Source of the DNA: Manis javanica
Taxonomy: Eukaryota > Chordata > Mammalia > Pholidota > Manidae
NCBI RefSeq assembly: GCF_040802235.1
Contig: NC_133174.1
Coordinates: 131,307,213-131,371,212, forward strand
DNA: 64,000 bases
Direction of reading: 5' to 3'
In this document: positions 1-64,000 of the stretch, piece by piece
Numbering within the stretch: the stretch's first letter is position 1
Layout of the letters: each line of letters opens with the position of its first letter
The notes under the pieces: model-generated
Databases searched by the model: none
What the model saw: only the letters and a program-made list of their open reading frames with translations
Told to the model about the DNA's origin: nothing
Program-made: the position numbers and the translations under genes

Positions 1-2000
1 TCTAGAATCCACTGAGTGAAGAGTTATCTAATTCTCTAGGGGAAAGACTGCATAAAACCATAGCAAATATGTCATGACAATTCCCCGAGTCCTTGCCCAA
101 AGGGACCCATGGCCATTTATTCAAGTGACTGATAAAATGGGCATACCCAGACATTTTAAGATGATTAGACACAGAATGTGAGTTGATATGAATATCCAAA
201 AGCCCAAAGAATCATTGCAGATCCCGTGGGGTAAGGCCGCATGGGGACCAAGTAGTATAGAGCCCTGGCTAAAGTCCGGTTCACAGTGGGCCCTGTGGTT
301 GTTTACCCAGATGCTAAGTGTATAATTAGAATGTATACTTGGCATTTGGAGTAATTCCCATATTAGGTCCTTGGCTTGGGGTATGATATATAGTGGGAAA
401 GGCTGAATAGGAAGCATTGAGAATGCTCCCCACCCACCCTAGACAAGATACATGTGTGTGTGTGTGTGTGTGTGTATGTGTGTGTGTATTCCAATGCTAT
501 ATATATATAGTATTGGAAGTAGCAATTAGAGCAATTATTAAGACCTAAAAGATGTTGAGGTGACCGTCCATATCTTATCTATAATTAATTCACCAAGCTG
601 GCTTCTACAGAAACTTAATGGATTCTATAGAAGGACTATAGACTTATGTATGCTCTGATTATAGCTGCTGTACTACTTATAATATCATTGCTAGAGCAAA
701 TTAATAACTCCTGAAGTACATGAAAGTGAGCAATGGCCATATGTTCGGAGGCTTGGAAGAAGAAAGACTGATACATAAGACAAGGAGTTCAATGTTGGAG
801 GCATGTGGATGGGCATATAGGAATGAGGACACGGTGTGATTTGTGTCACATATAAACACCCAGAGAAAGCATCTACCTTGGAAGAAGTACTGTACAACCA
901 AGTTGACAAAATAAGTAAGCCAGTGGACCTTCACCTTCATCATTGGCAATTCTGACATTGGCACAATGGGCATATGAACAGTTTCTGGTAGCTGAAATGA
1001 AGGCTACATGTGAGCCCAATAGCATAGACTCCCACTTAAGGAGGGTGATCTGGTTACTACTGCTTGTCAATATCAGAATTGTCAACAACAGAGACCAATA
1101 CTAAGCTCCCAGTATAGCAGTATTCCTTGAAGATATCTACCAGTCAAGTTGACTATATAGGACTCTTTCATCCTCTGAGAGCCAATAGTTGATCCTCACA
1201 GGGATACTTATCCAGACAGGAGCTTGCCTTTCCTGTTTGCAGAGCTTCAGCCAGCACCACTATCTGCAGGCTCATGGAATTCCTGATCTATAGGCCTGGT
1301 ATCCCACCTAGCATGGCATCTGACCAAACTACCCCCTCATGGCAAAGGAGGTACAGGAGCAGGCCAATGACCGTGGGATCTACTGGTCACATCACATACC
1401 ACACCAGGCGGAGGCAACTGGTCTGAAAGAGCACTGGAAAAGCAGTTTAAAGGTACAGCTGAAGTCTCAGCTTAGAAGAAACACTGAAAAGAGAGAGCAA
1501 ACCTTGAAGGTATTGTGTATTTGCTAAGTCAGAGACCTCTATGCAGTGCTGTACTCCAATATTGAGGGTACATGAATCCAGGAAACAAGGGTTGGAAGCA
1601 AGAATGTCCCCAATTACCTTTACTCCTGTGACCTATTGAGGGACTTTTGCCTCTTGTCCCCTCAGTTCAGGGCTTTGCAAGGCTGAAGGTCCTGTTTTCC
1701 AAAGCAGGCATGGCGGCATACTCTTTCCAGGGGACAAACAAAGGTCCCAGTGAACTACAAGTCAAAGCTGATGCCAGGGCACTTTGGATCCTTGTGCCCA
1801 GGGACCAACAGGTGAGAGAGGGAGTCACTGCCTGGGCAGGTAGTGGATTCTGGTATTCCAGGGAGGAAGGGTGGCTTGTACAAAATGATGGCCAGGAGAA
1901 ATTGTATGTTGGATCCCAGGTGACCCACGAGGGCACCTGCTTTACTTTCTTGCCCCCTTGTAACTATCAATGAAGAAGTACAGCAATATCAGAGAAGTTC
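1..2000 (+). pseudogene. ERV-L type pol remnant: RNase H tail, integrase, dUTPase-like domain
   Basis: Broken pol region of a class III (ERV-L) endogenous retrovirus, with many stops and frame changes. From about 940 to 1,090 the frame resembles the RNase H/integrase linker and the integrase N-terminal part. Positions 1,339-1,527 keep a 62-codon stretch with the integrase-like run WSHHIPHQAEATG, which includes the region of the last acidic catalytic residue. Positions 1,647-1,973 keep a 108-codon frame with an ILVPRDQQ run that looks like the dUTPase domain lying downstream of integrase in ERV-L. The order integrase then dUTPase is the family hallmark. The 5' end lies outside the window. Nothing here can make a full protein. 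Confidence 0.7.
453..489. repeat. (TG)n microsatellite
   Basis: Alternating TG run with single interruptions (TATG), inside the ERV-L remnant. Confidence 0.9.
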
Positions 2001-2858
2001 TCTCACAGAGAATGAAAGTTTGGGTCCCACCCCTAGGTGAGGACTGAGACCCACGGAGGAGACAGCTGAGTGCGAGGTGACTCTAGAATGAATAGTGGAC
2101 AAGGGACAGGAGGGGTGCCACTTGTGTCCCCAAGACCAACTGCAATGACGGGGGTTGTAGTCCACCCCACAGACTACCTTCTTCTGAGCTTTCCCTCAGA
2201 AAGAAATGTCCAGGGGAACTACCCAGGAGTTTCTCCACAGACCTGTGTGGAGAAGTAGATCTCCATGGCCCAGCAGATGGATGGTGCTGACCATAAGAAT
2301 ACACCTCACAGACCTCCTACTATGGGGAGCATAGTTGATGAAGGGCGTCAGCTGCTGCAGTCTGAAATCCATCCTTTTGTTTGGGCCAAGGCCCACTCCC
2401 ACAGACTTTTCCTAGTGTTTGAATATTACAGAAGATATAAGGAAGACCCATTATTGGAAGATATGGGGCTCCTGTGTCAGCTGGTTTTGATTCAAAGAAT
2501 ACCTCATGGCTTTGCTAAACCTTCTTAGAATGCCCTACAGTCTAAATCACTTTGCCTTTATTGACCTACATGGGCCTTGTGTAGTAGGCAAAATGGTCCT
2601 ACCAAGATGTCCACATTCTAAATCACTCTAAATCATTCTAAATCATTCTAAATCACAGTCTAAATCACTAAATGCCCTACAGACCCAACCTTCCTTTCCT
2701 CTGTCCTTCAACGGAGGTCAGACTTGGCATGTCAGTTTGACAGCTTTCTCACCCCCTCTATCCCCTTCATATATATGTTCACACATGGGGTTCTCTTAAT
2801 AAAACTCCTGCAATCTATATTAGCATCTGCTTTTCTGGGAATCCAGACTAACACAATG
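2001..2858 (+). mobile_element. Probable 3' part of the ERV-L element, including LTR-like end
   Basis: Follows the dUTPase-like frame directly and shows no coding potential. AATAAA lies at 2,798-2,803 and the segment ends near 2,858 in an ACACA-type terminus, as expected of an LTR 3' end. The LTR start could not be fixed by eye. A small patchwork insertion (2,541-2,670) interrupts it. Family assignment is by position next to the pol remnant. Confidence 0.4.
2529..2682. repeat. Patchwork insertion flanked by a 12-bp direct repeat
   Basis: AATGCCCTACAG occurs at 2,529-2,540 and again at 2,671-2,682. Between them lie a 70-bp block (2,551-2,620) that is the reverse complement, with one mismatch, of 5,090-5,159, and several copies of the unit TCTAAATCAC/T. 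The direct repeat looks like a duplicated insertion site, and the contents look like copied local sequence plus filler. Confidence 0.7.
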
Positions 2859-3330
2859 GCTGACTAAAAAGATATGTATGTTATGAACTTGGGAATGGAT
2901 AGCTGAAATGGAATGGAGTCATTGGAATTTAGGAGGTAGAGGTAATGAAGTACAAAGTTTTGGTACGGATCACCCAAGTTTGATATTAACAGTCCTGTAA
3001 ATGATGGAACTAGAGAAGGTCTTAAAGTAAGTAATCCAGGGTTAAAGTTTTCAATAAATATAAAAGGGCTGTCCTGGAGAATACTTTCAAATAATTAAAT
3101 CACAGAGGCTAAAGTGTAGTAGAGCAAAGAGAATGAGCTCCAATGGAAATGTTTTACACCAAGACAACATTTGACCTGAAATTAGCAATGTGAAGTGGAA
3201 ATAAGGCTGACTCTTGTAACTAGCTGCAGGACCTTGTAAAATGAGTAACCTCTGAAGAACTGCACGGAAGTTTCAATCCCCAAGGGAGAGCTAGATGTCT
3301 GTCATGATAAAGAGATACAAGAGGCATTCT
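2859..3330. other. No recognisable feature
   Basis: Non-coding, AT-leaning sequence between the ERV-L end and the AT-rich simple repeat. I see no gene and no repeat I can name. Confidence 0.5.
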
Positions 3331-3735
3331 GTGTGTGTGTATGTATATATATTTACATACATATATACAATATATATAGCACATATATTTATGGAATATG
3401 TATACATAATATATATTTAAAGAAAATATATAACATACACAATATATATAATACATATTTACAGAATGTATTATATATAGAATGTGTTATATACACACAG
3501 AAAATATCTGTGTAGAATACATATATACATATGGAGACTATATATAAAGAATATGTATAATATATATAAATATGTAGATATAAATATATAAATATATGTA
3601 TTCTATTTACTTGTATATATATAAAATATACAGAATATATAGATATATAAAACTAAATATAAATATATATACATATATAGATATAGAATATATACACAGA
3701 ACATATATAAATATAGAATATATATACTTCTATAT
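3331..3735. repeat. AT-rich simple repeat (TATA/TATATG type)
   Basis: About 400 bp of interrupted TA, ATAC and GAATATAT units, opening with a short TG run. The short frames across it are low-complexity I/Y translations and are not genes. Confidence 0.85.
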
Positions 3736-4715
3736 CTACTTGTCTGTCTACTTTTACTAGTGTAGTGCAGTGTGGTATAAGGTAAAAGATAATTTACTTA
3801 CCAAAGAACATGTATTCCAGTGATCCAGTTAGAAAAATGTGGCAGTGATGTTGGCAATGAGTATACAAGTCAAGAATAGTAAAAGGTAAAGCAAGACAGT
3901 GTGAGATGATGGGTACAGTTAGGTGAACAAAGGGTAGTATGAAAGGGTGACAGAGTCAAGTGATTTATGCAGCTTTACAGTCCCAAGGAAATTACAGTAT
4001 TGTTTCTGGGTTAACAGACACTGCTAAGTTTTAGAATTGGTACATTTTTCTGTTTGCTGCCTTGTTAGAGATGCTTGGCCTTTGCTTGGGATGTCAGATT
4101 GAACAAGGAAAAAACATATTTTGTACTACAAAATATCCATGATGTTTTTCTTTCTGTTAAAATTAATTCAGTTCTCCCAATTCCTTTGTATTTCTCCACA
4201 TTCAACATTTTGTGTAGCTTCTCCATCATGGGACACAACCTCACGACATCAATCATGCCTTTTATTTGTACAATGCTTTGAAAAATGCTCACTTTCAGTA
4301 TCACATCTGTGCTCACAAACAAGTGATAAATTGAAAGGATTAGTATTTTCCCATTTTAAGGAAAAGGGAACTAAAAGAGTTAGTGTATACTGGAAGATCT
4401 GACCCCAAATCTTGTGGTTATTTTCACCAATGTACAGACACTGAATTCCCTTTCTTAAACAAGCATGTTAAGGTATAAGAGAAAAATTAGAAAATAGATG
4501 GAACCTCTGCTAATATTTCAAAAATTATGATTTTGAATGATATGAGAGCTGATTCTTTAGAAATAAGATTGATTTATAAATATTGACTTGAAATAATACA
4601 TTTAAAGCCCCAAGTTTCCAGTTCTGTCAGAGGAGCTTGTATCACACCAATCCTCATAGAGTTGATTGGAAAGGCTATAAAATTTTGTTTAAAATCTTAG
4701 GATATATTTTGATTG
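3736..4715. other. No recognisable feature
   Basis: Non-coding sequence. The longest open frames are 68-93 codons, overlap on opposite strands and resemble no protein I know. No repeat family recognised. Confidence 0.5.
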
Positions 4716-5159
4716 TCCACATTCAGAGGTCACAAGTCTGAAGTGGATCTCCCTGGGCTAAAATTAAGGTGTCCGGAGGGCTGTGGTCTTTCTGGAGGCT
4801 CGAGGGGAGAACCCATCCCCTTGCCTTTTTTAGCTTCTTGAGGCCACTTACATTCCTTGAGTCAAGACCTCCTTCCATCTTAGAAGCCAGCAATGGTTAG
4901 TCAAGTATTTCTAAAGATGCTGTCTCTCTGGTTATGACTCTTTCACCTTCTTCTTCCATTTATAAGGACCTTTGTGATTAACCTGGGCCCACCAGGATGA
5001 TCATGGTCCCAACTCAAAATTGGCTGATTAACAACCTTAATTCCATATGTATCCTTATTCTCCTTTGCAGTATTCTAGGTTCCAGTGACTAGAATGTGGA
5101 CATCTTGGGAGGACCATTTTGCCTACTACACAAGGCCCATGTAGGTCAATAAAGGCAAA
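4716..5159 (+). repeat. Ancient interspersed repeat, family not named
   Basis: Resembles a very common old mammalian repeat with runs such as GAAGTGGATCTCCCTGGGC and a terminal part containing AGAATGTGGACATCTTGG. I recognise the type as widely dispersed but cannot name the family reliably. Its last 70 bp (5,090-5,159) reappear inverted at 2,551-2,620. Confidence 0.5.
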
Positions 5160-5284
5160 AAGAAAATGGAGGGGGTTCAACCACCGAATGGAAGAAACAA
5201 AAGGAGTGTGATTCACATTTATATGGTTTTGAGTGTAAAGGCAAGCCCCAATCCATGCTGCATAGGAAGGCCCTGCACTTGCAT

Positions 5285-5535
5285 TAGCTTGAGCAGACAA
5301 TTTTGCATTCCTGCCAGCAGTAATAATAATTCTGTTGCTCCACATCCTCACCAGCATTTCATGTTTCAGAGTTTTGGATTTGGCCATTCTAATAGGTGTG
5401 TAGTGGTACCTCGTTGTTTTAATTTGCATTTCCCTGATGACGTATGATGTGGAGCACCCTTCCATATGCTTATTTGCTATCTGCATTTCTTCCTTGGCGA
5501 GGTGTCTGTTCAGATTCTTCATTCTATTTAACAAT
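5285..5535 (-). mobile_element. Old L1 ORF2 fragment (antisense)
   Basis: The minus strand reads as the C-terminal part of L1 ORF2: [20 protein letters not shown], then the region before the cysteine motif. It abuts a sense L1 at 5,536. Both pieces cover overlapping parts of ORF2, so they are two insertions. Confidence 0.8.
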
Positions 5536-8216
5536 GTACGAGAAGTATTAGTCAATGAAACTAGACAAGGGAGGAAAAATCAATTTGAGGCATAGGAACT
5601 GGTAAAGAAGTGAAGCCTTCTCTATTTTCAGATGCTATGAGAGCTTATCTAAAAATTTCTAGAGCTTTGATGACAAAATTAATTGAAACAATAAAAGCAT
5701 TCAGTAAGATAGCAGAACATAAAATTAATGTACAGAAATGATCAGCTTTCATATGTAAAATCAATTGCTAGGGGCAATAATAGTAGAGAAATACCATTTA
5801 AAATAGCATCAGAGAAGATCACTTTCTTAGGAATAAAATGAACATGAGCAGTGTGAAACTTATATGAAGAAAATGTGACAATACTCGTGAAGGACACCCA
5901 AGCAGACCTCAACATGTTGGAAGATATGCCCTGGTCTTGTGTAGGAGGAATAAACATCATAAAGATGCCCATTATCTCTGCTAATTTATAAATTTAATGG
6001 GATTCGAGTAAGAACATTTATTCACATTTAAATGGAGCTTAATTAGTTGATAATAAAGGCAAGTCAATGATAAAATTTATATAGAAAACCATTATGCAAG
6101 TAGAGCTAGGATAACACAAAACAAAGGAAAACTGCAAGGGACACCAGCCTTACCAGACATGAAACCATACTGTAGTCTCATTAAATAGAGTAGTACCGAC
6201 ATATGAACAACAACAACAAAAAAACCCCGAGTGTGATAGAATAGAAATGCCAGAAATTAATCCAAATACATATGAAAATGTATTATGTAATTAATGTGGC
6301 ATCTTTAAAAAGTGGTCTTGGAAAAACTGGCTGATAGTTTTGGAAAAGATAAAATCATATCTACCTCACACCAAAATCAAGAATGAAATCTAAATAGATG
6401 ACTTATCTAAAGGTAAAAGAATAAATGACACCAGTACTGGAAAAAATCATGGGTGACTTTCCATTTATCTTATGTGTATAGCTAGGCCTTCTAACTATGG
6501 CTTAAAATCTGGAGGCAATAAGAAAAAATGTTGATAACTGCGGCTACATAAATATAAAAAAAATCTGTTGCATGGCAAAAACAAAACAAAACCCAGCATA
6601 AATGAAACTGTACCTTCCAGACTGTGAGTAAATATTTGTACTGTATGTCAAATATAAAGAGTCAATGTCCCTAATCTATAAGAACTTGTAAAAATTGAGC
6701 GGGAAACTCCAAAATCTTTATTGAAAAAATGGAGAAAATACATGAGCAGAAAATTCACAAAAGCAGGTATAAAAATGGCCCTGAAATGTATGAGAGGATA
6801 TGCATTCTCAGTCATATTTGGAGAAAGGTAAATTAGAACTATGCTAAGAAATTATTTGTCACCTATCAGATTGGCAAAAATTAAAAAGAATGACAGCACA
6901 TGATGTTAATGAAGCTATAGTGAAAAAGAGATCCTCAAACTGGTGAAATTCCTTCTGGGGGAATTTGGTTGTACCTAACAAAAGTATGGATGTACTATTT
7001 TACATAGTAACTCCACTTCAGGGAACCTACCCTGAAGATACAGCTCCAATAATGACAAAAAATATGCACAAGGATATTCACAACAGCATTATTTGTAATT
7101 ATAATATATTAAAAACAATCTAAATTCCCACATAGAGAAGAGTGATTGGATAAATTATGCTAATCCATACATTGCAATACTACGCAGTTGTGAAAAATAA
7201 CAAGAATGGCTTCTGTAAAGAGATAAGGATTTCCAAAATACATTCTTAAATAAAAATTAAAAAGTGCAAAATAATATCTATAATATGCTATATTTTCTGT
7301 AAAAAAGATGAATAACAAAGTTATACATGTACACATACTCATTTAACAAAAAGAAACAAAGGGAGAATAAGCCGAAACTAATGACGTCATTTATATAGAG
7401 TGAGTGGGTCAAAACATATGGAAAATATTGGGGAATTAGAATGGGGAAGAAGGGACAGGGAATGACTTTTTTCTAAGTACAATTTTATGTATAGTACTGA
7501 CTTTTAGAACTTAATTAATATTTCTTACACCCAATGACATTAATAATAAAAATTCACAAAAATGGGGATTGGGACCCAGAATGGAACACAAACAGGATCA
7601 AATAAACATAACATAAGTGAATGATGTAACTATAATGCAGAGGGGATAAGAATCCACCTTCATAACTGGGAAAAAATACTGTGACTATATTTCTAGAAGC
7701 AGAGACACAAATAACATACAGAAACATTGTAGTATAGTTAATAGGTTTGTTTTTCATAGGAGTATAGGTCATCAATTTTCAAACTACTTTAAATGTATTT
7801 TAGAATTGACCAAATAAGTAAAAACATGTACAAAAAGTTATGCCTTTCTCATTGTCAGAGACAAATTGTAAATAAAGAAGGATGCTTAGAATTAATCTTG
7901 TGATATTTGAGAAGAACTGGTGGTTTCAGTATGACCTCATGGTTTCTGATATACAGAAAGATATGGAAATAGACATGTATATGCATAAATACATACATAT
8001 CCTAGCTCTGACCATTAAGCCAGGAACCTTCGAACAGTGACACCCAAGTATCAATGAACACAATTAGCACCCAGGTCTTGGGTTCTAACTCTGTTGACCA
8101 GCAATCAGCGATACCTGGAGGAAAGGCTGATTCCAGGGCTTGGGCAGGAAAAGTCAAACATGAGCCTGAAACATATTGCAGCACCGAATAAGGAAGTGTA
8201 CAAACAATGATGTAAG
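5536..8216 (+). mobile_element. Old L1, ORF2 3' half and 3' UTR
   Basis: Degenerate sense L1. It begins just before the reverse-transcriptase active-site region and runs through the ORF2 C-terminus (around 6,700-7,200) into a long 3' UTR. It has no usable frame. It continues at 10,886 after the ESCO2 retrocopy: the duplicated 13-bp site belongs to this L1 and the sequence resumes in register. Subfamily not determined; divergence suggests one of the old L1M groups. Confidence 0.75.
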
Positions 8217-8229
8217 AAGGACACAAGAG
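8217..8229. repeat. Target-site duplication of the ESCO2 retrocopy (left copy)
   Basis: AAGGACACAAGAG is repeated exactly at 10,873-10,885 on the far side of the retrocopy poly(A). A 13-bp duplication is typical of L1-driven insertion. Confidence 0.9.
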
Positions 8230-8264
8230 AGGTCGCCGGCTCCGGGGGGAGGAGTTCAGGTAAG

Positions 8265-10106
8265 ATGCCAGCTTGTACCACAAGGAAAAGGAAGCAGCAT
8301 CCTTTGAACTGTGACAACCTGTTAACAGATGCTCCAACCAAGAAATTAATTTTGGACTTCACTGAAAATATATTTCCATCACCTAATAAAAAGCACATTT
8401 GCCAAAGCAGTGGTAAAAATGAAGAAAAGGTGCATTGCTCTCAACAAGGGCACTTCATTTCAAGTCCTCTCAAAACAACTAAAAAAAATAGATCGCCATC
8501 TGCAAATCAAGTTTTGCCATTTAAATCTGCTGTGTCTACTGTATCCTTTTACAACAAAGATAAGTGGTACCTCAGTCCACTGGAGAGAAGGCTGATACAA
8601 GACAGTAGATCCATTTGTCCAAAAACTAAGAGTGAAGATAAGTCTTTTCCCAGTGTGACAAAAAAAAAAAAAAAAAAAACACAGGGAAAACCAGTTTACA
8701 CCAAGAAGATGAACAAAAAACCACACAAGAGTTTAACTCCTAAGTATCAACCAAGTTATAAGTGCATCAAGCCAGTTTCAAAGAATTCTAAAAATTCCAA
8801 GAAAAATCAAGTGGCTTGTAAGCCAATTGTGGAGAAAGAGAATAACTGTTACTCAACTGAAAGTAATCTGAATACTCCTCGGGTTCTAAGCCAGAAAGTC
8901 AAACCACAAGTTACACTCCAGGGAGGAGCGGCATTTTTTGTTAGTAGAAAAAAATCCTCTCTTAGAAAATTGCCTCTGCAAGATAAACCAGTACTGGGAT
9001 TCACCCAAAAGAATAAATCAAAAGTAATTAAAGATTCTAAAATAACTGTCATTGAAAGAAGTTTTGAGACAAGGCAAATGCCAAAGTGCCTGTTATTAGA
9101 AAAGAAACTTAAAAATGGAGCAAAATTAATAAAGGATTCATCAGGTGGAGTATTTTCTTCAGAGGAATGTAAGCCTGATGAAAATAAATGTTTTCCCTCT
9201 GAAGATTCTCTCAGTGAGAACAAGGCAGTTTCCCCTGAGTCCACTGTGTATCCCATCTTCAGTGTGTCTTCAGTCAGTACAAAAAGATCTCTAGTTGAAG
9301 AACAGTCTTCTGTGGGATCCATCATATCTACTAACTCCTTGAAACAGACCAATAATCAAAAAAGTAGTAATGCCAGAGACACAAATAAAGAAACAAAAGA
9401 TCAGCTCGTCATTGATGCAGGTCAGAAACATTTTGGAGCCACCATGTGTAAGTCTTGTGGCATGATCTACACTGCTTCCAGCCCTGAAGATGAACTACAG
9501 CACATTCAGCATCACCACAGATTTCTGGAGGGAATCAAATATGTAAGCTGGAAAAAAGAACGCATAGTAGCAGAGTTTTGGGATGGGAAAATCGTGTTGG
9601 TCCTGCCACGTGATCCAAGCTATGCTCTCAGAAAGGTAGAAGATGTCCAAGAACTTGTCGATAATGAATTGGACTTCCAGCAAGTTGTTCCCAGATATCC
9701 AAACAAAAACAAAACTTTTCTATTCATATCTGATGAGAAGAGAGTAGTTGGGTGCTTAATTGCAGAGCCCATCAAACAGGCCTTCCGTGTCCTGTCTGAA
9801 GCAACTGGCACAGAATCTCCAAGCTCAACAGAATGTCACAGGGCTTGGCAGTGTTCAAATGTACCAGAACCTGCAATCTGTGGGATAAGTAGAATCTGGG
9901 TGTTCAGACTGAAGAGAAGAAAATGCATTGCAAGACGACTGGTAGATACTCTCAGTAATTGCTTCATGTTTGGCTGTTTCCTCAGCACTGACGAAATAGC
10001 ATTTTCTGATCCAACACCAGATGGCAAGTTATTTGCAACTAAGTACTGCAACACCCCTAATTTCCTTGTATACAATTTTAATAGTAAAATCCAATTTCAA
10101 CTATAG
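8265..10106 (+). CDS. ESCO2: ESCO2-like cohesin acetyltransferase, intact retrogene frame
   Basis: ESCO2 acetylates SMC3 in the nucleus during S phase and so establishes sister-chromatid cohesion. This 613-codon intronless frame spans the whole protein (the human protein is about 600 residues). A basic, poorly conserved N-terminal half is followed by a C2H2-type zinc finger (C395, C398, histidines around 413-418) and the acetyltransferase domain to the C-terminus. The run [20 protein letters not shown] (539-558) covers the acetyl-CoA binding loop, and [19 protein letters not shown] lies near the end. The ATG at 8,265 matches the start of the parent protein. Oddities are a lysine run encoded by 20 As (codons 133-138), Cys554 where I recall Arg in human ESCO2, and a short C-terminal extension past the usual NFNS end. 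The frame is open; expression and activity are unknown. It could be a young pseudogene not yet hit by a stop. Confidence 0.88.
8660..8679 (+). repeat. A20 homopolymer inside the ESCO2 retrogene frame
   Basis: Twenty consecutive As code for the KKKKKK run. The downstream frame depends on the exact count, and such tracts are prone to slippage in replication, transcription and sequencing. Confidence 0.9.
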
Positions 10107-10838
10107 AAGTTATTGTATGTATGAGTTCAGATAGTCCCGTGTCATAAATACAAACTATTTAACAAGTATCAAAATAAAAATACTAGGACACACACATCCA
10201 CACAAAATTGCCTCAGTTTTGTTTCTTATGAATTGAAAAGTCAAGGATAAATTTGTTGAAAATTATCTGGGCATTTCAGAGAAAGGAAAAAATCTTTGCA
10301 TGATATACAGAATCTTGTTATAAAACTTTGTAGCTGTAACTGGAAAATTATTTGCTTCCTACATAAGAACATTGACAAAGCAAGGTGGCTGCCCACAGAA
10401 AGATGACCCTGATCTTTCACAAACCACCCTCTGGATGAGGGCTCTCTCATGCCTGATCAGAGGCAAACAGGAAAATTTTAAGATAGATTATTTCCATGCC
10501 CTATTTTTAAAGATAGTACTGAAATTCTGTACACAGAATTTTTATTTTGTAGGTATTTGGCTGTAACAACTCAGTTTGAATATATTTAGAAAGTGCTTTC
10601 AATTTCTCATTTGTAGAAGGGAAAGATGGCAAATAATGAGTACAGTTTTCATATCCTTTTATGTGGAACAGAATTCTATGGCTTAATGTTTAAATCTTTT
10701 TAAAAGTCATATTAATCAAAGCACACCTGTCATCACATTTAATTAAAATTGAAATTTAGTAATCGCACTATTTCACTAACTTCTGGTGTGTGAAAATGCT
10801 AACTGCCACCTTAATGTATTACTGGGATTGATGTCATT

Positions 10839-10872
10839 AATAAAATGGATACCCAATTGGAAAAAAGAAAAA
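10839..10872 (+). terminator. Poly(A) signal and tail of the ESCO2 retrocopy
   Basis: AATAAA at 10,839-10,844 is followed about 16 nt later by the A-rich tail, which ends at the right target duplication (10,873-10,885). This marks the 3' end of the source mRNA. Confidence 0.85.
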
Positions 10873-10885
10873 AAGGACACAAGAG

Positions 10886-11815
10886 CCAACTCGAAGAGGC
10901 TCTCAGTGGCCAAATCTGGGACAACATAAGCAACAAAATAAATAATAACAGTATGAAATCATATTCCATAAAATAAATAAAACTCCACAAGTTCCTACAG
11001 ATATAAATAAATAATTTAATAAATGGGGGGGAAAGGGAAAGTTCTTCCTTACAATATAATTCTAGCTAATAAAAATAGAAAGAATGATGGAAATAGAAAA
11101 ATAATCACTTGCAAGCACCACAGTACTAATTGTTTCAGGCAAGAATCATGAAAGGATACTAAAATTAGTAGGCAGTATATGATGAGAAACAGGATAATTA
11201 TAGAGGCTCAGAATATCTGCTCCAAGATGTCTATTAATTGTAAAGTTTAAAATAGTAACTCTATGGTGGAGAAACCTAGCAGACACTACCTTAACCAATG
11301 ACAAAATTAACATTACCACTAATGGGATGAATCAGCCTCGTGCTTCCTGATACATGCACTGAGAAGGATATAACATCACATGTGGTACTCCTGCCAAAAA
11401 TTCATAAGATGAATGTAATTATGAGAAAATCTTATAGAAATCCAAAGTTTGGGGCTTTCTACAAAATAGCTGGTTGATAGTCTTCAAACATGCCAAGGTC
11501 ATTAAACACAAATAAAGACTGAGGACCTATTTAAGAATAAAAGAAAGTAAGGAGCTATGAAAACTAAATACAATGTCTGATACTGGATGGAATCCTGAAC
11601 TAGAAGAAAGAAAAGATACTAGCAGGAAAATTGGTGAACTTTGAATAATGTCTGTAGAATTTATTATAGCATTGCAACAATGGTACTTTTCTGATTTTCA
11701 TAACTGTACTATGATTTTGCAAGATGTTGTTAGCATTGGGGAATCTGGGTGATGTATACATAGTTAAACTTTGAACTACGATTATATTTTTGTTAAGTCT
11801 GAAAAATTAAAAATG
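10886..11815 (+). mobile_element. Old L1 3' UTR, continuation of the 5.5-8.2 kb element
   Basis: Non-coding sequence of old L1 3'-UTR character, resuming directly after the right target duplication of the ESCO2 retrocopy. No frame of interest. Confidence 0.55.
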
Positions 11816-12633
11816 GAAAAATATTAGGTATTTAAATAACCCAGTGGAAGGCAGGCCAGGAAAAACAGAGGAACAGAAAGCATATGTGACAAGTAGAAGA
11901 CAAATAGTAAAGTGGTTAACAAAAGTCTAATCATATGCAGGTATATTAAATGTAAATGGGTTTAACATTCCAATTAAAATTCAGAGACCATCAGACTAGA
12001 TGAAAGAACAATATCCAACTATTTGTTTTCTACACGAGATGAGCTTTAAATATAAAAACACAGGTTGAATGTAATAGGATTAAAAAAGATTTATTAAACA
12101 AAAAATAAGAAGAAGAAAACTGGATTAATTATATTCATGTAAGATAAAGCAGATTTCAAGACAAATTGACCTGTATTGAACTTTATGGCAAACAACAGCA
12201 GCATGAGCATATTTGAAGTGTGCATGGAATAACCACCAAGATAAACCATATACTGAGCCATCAATACATTTTTAAATGTATCAGATATACAGAGTATGTG
12301 TCTGACTACAATAGAATAAAGTAAAAAATCAGTAATAATAACATATCTAGAATATCCTCAGATAACTACATTAATCAAACATACACTTCTAAATAACTCC
12401 TTGGTTGAAGAAGAAATCAAAAGAGATATTAGAAATATGCTTAACTGAATAAAAAGAGAAATACAGAATTAACATTTATGGCTTGTAACTAATGCAATGT
12501 CTAGGGAAAAATTTATTAGCTTTTAGAAACAAATAAAGTAATCTGGGTTTTGACCATAAGAATCTAGATAAAGTAGATCACATAAATCCAAAGTAGAAGG
12601 ATATAATGAAGTAAAAAGAAGTTAAAACAAAAA
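11816..12633 (+). mobile_element. Old L1, ORF2 5' part, interrupted by copy A
   Basis: Degenerate ORF2 start region, recognisable from the run TAAATGTAAATGGGTTTAAC near 11,950 that encodes the conserved LNVNG-type opening, and from following endonuclease-domain sequence. The same element resumes at 20,444, so copy A was inserted into it. Confidence 0.7.
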
Positions 12634-13409
12634 GATGGAGCCAAGATGGCAGCATGAGTAGGACAGTGGGAATCTCCTCCGAAAAACATATAAATTTTTG
12701 AAAATACAACAAATACAACTAATCCTAAAAGAGAGACCAGAAGACACAGGACAACAGCCAGACTACATCCACACGTGCAAGAGCCCAGCACCTGGTGAAA
12801 GGGGTAAGATACAAGCCCCGGCCGGCGGGACCCCAGCACACCTCCCCCCAGATCCCGGAGGGAGGGAGAGGGAGCCCAGGACTGCTAAACACCCAGCCCG
12901 AGCCACCCGCACGAGAGAGCAGACACACTGCATGCATGGAGGGCTGGAATCTAGGGAAACAGGGCAGCAAGACCTCTGAGCGGGTCCCGAAGCTGATGCC
13001 CCTGTGACAAAGAAAAGTGAGTGCTTTTTGAAAGTCTTAATGGGAAAGGGACACAACAGCTGGACAGAAACAACCCAGGTCACAGTCCAGCAGCTGGAAA
13101 TTCCAGGAAAACCCAAGTCCACTAACCCCCTGGGCAACAGCTCTGAGACCCCTCATGGAGGTAAACAGCCAAACAACCCCCCATCCATTACCCCTCTGGG
13201 GCACGGCCATAGCAGAGAAGCAGCCTGAGACTGGCCACACCCTAAGCAAGGGAGCTTCCTCCATACCGGCCGGGCAACACACAAAGACCCAGTCTACACG
13301 CAATTGCCCAACACAAGCCACTAGGGGTCGCAGTTGTCCCAGTAAAGACAGGCCAGTAGCAAGTGTAAACTTTGGCTCTCCCAGCTGACAGTCAATAGCA
13401 CATATCAAC
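12634..13409 (+). promoter_or_regulatory. L1 5' UTR / internal promoter region of copy A
   Basis: GC-richer than its flanks. It begins with CCAAGATGGCAGC; AAGATGGC at 12,643-12,650 is a perfect reverse YY1-type site, as used at the 5' end of human L1. It holds a single unit of the GTGCTTTTTGAAAGTCTTAA motif around 13,021-13,042 that is amplified as a tandem array in copy B. The antisense strand carries outward-reading frames of 91 and 81 codons. Confidence 0.7.
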
Positions 13410-14259
13410 ATAAAAAGGCAAAAAAAATTGATCCAGACAAGACTAACCCAGACAGCTTCAGCATCTGCAACATCTTCCCCTGAGAAGGAACCTGGAGAGA
13501 TAGATTTAACCAGTCTTTCTGAAAAAGAATTCAAAACAAAAGTCATAACCATGCTGATGGACTTGCAGAGAAATATGCAAGAACTTAGGAAGGAGAATAC
13601 AGAAATAAAAGCAGCTCTGGAAGGACTTCAAAACAGAATGGACGAGATGCAAGAGACTGTTAATGGACTAGAAATCAGAGAACAGGAATGCAGAGAAGCT
13701 GATGCAAAGAGAGATAAAAGGATCTCCAGGAATGAAAGAATTCTTAGAGAGCTGAGTGACCAATCGAAACAGAACAATATCCACATAATAGGGGTACCAG
13801 AAGAAGAAGAGAGAGAAAAAGGGATAGAAAGTGTCTTTGAAGAAATAATGGCTGAAAACTTCCCCAAACTAGGGGAGGAAATGGCCTCTCAGACCACAGA
13901 AGTACACAGAACTCCCATGACAAGGGATCCAAGGAGGGCAACACCAAGACACATAATAATTAAAATGGCAAAGATCAAAGACAAGGACAAAGTATTAAAG
14001 GCAGCCAGAGAGAAAAAAAAGGTCACCTACAAAGGAAAACCCATCAGGCTATCATCAGACTTCTCAACAGAAATCCTAGAGCCCAGAAGATATACTTAAT
14101 GCAATGAAGCAGAAGGGCCTCGAACCAAGACTACTGTATCCAGAACGATTATCATTTAAATATGAAGGAGGGGTTAAACAATTCCCAGACAAGCAAAAGT
14201 TGAGGGAATTTGCCTCCCACAAATCACCACTACAGGGCATCTTACAGGGACTGCTCTAG
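13410..14259 (+). pseudogene. L1 ORF1 of copy A, disrupted
   Basis: L1 ORF1p is the RNA-binding, trimer-forming chaperone of the L1 particle. A long heptad-rich coiled coil (about 13,500-13,760) is followed by the RRM region (IIGVPEEEEREKG) and the C-terminal domain (PRRATPRHIIIKMAK, KGKPIRLSSDFS). Two lesions are visible. The start codon used in copies B and C reads ATA here. An 11-bp deletion near 14,088, relative to copy B, ends the frame at 14,099. The C-terminal residues continue in another frame to TAG at 14,257-14,259. Confidence 0.85.
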
Positions 14260-14454
14260 ATGGGAGCACTCCTAAAAGGAGCACAGAACAAAACACCCAA
14301 CATATGAAGAATGGAGGAGGAGGAATAAGAAGGGAGAGAAATAAAGAATCATCAGACCGTGTTTAAAATAGCTCAACAAGTGAGTTAAGTTAGACAGTAA
14401 GATAGTAAAGAAGGTAACCTTGAACCTTTGGTAACCACAAACTTAAAACCTGCA

Positions 14455-17400
14455 ACGGCAATAAGTACATACCTTTCAATAATCACCCTAAATGTAAATG
14501 GACTGAATGCACCAATCAAAAGAAACAGAGTAATAGAATGGATAAAAAAGCAAGATCCATCCATATTCTACTTACAAGAGACACACCTCAAACCCAAAGA
14601 CATGCACAGACTTAAAGTCAAGGGATGGAAACAGATATTTCATGCAAACAACAGAGAGAAAAAAGCTGGTGTTGCAATACTAGTATCAGACAAAACAGAC
14701 TTCAAAATAAAGAAAGTAACAAAACATAAAGAAGGACATTACATAATGATAAAGGGCTCAGTCCAACAAGAGGATATAACCATTATAAATATATATGCAC
14801 CCAATACAGGAGCACCAACATATCTGAAACAAATACTAACAGGACTAAAGGAGGAAATAGCATGCAATGCATTCATTCTGGGAGACTTCAACACACCACT
14901 CACTCCAAAGGACAGATCCACCAGACAGAAAATAAGTAAGGACACAGAGGCACTGAACAGATGGACCTAATAGACATCTACAGAACTCTACACCCAAAAG
15001 CAACAGGATACACATTCTTCTCAAGTGTACATGGAACATTCTCCAGAAGAGACCACATACTAGGCCACAAAAAGAGCCTCAGTAAATTCCAAAAGATTGA
15101 AATCCTACCAATCAACTTTTCAGACCACAAAAGCATAAAACTAGAAATAAAATGTACAAAGAAAGCAAAAAGGTTCACCAACACATGGAGGCTTAACAAC
15201 AAGCTCCTAAATAATGAATGGATCAATGACCAAATCAAAATGGAGATCCAGCAATATATGGAAACAAACGACAACAACAACACAAAGCCCCAACTACTGT
15301 GGGATACAGCAAAAGCAGTCTTAAGAGGAAAGTATATAGCAATCCAGGCATATTTAAAGAAGGAAGAACAATCCCAAATGAATGGTCTAATGTCACAATT
15401 ATCGAAATTGGAAAAAGAAGAACAAATGAGGCCTAAGGTCATCAGAAAGAGGGACATAATAAAGATCAGAGAAGAAATAAATAAAATTGAGAAGAATAAA
15501 ACAATAGCTAAAATCAATGAAACCAAGAGGTGGTTCTTCGAGAAAATAAACAACATAGATAAGCCTCTAGCCAGACTTATTAAAAGAAAAAGGGAGTCAA
15601 CGCAAATCAACAGAATCAGAAATGAGAAAGGAAAAATCACGATGGACCCCACAGAAATACAAAGAATTTTTAGAGAGTACTATGAAAACCTATATGCTAA
15701 CAAGCTGGGAAATCTAGGAGAAATGGACAGCTTCCTAGAAAAATACAACCTTCCAAGACTGACCAAGAAAGAAACAGAAAATCTAAGCAGACCAGTTACC
15801 AGCAACAAAATTGAAGCGGTAATCAAAAAACTACCAAAAAACAAAACCCCCAGGCCAGATGGATTTACCTCGGAATTTTATCAGACATACAGGGAAGACA
15901 TAATACCCATTCTTCTTAAAGTTTTCCAAAAAATAGAAGAGGAGGGAATACTCCCAAACTCATTCTATGAAGCCAACATCAGCCTAATACCAAAACCAGG
16001 CAAAGACCCCACCAAAAAAGAAAACTACAGACCAATATACCTGATGAACATAGATGCAAAAATACTCAACAAAATATAAGCAACCCGAATTGAAAAATAC
16101 ATCAAAAGGATCGTACACCATGACCAAGTGGGATTCATCCCAGGGATGCAAGGATGGTATAACATTTGAAAATCCATCAACATCATCCACCACAACAAAA
16201 AGAAAGACAAAACCACATGATCATCTCCATAGAAGCTGAAAAAGCATTTGACAAAATTCAACATCCATTCATGATAAAAACTCTCAGCAAAATGGGAATA
16301 GAGGGACAGTACCTCAACATAATAAAGGCTATATATCATAAACCCACAGCCAACTTTACACTGAACAGCGAGAAGCTGAACCCTTTTCCTCTGAGATCGG
16401 GAACTAAACAGGGATGCCCACTCTCCCCACTGTTATTTAACATAGTACTGGAGGTCATAGCCATGGCAATCAGACAAAACAAAGAAATACAAGGAATTCA
16501 GATTGGTAAAGAAGAAGTTAAACTGTCACTATTTGCAGATGACATGACATGATATTTTACATAAAAAACCCTAAAGACTCCACTCCAAAACTACTACAAC
16601 TGATATCGGAATACAGCAAAGTTGAAGAATACAAAATTAACACACAGAACTCTGTGGCTTTCCTATACACTAACAATGAACCAATAGAAAGAGAAATCAG
16701 GAAAACAACTACATTCACAATTGCATCAAAAAGAATAAAATACCTAGCAATAAACCTAACCAAAGAAGTGAAAGACCTATACTCTGAAAACTACAAGTCA
16801 CTCTTAAGAGAAATTAAAGGGGATACTATCAAATGGAAACTCATCCCATGCTCGTGGCTAGGAAGAATTAATATCATCAAAATGGCCATCCTGCCCAAAG
16901 CAATATACAGATTTGATGCAATCCCTATCAAATTACCCGCAACATTCTTCAACAAACTGGAAGAAATTGTTCAAAAATTCATATGGAAACACCAAAGACC
17001 CCGAATAGCCAAAGCGATCCTGAGAAAGAAGAATAAAGAGGTGGGGATCTCACTCTCCAACTTCAAGCTCTACTACAAAGCCATAGTAATCAAGACAATT
17101 TGGTACTGGCACAAAAACACAGCCACAGACCAGTGGAACTGAATAGAGACTCCAGATATCAACCCAATCATATATAGTCAATTAATATTCGATAAAGGAG
17201 CCATGGACATACAATGGCGAAATGACAGTCTCTTCAAGAGATGGTGCTGGCAAAACTGGACAGCTACATGTAGGAGAATGAAACTGGACCATTGTCTAAC
17301 CCCATATACAAAAGTAAATTCAAAATGGATCAAAGACCTGAATGTATTCATGATACCATTAAACTTTTGGAAAAAAACATAGGCAAAAACCTCTTAGACA

Positions 17401-18265
17401 TAAACATGAGTGACCTCTTCTTGAGCATATCTCACCGGTCAAAGAAAACAACAGCAAAAATGAACAAGTGGGACTATGTTAAGCTGAAAAGCTTCTGTAC
17501 AGCAAAAGACACCATCAATAGAACAAAAAGGTACCCTACAGTACGGGAGAATATATTTGTAAATGACAGATCCGATAAAGGCTTGACGTCCAAAATATAT
17601 AAAGAGCTCACACACCTCAACAAACAAAAAACAAATAATCCAATTAAAAAATGGGCAGAGGAACTGAACAGACAGTTCTCCAAAAAGAAATACAGATGGC
17701 CAACAGACACATGAGAAGATGCTCCACATCGCTAATTATCAGAGAAATGCAAATTAAAACTACAAGGAGGTATCACCTCACACCAGTAAGGATGGCTACC
17801 ATCCAAAAGACAAACAACAACAAATATTGGCGAGGCTTTGGAGAAAGGGGAACCCTCCTACACTGCTGGTGCGAATGTATATTAGTTCAACCATTGTGGA
17901 AAGCAGTATGGAGGTTCCTCAACATGCTCAAAACAGACTTACCATTTGACCCAGGAATTCCACTTCTAGGAATTTACTCTAAGAATGCAGCAATCAACTT
18001 TGAAAAAGACAGATCCACCCCTATGTTTATCGCAGCAGTATTTTCAATAGCCAGGAATTGGAAGCAACCTAAATGTCCATCGGTAGATGAATGGATAAAG
18101 AAGATGTGGTATATATTCACAATGGAATATTACTCAGCAATAAGAAGAGGGAAAATCCTACCATTTGCAGCAACATGGATGGAGCTGGCAGGTATTATGC
18201 TCAGTGAAATAAGCCAAGCGGGGAAAGAGAAATACCAAATGCTTTCACACATCTGTGGAGTATAA
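14455..18265 (+). pseudogene. L1 ORF2 of copy A, disrupted
   Basis: ORF2p is the L1 endonuclease and reverse transcriptase. The endonuclease opens with LNVNGLNAPI and includes the ILGDFNTPL run. The RT region includes [16 protein letters not shown] and the FADD active site near 16,538. The C-terminal cysteine motif lies near 17,820-17,880. Lesions: a 13-bp deletion near 14,958 (between GAAC repeats) shifts the frame; a stop lies at 16,077-16,079; a GACAT duplication immediately after FADD shifts the frame at about 16,549; more stops lie near 16,168 and 17,142. The start codon position reads ACG where the other copies have ATG. Confidence 0.9.
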
Positions 18266-18593
18266 GAACAAAGGAAAAACTGAAGGAACAAAACAGCAGT
18301 GGAATCACAGAACCCAAGAATGGACTAACAGGTACCAAAGGGAAAGGGACTGGGGAGGATGGGTCGGTAGGGAGGGATAAGGGAGTGAAGTAGAAGGGGG
18401 GTATTAAGATTAGCATGCATAAAGGGGGGTGAGAGAAAGGGGAGGGCTGTACAGCACAGAAAGGACAAGTGGTGATTCTGCGGCATTTTGCTATGCTTAT
18501 GTATGGTGACTGTAGGGGTGTTTGTGGGGGGAACCTGGTATAGGGGAGAGCCTAGTAGACATAGTATTCTTCATGTATGTGTAGATTAATGAT
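18266..18593 (+). other. L1 3' UTR of copy A, G-rich
   Basis: Ordinary L1 3' UTR: G-rich stretch 18,335-18,450 with several runs of three or more Gs, then the conserved terminal part ending in TAGATTAATGATAA. Copy D ends at the corresponding point (ATCGATGATACC plus A-rich tail), so this is the original L1 3' end. Confidence 0.8.
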
Positions 18594-18623
18594 AACCAAA
18601 AAGAAAAACAGAAAGAAAGAAAA
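18594..18623 (+). repeat. Internal A-rich tract at the L1/ERV junction, copy A
   Basis: Interrupted A/GAAA tract between the canonical L1 3' end and retroviral sequence. It matches tracts at the same place in B (49,139-49,180) and C (58,295-58,316). Best read as the fossil poly(A) tail of the founding L1. Confidence 0.75.
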
Positions 18624-20094
18624 GGGGGATTACTCCCTGATAGGATAAAAGTAACTGTAAATCAATGATTAATTCATGCTTTAAATATCCTTAATTTTGA
18701 TCACTTAAAGGGTGTCAGATGATTGGCTATGGAGGTACATTTTTCTGATAATATTCCTTTCTCTTAAAAAAAAAAAAGCAGTTCCTGTGTGCTGACCTCC
18801 AATGAGTTCTACACAATGGTATAAAGGGCATATCAAAGTGTGGGCAAAGGGTCTGTTTGTGTTTATACTGAGGATCAAAGCCTAATTGGGCTACCCAGAA
18901 AATGAACTAAGATACGATATGAAGAAGAACGTCCAACATCAGCACTCTCTGGAAGAGTCTTACCAGAAGATGATCACCAAAAAACCTCAACAAAGATCCT
19001 GGTGCTGTTGCAGTTGTAGCTGCATTCATTCCACTGGTTCCTGGACTTGCCATGGGAATGAAGAAGGATATATCTAAGCTGGCCTGTACATACAGTAAAA
19101 CAACAAATTTGACTGGATCTATACTGTTGGAACTCAACCAAGAATTAGGAGAAGTGCAAGTTGTAGCACTCCAAAATCTTAGAACTACAGACTATCTACT
19201 GTTAAAAGAACATATGGGATGTGAACAGTTCCCAGGAACGGGTTGTTTTAATTTGTCTGATTTCTCTCAGACTGTTCAAGTTCAGTTGGACAATATCCAT
19301 CATGTCATAGATAAACTTTCACAAATGCCTAGGGTGCCTAACTGGTTTTCCTTTTTTCACTGGAGATGGCTGGTAATTATAGGTCTGCTTTGGTTATGTA
19401 ACTGTATTCATTTTATGTTAATGTATGTGCACAATTTAATTAGTAGTTTAAAACCTGTACATGCTTAAGTTACTCTACAAGAAGATATGTCAAAGAAATA
19501 ATCAATCTTCCCATGTTTTCTTCCATCTGCTACTTCTATAGCTTTTCTTCTTCCTTCCTAATTACAACCCTTAAATAGAATTCGTGCCTCATATCGAATT
19601 TACCGAGTATCATAAATCTTCCAAGTGGTAAAGATACCTCAAGACAAATGCTGGGCATAGAAGCCACAGGGCATAAATCTGCAAAGAAGTAAAAAGCTAA
19701 CCTTTTCAAACAATATTGCTTCTCTCTCACTTACCAACTTTACATTTCCCTGTATGGCCCCGGAAGATGGCTGGTTAGCCAGAGACGGGTAAGATTCCTC
19801 AAGGGAGGAACAACTTAAGACAGGCACAGTTGCAGGGGGACCATCAGGTGGGAAATTGGGGATCAACAGAGGTGAGGCTTAGAACCTCACCCCCCCTGAT
19901 TTGAGAGAAATCTTCTGCATCTGTAGATGTTTTATTGCCCTTGTCTAGCTTGGATTAACACGTAGTCTACAGGCACACACCTGATCATCTACATTTGCTC
20001 TCTTACAACACTGAACTATGTTTTCTACCTTTATCTTGCATCTACCTACCACTTCAGCATTTTATTAAAAATAATAATAATAATAAGGGAGAAA
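18624..20094 (+). pseudogene. Endogenous retrovirus env 3' remnant and env-LTR spacer in copy A
   Basis: About 1.5 kb of retroviral 3' sequence. Positions 18,779-19,050 hold broken frames of the end of the surface subunit and a hydrophobic stretch. Positions 19,052-19,468 keep 138 codons of the transmembrane subunit: heptad region, a degenerate CX6CC motif (only one cysteine of the final pair remains), and a membrane-spanning segment near the C-terminus. From 19,469 to 20,084 is non-coding spacer. The purine tract AAGGGAGAA at 20,085-20,093 precedes the LTR. CX6CC identifies a gamma-type env; the family is not named. Defective. Confidence 0.75.
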
Positions 20095-20418
20095 TGTGGG
20101 ATTCACATATAAATCAAGTATAAAAATCAAACGAATATTCATATTTGACCTGATTGTTTATAGTTCATAATGTGTGATCAAAACCAAAAGTTTCTGTGAT
20201 GACTGCCCTTGTACTGTTCACCTTGTAAGAACTTATTCACTATGTAAGAATTTGTTCACCATGTAAGAACTTGTTTGTTATGCTTCAGAAGATTGGAGAC
20301 TGATGAGAATTAGGCTTGGCGTGGATTACTGATTGTACATTGAGCATTGAGTCCCCTATACAGAATTTTATTGTTGTTAACAACCATTTGATCAATAAAT
20401 ATGAGAGATGCCCTCTCA
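20095..20418 (+). repeat. Truncated retroviral LTR (U3-R) ending copy A
   Basis: Starts TGTGGGATTCAC directly after the purine tract and ends ATGCCCTCTCA. AATAAA lies at 20,394-20,399, about 19 nt before the A tail. A full LTR should continue into U5 past the poly(A) site; here the tail begins at the R end, as in a retroviral mRNA. Length 324 bp, the same as in copy B. Confidence 0.8.
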
Positions 20419-20443
20419 AAAAAAAAAGAAAGAAAAGAAAAAA
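20394..20443 (+). terminator. LTR poly(A) signal and A-rich tail of copy A
   Basis: The LTR AATAAA and the A/GAAA tail form the true 3' end of the chimeric transcript. Confidence 0.85.
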
Positions 20444-21345
20444 TTTGTTTCCTTGAGACAATAAGTAAATTGATAGTCCCCAGCAAGACTGATTAAGGAA
20501 AAAGAGAGAAAACAGTTATTTCCAATATCCAGAGTGAATGAGGAGATATCACTGCATGTGTGACATGACTTAAAAGTATGATAAATACTGTAAACAAGTT
20601 TATGCCAAGTATTTTGGCATTTTAGATGAAATAAAAATATTTCTTGAAAAACACAAATTATCAAAACTGTTAAAAGTGACACAGAAAACTTGAATACATC
20701 TGTATCTCTTAAATAAATGAAATCATTTGTTCAAAACCTTCGCATAAAGAACACTGCAGGCTCTGATGGTTTTCACTGTTGAATTCTAACACATAATGGA
20801 AAAATAATACCAATCTCACACAAAACACATTCAGAAAATAGGGGAGAAAATACTTGCCAGTACATTTTACAAGGCCCAGCATAACCCTGATACTAAAACC
20901 AAAGAAAAAATTACAGTAGAAGAAAATTACCAAACAATATCACCTGAAGATAAGATGCAAAGAAAAAAAACCCCACAAAATCCACAGGTAAATCAAACCC
21001 AGAAATATATTAAAATGAAAGTATTTTATGACCAAATAAGGTTTATTCCCAAGAATGCTATCCCCATCCCCAGGAATGCACAGCTGGTTTCATATTAGAA
21101 AATTAATCAATGTGATTAACTATATACACGGATTCAGAAGAAAGTCATTTGATCATCTACATATATGCAAAAATCAGGACTTCACTGAATTCAATTCTGC
21201 TCATAAACAAAAACTTCTTGCAAATCCGGAACAGAAGGGAATTAATTCGGATTGATAAATAGTATGTACAAACGACAACAAACTACAGTTGTAATCCTTC
21301 TTAATGGTAAAAGATAAACATGTTTCTCTTGGATTAAAAACAAAG
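20444..21345 (+). mobile_element. Old L1 ORF2, continuation after copy A
   Basis: Resumes the ORF2 sequence broken at 12,633 (GATAGTCCCCAGCAAGACTG matches the region after the endonuclease) and runs into the RT domain around 21,060-21,180. No usable frame. Confidence 0.7.
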
Positions 21346-22435
21346 CCACAATGAAATCTGAATCTCTACTGTCGATTGTGTAATAATGTGATTTTCAGTG
21401 TCCTAATTTGGATAAGTGTACTGTTGCTATGTAAGAGAATACCATTGTTCTTAGGAAATACAGAGTCCAATATTTAGGGGCAAATGGGAACAGTATCTAT
21501 AGTTTAATGTCAAATGATTCTCAGAGTGGAGAGAGGGATACAGTGGGAGAGGCACAGAGAAAGAGAGGGAGGAAGGATCATAGAGCACTGGGGCCAAAAA
21601 TGTAAAGAAGAGGTAAATCTTAGTAAAGAGTATAACAAGAGTTTTTGTATCATTGTTGCAACTTGTCTTTATGGTTTAACATATTAAAATAAAAAGTTAA
21701 TGAATACAGTTCCTATTAGATTGCCTGGTCTATGAGGTCATTATTAGTAATAATAAGTGAATTAATTTGAGCAGTAATAGAAACAAGAAAGGATGAAACT
21801 AGTTGATATGCCTATATGATAATTTTGAGCCAGATATGTTATATTTTTTGTATTTTTCCAAAATGTTTAGTGAATTTTATTCAGAGATTAAAGTTTCTAA
21901 GATCTTAAGATCAATAATTTTTCCTTAGAATATATTTAATACAAAGAAAGCTGGTGCCATTACAGTAAAAAATACTCATTTAATTTGATGACAAAAAGTC
22001 AGGTAGTTTCCTAACATAACCCACATAAATGTGAAATAAAAATATTACCGATTAATTTTTAAATGATTTGGGTCAGTTCACAAATTATATCATTTCCCTG
22101 GGAGAACAGCACTTCAATACTTAATGATTTTAATTTTCGCTACATCTTTGCTTAGTAATGCATTCTTCCCGGATATTAACTAAAATCTGGTGATGATGGC
22201 TGTTGTAAAACAATAAAATGTTCATGCCAACTTCTTATCAGAAAAGCAAGAACAATGTCTGAGAATGGGTAAGAAGCCTGACATTCGATTTGTAGGTTGA
22301 GATTAACCATGATTTCGGGTAGGAGCCTTCCCCGTGAAGCATGTAGTGTTTACAAACACAGCAGCATCCTCTCTTTGTCTAGATCATACCCACCATTCCA
22401 ATTATTCCCTTGTTTACCTGCAAGGATAGACAGGA
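21346..22435. other. No recognisable feature
   Basis: AT-rich non-coding sequence with no long frame and no repeat family I can name. Confidence 0.5.
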
Positions 22436-22439
22436 AATC

Positions 22440-22615
22440 ACTACTATGGGCCATTTGCTGCATACCAGGCACTGAACAAAGGCACTTCAAATATAGTTTT
22501 AGAATTAAATGCTCCCAACAACTCTATGAAGTATTATTATCTCTATTTTATCTTAGGAATGTGAGAAACAGGGCAGTTCAATGACTGACTTAAGGTCAAA
22601 GAGCTATTTTGACCA
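22440..22615 (+). repeat. MIR SINE fragment
   Basis: Matches the MIR 3' half in order: CCAGGCACTGAACAAAGG, CTCTATGAAGTATTATTATC, then the sequence for the threshold AAGGTCAAAGAGCT. Heavily diverged. Confidence 0.7.
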
Positions 22616-22639
22616 TATTGTTTCAACCACATATTGCCT

Positions 22640-22760
22640 TCCACTTCTGTGACTCCAGTTTCTTCACCTACCAAATGAGGATAACAATGATTCAGCATAT
22701 AACAGTACTGTAGAGATCATGATATGATAATGCAATACTTTAATGTAAAGACTGAATACA
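22640..22760 (-). repeat. MIR SINE fragment (antisense-type order)
   Basis: Reads CCAGTTTCTTCACCTACCAA followed by ATGAGGATAACAATG, the central MIR sequence in the opposite strand to the preceding copy. Confidence 0.55.
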
Positions 22761-23475
22761 TCCAGAATGAAAGTGATATGATATCCTGCTTTATATTGTC
22801 TCTTGATCTAAGTGGATATGGTAATAAGCATATTTTAGTAGGAAATTATATTTCTTTTTTCCGATTGTATTTTTAAAAATATTTGCTCCCATTATTAAAT
22901 TATTTTTAACAAAATCTCTAATGGTCAACACTTGTAGATTTTTCTCTCGCTTGGGCAAAATTAAAGTGGAAATGCTTCTCTATGAAAAACCTGTTTCGTA
23001 CAATTTATCAATATGAGTTTTTCTTTGGAGAAATGGACCATCAAGAGCCCACTCTATGAAACATCAATATGTGCCCCATTATAGGAACAACTCATACCAT
23101 AAATAAACACAAATTTTTCAACTCAAATTGCAAAATGAATGGAATTCCAAAATCTATTTGATATAAGAAATTAAGGTCACTGTAGTAGCAGATGAGATTT
23201 AAAATGTTTGTCTGGAAATCGATAGAGATACTCTACAGATAAGGATGCATTTAATACTGTATGGGTGAGAAATTAAATACTGGATTTCAGTGATAAATTG
23301 TACTGCAAGTATGAGGAATCCCAATAAATACTCTGTCCATCCTTCTATTGTCATGTTGTGGGAATACAGGGAAAAATGTGAAGTTTACATATGGTAGAGA
23401 ATTATTCTCCCCATTCATTCCATGTCCATCTTTTACCCTTCTCCCACAACAAAGTGACATCAGCTAGACTATATT
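22761..23475. other. No recognisable feature
   Basis: AT-rich non-coding sequence without a supported gene or repeat. Confidence 0.5.
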
Positions 23476-23479
23476 ACTA

Positions 23480-24290
23480 AAAGCAATGCCACCACCTTTT
23501 GGTAAGCTATAGTGTAACTAACAAAATGTATGCAAATCACAACTGTACAGATTGAAAAAAAGTTTACAAAATGACCACACCTACACAGCCAGCACTCATA
23601 TTTAGAAACATAACATTTCCAGTATCCCAGAGGTCTCTTGTGTCCTCTTCCAGTCACTACCCACCCTGTACCTCCTCAAGCAAAATAATATTCTGATTCT
23701 TAATAGCATAAATTGCTTTGTATGTTTTTGGTAAATGGAATAAAGGAGTATGTACTATTATGTCTGGCTTCTCATGCTCAACATGTTTGTGAGGTTCTTC
23801 CATATGGTCATACATAATTAGAAGCCATGTATTCTCACTGCTGTGTTTAACATCCTATTGTGTGGTCATGTCAAAATACATTTATTCTTTCTACTATTGA
23901 TTTTAAGTTTGGGAGATATTACCAATGGTGCTGGTATGGATATTCTTTCACATGCTTTTTGGAGTGATTAGCACTTATTTATTATTGGACATATACCTAG
24001 AAATGGAATATTTGAGTTATAGAGTATAAGTATTCAGCTTTATTAGGTACTGTCAAACAGTTTTTCTTAAGTATTTGTACCAATTTATATCCCCATCATC
24101 TGTGCATCATAATTCTTGTTGCTTCAGATTCTCACCACCACTTGGTATTATCTGTCCTCTTCTTTCATACATTTTGGTGGGTATGTAGTGGTGCTTTCTT
24201 TGCCATCACTGGATGTTACCTTGTTATATCTAGTGAGTCTGAATATTATTTCATGCCCCTATGGCTTAGGGAAAGATGAGCTAATTACAT
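23480..24290 (-). mobile_element. Old L1-type fragment (antisense)
   Basis: Plus-strand text follows the antisense of the L1 ORF2 C-terminal region and early 3' part in order: a TTTATTC..CTACTATTGAT stretch, CATATACCTAGAAATGGAAT, ACTGTCAAACAGTTTTTCTT, then TCACCACCACTTGGTATTAT. Strongly diverged. Confidence 0.6.
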
Positions 24291-24461
24291 CTAGAGAATT
24301 TTTGATATTGGATAATTCACTTAGATCAACTGAACTTCATCTTCTTTGTGAAAACAATATATTATCAGTTTGGCTACCTTATATTGTTGCATGGATTAAG
24401 TGAAATAAAGTATGGGAAATGCTTAAGAGACAAAGAAGTACCATTATTACTATCATTTAGA

Positions 24462-24615
24462 GCAATGATTCTAAAACTTACTTCTTTATATAATCATCAT
24501 ATAAAGTTCACCTCAGAAGTCTGAATCAGAATTTCTAGAGCTGTTTGGGAATGTAGATTTTGGAAAAGTATCTTCAGGTGATTTCTATGACCAAACAGCG
24601 TTGAAAACCATTGTT
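24462..24615 (+). repeat. MER5-type (hAT-Charlie) MITE fragment
   Basis: AATGATTCTAAAACTTAC at one end, TCTGAATCAGAATTTCTAGA in the middle and GTTGAAAACCATTGTT at the other end follow the MER5A-type consensus with inverted ends. Confidence 0.6.
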
Positions 24616-24984
24616 TTCAAAGATTTTAATGTTTCATAAAATGTCTTTTCCACTGTCCAAGTGTGATAATTTTCCATTATTTAACCATGGCTGTTATCTT
24701 CAGATATTTCTACATAGTTAGCAATATGTAAATTATTCAGAAACCTGATATCAGTACCCTCTGAAACCATTTTACTTTTAAGTACCCTAAGCATTGAACT
24801 TACAGCAACACTAAACACAGACTCTAATCTATGCCTTGGTTGTAAATTCACTACTTCTAGGAAGTATAGTAAGGTTTTCATTGAATTGGCATTGAACAGC
24901 ATAAGCATTTGAATAGATACTGTGGAACTTATTCTCATTTCTTTTATACTCATACTACTTTTGTTAATGCAAATGTAAAATGGT
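24616..24984. other. No recognisable feature
   Basis: Non-coding. A 90-codon minus-strand frame (24,681-24,953) has no recognisable domain and is probably chance. Confidence 0.45.
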
Positions 24985-25215
24985 TAACTGTCCTGGAAAT
25001 TGGTTTGACAATATATATCAAGTACTTTAAAATTTCTTGTATATGTTGACCCTTCCAATTCCACTTTTTTGGGATTTTAATTAAAATTACAGCCCCAAAT
25101 GAGGACAGTGCTGTCTACAGAAAAATGTTCACTGCAACCTTAGTTACAATAAGAAAAAATGGAAGCACTCCAAATATCCAACAATGCCATGTGGTTTCAT
25201 AGTGTTGGTATTAGT
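24985..25215 (+). mobile_element. Old LINE fragment, ORF2 C-terminal region
   Basis: Contains TTGACCCTTCCAATTCCAC and a stretch resembling the L1 segment encoding the end of ORF2 (TGGAAGCACTCCAAATATCC). Short and diverged. Confidence 0.45.
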
Positions 25216-25380
25216 AATAATAATGTAAATTCACCATAATTTGATGGTTTCCACATATTTTAGTCAATATTAAGCATAGTACACATGATCACATTTTATC
25301 CTCTAAAGCTATGAGGGAGGTATACTTGACAACAAAATGTAATTCTTATATTCAAACAATTATTTAAAATTCTTATATTT

Positions 25381-25396
25381 AAGAATATAATTACAG
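25381..25396. repeat. Target-site duplication of L1 copy D (left)
   Basis: AAGAATATAATTACAG pairs with AAGAATATAATTATAG at 31,842-31,857 (15 of 16 identical). Confidence 0.85.
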
Positions 25397-26335
25397 AGGA
25401 AAAAAGATGGTGGTGTGAGGAGTGAGGCAGAACTGTTCTCCCAAAACCATATATAAAATGCAAATACAGCTAATCCTGAAAGAGTGACCTGAAGACTGCA
25501 GAACAGAGGGCCTACATGTGGAGAAAAGAGCAGGCCTCACAGAAAAGGGTAAAGTAGAAAAGCCATGATCTGGTGGGACCCAAGCCCTCCACCCACCCCA
25601 GTCCGCAGGCAGGAGGAATAGAAATGGAGCAAGGAGGGAGAAAAAGCCCAGGACTGCTAAACATGCAGCCCTGGAGAGATCTTCCATGGGAGCACAAACC
25701 TCCATTACCTGGCATTCTGGAGATTAGTGGAGTTGGAAACAAAGACAGGCAGAATACTCAGAGAGACTGAGATTCCAGCTGCTTGTGAAAAACAGGTATG
25801 TACAACCAGCTGCTCCAGGACAAAACAAAAGCAGGCACTTTGAAAGACTTCCCCAAAACTAGAGGGGTGCTCAAGGGGTGAGGGTTACATAGAGCTTGCT
25901 ACTCAGGAGAAAGGACAGGTGGGCAAACACAGTCCAGCAGGTTGGGATTTTCAAGAGCTTCAGCACTCTATCCTGCTGGCTGGCAATGCAGAACCAAGGG
26001 CCCCCACTGTGACACGCAGCCTGCCACTCCTTCCTCCCAGCAGGCACCAATCCACACACCTGCTTCCCCTGCCATGATGCCAGGAAAGCCAGACGGTGGC
26101 CCTGGCTATGTAAGCTACAGGGGCATAACACAGAGGCTCCTCCCTGTATGCTCAGCCCACTGGACCTGGCAGTGGAGGCAGGCACTGCATCCGGGAAGCA
26201 GGAAAGTGTTTTTTCCTCCTGGATTGAGTCACTGCCATGCACCTCCGAACCCTGCCATTGCTCCAGGTGCTCTGCAGCTCTAGAGAGTAGAGCTGGACAC
26301 TATAAGGCACTACATACACAAACTTATTATTATTA
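25397..26335 (+). promoter_or_regulatory. L1 5' UTR of copy D
   Basis: Starts AAAAAAGATGGTGGTGTGAG; the AGATGG core of the YY1-type site is kept. GC-richer than surroundings, without the tandem array of copy B. The antisense strand carries a 104-codon frame (25,705 to 25,391) that reads outward across the L1 5' boundary. Confidence 0.6.
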
Positions 26336-27195
26336 CATGGAAATCACTAGAAATATGAGATGGCAAAAAAATTTGTACAAACAAGAATCTAAGACACCAG
26401 AAAGAGAGCTAAGTGAAACTGAAATCACCAATCTTCTTGATAAATATTTCAAAATAAAAATAATAAACATGCTCATGAAACTACAGAAAAATATTCAAGA
26501 TCTTGGGGAGGAATTCAAGAAAGAGATAGAAACTTTGAAGAATAAAGTATCTGAAATGAAACATACAATGGAGGGATTTAAAAGAAGATTAGATGAGGTA
26601 GAAGAGATGGTAAATGAAATAGAATTAGAGAACAGGAAAACAAAGAAGCTGAGGCACAGAGAGAATAAAGGATCACTAGGAATGAAAGAATAGTAAGAGA
26701 ACTGTGTAACCAATCCAAACAGAACAACATTTGCATTGTAGGGGTACAAGAAGAAGAGAGAGAAAAAGGGATAGAAAGTCTCTTTGAGGAAATAATTGCT
26801 GAAAACTTCCCCAGAAGGAAATAGTTTCTCAGATCATGGAACTGCAGAGATCTCACAATATAAGGGATGCTAGGAAGACAACACCAAGACACATAATAAT
26901 TAAAATGACAAATTTCAAGGACAAGGACAGACTATTAAAAGCAGCCAGAGATAGAAAAAAGATCATGTACAAAGGAAAGCCTATCAGGCTATCATCAGAC
27001 TTCTCAGCAGAAACCTTACAAGCCAGAAGGGAGAGGCATGATATAGTCAGTGCGATGAAACAGAAGGGCCTCCAACCAAGAATACTCCGGCTGGTAAGAT
27101 TATCATTTAAATTTGAAGTAGGGATTAAACGATTTCCAGATAAGCCAAAGTTGAGGGATTTACCTCCCACAAACTGTCTCTGCAGTGTATTTTAA
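26336..27195 (+). pseudogene. L1 ORF1 of copy D, disrupted
   Basis: The coiled-coil half (about 26,340-26,690) ends at a stop at 26,691-26,693 after frame drift. The C-terminal domain resumes in another frame at 26,836-27,195, with TTPRHIIIKMTNFKDKDRLL and KGKPIRLSSDFSAE. Non-functional. Confidence 0.85.
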
Positions 27196-27516
27196 AGGGA
27201 CTGCTCTAGATGGAAGTGCTCCTAAAGCTAAATAGCTGTCACCAGAGAAAATGAAACCACAGTAAAGAAATTAGACCAATTAATTACTAAGCAAATGCAA
27301 AATTAAATCAACTATCCACAAAGTCAGTCAAGGGATACACAAAGAGTACAGAATATGATACCATATAAAGAGTGGAGGAGAAAGAAAAAGAAGGAAGAAA
27401 AAAATCCTTTTCGATTGTGTGTTTAATGTAGCATAATAAGCGAGTTGAGTTAGACTGTTAGATAGTAAAAGGAAGTTTCCCTTGAACCTTTGGTAACCTT
27501 GAATCTAAAGCCTGCA

Positions 27517-30500
27517 ATGGCCATAAGTACATACCTATTGATAATAACCCTAAATGTAAATGGACTGAATGCACCAATCAAAAGACATAAACTTACAGAA
27601 TGGATAGAAAAACAAGGCTCATCTATATGCTGCCTATTAGAGACTCACTTCAAACCCAAAGACATATACAGACTGAAAATGAAGTGATGGAAAATGATAT
27701 TTCATGCAAATAATAGGGAGAAAAAGCAGGGTAGCAGTTCTTATATCAGACAAAATAGATTTCAAAAAAAAAGAAAGTAACAAGAGACAAAGGACATTAC
27801 ATAATGATAAAGGGGTCAGTCCAACAAGAGGATATAACCATTATAAATATCTATGCACCCAATATAGGGGCACCTAAATATGTGAGACAAATACTAACAG
27901 AATTAAAGGGGGAAAAAGAATACAATGCATTTCTTTTAGGATACTTCAACACACCACTCACTCTAAAGAAAAGATCAACCAGACAGAAAATAAGTAAGAA
28001 CACCGAGGTACTGAGCAACACACTACAACAGATGGACCTAACAGACATCTACAGAACTCTACACCCAAAAATGTGGGGTGGGGCACAGGGAGGGTTGTAC
28101 AACACAGAGAAGACAGGTGGTGATTATACAGCATCTTGCTATGCTGATGGACAGTGACTGCCGTGGGGTGTGGGGGGGGACTTAGTGAGGGGGTGAGCCC
28201 GGTAAGCATAGTGATCTTCATGTAATTGTAGATTAATGATGGCAAACAATCAAACAAAACAAATAAATAAATAAAACAGCAGTTTACACATTCTTCTCAA
28301 GTGCACATGGAATGTTTTCCAGAATAGATCACATACTAGGCCACAAAAAGAGCCTCAGTAAATTCAAAAAGATTGAAATTCTACCAAACAACTTCTCAGA
28401 TTACAAAGGTATAAAACTAGAAATAAATTGTACAAAGAAAACAAAAAGGCTCACAAACACATGGAGGCTTAACAACATTCTCCTAAATAACCAATAGATC
28501 AATGACCAAATAAAAAATATAAATCAATATATGGAGATAAATGAAAAGAACAACTTAACAGCCCAAAATCTGTGGGATACAGCAAAGGCAGTTCTAAGAG
28601 TAAAGTATATTGCAATATAAGCTTGCCTCAAGAAAAAAGAACAATTCCAAATGAACAGTCTAAACTCACAATTAATGAAACTAGAAAAAGAAGAACTAAT
28701 GAGGCCCAAAGTTGATAGAAGGGGGGACATAATAAGGATCAAGGCAGAAATAAATACAATTGACAAGAATAAAACAATAGAAAGATTCAATGAAACCAGG
28801 AGCTGGTTCTTGGAGAAAACAAAATAGACAAACCCCTAGCCAAACTGATCAAGAAAGAGAGGGTATGCACATAAACAGAATCAGAAAGGAGAGGAAAAAT
28901 CACTATAGTCACCACAGAAATACAAAGAATTATTAGATAATACTATGAAAAATAATATGCTAACAAACTGGAAACCTAGAAGAAATGGACAACTTTCTAG
29001 AAAAATACAACCTTCCAGGGCTGACCCAGGAATAAACAGAAAATCTGAACAGACCAATTAGTAGCAATGAAATTGAACTGGTAATCAAAAAACTACCCAA
29101 GAACAAAACCCCTGGGTCAGATGCTTCATGATTGAAATTTATCAAACATTTAAAGACCTAATAGCCATCCTTCTTAAAGTTTTCCAAAATGTAGAAGAGG
29201 AGGGAATGCTTCCAAACTCACTCTATGAAGCCAGCATCACTCTAATACTGAATCTGGACAAAGACACCATAAAAAAGGAAAATTACAGACAAGTATCCGT
29301 GATGAATATAGATGCAAAAATACTCAACAAAATATTAGCAAACCGAATTCAAAAATACATCAAAAGTATCATACACCATGACCAAGGTGGATTCATCTCA
29401 GGGATGCAAGGATGGTACAATATTCAAAAATCCATCAACATTATCCACTATATCAATAAAAAGGACAAAAATCACACGATCATCTCCATAGATGCTGAAA
29501 AGGCATTAGACAAAATTCAACACCCATTCATGATAAAAACTCTCAAAAAAATGGGAATAGAGGGCAAGTACCTCAACATAATAAAGGCCATATATGACAA
29601 ACCCACAGCCAACATCATAGTTAACATTGAGAAGCTGACAGCTTTTCCTCTAAGACTGGGAACAAGGCAAGGATGCCCATGCTCACCACTTTTATTCAAC
29701 ATAGTACTGGAGGTCCTACCCACAGCAATCAGAAAATGCAAAGAAATAAAAAAGCATCCAGATTGGTAAGGAAGAAGTTAAACTGTCCCTGTTTTCAGAT
29801 GACATGATATTGTCCATAAAAAACCCTAAAGAACCCACAAAAAACTAGAATTAATAACTGAATTCAGCAAAGTTCTAGAATACAAAATTAATACACAAAA
29901 ATCTGTTGCAATCTTATATATTAATGATGAACTAGCAGAATGAGAAATCAGGAAAACAACTCCATTTACAACTGCATCAAAAAAAAATACCTAGGAATAA
30001 ACCTGTCCAAGGAGGTGAAAGACTTATACCCTGAAAACTACAAGACACTCATGTGAGAAATTAAAGAAGACACTAATAATAGAAATACATCAAGTGGTCA
30101 TGGATAGGAAGAATTAATATTGTCAAAATGGCCATCCTGCCTAAAGTGATTTACAGATTCAATGCAATCCCTATCAAAATACCAACAGCATTCTTCAATG
30201 AACCAGAACAAATAGTTGTAAATTCACATGGAATCACAAAAGACCCCAAATAGCCAAAGAAATACTGAGAAGGAAGAACAAAGATGGGGGATTACACTCC
30301 CCAATTTCAAGCTCTACTACAAAGCAACAGTAAATAAAACAATTTGGTACAACACAAGAACAGGCCCATAGATCAATGGAACAGAATAGAGAGCCCAGAT
30401 ATAAACCCACACATATATGGCTAATTAATATATGATAAAAGAGCCATGGATATACATGGGGAAATGACAGCCTCTTCAACAACTGATGTTGACAATACTG

Positions 30501-31501
30501 GACAACGATATGTAAGAGAATCAAACTGGGTTGTTGTCTAACTCCATACACAAAAGTAAACTCAAAATGGAACAAAGTCCTGAATGTAAGTCATGAAACC
30601 TTAAAACTCTTAGAAGAAAACACAGGCAAATACCTCTTGAGTATAAACATGAAAAAATTTTTCCTGAACACATCTCCTTGGGCAAGGAAAACAAAATAAA
30701 AATTGAACAAATGGGACTACATAAAACTAAAAGGCTCCTGTACAGCAAAGGACATGATCAGCAGAATATAAAGCATCCTACAGTATAGAGAATATATTCA
30801 TAAATTACATATCCAACAAGGGGTTAACATTGAAAATATGTAAAGAACTCACATGCCTCAACACCCAGAAAGCAAATAACCCAATTAAAAAATGGGCAGA
30901 GGATCTGAACAGACACTTCTCCAAAGAAGAAATTCAGATGGCCAACAGGCTCATGAAAAGATGCTCCACATCACTAATCATCAGGGAAATACAAATTAAA
31001 ACCACAATGAGATATCACCTCACACAAGTTAGGATGGCTAACATCCAAAAGACAAGCAACAACAAATGCTGGCGAGGATACATAGAAAGGGGAACCCTCC
31101 TACACTGTTGGTTGCAATGTAACTTGGTTCAGCCCTTGTGGCAAGCAATATGGAGGTTCCTCAAAAAACTAAAAATAGAAATACCATTTTGACCTAGTAA
31201 CTCCTGTCACAGGAATTTACCCAAAGAAAACAAGATCCCTGTTTCACAAAACATATGCATCCCTGTGCTTATCACAGCACTATTTACAATAGCCAAGAAA
31301 TGGAAACAACCTTAGTGTCCATCAGTAGATGAATGGATAAAGAGGTGGTATATATACACAATGGAATATTATTCAGCCATAAGAAAACAAATCCTACTAT
31401 TTGCAATAACATGGATGGAGCTAGAGGTTGTTACACTCAGTGAACTAAGCCAGGCAGAAAAAGACAAGTACCAAATGATTTCACTCATTTGTGGAGTATA
31501 A
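27517..31501 (+). pseudogene. L1 ORF2 of copy D, disrupted
   Basis: Start ATG at 27,517; LNVNGLNAPIKRHK opens the endonuclease; the stop in register is TAA at 31,499-31,501. Many frameshifts and stops. The frame is also split by the nested insertion at 28,071. RT segments are readable at 29,128-29,769 ([32 protein letters not shown]) and the C-terminal cysteine region at 31,060-31,130. Confidence 0.88.
28071..28276 (+). mobile_element. Nested 5'-truncated L1 3' end inside copy D ORF2
   Basis: About 205 bp of L1 3' UTR (TGTGGGGTGGGGCACAGGG to GTAGATTAATGATGG), then an A-rich tail (CAAACAAAACAAATAAATAA), sitting between ORF2 codons that are adjacent in copies A and B (ACACCCAAAA | CAGCAG..ACATTCTTCTC). 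It ends at the ordinary L1 end without the retroviral tail. Duplication probably only a few As. Confidence 0.85.
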
Positions 31502-31841
31502 TGACAAAGCAAAGCTGAAGGAACAAAACAGCAGCAGACTCACAGACTCCAAGAAGGCACTAGTGATTACCAAAGGGGAAGGGTTTGGAAGGGTGGGAGG
31601 GGAGGGAGGGAGAAGGGGATTAAGGGGCATTATAATTAGCACACACAATATAGGTAGGACACAGGGAAAGCAGCACAGCATGGAGAAGACAAGTAATGAC
31701 TCTGTAGCATCTTACTACACTGATGGACAGTGACTGCAATGGGGATGGGGGGACTTGATAATATGGGTGAATGTTGAAACCAGAATAATGCTCATGTGAA
31801 ACCTTCATAAGCTTGTATATCGATGATACCTTAATAGAAAT
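31502..31841 (+). other. L1 3' UTR of copy D with G-rich tract
   Basis: 31,574-31,618 carries at least six runs of three or four Gs separated by 1-5 nt, a strong G-quadruplex pattern, as known for L1 3' UTRs. The element ends in GATGATACCTTAATAGAAAT before the target duplication. Confidence 0.75.
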
Positions 31842-31861
31842 AAGAATATAATTATAGATAT

Positions 31862-34430
31862 TTATATGTATTTTTAAATCAGGTTATTTTGTTTTATGCT
31901 ATGAAGTTGTTTGAGTTCCTTATATATTTTGGATATTGCCTTTTATAAGATATATGATTTGCAAATATTTTCTCCCATTCTCTAGAGTATCTTTTCATAA
32001 TTTTCACTTTTCTGTGTGGAAGATTTACAGTTTGTTGTAGTTACACTTTTTCCTCTCTTGCCTGTGCTTTTGGTATCATAACCAAAATATCATTGCCACG
32101 ACCAATGCCAGGGAGCTTTCCTCCCTGTTTTCATCAAAGAGTTTTGTGGTTTCAGGGTTGTAACATTTGCTTCTTTAATCAATGTTGTGGTAAATTTTGT
32201 AGATAGTGTATGATAAGGGTCAAATTTAATTATTTTGCATGTGGACGTCCAGATTACTCAACATCATTTATTGAAGAGATTTTTCTTTCTCCATTGTGTA
32301 ATCTTGATGTGTTATTTCTGGCCTCTCTATTCTGTTCTGCTGGTCTATGTTTCTGTGTTTATGCCAGTATCATACTGTTTCGATTACCAGAGCTTTGTTA
32401 TGTAGTTTGAAATCAGGCAATGTGATGCTTCCAGCTTTGTTCTTCTTCCTCAAGATTGCTTGACTATATGGAGTATTTAAGTTCCATACAAATGTTGAAA
32501 TTGTGGTTTTCTATTTCTGTGAAAAAATGCCCTTAGAATTTTGACCTCTTTGGGCAGCATTGACATTTTTAACAATATTAATTCTTCCAATCCATGAATG
32601 CAAGATATCTTTCCATTTATTTGTATCATCTTTAATTTCTTTCATCAATGTCATGTAGTTTTCAGTATATAGATTTTTCAACTTCTAGATAAAATTTATC
32701 CCTAAGTATTTTATTAATTTTGATGCTATTTTAAATGGGATTGTTTTCTCTTCAAGCTCTTGATTGGATTTTTTGGATTAATTTTATTCTTTAGTTTCAG
32801 GATTTCAGTTTCATTCTTTTTTTTTTAGGTTTCTATTATTTATTAAATTTCTCATTTGCTTTAGTTTATTTTCCTGATATTCTTTAGTTATCTATCTGTG
32901 TTCTCTTGTATCTCATTGAACTTCTGTAAGATAGTTATTTTAAATTCTTTGTCAAGCAATTTGTAGATAAATATTTCTTCAGGGTCATTTACTGGAGCAA
33001 TTACTTTTTTTGTGGTGTCACAGTGGCCTGATTCTTTCTTTGAATTGGTGTTTGTCCATTTTAAGGAACAAACACCTCTTTCAATCTTTATGCACTGCTT
33101 ACATCAGGTAAAGTCCTTCTTCCTTCAGGTCGTCAGGCTGATGAGGTTACTTCTGGTCATAGTCATATGGGGTTAGAGCCAGGTCACCTGGTTGCTGCTG
33201 GGTCCACAGTGGGGTCTACATTTGTCATGTCTTTTACCAGTGGCTCAGTTGTGTATGTATCCTGCCTAGTCCATGGCAGACAGGACTGCTTTCAGAGCAT
33301 TAGTCAGTGGGGCTCCATCTGAGATAATTGTCCAGTTCAAGGTCCATAATTAAGTCCACAGACAGTGGTCCTGTTTCCAGGTGGGTGGACAGGTGTGGCT
33401 CCCACTGGGTGTTTTGGAAGGCTCCTGCCAGATCACTGAGAGGGTACCTGGACAGGTGGGGCTGGCCCTGGTCCATGGCTTAGAAAGGCCAGAACTAAGT
33501 CACAGGGCTGCTTGGGTCTACAGCCAGGATCAAGTTCTACAGACCTGACTCTGGGGGTATGGATGGACGTACTTTCTGCTGGATTCCTGGGCAGGCAGGA
33601 CCACCCTGGTTCCACATATGAGGGGGACTGGAGATGTTTCAAAGGGCTGCTATGGATCCATAAGTGGACAGAGTTCATAGGGGCTTCCTCTAGTGGCACT
33701 GATGGGTATGTCTCCCACTGGATCCCTGGGCAGACAAGACTACTCCTGGACAATGTGAAAGAGGCTTGAGCTAAGCCACATGGTCTCTTGAGCTGAGCCT
33801 CCCAACCATGATCTGCAATAAGATCAAGGTCAGTGGGTCTGCTGCCAGAGGCCTGAATGGGGGTATCTCCAGCTGGGTCCCTGAGCAAGAAAAACTGCCC
33901 TAGACCATGACTGAGCAGAACTGAAGCTGGGTCACAGGACTGTTTCCAGATCTGCATTTGGACTGAGGTCAATGGGTCTGCCTTTGGGGGCACAGATAAG
34001 TGTGTTTCCTGGAGGTCCATGAATGTGTAGGTCAGGTACTGGACTACAGATGAGACTTGCTGGAGCTGGGTCATGGGCCACTTCAGGGTCCACAACCAGG
34101 AGTAAATTCGGCAGGCCTGTTACCCAAGGAATGAGCGGGCATAGCTCCTGCCATGCCCCTTCGTAGATGGTGCTGCTGGCAGAACCAATGCCAAATAAGC
34201 CTGTAGCCATGTCCATAGGGAGACAGGGCTATTTTTGGATCTGGTACCAGGACCATGGCTGGAGGGCCTAGCACATGGGTATGGGCCTGTTTTCTTCTAA
34301 TGGCGTTCTTCATTCTTTGGTTCCCACCTGGATCCCAAAGCTCCCACAGACGTTTTTGTCTATGTGTGGCTGCCAAATTTTGTTGCCATAAAGTTGTAAG
34401 TGTTGAGGGGGGTCTCCAATTTGGCATCTT
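31862..34430 (-). mobile_element. Old L1, antisense: ORF2 part, ORF1 part and 5' UTR
   Basis: 31,862-32,720 is antisense ORF2 (the runs TGAGTTCCTTATATATTTTG and CTAAGTATTTTATTAATTTTGATGC are typical). 32,730-33,070 resembles antisense ORF1 (TTTAAATTCTTTGTCAAGCA). 33,100-34,430 is the GC-richer 5' UTR, built partly of degenerate tandem units. A 220-codon minus-strand frame (33,433-34,095) runs through these units and is a by-product of the repeats, with no known domain. Confidence 0.6.
33170..34200 (-). repeat. Degenerate ~140-150-bp tandem units in an old L1 5' UTR
   Basis: Related segments recur near 33,490, 33,630, 33,767, 33,917 and 34,062. Each shares a CACAGGGCTGCTTGGGTCTAC-like part, a GATCAAGGTCAGTGGGTCTG-like part and a CCTGGGCAGGCAGGACCA-like part. 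Divergence is high, so this is an old array. Confidence 0.6.
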
Positions 34431-34434
34431 GCTA

Positions 34435-36425
34435 ATGTCACTCTCTCACAACTTCCGTTCAGCATTATGCTGGATGTCCTAGCCAGTGCAGTAAGCCCAA
34501 AATAAATGAAAAAGTAAATGGATGGCTTGCAAATTAGAAAGAAACAAATAATGCCACCTTTATTAAATGACAACATGATCATGTATATATAAAATTCCAT
34601 AAAAATATACAAAATGCCCCTACTAGAATAAATAAACTTAGCAAGGTTGAAGGATATGAGAACAATACACAAAAATCAATTACATGTCTATATCTTAGCA
34701 ATAAAAATTAGAAAATTAAATTTAAAAAATAACCATTTAATAACAGAAACAAACATGAAATACATAGGGATAGATTTTTAAAAATTTATGAAGACTTTTA
34801 CACTACAACCCAGAAAACATTTCTGAGAAAAATTAAAGAAGTCTTAAACACACAGAAATTGTACAAATTGATGGATTGGACTCACAATTGTTCAAATGTC
34901 AAATCTCCATATTTATCTATAGGCTAAATAGAGTTTCAGTAAAAATCCCAACAGGGTCATTGGTGGAGTTGCAGACACTAAAATTTATATTGAAATACAA
35001 AGGAACTAGAATAGCCAAAACCATTCTGAAAAAGGTGATTTAATTCAGTGGGCCTCATACTACATTATTTCAAGACTTACTATAAAATTACAGCAATCAA
35101 GACAATGTGGTATCATGTAAAGTCTAGGAGCAGAACAGAAGTCTAGAAATAGACCCAAGCATACAAGATCAATTGATTACTTTTTTACAAAGGCAACAAG
35201 GTCATCCAGTGGAGAAAGGATAGCTGTTTTCCAACACCTGGCGCTAGAACAACTGTAGACACAAAGGAAAAAGAAACATCAATACTTCTTACTTAAAAAC
35301 CATTAATAAAAACAGACTTTGAGTAGATCATACACCAAAAATCACCAAAGCTATACTAAAAATTTGTAAAGAAAAACAAGGAAATTCTTGTGAATGTGGA
35401 TTAAGCACAAATGTCTTAACACTAAGAAACATGAACTGTAAAAAAACATACTAGGTAGGCCTGCATCAAAATTAAACCTGTTCTTCTTTAAAATATACAG
35501 TTAAGTACATGAAAAGGCAAGCCACAAACTGGGCAAAATATTAGCCATTCTTATATCTGACAAAGGACTTGTATCTAGCGACAATAAAATAACTCTTACA
35601 TATCAATAATAAGAAAATCAGCCCAAATATAGGCACAGATTTAAACGAAATCTTTACAAAATCAAAGGTATGATCGGCCAAAATGTTCATAGCTACTCAC
35701 CAGGGAAATGCAGATTAAAATCACAGAGATTTGACACTCTATACCCACTAGGATGACTAAAATTAAAAAGAGTAGAAATATTGACCAAGAGCACCTGGAA
35801 CCCTCCTACACTGGTGGTGGTGACGTAAATTTGGAAAGCCATTTTGAAAATAGAATGGCATTTCCTTAAAAAGTTAAAAACCTACCTACCATATGATCCA
35901 TTACTACTTACTATGTATGTACTCAAAAGGACATGTATGTCCATAAAATGGCTTGGAAATACTTGTTCATAGCAGCTTTACTCATAATAGCCAAACGAAG
36001 CAATTCAGATGTCCATTAGCAGATGAATATAAACAAATTTGGGTCGACACAGTTGAGCACTACTAGTAAAAAAAAAGGAACAAACTATTGATATGCATAG
36101 CTACACTGATGGATCTTAAAAACATGCTGAGTGAAAGAAGCCAGGCACAAAAAAATCACATACTCTAGGACCACATTCATATAAAATTCAGAGGAGACAA
36201 AACTGATCTGTGTACCGTAAAGCAGATTAGTGGTTGCCTCGAGCTAGAGGTGGTAGAGATTGAATTCAATGGGGCATAAGCGAACTTTCTGGGTGATGAA
36301 ACATTTCTGTACTTTGGTAATGGTGTGCTTCTACGGATGTATACAGTTGACAGAGCATTGGAATGTACAGTTGAAGTGGGGTAAGTAAATGATTTTACAA
36401 AAATTAAGAGTGACACATAAAAGGC
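34435..36425 (+). mobile_element. Old L1, ORF2 3' half and 3' UTR
   Basis: Begins in the RT region (GATGTCCTAGCCAGTGCAGT), continues through ORF2 C-terminal sequence (GGAACCCTCCTACACTGGTG near 35,800) and ends in old L1 3' UTR to about 36,420. No usable frame. Confidence 0.75.
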
Positions 36426-36429
36426 ATGA

Positions 36430-38475
36430 AAAACAGTCTTTTTAGTTCATTGTTCTCAAATTATCTGAAAGAAATTGACAGCTTCTGAAAGGAAACAGTT
36501 CATCCTCTCCTCACCTATCTTTTTTAACAGCTGGTTCATTTTTTTTTTAATGTTGCAACCGCCATGCCCAGAGGGAATTTTTTTTTAATGTGCGGATGCT
36601 CTGCTGTAATATCAAATTAGATTGAATTGAAAAATAAAGCACCGCAGTCCTGTGTAACTCAAAGGCTATTTCCTACACCAAAGGCTATTTCCTAATACCA
36701 GAGGCAGTTTTCAATGGTCTCCGTGGTGAATTAGTTCTGTAGCCCCCATTCATAATAGAAGTTTTACTTTTGTTCTACATCTGATGAAGCTGAAAATGGG
36801 CCTTGTGCTTTGGGGGTTTAGTTTCTCATTTGGACTTCATAGAAGAAAGCTTATTTCACTATTTTTAAATTAAAAAATTAATTTAAAAAGATATCCCAAC
36901 TTCTCGCTTACTGGGATGCTCAGAACATGTTGCTTTTATTTGAAATTGTCTCAGCAGACTCTTCTGATTATTTAAAGCATCTGTGTTTGGAAAGACTCCT
37001 AGAAATCCTTTAGTAAGAGATTCATAATACTCACAAAGTCTATGTGCTGACATCAAGGATATGGGCACCCTACTTCTCTTTTCAAACTCACTAATAATCC
37101 TTTTTTTCCTACTGGGTATAAATATTCCAGCAAGCAAATGACAGTGAGCATGTTTGCTTTTGCTACCAGGATTCTAGCTATAAAATTATTTGCATTCTAT
37201 CTAGTTTTTATTTCTCTCAATGCTGGATGAATGACAGTGAATGTCAATCAACTTCATTCATTGCTTTCTACATGTGCCCTCCTGGCTCAGATATTCAGAA
37301 ATCTTACTGAAGGAAATAAAATAGGTGTTGCATTCTAAGTAACTATACCAGAAAAAAATGGTGAGATTGTCTCTTGTGAATAACCTTCACAAGGTAACCC
37401 TGTGTATTTGGTACTTTTTCCATTTGTAGTCTCTTTTCCTATAAGACTACCCGAAGCCTATTACCATAAAGCAGGGACATAACAAATAAGTTATAGTACT
37501 CTACTTGTGATAAAGTTTTTCACATATGTTATTCAGTCTGCCCTTCTATGAATGCGTGTGCGTGTATTTGCACATTATATGTTTTGGAGAAAGAATATTC
37601 AATCGCAGCTTATTCCTTCTTTTAGAATTCTTATTTAGTGGACTTTGGGTTTCTGTAGTTAGAGATTAATGGACATAAGGCGTTTTCAGCAATTTTTGTT
37701 GAAAGAATGAAGTTTGGTGGACCCAACTCATCTTTGATCTGCTTATGCTACCATAAACACAGGAAATGCACTCTTAAAGAGTAAAAGTAATGTTATGCAT
37801 GAAGTAGGTGGTCTACAAACTTAATAGTCATTTATTGGGCATCTGTTATTGTCAAGCAAACATAAATATGTCATGATAGTTGTTTTCAAAGGGCTAATTG
37901 GTGATTTGTTTGGGAGCATACAGAATTCAGGGTTTTCTGAAAATATATATAATAATGATTCTAATAAATTTGTAGTATGTCAGATTAAATAGGGGTCCCA
38001 GAGAATATGCAGGGGGCCCTTCTGCAGAGCTCCAAGGAATATTCACACAGACAATTCTTGAACACTTGTAGTGACTGAGAACTTGCTAACTCTTAAAATA
38101 GCTCATTCCATCATTGGCCAGCTATCTGTTAGAAAGGATTTTTTTTCTTACATTAGATCAAAATCTGTGACTTCTTCACACTACTCATTATTCCCTCAGG
38201 GGCCACAGTAAATAAATCTAAGTATACTTTTCCTTTGAAAATATTACTCACTTTAAGCTTCCACTGTATTGAAATGATAAGAGGCTAAAACAACCTTTAT
38301 TCATGCAGTCACTATCATGGAGAGAAATCTTAATTTTTATGCTGAAGAAAGTATGCCATTTTCTTTCTAGATGCTGTGAAAGAGCCCATGTTTTGAACAT
38401 TTAAAATGTGAAATCTTGGACAAATTCAGTACTTAAAGTATATGGATTTGATTTTTATCAAAGGAAGCAAAGGAA
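36430..38475. other. No recognisable gene; unassigned non-coding DNA
   Basis: AT-rich. It includes a short local duplication (AAAGGCTATTTCCTA at about 36,660 and 36,680). An 84-codon minus-strand frame at 36,883-37,137 resembles nothing I know. No repeat family recognised with confidence. Confidence 0.5.
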
Positions 38476-38479
38476 ATCA

Positions 38480-38620
38480 AGGAAAACAGCATTTATTGAT
38501 CTATCAGGCACTGGGAACTATGCTAACTACTTACGCATATAGCACTTAATATGGACAAACATGCCGTGAGGTGGTATTTTATACCCATTTTTCAGATGAG
38601 GAAAGTAAAACTCAAATAAC
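38480..38620 (+). repeat. MIR SINE fragment
   Basis: AGGCACTGGGAACTATGCTA followed by a TTTATACCCATTTTTCAGATGAGG-like stretch follows the MIR order. Confidence 0.65.
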
Positions 38621-41465
38621 TGATACTACTGTTTGATCTGTTTGAGTCTCTCTTCACACTCTGCCTGAGATTGGCTTGGTGTGGCTCTCACCTCCATTGT
38701 CTGCTTTTCTTTAGTCACAAAGCCCGTAGTCATGAAGCCTGGCCTGCAAGTGTCATTCTACCAGTTGACAGATGTCCTCCCTGCCCGTTTTCAGAGCCAA
38801 CAGGTGCCTGACCTCCAACAGCCACACGTGTCTGAAATTGCTTGTGCTTTCATGTGAACTGGCCAAAGTCACCGTCACTCATGTTCCCACTTAACTGCAA
38901 CTTTCTCACTGACCTTCGTTATGTTGGACTAGTTTGAAAAGCTGGGTGCCTCCCTGGAGATCTATTCTGGAATGGACTGCTTTGCTGGAGCCCTTGCTGG
39001 CACTTGTCAACCTCTTTTCCCTGGATAACAGGCCTAACCCCCAATATCACTTACCATTTATGGGGGTCCTGCTCCAAATAGGTTGATCTTCCACAATCAC
39101 AAAGCTGTTACCTGTTTGACTACATTTATTTAGTCCTTAATTAAATGAACATCTAATCAAGGCTCTACTGCGCTAGGATCAGGTATGAAGACACATACTG
39201 GGGATCACCATCTACTGAGGTGAGAGGAGACACCCATTTCAATTGTCTGTCTGCTGCAGAATTAGGGAAGCAAGGCAATTTGGTACATAGTTTGGAGTGG
39301 TGTTAGGGATACTTTCCCCAAGGAGGGGATACTTTTAAGTGGGTCTGGAGATTAAATACAGTTTATTTAGATAAAAAGAGGTGTGAAAGACATTTCAAAT
39401 GAGAGAAACTGCATGTGCACATCCCCCAAGCAGGAAATTTGGAGAACATTTGGAACATAGTGTTGGGGCCGGGGAGGAAATGTTAGGCATGCATGGAGAC
39501 ATAGAGAGGTGCCAAGTTTGCCCATGCTCAGGAGTTTAGATGTATCGCACTGGCATGATATGAAAACACCTCCTTTTGATTCTTATCGGCCTACAACCCC
39601 TTGGACTTCGAATCAAGAATGCAAGGTCTATGGATGGGGCATTCTTTCTGCCCCAGTTCTCACGTTTATTCTCCAACCTACTATATTTTGGAGTCCTAGT
39701 TCTTCTCTTTGCTCCATTCATCACTATTGTTGAGCAACTGACACATGATGTAGCAGGTCAGGGCTGCCTTACCCAGAAAATAACTTGCAAGATTTTCCCA
39801 TGGTTTTATAATTAGTAAACATGCTCCACAATGTTTATAGGGCAAGGGATAAAAAATTTTTTCAGAGATTCGTATGCTGCAAAAGATAACCTTTACAAAT
39901 AGCATGACTTGCAGATTTTATAGTTGTTTTCGTTTTGAAAAAAATTCCTCTAGCTCAGAGCAACTATACAGGATAAAAAGTCCAATGTGTGTGTGTGCAT
40001 GTGTGTGCCCATGGGTATGTTTTAATTTTCCTAAACAGGAAGGAAAATATCTAAGCTTTCTGGGTTTCAGTACAAAAGGCCTGGCAATCCTTCTGGTTGT
40101 ACTTGGCTAGGGAGGTGACATGATGAGAGGCTGGAATTCTGTGTATCCCAGTGAGAGCTCCATGTCCCAGTGTCTCCATGGGGCTGCACTGCAATGTTCC
40201 CTTAAGAGTGAATCCTGCTCATCACTGTATTTCAGGAGATAAGTGAGCCTGTTAAAAGATGTCTGAGCCATCAATTCAAAAGAATGGTGGTGAGATAGAT
40301 TTGGGTCATTTAAATGATTCGAAAGAATATATAACATTTCAGTTACTTAGTTCTCAAGTAATGGCTCCTTGGCATTCTACAGCAGCCTTGCATTTGGGCA
40401 GCAATCTGTGCATCTGTGAAGATATTCATAGCCACACTACTTTTAAACCCACTTTCTTCAGCACTCTTATTTACTGTATATTATGACATTCCATAAGAAA
40501 AGGAAAATCCAGCTCTTTGGTGGTGTTAATGTTGGTGTTAAGTTTTTAAACAGAAAACATCCGATTTCCATGTGTTTAATCATGAGTACCATGCAGAGAG
40601 GAGAAAAAATAACCATCCTCACTTTTCTCTTGATTTTGTTTTGATAACCCCAAGAGGTTCACTCACATGGAAGGTATGCAGAAACATAAAAACAAAACTA
40701 TACCGTGTGGCGCTGACTTTTAAAATAGCATGATTTCAAAATTCGGTGGGTGGGGAGGTGGGGACGGAAGACTGTGTCCATGGCCAGTATTCCTAATGTC
40801 AGTCTGTCACCTAAACACTCCACCCTTGAACTGTTTCTTAGCCCAGAAAACATGGTGTGGATCCCTCCCACATCTCACTGACCCTGAAAGTTGAGCCCAT
40901 TTGACTCCCAGATTGTGCTCCACAATCGTGGATTGACTCGAGGTTTAGGTGGGAGGGATAAAGAGTCTGGGGTCCGGAGTCCAGTATATAAGTGTCCAGT
41001 ACATCTTGTGTCTGACTCACACTGACATGCTTACCCCAATTCCCAGTGTTTATGTAGTTACAGCCATCCTTGTTCCACAAAGGATTTATAGCATTTTACA
41101 AAAGTACATACAAGACAAGTTAAACCCTAAAAATTAATTAGGTTTTGTTGTAGATTAATAAATCGTGGACATGAAAAAAATCACACATACATGCATACAT
41201 ACATATATATTTAGTCAAATTTTTGGATGGTAGTACCCCTCATTAGAAGCTGTCTTTGGCTCTAGGGATTATGAGTTACTTTTATACCTATTTGTCTATA
41301 TTTTACAATATTTTCTGCAATGAACAGGTGTTACTTCTACAATAATGAAAATACAACTGATTTTTAAAAGGAAGTGAGAAAATTAGTGCAAAAGGAAAGT
41401 AAAGAAGGAAAACAAAACATGAAGCCAAAGTTGAGGTTCATACACAAAATAAATCTTTCAAGTTA
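38621..41465. other. No recognisable gene; unassigned non-coding DNA
   Basis: Contains a TG-rich microsatellite at about 39,986-40,010 and a CATA-rich stretch near 41,185-41,210. Short frames (39,509-39,733; 39,576-39,815; 40,259-40,486) overlap and show no known domain. I see no exon with convincing splice signals. Confidence 0.5.
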
Positions 41466-41469
41466 CTGC

Positions 41470-41640
41470 AAACTTGCATTCATTTATTTGACAAATAGTT
41501 TTGTTTATCTACCATTTACTAGGAACTAGGAATTATATAGAGTTAAAGAAGATAAAAACTTCTCCTGTCTTCATAGAACTTACTTTCTAGTAGGGGAGAC
41601 AGATATTAATCAAATAATCATATAAATAAATGAAAATATA
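41470..41640. repeat. Ancient interspersed repeat, family not named
   Basis: The pattern TTCATTTATTTGACAAATAG, then ACTAGGAACTAGGAATT, then a stretch ending in AGAACTTACTTTCTAGTAG matches a common old mammalian repeat I recognise but cannot name. Confidence 0.45.
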
Positions 41641-42288
41641 CCTCTGTGATACATAATATGGAGGAATGTGTAATTATGCAAACATATAATGAAAGAAATA
41701 GTTTTGTTTGGAAGGTATGTTGTTCATTGATTGACTAATTGAATACTACATTTTGCTATTTGTGAGCCTATATTGGCATCTGAGTTTCCTAGTAGCCAAA
41801 GCAAACAAATACGATTGTTTGTATGACTTCTTCCCAAGAGAAGCATAACTATTTATTTCTAGGATTGAGACCAATTTTTGAAAAAATGACGTTCTTCACC
41901 CACATTAACAGCATCTCTACAATAAATATGAGTCTATTACCAATCACCAAGGTTTGGATTCTTGTCTTGTCTTCCATTGCTGGAGTTTCTGTTTCAAAAT
42001 CTCAATCACTCGAAGATTATGTACGAAATCTGAGGATCATCACTCCTCCAGTTTCATGTCCACTAGCTGCCTACTGTCTGGACATCAGCCCACCACTGCA
42101 TGCTTCTTCCCTAGGTAGGCGCTTTATTTAGACCTGCCTTTGGGATTTAGGTTTTAGCTTTGTGGTTCAATGTTCTCATCCATAAAATCGCTGGCCTTCG
42201 GTTAAATACCCCTGCTGAAACATACGTACATCACTCAAGCCATCTCTTACTAAAACTTAACAGTAAAATGATGAAAAGGACAATAGTC
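41641..42288. other. No recognisable feature
   Basis: Includes a 102-codon plus frame (41,823-42,131) with a hydrophobic middle. It has no known domain or supporting context and is probably chance. Confidence 0.4.
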
Positions 42289-42289
42289 A

Positions 42290-42490
42290 TTCTCACTAAC
42301 GAGCACTTACTAGTAGGCACCATGCTGAGCACTTTACCTAAGACGTTTAACTTAATCTTCCCATAATCCTATGAGGTAGAAAACAACTCATATCCCTATT
42401 TTTAAGATGAAGAAATTGAGACATAGAAATGGAAAATAACTTAACATCACACATCTATCACATGGTCAACCTGAGTTGTGAACCAAAGCT
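42290..42490 (+). repeat. MIR SINE fragment
   Basis: CACCATGCTGAGCACTTTAC, CCTATGAGGTAGAAAAC, AGATGAAGAAATTGAGACA and the end part GAACCAAAGCTTATGC follow the MIR consensus in order. Confidence 0.8.
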
Positions 42491-42599
42491 TATGCACTGA
42501 ACCACCAAGCTCCCTCTGGTGCCTGCCTTGATTGGTAACCTACCAGTACTTATTTTCCATGGAAGGCCCTCCCTGGACTGACCCAGCCCTTTGTCTATG

Positions 42600-43030
42600 C
42601 CTCCATTCACACACTCATTCATTCATTCACTCATTCCACTAATGTTCCTTCAGGATATCTTATGAGCAGGTAGTATGCTAACCATTAGGGATATGATGCT
42701 GAGCAGCATAGATATAGACATACTTGCTGACACAGACTCACTCAAGCATGTAACTACAAAGTGTGATAAGTGCTATGTAGGAAAGTCTACACAGGAGAAC
42801 CCAATATAACTGGGAAGTTAGGGACTTGAGACCTGAGGAATGGATAAATAGGCCAAAGTGTGGTATACTGCAAAGGGGCGGTGGGGGCACTGTGGAGTGT
42901 TTTAAACAAAGGAATTATTTGTGAGAAACTTTTGAGATTGTAAGGAATGTACCCAATTGAGGAACTGAAATAAGTACAGTTGGAGTAAAGGGACAATGAG
43001 GAGAGGGGTATAACATGAGGTAGGAGAGTT
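42600..43030 (+). repeat. Ancient interspersed repeat with (TTCA)n start, family not named
   Basis: CATTCATTCATTCACTCATTC, then GATAAGTGCTATGTAGGAAA and a GGACTTGAGACCTGAGGAAT stretch follow the same old repeat type as 41,470-41,640. Confidence 0.45.
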
Positions 43031-43295
43031 CGGTAGGGGCCGTGACCATGCTCACATAAGGTCTATGAGTAGATTGCGTTATAGTAGAAAGTGTGTTTCT
43101 TATCAGAAGAGTAATGGAAATCCATGGATGAGTATTAAACAGGGAGATACCAGGCAAAGATTTGTTTTATTTTGTTCTGTTTTTAAACTGGTAGACAACT
43201 GTGGAAAATGCATTAGAAAAGGACAGCAGTAGAGGTAGGGAAACTAGTTAGGACACTACTACAGGCAGCTAAGTTATTGCAGAGGCCCCTGCCTC

Positions 43296-43620
43296 TATTC
43301 TTTTTTCTTAAATTGATATATAATTGCCATTTAACACTGTGTAAGCTCAAGGTGCACAGTGTGTTTCTTTGATACGTTTGTATATTACCATCTGATGACC
43401 ACTGTAGCATTAGCTAACATCTCTATCACGTCCTATAAATATCACTTCTTTTTTGTGGTGAGAACTTTTAAAATCTATTCTGTTTGCAGCATTGAAGCAT
43501 ACAGTACAGTGCTGTGGACTGCCATCACCATGCTGTAATTAGAACTTCTCCATCTTCTAACTTAAAGCTTGTACCCTATGACAAACATCTTCCCCACATC
43601 TACTCTAATGAGTAGATTTT
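43296..43620 (-). mobile_element. Old L1 3' UTR fragment (antisense)
   Basis: Plus strand reads TTGATATATAATTGCCATTT, GGTGAGAACTTTTAAAATCT and CACCATGCTGTAATTAGAAC in the order of an antisense L1M-type 3' UTR. Confidence 0.65.
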
Positions 43621-45700
43621 CAGGATAGTAGACCATTGGACGGGACTCTACTTGCATGCATCCTATTTGAATAATCTATTAATTTACATACACCCTGTTA
43701 GAAATTGATTGATTTAGTCAAATACCTGGTCATTTTGGAAGTAATTTAGCTTGCAATAAATCAAATAGTCACAAACTAGGGCATGGAAAAACTTTACTTA
43801 TATATACATATAATACTGCTAAATGTGGCTTTCATGCTCCACATCTGCATTGAGCAAATGATAGATATATTCCTTTCCAGCGTACTCAGTATAATTTAGG
43901 AACTTGTAAGCCAAAATCACATAATGTAACCTCTGTCCCTATTTCTACCTTAATCATTGTGGGTAAATCCTCAGCCCTTCATGGTTTACTCCCCTCCCTT
44001 TGTCTGCCTTTCTCCCTGGTGTGATTGATCTAAGTTGCTAAGTAGTAGAGGTACGGGGTTCTTACTGTGGCACTGTGGAAGTGGTGTCTGGTCATTGCTC
44101 GCAGCAGATTGAATTTTCTCATGCCTCCCAATCTTTGGGCCTCAGCATCCATCCTCAGGCACAATGCCAAGTGCACAATAGGGGTTTATTAAGAATATAT
44201 TGTTTTGTTAAATCAGAAGGAACCTTTATGAGACCTCATTAGATTATTCACATGAATTTTTTGCAGACTGGACAGTGTTGTAAACCATTCTGTAACATCT
44301 TTCTAGAATGGTGCCTTATAAACAACAGTTATTCCACAAATATTTGATGAACAGAATTGAATTAATTTATTCTCTGAACATTCCATAAAGTATTGTGCAG
44401 CTCTTGCTTTATTTGGTAGGAAGTTAGGGGAGTAGCAGTTAGGAGTACGGAGGTTTCAATCAGCACAGTATTTCCATGTACATTCACTAGATTTGTTTTA
44501 TGTCTATAATTTGCGTACCTAAGCTTTGCTAGGCTGTGAGTATAAAATGAGGTCACACTGGCTTTCTTTCCTTATTAAATTTTGATGCTCACTTTGCAAG
44601 AGCTCAAGCCTCTACTGACGTGAATATAGGAATCCACTGGACAAAGTATACCCAATCGTTTCTACAGAGAATTATCATGCATATGTTCATCACTGATTTG
44701 TGGTGCTTCTCCTTTCCTGTTTTCATGCCTCCTAGCCAGTGGCCACTATTAAGGACATCACCGAAGGAAACACTATGAACAGTATCAAAGTGTCTTTCTA
44801 GAGACATCATTGGTACCAAGAGTGTTTTACCCCAGCATTTGCAAGAAGCCTGAGTGGCGCATGATGCTCTGCAGAGCTGGGAAGATTTGCTGTCCCCATG
44901 CTTTGCTGTCTTATTTTGTCACCTGGGCCCTGAAGTGACACTGCTTAAGTCCAGAGGCTCGCAGGTTGTCTCAGGAAAGTCGTCCCTTCAACTCCTTCAA
45001 ATTTATTTATCACAATTTATGCAATCAAACAGGGACACTTAATATTTGCATTTCCTATCTCCATCAGCATGTATCTTTTTGAGTAAAAAACCTTAAAGGA
45101 CATACTCACGATAAGCATTTGCAGAATCCATACTATCTCAAGATATATTAGTGAGAAATTTGAAGGCGTTTACTCCTAGAATTCAAGTGCATAGCTAGGA
45201 TATCTATTTAAAATAATAATGCTGGTTAATGATTATATCATAGATTTGTAACAATAAGAACACATGTATGTATAATTCAAAAGAGAAAATAATCCATATA
45301 TATTCTTAGAAGAAAACAAATGTAAAAAAGAACAATAATGCAATTCCATTTACTAACTGTCAACTGGGGAATAAATAGGACATGAAAGAAGCCGGGGTGG
45401 GGGGTGCTTTACATAATTAGCAACCTCAGTAATTCTTCTTTCTCATTTATGTTTAAATTATAATCATTTTTCATTCTTAAAAGACAAGAGAAAAATATTT
45501 TCACAATGGAATATGTAATCTATTTCATCAGAGGAATATGTGTTTATTGAAATATTGAGATAAGCAAAAAAAAACGTTCTCTCAATAATTAGAGCTTTTG
45601 TAAAATGACATGACTGTTATTAACTTCCAGTTTCTATACTGTGTGCTTAGCTTGCCTGTGTCCTTTCCCATCGGCATTTTGTAAAATTATGAGTAATCAA
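43621..45700. other. No recognisable gene; unassigned non-coding DNA
   Basis: No long frame, no clear repeat family, no RNA gene. Frames of 62-71 codons here have no recognisable content. Confidence 0.5.
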
Positions 45701-45704
45701 TTTC

Positions 45705-45898
45705 TAGAGCACAGATTCTTAAACTTGGCAGCACATTGGGATCACTTAGGGAAGCTTTAAAGAAATAATTGCTGCCTTTTCTCATACCAAGAGATTCTGA
45801 TTGAATTGTTATGTGGTGTGACCTGGGCTTTGGGGGACTTAGCAATTCCCCCAGGTGATTCTAATGCACAGCCAAGCTTGCAAACCTGTGTTCTAGCG
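45705..45898 (+). repeat. MER5-type (hAT-Charlie) MITE
   Basis: CAGATTCTTAAACTTGGCAG, ATTGGGATCACTTAGGGAAG, GAGATTCTGATTGAATTG and CCCAGGTGATTCTAATGCAC follow the MER5A-type consensus from end to end. Confidence 0.75.
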
Positions 45899-45989
45899 TT
45901 AGAGGACTTTTTAAATCATACCCCCATTCCCATGATAAACCCTGTTAACTATATGGAGGCGGTATTTTATAAGGTTTACATGTTCTGAA

Positions 45990-46200
45990 TTTTGACTATC
46001 TAGGTTGGAGCTTCCAGCCCTTCCATGTCATATATGAATTACTTTATGCAAATTATTTAACCCTACTAAGCTTCAGTTTTCCCATCTATATAATAAGGAG
46101 GGCAATGTTACCTAGCTCAGATTTGTGATGAGGATCAAGTTAGATTTTGTTAAGAATTCAGTAGAGTCTGGCACACAGAGTACACTCAATACCTATCAGC
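45990..46200 (-). repeat. MIR SINE
   Basis: GCAAATTATTTAACCCTACT, CAGTTTTCCCATCTATATAA and TCTGGCACACAGAGTACACT match the MIR consensus in the opposite direction to the copies at 38.5 and 42.3 kb. Confidence 0.75.
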
Positions 46201-46785
46201 AATTCATAATTTTGATTATTATTAATAAACTAAATAATACATGTAGATTACATATCAAAGCACCTGGCACACTAAATATTTGTTGATATTATTATGTTAT
46301 AATTATCTTTAAACTACATAGGCCATGCTTGCCTTGTGTGGTCATATTACCAAATGCAAGCCTTCTGCAGCAGCCAGTTTTTAGAGCTTAATTAAGAGAT
46401 AAATGTATTGCTGTGCTTAAAATACAGACTAGAATGAAACACCTCACGTTTTTAAAGATGAATTTGGATAACATCCCAGGTTATCCATCTTCATTTACAA
46501 AATACAGCTCTGATACTCAAACCAAGAATCAAAGTAATTCTGAGATATGAATGCTATACAGTTGCTCCTGTTTTACATAAACAAATTGTTTCTGATTTTT
46601 AATGTTTTATTAAAAGTGAAAGATGCTTTTCATATGTACTTGAAAAGTGATGCACAAGTAAGTGGTATCTAAGAGAAAGGGAAAACACTAACACAAATAA
46701 TGAAATGAAGAGGGTTGCATCAAATTCTCATTTGAGAAATACTGGGCACCAACTGATGTGATATTGGCTCTATTGTGTATGTTTA
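46201..46785. other. No recognisable feature
   Basis: AT-rich non-coding sequence. Confidence 0.5.
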
Positions 46786-46789
46786 TTTA

Positions 46790-47302
46790 TATAACTTTCT
46801 ATTTTGAAATAATTTTAGAATTATAGGAAAGTTGCAAAAATAGTACAGTGTTCCTCCATATACCAGTGCTTCACTATTTCCTCTAATGTTAACATTTTAT
46901 ATAACAATAATACAGTTATCAAAATCAGGAAATTAATATTAGTAAATTGCATTAACTAACCTACAGAGTTAATTTGGATTTCATTTCAACTAGCTTTGCC
47001 CCTAATGTCCTTTTTCTGTTCCGGGATCCACTGCAGGAAGTCACATGTAACTTAATAGACATGTCTCCTTACTCTCCTCCAGTCTGTGACAACTCTTAAG
47101 TCCTCCTTTGTCTTTTTGATCATAACAGTTTAGAAAAGTAATGGTCAGTTGTTTTGTAGAATAGGCTTCAATTTGGGTGTATCTGATGTTTTCCTGTGAT
47201 TAGACTGTGGTGATGGATTTTTAGGAGGAATACTACAGGGGTGAGGTACCCTTCTCAGTTTAACAAATCAAGAGACACATGAGGTAGGAAGATGTTATTT
47301 TT
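46790..47302. repeat. Old interspersed repeat, left part (interrupted by copy B)
   Basis: Plus strand reads TTTTAGAATTATAGGAAAGTTGC, then TCCTCCAGTCTGTGACAACT. It resumes after copy B at 56,007-56,480. Resembles a common old mammalian repeat, probably L1-derived, but the family name is uncertain. Confidence 0.5.
47287..47302. repeat. Target-site duplication of copy B
   Basis: GGAAGATGTTATTTTT here and at 56,007-56,022 are identical (16 bp). On the element's strand the site begins AAAAATAAC, fitting L1 endonuclease cutting at TTTT/A. Confidence 0.92.
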
Positions 47303-47338
47303 TTATTTTTTTTATTTTTTAATTTTTTAATTTTTTTT

Positions 47339-47662
47339 TGAGAGGGCATCTCTCATATTTATTGATCAAATGGTTGTTAACAACAATAAAATTCAGTATA
47401 GGGGGGTCAACGCTCAATGTACAATCATTAATCCATCTCAAGCCTAATTCTCGTCAGTCTCCAATCTTCTGAAGCATAACGAACAAGTTCTTACATGGTG
47501 AACGAATTCTTACGTAGTGAATAAATTCTTACATGGTGAACAGTACAAGGGCATTCATCACAGAAACTTTCAGTTTTGATCATGCATTATGACCTATAAA
47601 CAATCAGGTCAAATATGAATATTCGTTTGATTTTTGTACTTGATTTATATGTTGATCCTACA
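47339..47662 (-). repeat. Truncated retroviral LTR (U3-R) ending copy B
   Basis: In its direction starts TGTAGGATCAACATATAAAT after a purine-rich tract and ends GATGCCCTCTCA, with AATAAA about 19 nt before the poly(A). 324 bp, same limits as in copy A; no U5. Confidence 0.82.
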
Positions 47663-49138
47663 TTTCTCCTATTATTATTATTATTTTTATTTTTAATAAA
47701 ATGCTGAAGTGGTAGGTAGATGCAAGATAAAGGTAGAAAACATAGTTTAGTGCTGTAAGAGGGCAAATGTAGATGATCAGATGATCAGGTGTGTGCCTAC
47801 GGACTAAGTATTAATCCAGGCTAGACAAGGGCAGCAAGACATCCACGGATGCAGAAGATTTCTCTCAAAGCAGGGGGGGTGAGGTTCTGAGCCTCACCTC
47901 TGTTGATCCCCAAATTCTCACCTGATGGACCCACTGCGACTGTGCCTGTCTTAGGTTGTTCCTCCCTTGAGGAATCTTACCCGTCTTTGGCTAACCAGTC
48001 ATCTTCCGGGGCCATACAGGGAAATGTAAAGTTGGTAAATGAGAGAGAAGCCATATTGTTTGCAAAGGTTAGCTTTTTACTTCTTTGCAGATTTATGCCC
48101 TGTGGCTTCTATGCCCAGCACTTGTCTCGAGGTATCTTTACCACCTGGAGGAATTATGATGCTCGGTAAATTCGATATGAGGCACGAATTCTATTTAAGG
48201 TTTGTAATTAGGAAGGAAGAAGAAAAGCTATAGATGTAGCATATGAAGGAAACATGGGAGGATTGATTATTTCTTTGACATATCTTCTTGTAGAGTACCT
48301 TAAGTATGTATAGGTTTTAAACTACTAACTAATTTGCACACACATATTAACATAATAGGAATACGGTAACATAAACAAAGCAAATCTATATTACCATCCA
48401 TCTCCAGTGAAGCCAAGAAAACCATTTAGGCACCCTAGGCATTTGTGAAAATTTATCTATGATATGATGGATATTGTCCAACTGTACTTGAACCATCAGA
48501 CAAATTAAAGCGGCCCATTTCTGGGATCTGTTCACATCCCATATGTTCTTTTAACCATAGATAGTCTATAGTCATGAGATTTTGGAGTGCTACAACTTGC
48601 ACCCCTCCCAACTCCTGGTTGAGTTCCAACAGTACAGATCCGGTCAAATTCGTTGTCTCACTGTATGCACATGCCAGCCTAGACATCTCCCTCCTCATTC
48701 CTGTGGCAAGTCCAGGAGACAGTGGGCTGGATGCAGCCACAACCGCAGCATCGTCCGGATCCCTGTGGAGGCTTTTTGATGATCATCCCCCGGCACGAGT
48801 CCTCCAGAGAGTGCTGATGCCAGAAGCTCCTCCTCATATCGTATCTTAGTTCATTTTCTGGGTATCCAAGCTAGGCCTTGATCTTCTGCATAGAAACAAA
48901 CAGACCCTTTGCCCACACTTTGACATGCCCTCTACACCACTGTGCAGAACTCATTGGAGGTCAGCACACAGTAACTGCTTTTTTTTTTTTTTTAATTAAG
49001 AGAAAGGAATATTATCAGAAAAGAGTACCTCCATAGCTGATCATCTGACACCCTTTAAGTGATCAACATTAAGTATATATAAAGCATTCGTTGATCTTTG
49101 ATTTACCAATAGTTTTATCCTGTCAAGGAGTAATCCCC
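47663..49138 (-). pseudogene. ERV env 3' remnant and spacer in copy B
   Basis: Counterpart of 18,624-20,094. A 95-codon minus frame (48,740-48,453) covers part of the transmembrane subunit. Both cysteines of the terminal pair of CX6CC are substituted, and the membrane-anchor part is out of frame. A 12-18 nt A run (T-rich on the plus strand near 48,979) occurs at the same place as in A and C. Plus-strand frames of 88 and 64 codons (47,903 and 48,039) have counterparts in A and C. Non-functional as env. Confidence 0.72.
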
Positions 49139-49505
49139 CTTTTCTTTCTTTCTTTTTTCTTTTTTTTTTTTTAATTTTTAATCTACACTTACATGAAGAA
49201 TACTATGTTTACTATGCTCTCCCCTATATCAGGTCCCCCCTAACAACCACATTACGGTTACTGTCCATCAGCTTAGCAAAATGTTGTACAGTCACTACTT
49301 GTCTTCTCTGTGTTGTGCTGCCCACCCTCCCCTTTCTCCCTCCCCCCCATGCATGCTAATCTTAATACCCCCCTTTCTTCTTCCCCCCCCTTATCCCTCC
49401 CTGCCCACCCATCCTCCCCAGTATCTTTCCCTTTGGTAACTGTTAGTCCATTTTTGGGTTCTGTAATTCTGCTGCTGTTTTGTTCCTTCAGTTTTTCCTT
49501 TGTTC
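49139..49505 (-). other. L1 3' UTR of copy B and internal A-rich tract
   Basis: The internal tract (T-rich 49,141-49,180 on the plus strand) separates the retroviral part from the L1 end. The G-rich L1 3' UTR appears as C-rich text at 49,320-49,430. Confidence 0.8.
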
Positions 49506-52500
49506 CTATACTCCTCAGATGAGTGAAATCATTTGGTATTTCTCTTTCTCCGCTTGGCTTATTTCACTGAGCATAATACCCTCTAGCTCCATCGATGTTG
49601 CTGCAAATGGTAGGATTTTCCCTCTTCTTTTGGCTGAGTAGTATTCCACTGTGTATATGTACCACATCTTCTTTATCCATTCATCTACCGGTGGACATTT
49701 AGGTTGCTTTCAATTCTTGGCTATTGTAAATAGTGCTGCGATAAACATAGGGGTGCATCTGTCTTTCTCAAACTTGATTGCTGCGTTCTTAGGGTAAATT
49801 TCTAGGAGTGGAATTCCTGGGTCAAATGGTAGGTCTGTTTTGAGCATTTTGAGGAACCTCCATACTGCTTTCCACAATGGTTGAACTAATTTACATTCCC
49901 ACCAGTAGTGTAGGAGGGTTCCCCTTTCTCCACAACCTCGCCAACATTTGTTGTTGTTTGTCTTTTGGATGGCAGCTATCCTTACTGGTGTGAGGTGATA
50001 CCTCATTGTAGTTTTAATTTGCATTTCTCTGATAATTAGCGATGTGGAGCATCTTTTCATGTGTCTCTTGGCCATCTGTATTTCTTTTTTGGAGAACTGT
50101 CTGTTCAGTTCCTCTGCCCATTTTTTAATTGCGTTATTTGTTTTTTGTTTGCTGAGGCGCGTGAGCTCTTTATATATTCTGGACGTCAAGCCTTTATCGG
50201 ATCTGTCATTTTCAAATATATTCTCCCATACTGTAGGGTTCCTTTTTGTTCTATTGATGGTGTTTTTCTCTGTACAGAAGCTTTTCAGCTTAATGTAGTC
50301 CCACTTGCTTATTTTTGCTGTTGTTTTCCTTGCCTGGGGAGATATGTTCAAGAAGAGGTCACTCATGTTTATGCCTAAGAGGCTTTTGCATATGTTTTTT
50401 TCCAAGAGTTTAATGGTTTCATGACTTACATTCAGGTCTTTGATCCATTTTGAGTTTACCTTTGTATATGGGGTTAGACAATGGTCCAGTTTCATTCTCC
50501 TACATGTAGCTGTCCAGTTTTGCCAGCACCATCTGTTGAAGAGACTGTCATTTTGCCATTGTATGTCCATGGCTCCTTTATCAAATATTAATTGACTATA
50601 TATGTTTGGGTTAATTTCTGGGGTCTCTAATCTGTTCCACTGGTCTGTGGCTCTGTTCTTGTGCCAGTACCAAATTGTCTTGATTACTATGGCTTTGTAG
50701 TAGAGCTTGAAGTTGGGGAGTGAGATCCCCCCTACTTCATTCTTCTTTCTCAGGATTGCTTTGGCTATTTGAGGTCTTTGGTGTTTCCATATGAATTTTT
50801 GAACTATTTGTTCCAATTCATTGAAGAATGTTGCTGGTAATTTGAGAGGGATTGCATCAAATCTGTATATTGCTTTGGGCAGGATGGCCATTTTGACGAT
50901 ATTAATTCTTCCTAGCCATGAGCATGGGATGAGTTTCCATTTTTTAGTGTCCCCTTTAATTTCTCTTAAGAGTGACTTGTAGTTTTCAGAGTATAAGTCT
51001 TTCACTTCTTTGGTTAGGTTTATTCCTAGGTATTTTATTCTTTTTGATGCAATGGTGAATGGAATTGTTTTCCTGATTTCTCTTTCTATTGATTCGTTGT
51101 TAGTGTATAGGAAAGCTACAGATTTCTGTGTGTTAATTTTGTATCCTGCAACTCTGCTGTATTCCGATATCAGTTCTAGTAGTTTTGGAGTGGAGTCCTT
51201 AGGGTTTTTTATGTACAGTATCATATCATCTGCAAATAGTGACAGTTTAACTTCTTCTTTACCAATCTGGATTCCTTGTATTTCTTTGTTTTGTCTGATT
51301 GCCGTGGCTAGGACCTCCAGTACTATGTTAAATAACAGTGGGGAGAGTGGGCATCCCTGTCTGGTTCCCGATCTCAGAGGAAATGCTTTCAGCTTCTCGC
51401 TGTTCAGTATAATGCTAGCTGTGGGTTTATCATATATGGCCTTTATTATGTTGAGGTACTTGCCCTCTATTCCCATTTTGCTGAGAGTTTTTATCATGAA
51501 TGGATGTTGAATTTTGTCAAATGCTTTTTCAGCATCTATGGAGATGATCATGTGGTTTTTGTCTTTCTTTTTGTTGATGTGGTGGATGATGTTGATGGAT
51601 TTTCGAATGTTGTACCATCCTTGCATCCCTGGGATGAACACCACTTGGTCATGGTGTATGATCCTTTTGATATACTGTTGAATTCTGTTTGCTAATATTT
51701 TATTGAGTATTTTTGCATCTACATTCATCAGGGATATTGGTCTGTAATTTTCTTTTTTGGTGGGGTCTTTGCCTGGTTTTGGTATTTGGGTGATGTTGGC
51801 CTCATAGAATGAGTTTGGGAGTATTCCCTCTTCTTCTATTTTATGGAACACTTTAAGGAGAATGGGTATTATGTCTTCTTTGTGTGTCTGATAAAATTCC
51901 GAGGTAAATCCATCCGGCCCCGGGGTTTTGTTCTTGGGTAGTTTTTTGATTAGTGTTTGAATTTCTTTGCTCGTAATTGGTTTGTTTAACTTTTGTGTTT
52001 CTTCCTTGGTCAGTCTTGGGAGGTTGTATTTTTCTAGGAAGTTGTCCATTTCTTCTAGGTTTTTCAGCGTGTTGGCATATAGGTTTTCATAGTAGTCTTT
52101 AATAATTCTTTGTATTTCTGTGGAGTCTGTCATGATTTTTCCATTCTCATTTCTGATTATGTTGATTTGTGTTGACTCTCTTTTTCTCTTAATAAGTTGG
52201 GCTAGAGGCTTATCTATTTTGTTTATTTTCTTGAAGAACCAGCTCTTGGTTTCGTTGATTTTTGCTATTGTTTTATTCTTCTCAATTTTGTTTATTTCTT
52301 CTCTGATCTTTATTATGTCCCTCCTTCTGCTGACTTTAGGCCTCATTTGTTCTTCTTTTTCCAGTTTCAATAATTGTGATGTTAGACTATTCATTTGGGA
52401 TTGTTCTTCCTTCTTCAAGTGTGCCTGGATTGCTATATACTTTCCTCTTAAGACTGCTTTCGCTGCATCCCACAGAAGTTGGGGCTTAGTGTTGTTGTTG

Positions 52501-53330
52501 TCATTTGTTTCTATATATTCCTTGATCTCTATTTTGATTTGTTCATTGATCCATTGATTATTTAGTAGCATGTTGTTAAGCCTCGATGTGTTTGTGAGCC
52601 TTTTTGTTTTCTTTGTAGAATTTATTTCTACTTTCATACCTTTGTGGTCTGAAAAATTGGTTGGTAGAATTTCAATATATTGGAATTTACTGTGGCTCTT
52701 TTTGTGAGCTAGTATGTGGTCTCTTCTGGAGAATGTTCCATGTGCACTTGAGAAGAATGTATATCCTGTTGCTTTTGGATGTAGAGTTCTATAGATGTCT
52801 ATTAGGTCCATCTGTTCTAGTGTGTTGTTCAGTGCCTGTGTGTCTTTACTTATTTTCTGCTCGGTGGATCTATCCTTTAGGGTGAGTGGTGTGTTGAAGT
52901 CTCCTACAATGAATGCATTGCAGTCTATTTCCCTCTTTAGTTCTGTTAGTATTTGCTTCACATATGCTGGTGCTCCTGTATTGGGTGCATATATATTTAG
53001 AATGGTTATATCCTCTTGTTGGACTGAGCCCTTTATCATTATTTAGTATCCTTCTTTATCTCTTGTTACTTTATTTGTTTTGAAGTCTATTTTGTCTGAT
53101 ATTAGTACTGCAACCCCTGCTTTCTTCTCACTGTTGTTTGCCTGAAATATGTTTTTCCATCCCTTGACTTTTAGTCTATGCTTATCTTTGGGTTTAAGGT
53201 GAGTTTCTTGTAAGCAGCATATAGATGGGTCTTGCTTTTTTATCCATTCTATTACTCTATGTCTTTTGATTGGTGCCTTAAGTCCATTTACATTTAGGGT
53301 GACTTTTGAGGGATATGTACTTATTGCCAT
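49506..53330 (-). pseudogene. L1 ORF2 of copy B, nearly intact
   Basis: Endonuclease-reverse transcriptase of L1. From the ATG at 53,330 to the in-register TAG at 49,506-49,508 there are 1,275 codons, the usual ORF2 size, with no frameshift that I can see. Only three premature stops interrupt it: at 53,043-53,045 (Tyr in copy A), at 49,710-49,712 (Trp in A) and at 49,515-49,517 (Cys in A and C). The central open part is 1,109 codons. Visible: [10 protein letters not shown] in the endonuclease, LIPKPG-type RT segment ([19 protein letters not shown]), FADD active site at 51,225-51,236, and a C-X3-C-X7-H-X4-C motif near 49,893-49,955. Probably inactive in cis. Confidence 0.92.
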
Positions 53331-53525
53331 TGCAGGCTTTAGATTCGTGGTTACCAAAGGTTCAAGGTTAGCTTCTTTAGTATCTTACTGCCTAACTTAG
53401 CTCGCTTATTGAGCTGTTATATACACTGTCTGGAGATTCTTTTCTTCTCTCCCTTCTTATTCCTCCTCCTCCATTCTTCATATGTTGTGTGTTTTGTTCT
53501 GTGCTCTTTTTAGGAGTGCTCCCAT

Positions 53526-54416
53526 CTAGAGCAGTCCCTGTAGGATGCCCTGTAGAGGTGGTTTGTGGGAAGCAAATTCCCTCAGCTTTTGCTTGTCTGG
53601 GAATTGTTTAATCCCACCATCATATTTAAATGATAGTCGTGCTGGATACAGTATCCTTGGTTCAAGGCCCTTCTGTTTCATTGCATTAAGTATATCATGC
53701 CATTCTCTTCTGGCCTGTAGGGTTTCTGTCGAGAAGTCTGATGTTAGCCTGATTGGTTTTCCTTTATAGGTGACCTTTTTCTCTCTAGCTGCCTTTAAAA
53801 CTCTTTCCTTGTCCTTGATCCTTGCCATTTTAATTACTATGTGTCTTGGTGTTGTCCTCCTTGGATCCTTTCTGTTGGGAGTTCTGTGTAATTCCATGGT
53901 CTGTTCGATTATTTCCTCCCCCAGTTTGGGGAAGTTTTCAGCAATTATTTCTTCAAAGAGACTTTCTATCCGTTTTCCTCTTTCTTCTTCTTCTGGTATC
54001 CCTATAATACGAATATTATTCCTTCTGGCTTGGTCACATATTTCTCTTAGTGTTGTTTAATTCCTGGAGATCCTTTTATCTCTCTCTATGTCAGCTTCTA
54101 TACGTTCCTGTTCTCTGGCTTCTATTCCTTCAATGGCCTCTTGCATCTTATCCATTCAGCTTATAAATCCTTCCAGGGATTGTTTCACTTCTGTGATCTC
54201 CTTCCTGACATCTGTGATCTCCTTCCGGACTTCATCCCACTGCTCTTGCATTTTTCTCTGCATCTCATCCCATTGCTCTTGCATTTTTCTCTGCATCTCT
54301 GTCAGCATGTTCATGATTTTTATTTTGAATTCTTTTTCAGGAGGACTGGTTAGGTCTTTCTCCTTCTCAGGTGTTGTCTCTGTTATCTTTGTCTGCCTGT
54401 AGTTTTGCCTTTTCAT
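53526..54416 (-). pseudogene. L1 ORF1 of copy B, disrupted, with duplicated coiled-coil segment
   Basis: ATG at 54,414-54,416 (MKRQNYRQTKI). A stop at 54,156-54,158 interrupts the frame where copy C has Arg, and a further frame break lies near 54,060. The C-terminal domain is open at 53,897-53,526 and ends GILQGLL. The coiled coil carries a tandem 33-bp duplication (about 54,234-54,300; QRKMQEQWDEM twice) absent from copy C. The RRM and C-terminal domain otherwise match A and C. Confidence 0.88.
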
Positions 54417-56006
54417 GGTGATAGAGATAGTTTGCAGAGCTGGTACAAGTGACCGCTGGAAGAGCTTCCCTTCTTGTTGGTTTGTGGCCTTCTCCTGGGA
54501 GAATAGCAACCTCTAGTGGCTTGTGCTGGGCAGCTGTGCGCAGACAGGGCTTCTGCTTCCTGCCCAGTTGCTATGGGGTTTATCTCCGCTGTTGCTGTGG
54601 GCTTGGCCTGGCTGGGGCTGCTCCTCCAAAATGGTGGAGCCCCGTTGGAGGGGGAGCGGCCGGGAGGCTATTTATCTCCGTAAGGGGCCTCTGTGCTCCC
54701 TGTTGCCCAGTGTGTTAGGGTGCCCACAGATCCCCCAGATTCCCTGCCTCTGGTCTAAGTGACCTGTCCTGCCCCTTTAAGACTTCCAAAAAGCACTCTC
54801 CAAACCAAAACAACAACAGCAACAATGAGAGAGGGAACAGAAAGAATAAAAAAGGAAAAAACATGCGATTTTTTTTTTTGTCCTCAGGTGCCGGTCCCAG
54901 GCACCCGCTCACTGGTCCTGCTGCCCTGTCTCCCTAGCACCAGGGTCCCTGTCCCTTCAAGGCTTCCAAAAAGCACCCAGCCACCGGTCCCGTAGGGAAA
55001 AAAAGCTCGATATTCTTTGTCCTCAGGCGCTGGTCCCAGGCACCCTCTCACCAGTCCCGCCGCCCTGTCTCCCTAGCACCGGGGTCCCTGTCCCTTTAAG
55101 GCTTCCAAAAAGCACTCGCCAAAAAGAGAGAAAAAAAGGGGAAAAACGCGCGATTTCCTCCGTCCTCAGGTGCCGGTCTCAGGCACCCGCCCACCAGTCC
55201 CACAGGGAAAAATGCGGGATATTCTTTGTCCTCAGGTGCCGGTCCCAGGCACCCGCTCACCAGTCCCGCCGCCCTGCCTCCCTAGCACCGGGGTCCCTGT
55301 CCCTTTTAGGCTTCCAAAAAGCACTCGCAAAAAAGAGAAAAAAAAGGGGAAAAACGCACGATTTCCTCTGTCGTCAAGTGCCGGTCTCAGGCATCCGCCC
55401 AGCGGTCCCACAGGGAAAAACGTGGGATATTCTTTGTCCTCAGGTGCTGGTCCCAGGCACCCGCTCAGCAGTCCCGCCGCCCTGCCTCCCTAGCACCGGG
55501 GTCCCTGTCCCTTTAAGGCTTCCAAAAAGCGCTTGCCAAAAAGAAAAAAAAAAGGGGGGGAAAACGCGTGATTTCCTCCTTCCTCAGGCGCCGGTCTCAG
55601 GCACCCGCCCGCAGGTCCCGCAGGGAGAAACGCGGGATATTCTTTGTCCTCAGGCACCGGTCCCAGGCACCTGCTCACCGGTCCCACCACCCTGCCTCCC
55701 TAGCAACGGGGGCCCGTCCCTTTAAGGCTTCCAAAAAGCACTCGCCAAAAAAAAACCGCTCCGGTTTCTTTCCACCCGCCGGGAGCCGGGGGGAGGGGCG
55801 CTCGGGTCCCGCCAGGCCGGGGCTTGTATCTTACCCCCTTCGCAAGGTGCTGGGTTCTTGCAGGTGTGGATGTGGTCTGGATGTTGTCCTGTGTCCTGTG
55901 GTCTCTATTTTAGGAAGATTTTTCTTTGTTATATTTTCATAGCTCTATGTGTTTTTGGGAGGAGATTTCCACTGCTCTACTCACGCTGCCATCCTGGCTC
56001 TGCCCT
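54417..56006 (-). promoter_or_regulatory. L1 5' UTR / promoter of copy B, CpG-rich
   Basis: About 1.6 kb, twice the length of copy A's 5' UTR because of a tandem array. High CpG density from about 54,590 to 55,830, against AT-rich flanks. The 5' end reads GAGCCAGGATGGCAGCGTGA; the YY1-type site keeps the CCAT core but is changed by one base from copy A. On the plus strand antisense frames of 78-124 codons cross the array and read outward. Confidence 0.7.
54881..55769 (-). repeat. ~209-bp tandem monomer array in copy B 5' UTR
   Basis: On the plus strand the mark TTGTCCTCAGG starts units whose TCCTCAGG lies at 54,881, 55,020, 55,229, 55,437 and 55,647. The last intervals are 209, 208 and 210 bp; the first unit lacks a ~70-bp sub-block. 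Each unit holds CCTAGCACCGGGGTCCCTGT, CCCTTTAAGGCTTCCAAAAAG and a second TCCTCAGG half with AGGGAAAAACG. Copy A has one copy of the core motif. Confidence 0.9.
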
Positions 56007-56480
56007 GGAAGATGTTATTTTTGTTGATGTCTACCTTGATCACTTAGTTAAGGTGGTGCCTGTGGACTTCTCCATTATAAAGTTAGAGTTATTTCCTTTG
56101 CAATTAATAAATATTTCGGGAGTGATGCTTTGAGACTATGCAAATATCCTGTTTCTCCTCAAAGTTTTGCTCACTAACTTTAGCATCCATTGGTGGATCT
56201 TGCTTGCAACAATTACTAGTTAGTATTCTAATGGTGATTTTCTATTTTCCTCATTCTTTCCACATTTGTTAATGGGAATTCTTCAGTAAGAAAAGACCAT
56301 CCCTTCTGTATTGATTTATTCAATTATTTATATATCTCAGTATGGACTCTTTATGGGCCCACATTCTATTCTATAGGCTTCATCCAGTACTATAATTACT
56401 TATTTTATTGTTTAAATTATTCCTGCTTTACCTTATAATAACTCTCTCAGGTTGATGTCTCTACCCCTTCAATGAGCCTT
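56007..56480. repeat. Old interspersed repeat, right part, between copies B and C
   Basis: Starts with the right-hand target duplication of copy B (56,007-56,022) and resumes the repeat broken at 47,302 (CTTGATCACTTAGTTAAGGTGG, GACTATGCAAATATCCTGTT). It is cut again at about 56,481 by copy C. Confidence 0.55.
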
Positions 56481-56492
56481 CTTTTTTTTTTT

Positions 56493-56819
56493 TGAAAGGG
56501 CATCTCTCATATTTATTGATCAAATGGTTGTTAACAACAATAAAATTCTGTATAGGGGACTCAATGCACAATCATTAATCAACCCCAAGCCTAATTCTCG
56601 TCAGTCTCCAATCTTCTGAAGCATAATGAACAAGTTCTTACATTGTGAACAAATTCTTACATAGTGGATAAGTTCTTAAATGGTGAAAAGTGCAAGGACA
56701 GTCATCACAGAAACTTTTGGTTTTGATTACACATTATGAACTATAAACAATCAGGTCAAATATGAATATTCTTTTGATTTTTATACTTGATTTATATGTG
56801 AATCCCACATTTCTCCCTT
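56493..56819 (-). repeat. Truncated retroviral LTR (U3-R) ending copy C
   Basis: In its direction begins TGTGGGATTCACATATAAAT and ends GATGCCCTTTCA, followed at once by poly(A). Same limits as in A and B; no U5. Confidence 0.82.
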
Positions 56820-58294
56820 ATTATTATTATTATTATTATTATTTTTTAATAAAATGCTGAAGTGGTAGGTAGATGCAAGATAAAGGTAGAAAACATAGCT
56901 TAGTGCTGTAAGAGGGCAAATGTAGATGATCAGGTGTGTGCCTATAGACTAAGTATTAATCCAAGCTAGACAAGGGCAACAAAACATCCACGGATGCAGA
57001 AAATTTCCCTCAAAACGGGGGGAGGGGGTGAGGTTCTAAGCCTCACCTCTGTTGATCCCCAATTTCTCAGCTGATGGCCCCCCTGCGACTGTGCCTGTCT
57101 TAGGTTGTTCCTCCCTTGAGGAATCTTACCCGTCTCTGGCTAACACGTCATCTTCCGGGGCCATACAGGGAAATGTAAAGTTGGTAAGTGAGAGAGAAGC
57201 AATATTGTTTGAAAAGGTTAGCTTTTTACTTCTTTGCAGATTTATGCCCTGTGGCTTCTATGCCCAGCATTTGTCTTGAGGTATCTTTACCACTTGGAAG
57301 AATTATGATACTCAGTAATTTCAATATGAGGCACGAATTCTACTTAAGGGTTGTAGTTAGGAAGGAAGAAGAAAAGCTATAGAAGTAGGAGACGGAAGAA
57401 AACATGGGAAGATTGATTATTTCCTAGACATATCTTCTTGTAGAGTAACATAAGCATGTATAGGTTTTAAACTACTAATTAAATTGCATACACACATTAA
57501 CATAATAGGAATATAGCTACATAACCAAAGCAGGCCTACAATTACCAGCCATCTTCAGTGAAACCAAGAAAACCAGTTAGGCACCCTAGGCATTTGTGAA
57601 AACTTATCAATAATATGATGGATATTGTCTAAATGAATTTGAATAGTTTGATAAGAATCAGACAAATTAAAACAACACATTCCTGGGAACTGTTCACATC
57701 CCATATGTTCTTTTAACAGTAGATAGTCTATAGTAGCACGATTTTGGAGCACTGCAACTTGCACTTCTCCTACTTCTTGGATGACTTCCGACAGTATAGA
57801 TCCAGTCAAATTTGTTGTTTTACTGTATGTACAGGCCAGCTTTGATATCTCCTTCTTCATTCCAATGGCAAATCAGGGAACCGGTGGGATGAATGCAGCT
57901 ACAACTGCAACAGCACCAGGATCTTTGTTGAAGTTTTTTGATGATCATCTTCTGGAATGGCTCTCCCAGAGAATGTTGATGTTGGAAGTTCTTCTTCATA
58001 TCGTATCTTAATTCGTTTTCTAGGTAGCCAAATTAGGCTTTGTTCCTCCGTATAAACACAAACAAACCCTTTGCCCACACTTTGATATGCACTTTATACC
58101 ATTCTGAAGAACTTATTAGAGATCACCACACAGGAACTGCTTTTTTTTCTTTTAAGAGAAAGGAATATTGTCAGAAAAAGTATTTCCATAGCTGATCATC
58201 TGACACCCTTTAAACAATCAAAATTAAGGATATTTAAAGCATGCATTAATTGTTGATTTACAGTTAGTTTTATCCTATCAGGGAGTAATCCCCC
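56820..58294 (-). pseudogene. ERV env 3' remnant and spacer in copy C
   Basis: A 101-codon minus frame (57,860-57,555) covers part of the transmembrane subunit and is the only copy here with a complete CX6CC motif. A stop (TGA in place of Trp) cuts it just before the membrane anchor. A (TTA)n run follows the LTR at about 56,816-56,845. Defective. Confidence 0.75.
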
Positions 58295-58641
58295 TTTTAT
58301 TTCTTTCTTTTTTTGTTATCATTAATCTACAGTTACATGAAAAATATTATGTTTACTAGGCTCTCCCCTATAACAGGTCCCCCCATAAAACCCTTTACAG
58401 TCACTGTCCATCAGCATAGCAAAATGTTGTAGAATCACTCCTTGTCTTCTCTGTGTTGTACAGCCCTCCCCTTTCTCCCCCCATTATGAATGCTAATCAT
58501 TATACCCCCTTTCTTCTTCCCCCCCCTTATTCCTCCCTACCCACCCATCCTCCCCAGTCCCTTTCCCTTTGGTACCTGTTAGTCCATTCTTAGGTTTTGT
58601 GATTCTGCTGCTGCATTGTTCCTTCAGTTTTAACTTTGCTC
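58295..58641 (-). other. L1 3' UTR of copy C and internal A-rich tract
   Basis: The internal tract (T-rich 58,295-58,316) is shorter than in B. The G-rich 3' UTR appears as C-rich text at 58,460-58,560. Confidence 0.78.
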
Positions 58642-61600
58642 TTATACTCCACAGATGAGTGAAATCATTTGGTATTTCTCTGTCTCCACTTGGCTTATTT
58701 CACTGAGCATAATACCCACTAGCTCCATCCATGTTGTTGCAAATGGTAGGATTTGTTTTCTTCTTAAGGCTGAGTAATATTCCATTGTGTATATGTACCA
58801 CATCATCTTAATCCAGTCATCTACTGATGGACACATAAGTTGCTTCCAATTCTTGGCTATTGTAAATAGTGCTGCAAAAAACATAGGGGTGCATCTGTCT
58901 TTTTCAAACTTGAGTGCTGCATTCTTAGTGTAAATTCCTAGGAGTGGAATTCCTGGGTCAAATATTAAGTCTATTTTGAGTGTTTTGAAGAGCTTCCATA
59001 CTGCATTCCACAATGGTTGAACTAATTTACATTCCCACCAGTAGTGTAGGAGGGTTCCCCTTTCTCCACAACCTCGCCAACATTTGTTGTTGTTTGTCTT
59101 TTGGATGGCAGCCATCCTTACTGGTGTGAGGTGATACCTCATTGTGGTTTTAATTTGCATTTCTCTAATAATTAGCGATGTGGAGCATCTTTTCATGTGT
59201 CTCTTGGCCATCTGTATTTCTTTTTTGGAGAACTGTCTGTTCAGTTCCTCTGCCCATTTTTTAATTGGGTTATTTGTTTTTTGTTTGTTGAGGCATGTGA
59301 GATCTTTATATATTCTGGACGTCAAGCCTTTATCGGATCTGTCATTGTCAAATATATTCTCCCATACTGTAGGGTTCCTTTTTGTTCTATTGATGGTGTC
59401 TTTCGCTGTACAGAAGCTTTTCAGCTTAATGTAGTCCCACTTGCTTATTTTTGCTGTTGTTTTCCTTGCCTGTGGATATATGTTCAAGAAGAGGTCACTC
59501 ATGTTTATTCCTAAGAGGCTTTTGCATATGTTTTTTTCCAAGAGTTTTATGGTTTCATGACTTACACTCAGGTCTTTGATCCATTTTGAATTTACTTTGT
59601 GTATGGGGTTAGACAATGGTCCAGTTTCATTCTCCTACATGTAGCTGTCCAGTTTTGCTAGCACCATCTGTTGAAGAGACTGTCGTTTCACCATTGTATG
59701 TCCTTGGCTCCTTTATCAAATATTAATTGACCATATATGTTTGGGTTAATGTCTGGAGTCTCTGATCTGTTCCACTGGTCTGTGGCTCTGTTCTTGTGCC
59801 AGTAACAAATTGTCTTGATTACTATGAGTTTGTAGTAGAGCTTGAAGTTGGGGAGTGAGATCCCCCCTACTTTATTTTTCTTTCTCAGGATTGCTTTGGC
59901 TATTTGGGGTCTTTGGTGTTTCCATGTGGACTTTTGAACTATTTGTTGCAGTTCATTGAAGAATGTTGCTGATAATTTGAGAGGGATTGCATCAAATCTG
60001 TATATAGCTTTGGGCAGGATGGCCATTTTGACGATATTAATTCTTCCTAGCCACGAACATGGGATGAGTTTCCATTTGTTAGTGTCCCCTATAATTTCTC
60101 TTAAGAGTGACTTGTAGTTTTCAGGGTATAGGTCTTTCACTTCTTTGGTTAGGTTTATTCATAGGTATTTTATTCTTTTTGATGAAATTGAGAATGGAGT
60201 TGTTTTCCTGATTTCTCTTTCTATTGGCTCATTGTTAGTGTATAGGAAAGCCACAGATTAGTGTGTGTTAATTTTGTATCCTGCAACTTTCCTGTATTCC
60301 GATATCAGTTCTAGTAGTTTTGGAGTGGAGTCTTTAGGGTTTTTTATGTACAATATCATGTCATCTGCAAATAGTGAGAGTTTAACTTTTTCTTTACCAA
60401 TCTGGATTCCTTGTATTTCTTTGTTTTGTCTGATTGCTGTGGCTAGGACCTCCAGTACTATGTTAAATAACGGTGGGGAGAGTGGGCATCCCTGTCTAGT
60501 TCCCGATCTCAGAGGAAAAGCTTTCAGCTTCTCGCTGTTCAGTATGATGTTGGCTGTGGGTTTGTCATATATGGCCTTTATTATGTTGAGGTACTTGCCC
60601 TCTATTCCCATTTTGCTGAGAGTTTTTATCATGAATGGATGTTGAATTTTGTCAAATGCTTTTTCAGCATCTATGGAGATGATCATGTATTTTTTGTGTT
60701 TGTTTTTGTTGATGTGGTGGATGATGTTGATGGATTTTCAAATGTTGTACCCTCGTTGCATGCCTGGGATGAATCCCACTTGGTCATGGTGTATGATCCT
60801 TTTGATATATTTTTGTATTCAGTTTTCTAATATTTTGTTGAGTATTTTTGCATCTACATTCATCAGGGATACTGGTCTGTAATTTTCTTTTTTGGTGGGG
60901 TTTTTCCTGGTTTTGGTATTAGAGTGATGTTGGCTTCATAGAATGAGTTTGGGAGTATTCCCTCCTCTTCTGTTTTTTGGAACACTTTAAGGAGAATGGA
61001 TATTATGTCTTCTCTGTATGTCTGATAAAATTCCAAGGTAAATCCGTCTGGCCCGGGGGTTTTGTTCTTGGGTAGTTTTTTGATTAACTTTTCAACTTCT
61101 CTGCTTGTAATTGGTTTGGTTAACTTTTGTGTTTCTTCCTTGGTCAGTCTTGGGAGGTTGTATGTTTCTAGGAAGTTGTCCATTTCTTCTAGGTTTTCCA
61201 GCTTGTTGGCTTATAGGTTTTCATAGTAGTCTTTAATAATTCTTTGTATTTCTGTGGAGTCTGTCGTGATTTTTCCGTTCTCATTTCTGATTCTGTTGAT
61301 TTGTGTTGATTGTCTTTTTCTCTTTATAAGTTTGGCTAAAGGCTTATCTATTTTGTTCATTTTCTTGAAGAACCCGCTCTTGGTTTCATTGATTTTGGCT
61401 ATTGATTTATTCTTCTCCATTTTGTTTATTTCTTCTCTAATCTTTATTATGTCCCTCCTTCTGCTTACTTTAGGCCTCATTTGTTCTTCTTTTTCCAGTT
61501 TCGATAATTGTGATGTTACACTATTAATTTGGGATTTTTCTTCCTTCTTCAAGTGTTCCTGGATCACTATATACTTTCCTTTTAAGACTGCTTTTGCTGC

Positions 61601-62463
61601 GTCCCACAGAAGTTGGGGCTTTGTGTTGTTGTTGTCATTTGTTTCCATATATTCCTTGATCTCTATTTTGATTTGTTCGTTGATCCATTGATTATTTAGG
61701 AACATGTTGTTAAGCCTCCATGTTTTTGTGAGCCTTTTTGTTTTCTTTGTAGAATTTATTTCTAGTTTTATACTTTTGTGGTCTGAAAAGTTGGTTGGTT
61801 GAATTTCCATCTTTTCGAATTTACTGAGGCTCTTTTTGTGGGCTAGTATGTGGTCTATTCTGGAGAATGTTCCATGTGCACTTGAGAAGAATGTATATCC
61901 TGTTGCTTTTGGATGTAGAGTTCTATAGATGTCTATTAGGTCCATCTGTTCTAGTGTATTGTTCAGTGCCTCTGTGTCCTTACTTATTTTCTGCCCAGTG
62001 GATCTATCCTTTGGGGTGAGTTGTGTGTTGAAGTCTCCTAAAATGAATGCATTGCAGTCTATTTCCCCCTTTAGTTCTGTTAGTATTTGTTTCACATATG
62101 CTGGTGCTCCTGTTTGGGTGCATATATTTTTAGAATGGTTATATCCTCTTGTTGGACTGAGCCCTTTATCATTATGTAGTGTCCTTCTTTATCTCTTGTT
62201 ACTTTCTTTGTTTTGAAATCTATTTTGTCTGATATTAGTACTGCAACCCCTGCTTTCTTCTCGCTGTTGTTTGCCTGAAATATGTTGTTCCATCCCTTGA
62301 CTTTTAGTCTGTGCATGTCTTTGGGTTTGAGGTGAGTTTCTTGTAAGCAGCATATAGATGGGCCTTGCTTTTTTATCCATTCTATTACTCTGTGTCTTTT
62401 GATTGGTGCATTAAATCCATTTACGTTCAGGGTGACTATTGAAAGATATATACTTATTGCCAT
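58642..62463 (-). pseudogene. L1 ORF2 of copy C, disrupted
   Basis: From the ATG at 62,463 to the stop at 58,642-58,644 (1,274 codons' length). Open pieces lie at 62,463-62,092, 62,095-61,211, 61,183-60,863, 60,686-60,258, 60,140-59,688 and 59,616-58,642, so several stops and frameshifts have accumulated. The FADD active site is readable near 60,363. The C-terminal cysteine motif ([15 protein letters not shown]) is intact. Confidence 0.9.
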
Positions 62464-62659
62464 TTCAGGCTTAGGTTCATGGTTACCAAAGGTTCAAGGT
62501 TAGCCTCTTTAGTATCTTACTGCCTAACTTAGCTCGTTTATTGAGCTGTTCTATACACTGTCTGGAGGTTCTTTTCTTCTCTCCCTTCTTATTCCTCCTC
62601 CTCCGTTCTTCATATGTTGTGTGTTTTGTTCTGTGCTCTTTTTAGGAGTGCTCCCATCT

Positions 62660-63513
62660 AGAGAAGTCCTTGTAGATGCCCTGTAGAGGTGGTTTGTGGG
62701 TGGCAAATTCCCTCATCTTTTGCTTGTCTGGGAATGGTTTAATCACTCCTTAATATTTAAATGATAATCGTGCTGTATACAGTATCCTTGGTTCAAGGCG
62801 CTTCTGTTTTATTGCATTAAATATGTCATGCCATTCTCTTCTGGCCTGTAAGGTCTCTGTCGAGAAGTCTGATGATAGCCTGATGGGTTTTCCTTTATAG
62901 GTGACCTTTTTCTCTCTAGCTGCCTTTAAAACTCTTTCCTTTTCCTTGATTTTTGCCATTTTAATTATTATGTGTCTTGGTGTTGTCCTCTTTGGGTCCT
63001 TTCTGTTGGGAGTTCTGTGTGTTTCCATGGTCTATTCGATTATTTCCTCCCCCAGTTTGGGGAAGTTTTCAGCAATTATTTCTTAAAGACACTTTCTATC
63101 CCTTTTTCTCTCTCTTCTTCTTCTGGTACCGCTATAATACAGGTATTGTTCCTTTTGGATTGGTCACACAGTTCTCTTAATATTGTTTCATTCCTGGAGA
63201 TCCTTTTATCTCTCTCTATGTCAGCTTCTATGCGTTCCTGTTCTCTGGTTTCTATTCCATCAATGGCCTCTTTCATCTTATCCATTCTGCTTATAAATCC
63301 TTCCAGAGTTTGTTTCACTTCTGTAATCTCCTTCCTGGCATCTGTGATCTCTCTCTGGACTTCATCCCATTGCTCTTGCATATTTTTCTGCATCTCTGTC
63401 AGCATGTTCATGATTTTTGTTTTGAATTCTTTTTCCGGAAGACTGGTTAGGTCTATCTCCTTCTCTGGTGTTGTCTCGATGATCTTGGTTTGCCTGTAAT
63501 TTTGCCTTTTCAT
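62660..63513 (-). pseudogene. L1 ORF1 of copy C, disrupted
   Basis: ATG at 63,511-63,513 (MKRQNYRQTKI). The coiled coil and RRM are open to a break at about 63,076 (after GIESVFKK), and the C-terminal domain is open at 63,028-62,750 and ends in a stop after ARLSFKY. Only one QKNMQEQWDEV segment is present, against two related segments in copy B. Confidence 0.85.
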
Positions 63514-64000
63514 TGTGATAGTAATAGTTTGCAGAGCTGGACAAGTGACAGCTGTATGAACTTCCCTTCTTGTTGGTTTGTGGCCTTCCTCTCCTGGGAG
63601 AACAGCAACCTCTGGTGGCTTGTACTGGGCAGCTGCGTGCAGACAGGTCTTCTGATTCATGCCCGGCTGCTATGGTGTTTATCTCCGCTGTTGGAATGGG
63701 CGTGGCCTGCCTCGGGCTCATGCTCCAAAATGGTGGAGCCTCATTGGAGGGCGAGCGGCCGGGAGGCTATTTATCTCTGTGAGGGGCCTCTGTGCTCCCT
63801 GTTGCCCAGGTAGTTAGAGTGTTCAGAGATCCCCAGATTCCCTGCCTCTGAACTAAGTGTCCCAGGACACTTCGGTCTGGTTTTGGGATCCCTGTCCCTT
63901 TAAGACTTTCAAAAAGCACTCGCTTTTCTTTGTCCCAGAGGCGCCAGCTGTGGGACCCACTCACAGGTCTTACTGTCCTGCTTCCCTAGTTTCCAGGACC
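63514..64000 (-). promoter_or_regulatory. L1 5' UTR of copy C (partial)
   Basis: GC-rich. Positions 63,890-63,925 hold the CCCTGTCCCTTTAAGACTTTC..AAAAAGCACTCGC core of the copy B monomer, and TTTGTCCCAGAGGCG follows, so an array may continue beyond the window. Confidence 0.65.

What the first reader, a model, noticed from the sequence alone, without database searches (positions are those of the whole stretch)
12634..20443. An L1 lineage that ends in a captured retroviral env-LTR 3' end
Copies A (12,634-20,443), B (47,303-56,006) and C (56,481-64,000) all carry the same ~1.8 kb of retroviral sequence after the ordinary L1 3' UTR, with the same junction, order and end. Copy D, an older L1, ends at the normal L1 3' end. 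Three copies in 64 kb with one junction point to a single founding fusion that then multiplied, giving an L1 whose 3' end is retroviral. Single 3' transductions are well known; a fixed retroviral tail in a successful lineage is, as far as I know, unusual.
Basis: partly seen in the sequence, partly recalled or inferred. Interest (0 to 1): 0.9.

Follow-up and report, generated by a model that had tools for sequence, protein, structure and literature searches.

The report
Pangolin L1s wearing a retroviral tail
In what appears to be the Malayan pangolin, a common jumping gene (LINE-1) picked up the back end of an ancient retrovirus, uses the virus's own RNA stop signal as its new 3' end, and has left thousands of copies, most of them of a type with a patch of A-to-G changes that looks like RNA editing.

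Summary
Copies A, B and C are L1s whose 3' UTR runs into one 1.8 kb retroviral tail with one junction and one end; in B and C target duplications enclose the whole composite. The genome matches the Malayan pangolin assembly. Genome-wide the 26-bp tail end occurs 19,308 times (up to one mismatch); sampled copies end there with poly(A), start at varying points and often carry 9-18 bp duplications: L1 retrotransposition with the tail as 3' end. The parent is a multi-copy class II ERV in the same genome. The tail holds its pol end and env, lacks about 0.9 kb of surface domain, and stops at the LTR's R/U5 poly(A) site, while true LTRs run on about 115 bp: the capture went through RNA. Unasked result: the tails split into two types by a cluster of A-to-G changes within 338 bp, derived when judged by ERVs, with ADAR-like neighbours; the G-type is commoner (7,287 against 2,452 exact motifs, 144 mixed). 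Closest known: L1 3' transduction and SVA's SINE-R end. Not established: read-through or template switch, when the surface domain was lost, current activity, other species, a Dfam/RepBase entry.

The parts
12634..18616 (+). Copy A: L1 body (5' UTR, ORF1 region, ORF2 region, L1 3' UTR)
   Evidence: self-match; ORF1 piece matches Pfam Transposase_22 5.6e-26; sequence
18617..20418 (+). Copy A: captured retroviral tail (exact start hidden in the A-rich junction 18598-18623)
   Evidence: collinear with ERV locus L072 apart from the missing env surface domain
18616..18899 (+). Tail part 1: end of the ERV pol frame, read as the integrase end (by position and recalled motif; Pfam found no family)
   Evidence: A 18616-18993 = L072 2144-2517, 80%; L072 stop-to-stop frame 1999-2424; no Pfam family for it
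18993..18995 (+). Point where about 0.9 kb of the env surface domain is missing relative to ERV L072 and 15 others
   Evidence: L072 2518-3423 absent; alignments of both edges
18974..19468 (+). Tail part 2: env transmembrane (TM) region, 164-codon stop-to-stop frame in copy A as it stands
   Evidence: PDB avian retrovirus TM E 2e-8
18816..19153 (+). Stretch in which the G-type subfamily has a cluster of A-to-G changes (copy A carries the A state)
48602..48940 (-). The same stretch in copy B, which is G-type
19469..20094 (+). Tail part 3: ERV region between env and LTR, ending in a purine tract
20095..20418 (+). Tail part 4: LTR U3-R from its TG to the poly(A) site; AATAAA at 20394-20399; U5 absent
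   Evidence: three LTRs run on about 115 bp; solo LTR L069 TGTGGG...CCAACA with 5-bp duplication GAGGG
20419..20443 (+). Copy A: poly(A)-derived A-rich tail
49140..56005 (-). Copy B: L1 body, with 208-bp 5' UTR monomers at 54973-55752
   Evidence: 1109-aa ORF2 piece with RVT_1 7.2e-46
47339..49139 (-). Copy B: retroviral tail
56007..56024 (.). Copy B: 5' target duplication
47287..47304 (.). Copy B: 3' target duplication, 17 of 18 identical
58295..64000 (-). Copy C: L1 body, cut by the window end (5' end at 64293)
56493..58294 (-). Copy C: retroviral tail (A-type)
56470..56483 (.). Copy C: 3' target duplication (5' partner outside the window), 13 of 14 identical
26427..31850 (+). Copy D: older, tail-less L1 (comparison)
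28072..28272 (+). Tail-less, 5'-truncated L1 3' end related to that of A, B and C, inside D; its A-rich end lies where the tail starts in A, B and C
   Evidence: 75-79% to A, B, C

Best explanation
One L1 in the ancestry of this genome became joined, at the end of its 3' UTR, to the 3' part of a class II (alpha/beta-like) endogenous retrovirus. Shown: the composite is copied by L1 retrotransposition as one unit, and its RNA ends at the viral LTR's own polyadenylation site, so the retroviral R end plus poly(A) replaced the L1 3' end as the place where L1 copying starts. Shown in the copies sampled: one junction and one end, so most simply one founding event. Inferred (about 60:30 against template switching): the founder was an L1 inserted in sense at the A-rich end of a provirus's pol gene; transcription read through the L1's own end to the 3' LTR poly(A) site and the product was retrotransposed (a 3' transduction). 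Open: whether the env surface domain was lost before or after the capture. Inferred, about 65%: later one copy's RNA was edited A-to-I over about 340 nt, copied back, and founded the G-type subfamily, now the larger.
For: Copy number: 19,308 matches (up to 1 mismatch) to the 26-bp end, reversed control 0; 9,883 exact matches to a 22-bp motif about 1.5 kb upstream. One 3' end: 29 of 30 loci (copy A among them) end there with an A-rich run (L038 does not), 29 of 30 loci likewise (L054 does not). L1 machinery: varying 5' truncation points; of 29 inserts examined 16 gave a repeat of 9 bp or more by the script's rule, 14 of them flush with the insert (9-18 bp, mostly A-rich at the start; L019 after allowing for 15 over-aligned bases); no chance control was run. 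B and C duplications. Parent: L072 holds RVT_thumb 1.2e-32, RVT_1 7.5e-21 and RNase H 7e-13, env and an LTR with U5; a query from its surface domain, absent from the tail, found 379 candidates, 40 scored at 81-100% (L072 itself the 100%). R/U5 end: with exact matching only 3 genome places have the LTR end followed by non-A sequence, and all 3 continue into one U5. L1 target at the junction: most ERVs aligned read like CATTATTTGTTAAAACAAAAAGGGGG, bottom strand TTTT/AA; consensus in PMC5974252 (passages). Editing: of 76 fixed differences 41 have A in A-type and G in G-type, 6 the reverse. With 16 ERVs as outgroup (3-16 readable per A/G site; 71 of the 76 tested, five LTR sites left out) 29 of the 41 are A>G on the G-type branch, 6 lie on the other branch, 6 undecided; other G-type-derived changes: G>A 4, T>C 6, C>T 2, transversions 15. 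5' G depleted (2 of 36 against 24 of 87, p 0.007), 3' G enriched (16 of 36 against 11 of 87, p 0.0002).
Against: The junction is A-rich on both sides, so read-through and template switch leave the same scar; no founder locus was seen. The missing surface domain is no independent proof of one origin: 15 of the 16 ERVs compared were found by querying with that domain, so ERVs without it would not have been seen. No GT stands at the left edge of the gap in the 14 distinct ERV loci aligned there, but L072, L075 and L080, the tail's nearer relatives, have one five bases further in: splicing is neither shown nor excluded. Closest ERV read is only 84.8% like the tail. Copy A has no clear duplication. 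L1 body and tail favour different trees (BC|A in ORF1/5' ORF2, AB|C in the tail). Of 13 exact L1 3'-end motifs in C1:0-25.8 Mb only 2 have an exact tail motif within 2.5 kb; 3 more, one duplicated segment, are tailed with a mutated motif: tail-less sister L1s seem common. The search tool scores at most 40 candidates; one genome only. The edited stretch shows no unusual self-folding (z 0.83), so its double-stranded partner is unknown.
Confidence: 0.84

Rival explanations
1. Template switch at integration: L1 reverse transcription began on the poly(A) of an ERV mRNA and jumped to the poly(A) of an L1 mRNA, making the first L1-ERV chimera without any L1 ever sitting in a provirus.
For: The junction is L1 A-tail to an A-rich ERV site (AAAAAGGGGG), good microhomology for a jump; the tail ends at the ERV poly(A) site.
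Against: The same site is an L1 endonuclease consensus (TTTT/AA) on the other strand, expected for read-through and only coincidental here.
Confidence: 0.3
2. The tail multiplied by itself as an ERV-mRNA retropseudogene or SINE-like unit (as SINE-R does within SVA), and the L1-joined copies are a side branch.
For: Most tail copies seem to lack L1 sequence; in C1:0-25.8 Mb there are 100 tail motifs and 13 exact L1 3' ends.
Against: Tail-only copies start at many different points, not at one, as 5' truncation predicts; 20 of the 30 loci (copy A among them) run back into L1 sequence. A 1.8 kb tail makes L1-free fragments the expected majority.
Confidence: 0.1
3. The G-type states are not RNA editing: they built up gradually in one source lineage, or came by conversion from an ERV not sampled.
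For: No surviving intermediate is needed if the source lineage was single; 35 of the 76 fixed differences are of other kinds; the closest ERV read is 15% away, and 15 of the 16 ERVs were chosen by their surface domain.
Against: A>G 29 against G>A 4 on the G-type branch; 34 of 121 A's changed inside 18810-19160 against 5 of 449 outside (whose own figure of 36 counts two sites where copy A has T); at those 29 sites at most 3 of the ERVs carry G; 144 mixed of 9,883.
Confidence: 0.25
4. Segmental duplication or assembly artefact of one nested locus.
For: Three copies in one window; L039-L041 are one duplicated segment.
Against: Different flanks and duplications, copies on 17 contigs in the lists, pairwise differences of 2.3-9.1% among 37 tails.
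Confidence: 0.01

Closest known systems
L1 3' transduction families (human and other mammals)
   Same: L1 RNA passes its own end, takes downstream DNA to the next poly(A) site, and copies it as one unit
   Different: Here the captured end is retroviral, supplies a viral poly(A) site, became fixed and gave thousands of copies (general knowledge of transduction families: recalled)
SVA (SINE-R-VNTR-Alu) of hominids
   Same: 3' end from the 3' end of env and the 3' LTR of an ERV (HERV-K10), A-tail after the retroviral part (PMC12593883, passages); copied by L1 (PMC7353768, abstract start in the listings)
   Different: SVA is a non-coding passenger; here the retroviral end sits on the L1 itself. 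Different ERV, different mammal
Pangolin ERVs (MPERVs) with an L1 inside
   Same: An ERV-Gamma copy of the Chinese pangolin has an L1 between env and 3' LTR (PMC12584738, section 6), the nested arrangement that read-through needs
   Different: A gamma ERV, one locus, no fusion lineage described in what I read; parent here is class II. Whether it equals their ERV-Alpha could not be tested
APOBEC3-edited retroelements
   Same: Clustered same-type changes written into the genome at retrotransposition (PMC2873906, passages)
   Different: Those are G-to-A; here A-to-G, the ADAR direction, in the founder of a large subfamily

Membership tests
LINE-1 (L1) | ORF1 with L1 RNA-binding domain and ORF2 with endonuclease and reverse transcriptase | tested here: met
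   Transposase_22 5.6e-26 (A), RVT_1 7.2e-46 and Exo_endo_phos 2.1e-6 (B)
LINE-1 (L1) | Insertion by target-primed reverse transcription: target duplications, poly(A), 5' truncation | tested here: met
L1 3' transduction | Non-L1 sequence after the L1 3' end, then a second poly(A), inside one pair of duplications | tested here: met
   B and C; A inconclusive
L1 3' transduction | Identified source locus whose downstream flank is the transduced DNA | tested here: inconclusive
   Source family found, source locus not
Endogenous retrovirus as the copying unit | Two LTRs or solo LTR with TG...CA and 4-6 bp duplication | tested here: not met
   Tail has part of one LTR, no U5, ends in poly(A); genuine solo LTR L069 meets it
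Class II ERV (parent of the tail) | Alpha/beta-type pol | tested here: met
   RVT_thumb 1.2e-32 in L072; PMC12584738 lists this domain in its alpha and beta pangolin ERVs. No pol tree built
SVA-like composite | Non-coding, no reverse transcriptase of its own | tested here: not met
   Carries L1 ORFs, though broken in part
ADAR-type RNA editing | Clustered A>G with 5' G disfavoured and 3' G favoured | tested here: met
   preferences in PMC11276115 (passages)
ADAR-type RNA editing | Double-stranded RNA substrate | tested here: inconclusive
   No unusual self-structure; a partner in trans or an inverted neighbour not tested

The most novel reading that the evidence does not exclude
The most successful L1 subfamily with this tail descends from an RNA that the host's ADAR had edited at 26 or more adenosines within 330 nt and that was then copied back into DNA: a hyperedited transcript became a heritable master element and outnumbers its unedited sister about three to one, on top of an L1 whose 3' end and poly(A) signal were taken from a retrovirus.
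Probability: 0.55. Interest if true: 0.88.

Novelty: new variant of a known kind. Interest (0 to 1): 0.76.

Why it matters
If true, an L1 3' end was replaced by a retroviral RNA end and the lineage flourished, so the 3' end of an L1 can be exchanged much as its 5' promoter can (the latter recalled). Because the tail is 1.8 kb and L1 copies are mostly 5'-truncated, many L1 insertions here consist of retroviral sequence alone and could be annotated as ERVs (inference), distorting LTR counts in pangolins (11.14% LTR and 35.41% LINE reported for this species; PMC11825179). The A-to-G subfamily, if confirmed, would be a clear natural case of RNA editing written into a genome and then multiplied, and makes the question of whether editing disables or diversifies retrotransposons testable with thousands of copies.

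Tried and rejected
Tested and dropped or left open: (1) separate ERV insertions into L1s: no ERV-type duplications seen, LTR incomplete. (2) Splicing as the cause of the env gap: the right edge can be read as TTAG|ATCC in some ERVs, no GT at the left edge in 14 distinct loci, but one five bases further in in three of them; left open. (3) APOBEC (G-to-A) as the cause of the A/G split: polarity by 16 ERVs is against it. (4) Self-folding in the edited stretch: nothing unusual. (5) L054 as a solo LTR: it lacks U5 and an evident duplication, unexplained. (6) Rfam and tRNA scans of the window: nothing. (7) Protein search with the TM piece: 36 short proteins on unnamed contigs, none with a given name. 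Literature: full-text searches (for L1/ERV and pangolin; 68, 113 for editing), judged from listings and abstract starts, showed no report of this element or of an edited founder; most subscription papers are not held.
Full report
What is there. The window carries three full-length or near full-length L1 copies, A (12634-20443, +), B (47305-56005, -) and C (56484 to 64293, -; its 5' end lies outside the window), and an older one, D (for the sequence; for C). After the L1 3' UTR all three of A, B and C continue through the same A-rich junction into the same 1.8 kb, which D lacks. The copies differ from one another by 9-11% overall.

Which genome. The window lies in a 2.56 Gb assembly of 63 contigs; contig 1 is 241,980,339 bp and contig 19, which holds the window, 141,798,549 bp. 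The Malayan pangolin assembly of PMC11825179 is given as 2.56 Gb, 62 scaffolds, longest 241.98 Mb, NG50 141.80 Mb (passages). I take the genome to be Manis javanica; contig 19 may be the X (inference).

The tail is a piece of a retrovirus whose relatives are in the genome. The open frame at 18974-19468 matches avian retrovirus TM chains in the PDB (E 2e-8). Asking the genome for the exact LTR end followed by mostly non-A bases gave three places, all continuing into one and the same sequence of about 115 bp; one of them, L069, is a clean solo LTR ending in CCAACA with a 5-bp duplication. That sequence is U5. Another of the three, read as L072, is the rest of an old provirus: reverse transcriptase with thumb domain and RNase H, a further pol stretch that I read as integrase by position and recalled motif (Pfam found no family), env, LTR. 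The tail maps on it in two pieces: A 18616-18993 on the pol end and env start, A 18995-20418 on TM to R; 906 bp of L072, the env surface domain, are missing. A query from that missing part found 379 candidate places, of which 40 were scored and all matched at 81-100% (the 100% is L072 itself). The ERVs so found keep the surface domain by construction, so they cannot tell whether it was lost before or after the capture. Of the 16 ERVs compared (L072 and 15 of that search) the nearest, L080, is 84.8% like copy A's tail over TM to R.

How it is copied. Of 30 loci taken by similarity to A's LTR (copy A among them), 29 end at the same base followed by an A-rich run (L038 does not); of 30 taken by pattern, 29 (L054 does not, and L039-L041 are one duplicated segment). 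Ten of the first 30 start inside the tail or at the A-rich junction, at varying points. Of 29 such inserts 16 show a flanking repeat of at least 9 bp by a fixed rule, 14 of them flush with the insert and mostly A-rich at the start; no chance control was run. B and C have duplications around the L1 plus tail. This is the signature of target-primed reverse transcription of an RNA that ends at the LTR's poly(A) site, 19 nt after AATAAA.

How many. The 26-bp end occurs 19,308 times with up to one mismatch, the reversed control 0. A 22-bp motif 1.5 kb upstream occurs 9,883 times exactly. A 24-bp motif at the L1 3' end occurs 1,150 times exactly. These figures are not comparable one to one (different length, mismatch and subfamily; copy B's own L1 3' end departs from the 24-mer), but they fit an element whose copies are mostly cut short within the tail.

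The founding event. The copies sampled share one junction; hence, most simply, one origin. At the junction most of the ERVs aligned read like CATTATTTGTTAAAACAAAAAGGGGG, which on the other strand is the L1 endonuclease target TTTT/AA (consensus as in PMC5974252, passages). An L1 inserted there in sense, read through to the 3' LTR, gives the observed RNA. A template switch from ERV poly(A) RNA to L1 RNA gives the same product. I prefer read-through, about two to one. That L1s do sit in pangolin proviruses near the 3' end is reported for one gamma ERV (PMC12584738, section 6).

A second, unasked finding. Copy B differs from A and C by 30 A-to-G changes within 18816-19121 (spectrum). One search lists 46 rows (L001 and L009 are both copy A; L039-L041 are one duplicated segment): A-type rows have at most 3 G at these sites, G-type rows 26-28 of 30 with full cover and 21-23 of 23 with partial cover; none lies between. 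One search, with the window copies added and L001/L009 left out, gives 12 G-type and 35 A-type. Genome-wide, at three of the sites in one 22-bp motif, 7,287 copies are all-G, 2,452 all-A and the remaining 144 of 9,883 mixed. Of 76 fixed differences between the types 41 have A in A-type and G in G-type, 6 the reverse. With 16 ERV copies as outgroup (3-16 readable per A/G site), and 71 of the 76 sites tested (five LTR sites left out), 29 of the 41 are A>G on the G-type branch, 6 lie on the A-type branch and 6 cannot be placed; 26 of the 29 fall within 18824-19153. Inside 18810-19160, 34 of 121 A's of copy A are changed against 5 of 449 outside; G is rare before and common after the changed A (contexts read in copy A, and the 36 sites used there include the ones not placed or placed the other way). 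PMC11276115 (passages) gives U and A over C and G as the 5' preference and G as the 3' preference of human ADARs; PMC2873906 (passages) states that ADARs leave A-to-G and APOBEC3s G-to-A clusters. I read this as one editing event in the RNA that founded the G-type. Against: the stretch has no special fold and the double-stranded partner is unknown; gradual change in one source lineage is not excluded.

Age. Mean pairwise difference over 19469-20423 is 5.9% within A-type (25 of the 35; the others lack part of this stretch or are duplicates), 5.0% within G-type (12) and 6.8% between, so copies lie about 2.5-3% from their sources. With a recalled mammalian rate near 2.2e-9 per year that is roughly 11-14 million years, near the split of the two Manis species quoted in PMC12584738 (about 16.4 My). 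This is rough; whether any copy is young could not be tested.

Complications. Tail-less L1s with a related 3' UTR exist: one is inserted in D at 28072-28272, and of 13 exact L1 3' ends in C1:0-25.8 Mb only 2 have an exact tail motif within 2.5 kb; the first 3 of the 13 belong to L039-L041, which have the tail with the motif mutated. In the three window copies, informative sites favour B with C in ORF1 and the first part of ORF2 (67 against 9 and 7 over 13600-16000) but A with B in the tail (16-18 against 2-5 and 2-3 over 19160-20418; 9-10 against 2-3 and 1 over 18620-18985). Three copies are few, but it hints that body and tail have been reassorted.

Comparison and verdict. It works like an L1 3' transduction whose transduced segment became the permanent 3' end, and its end resembles SVA's SINE-R, which is also env plus 3' LTR (PMC12593883, passages), but on an element with its own L1 genes. 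It is an L1 by the features tested and is not an ERV as a copying unit. I found no report in the searches named under Tried and rejected; Dfam and RepBase were not available. The fusion is a new variant of a known kind; the edited founder is the more surprising part.

Noticed in passing
window 8265-10106 (+): Intact 613-codon single-exon ORF with ESCO acetyltransferase and zinc-finger domains (1.2e-27, 4.6e-16): looks like an ESCO2 retrocopy kept open on contig 19, which may be the X.
   Followed up: partly
G000 contig C4, 163.69-166.02 Mb: Eight pattern hits on one strand spaced about 332 kb apart (328-343 kb): looks like a tandem segmental array of a 332-kb unit, at least eight copies.
   Followed up: no
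L016; C1:18746903-18747093: Variant tail lacking about 160 bp between the junction and the internal A-run (A 18609-18765): a deletion between two A-rich tracts. A second, G-type candidate shows the matching short spacing of 169 instead of about 320 bp.
   Followed up: partly
L024, L047: Tails followed by a second partial LTR copy that begins at the same A-run in U3 (A 20122): two cases of tandem or stepwise addition of the end.
   Followed up: partly
L054, about 1208-1530: An LTR piece from near its TG to the R end, without U5, without poly(A) and without an evident duplication, inside an L1.
   Followed up: partly
window 54973-55752 (-): Copy B's 5' UTR has 3.7 GC-rich tandem monomers of 208 bp, not reported for A by the same scan: monomer-type L1 promoter.
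   Followed up: no
window 20215-20275: Three 19-bp tandem units in the captured LTR; related arrays at 47481-47542 and 56622-56691 in B and C.
   Followed up: no
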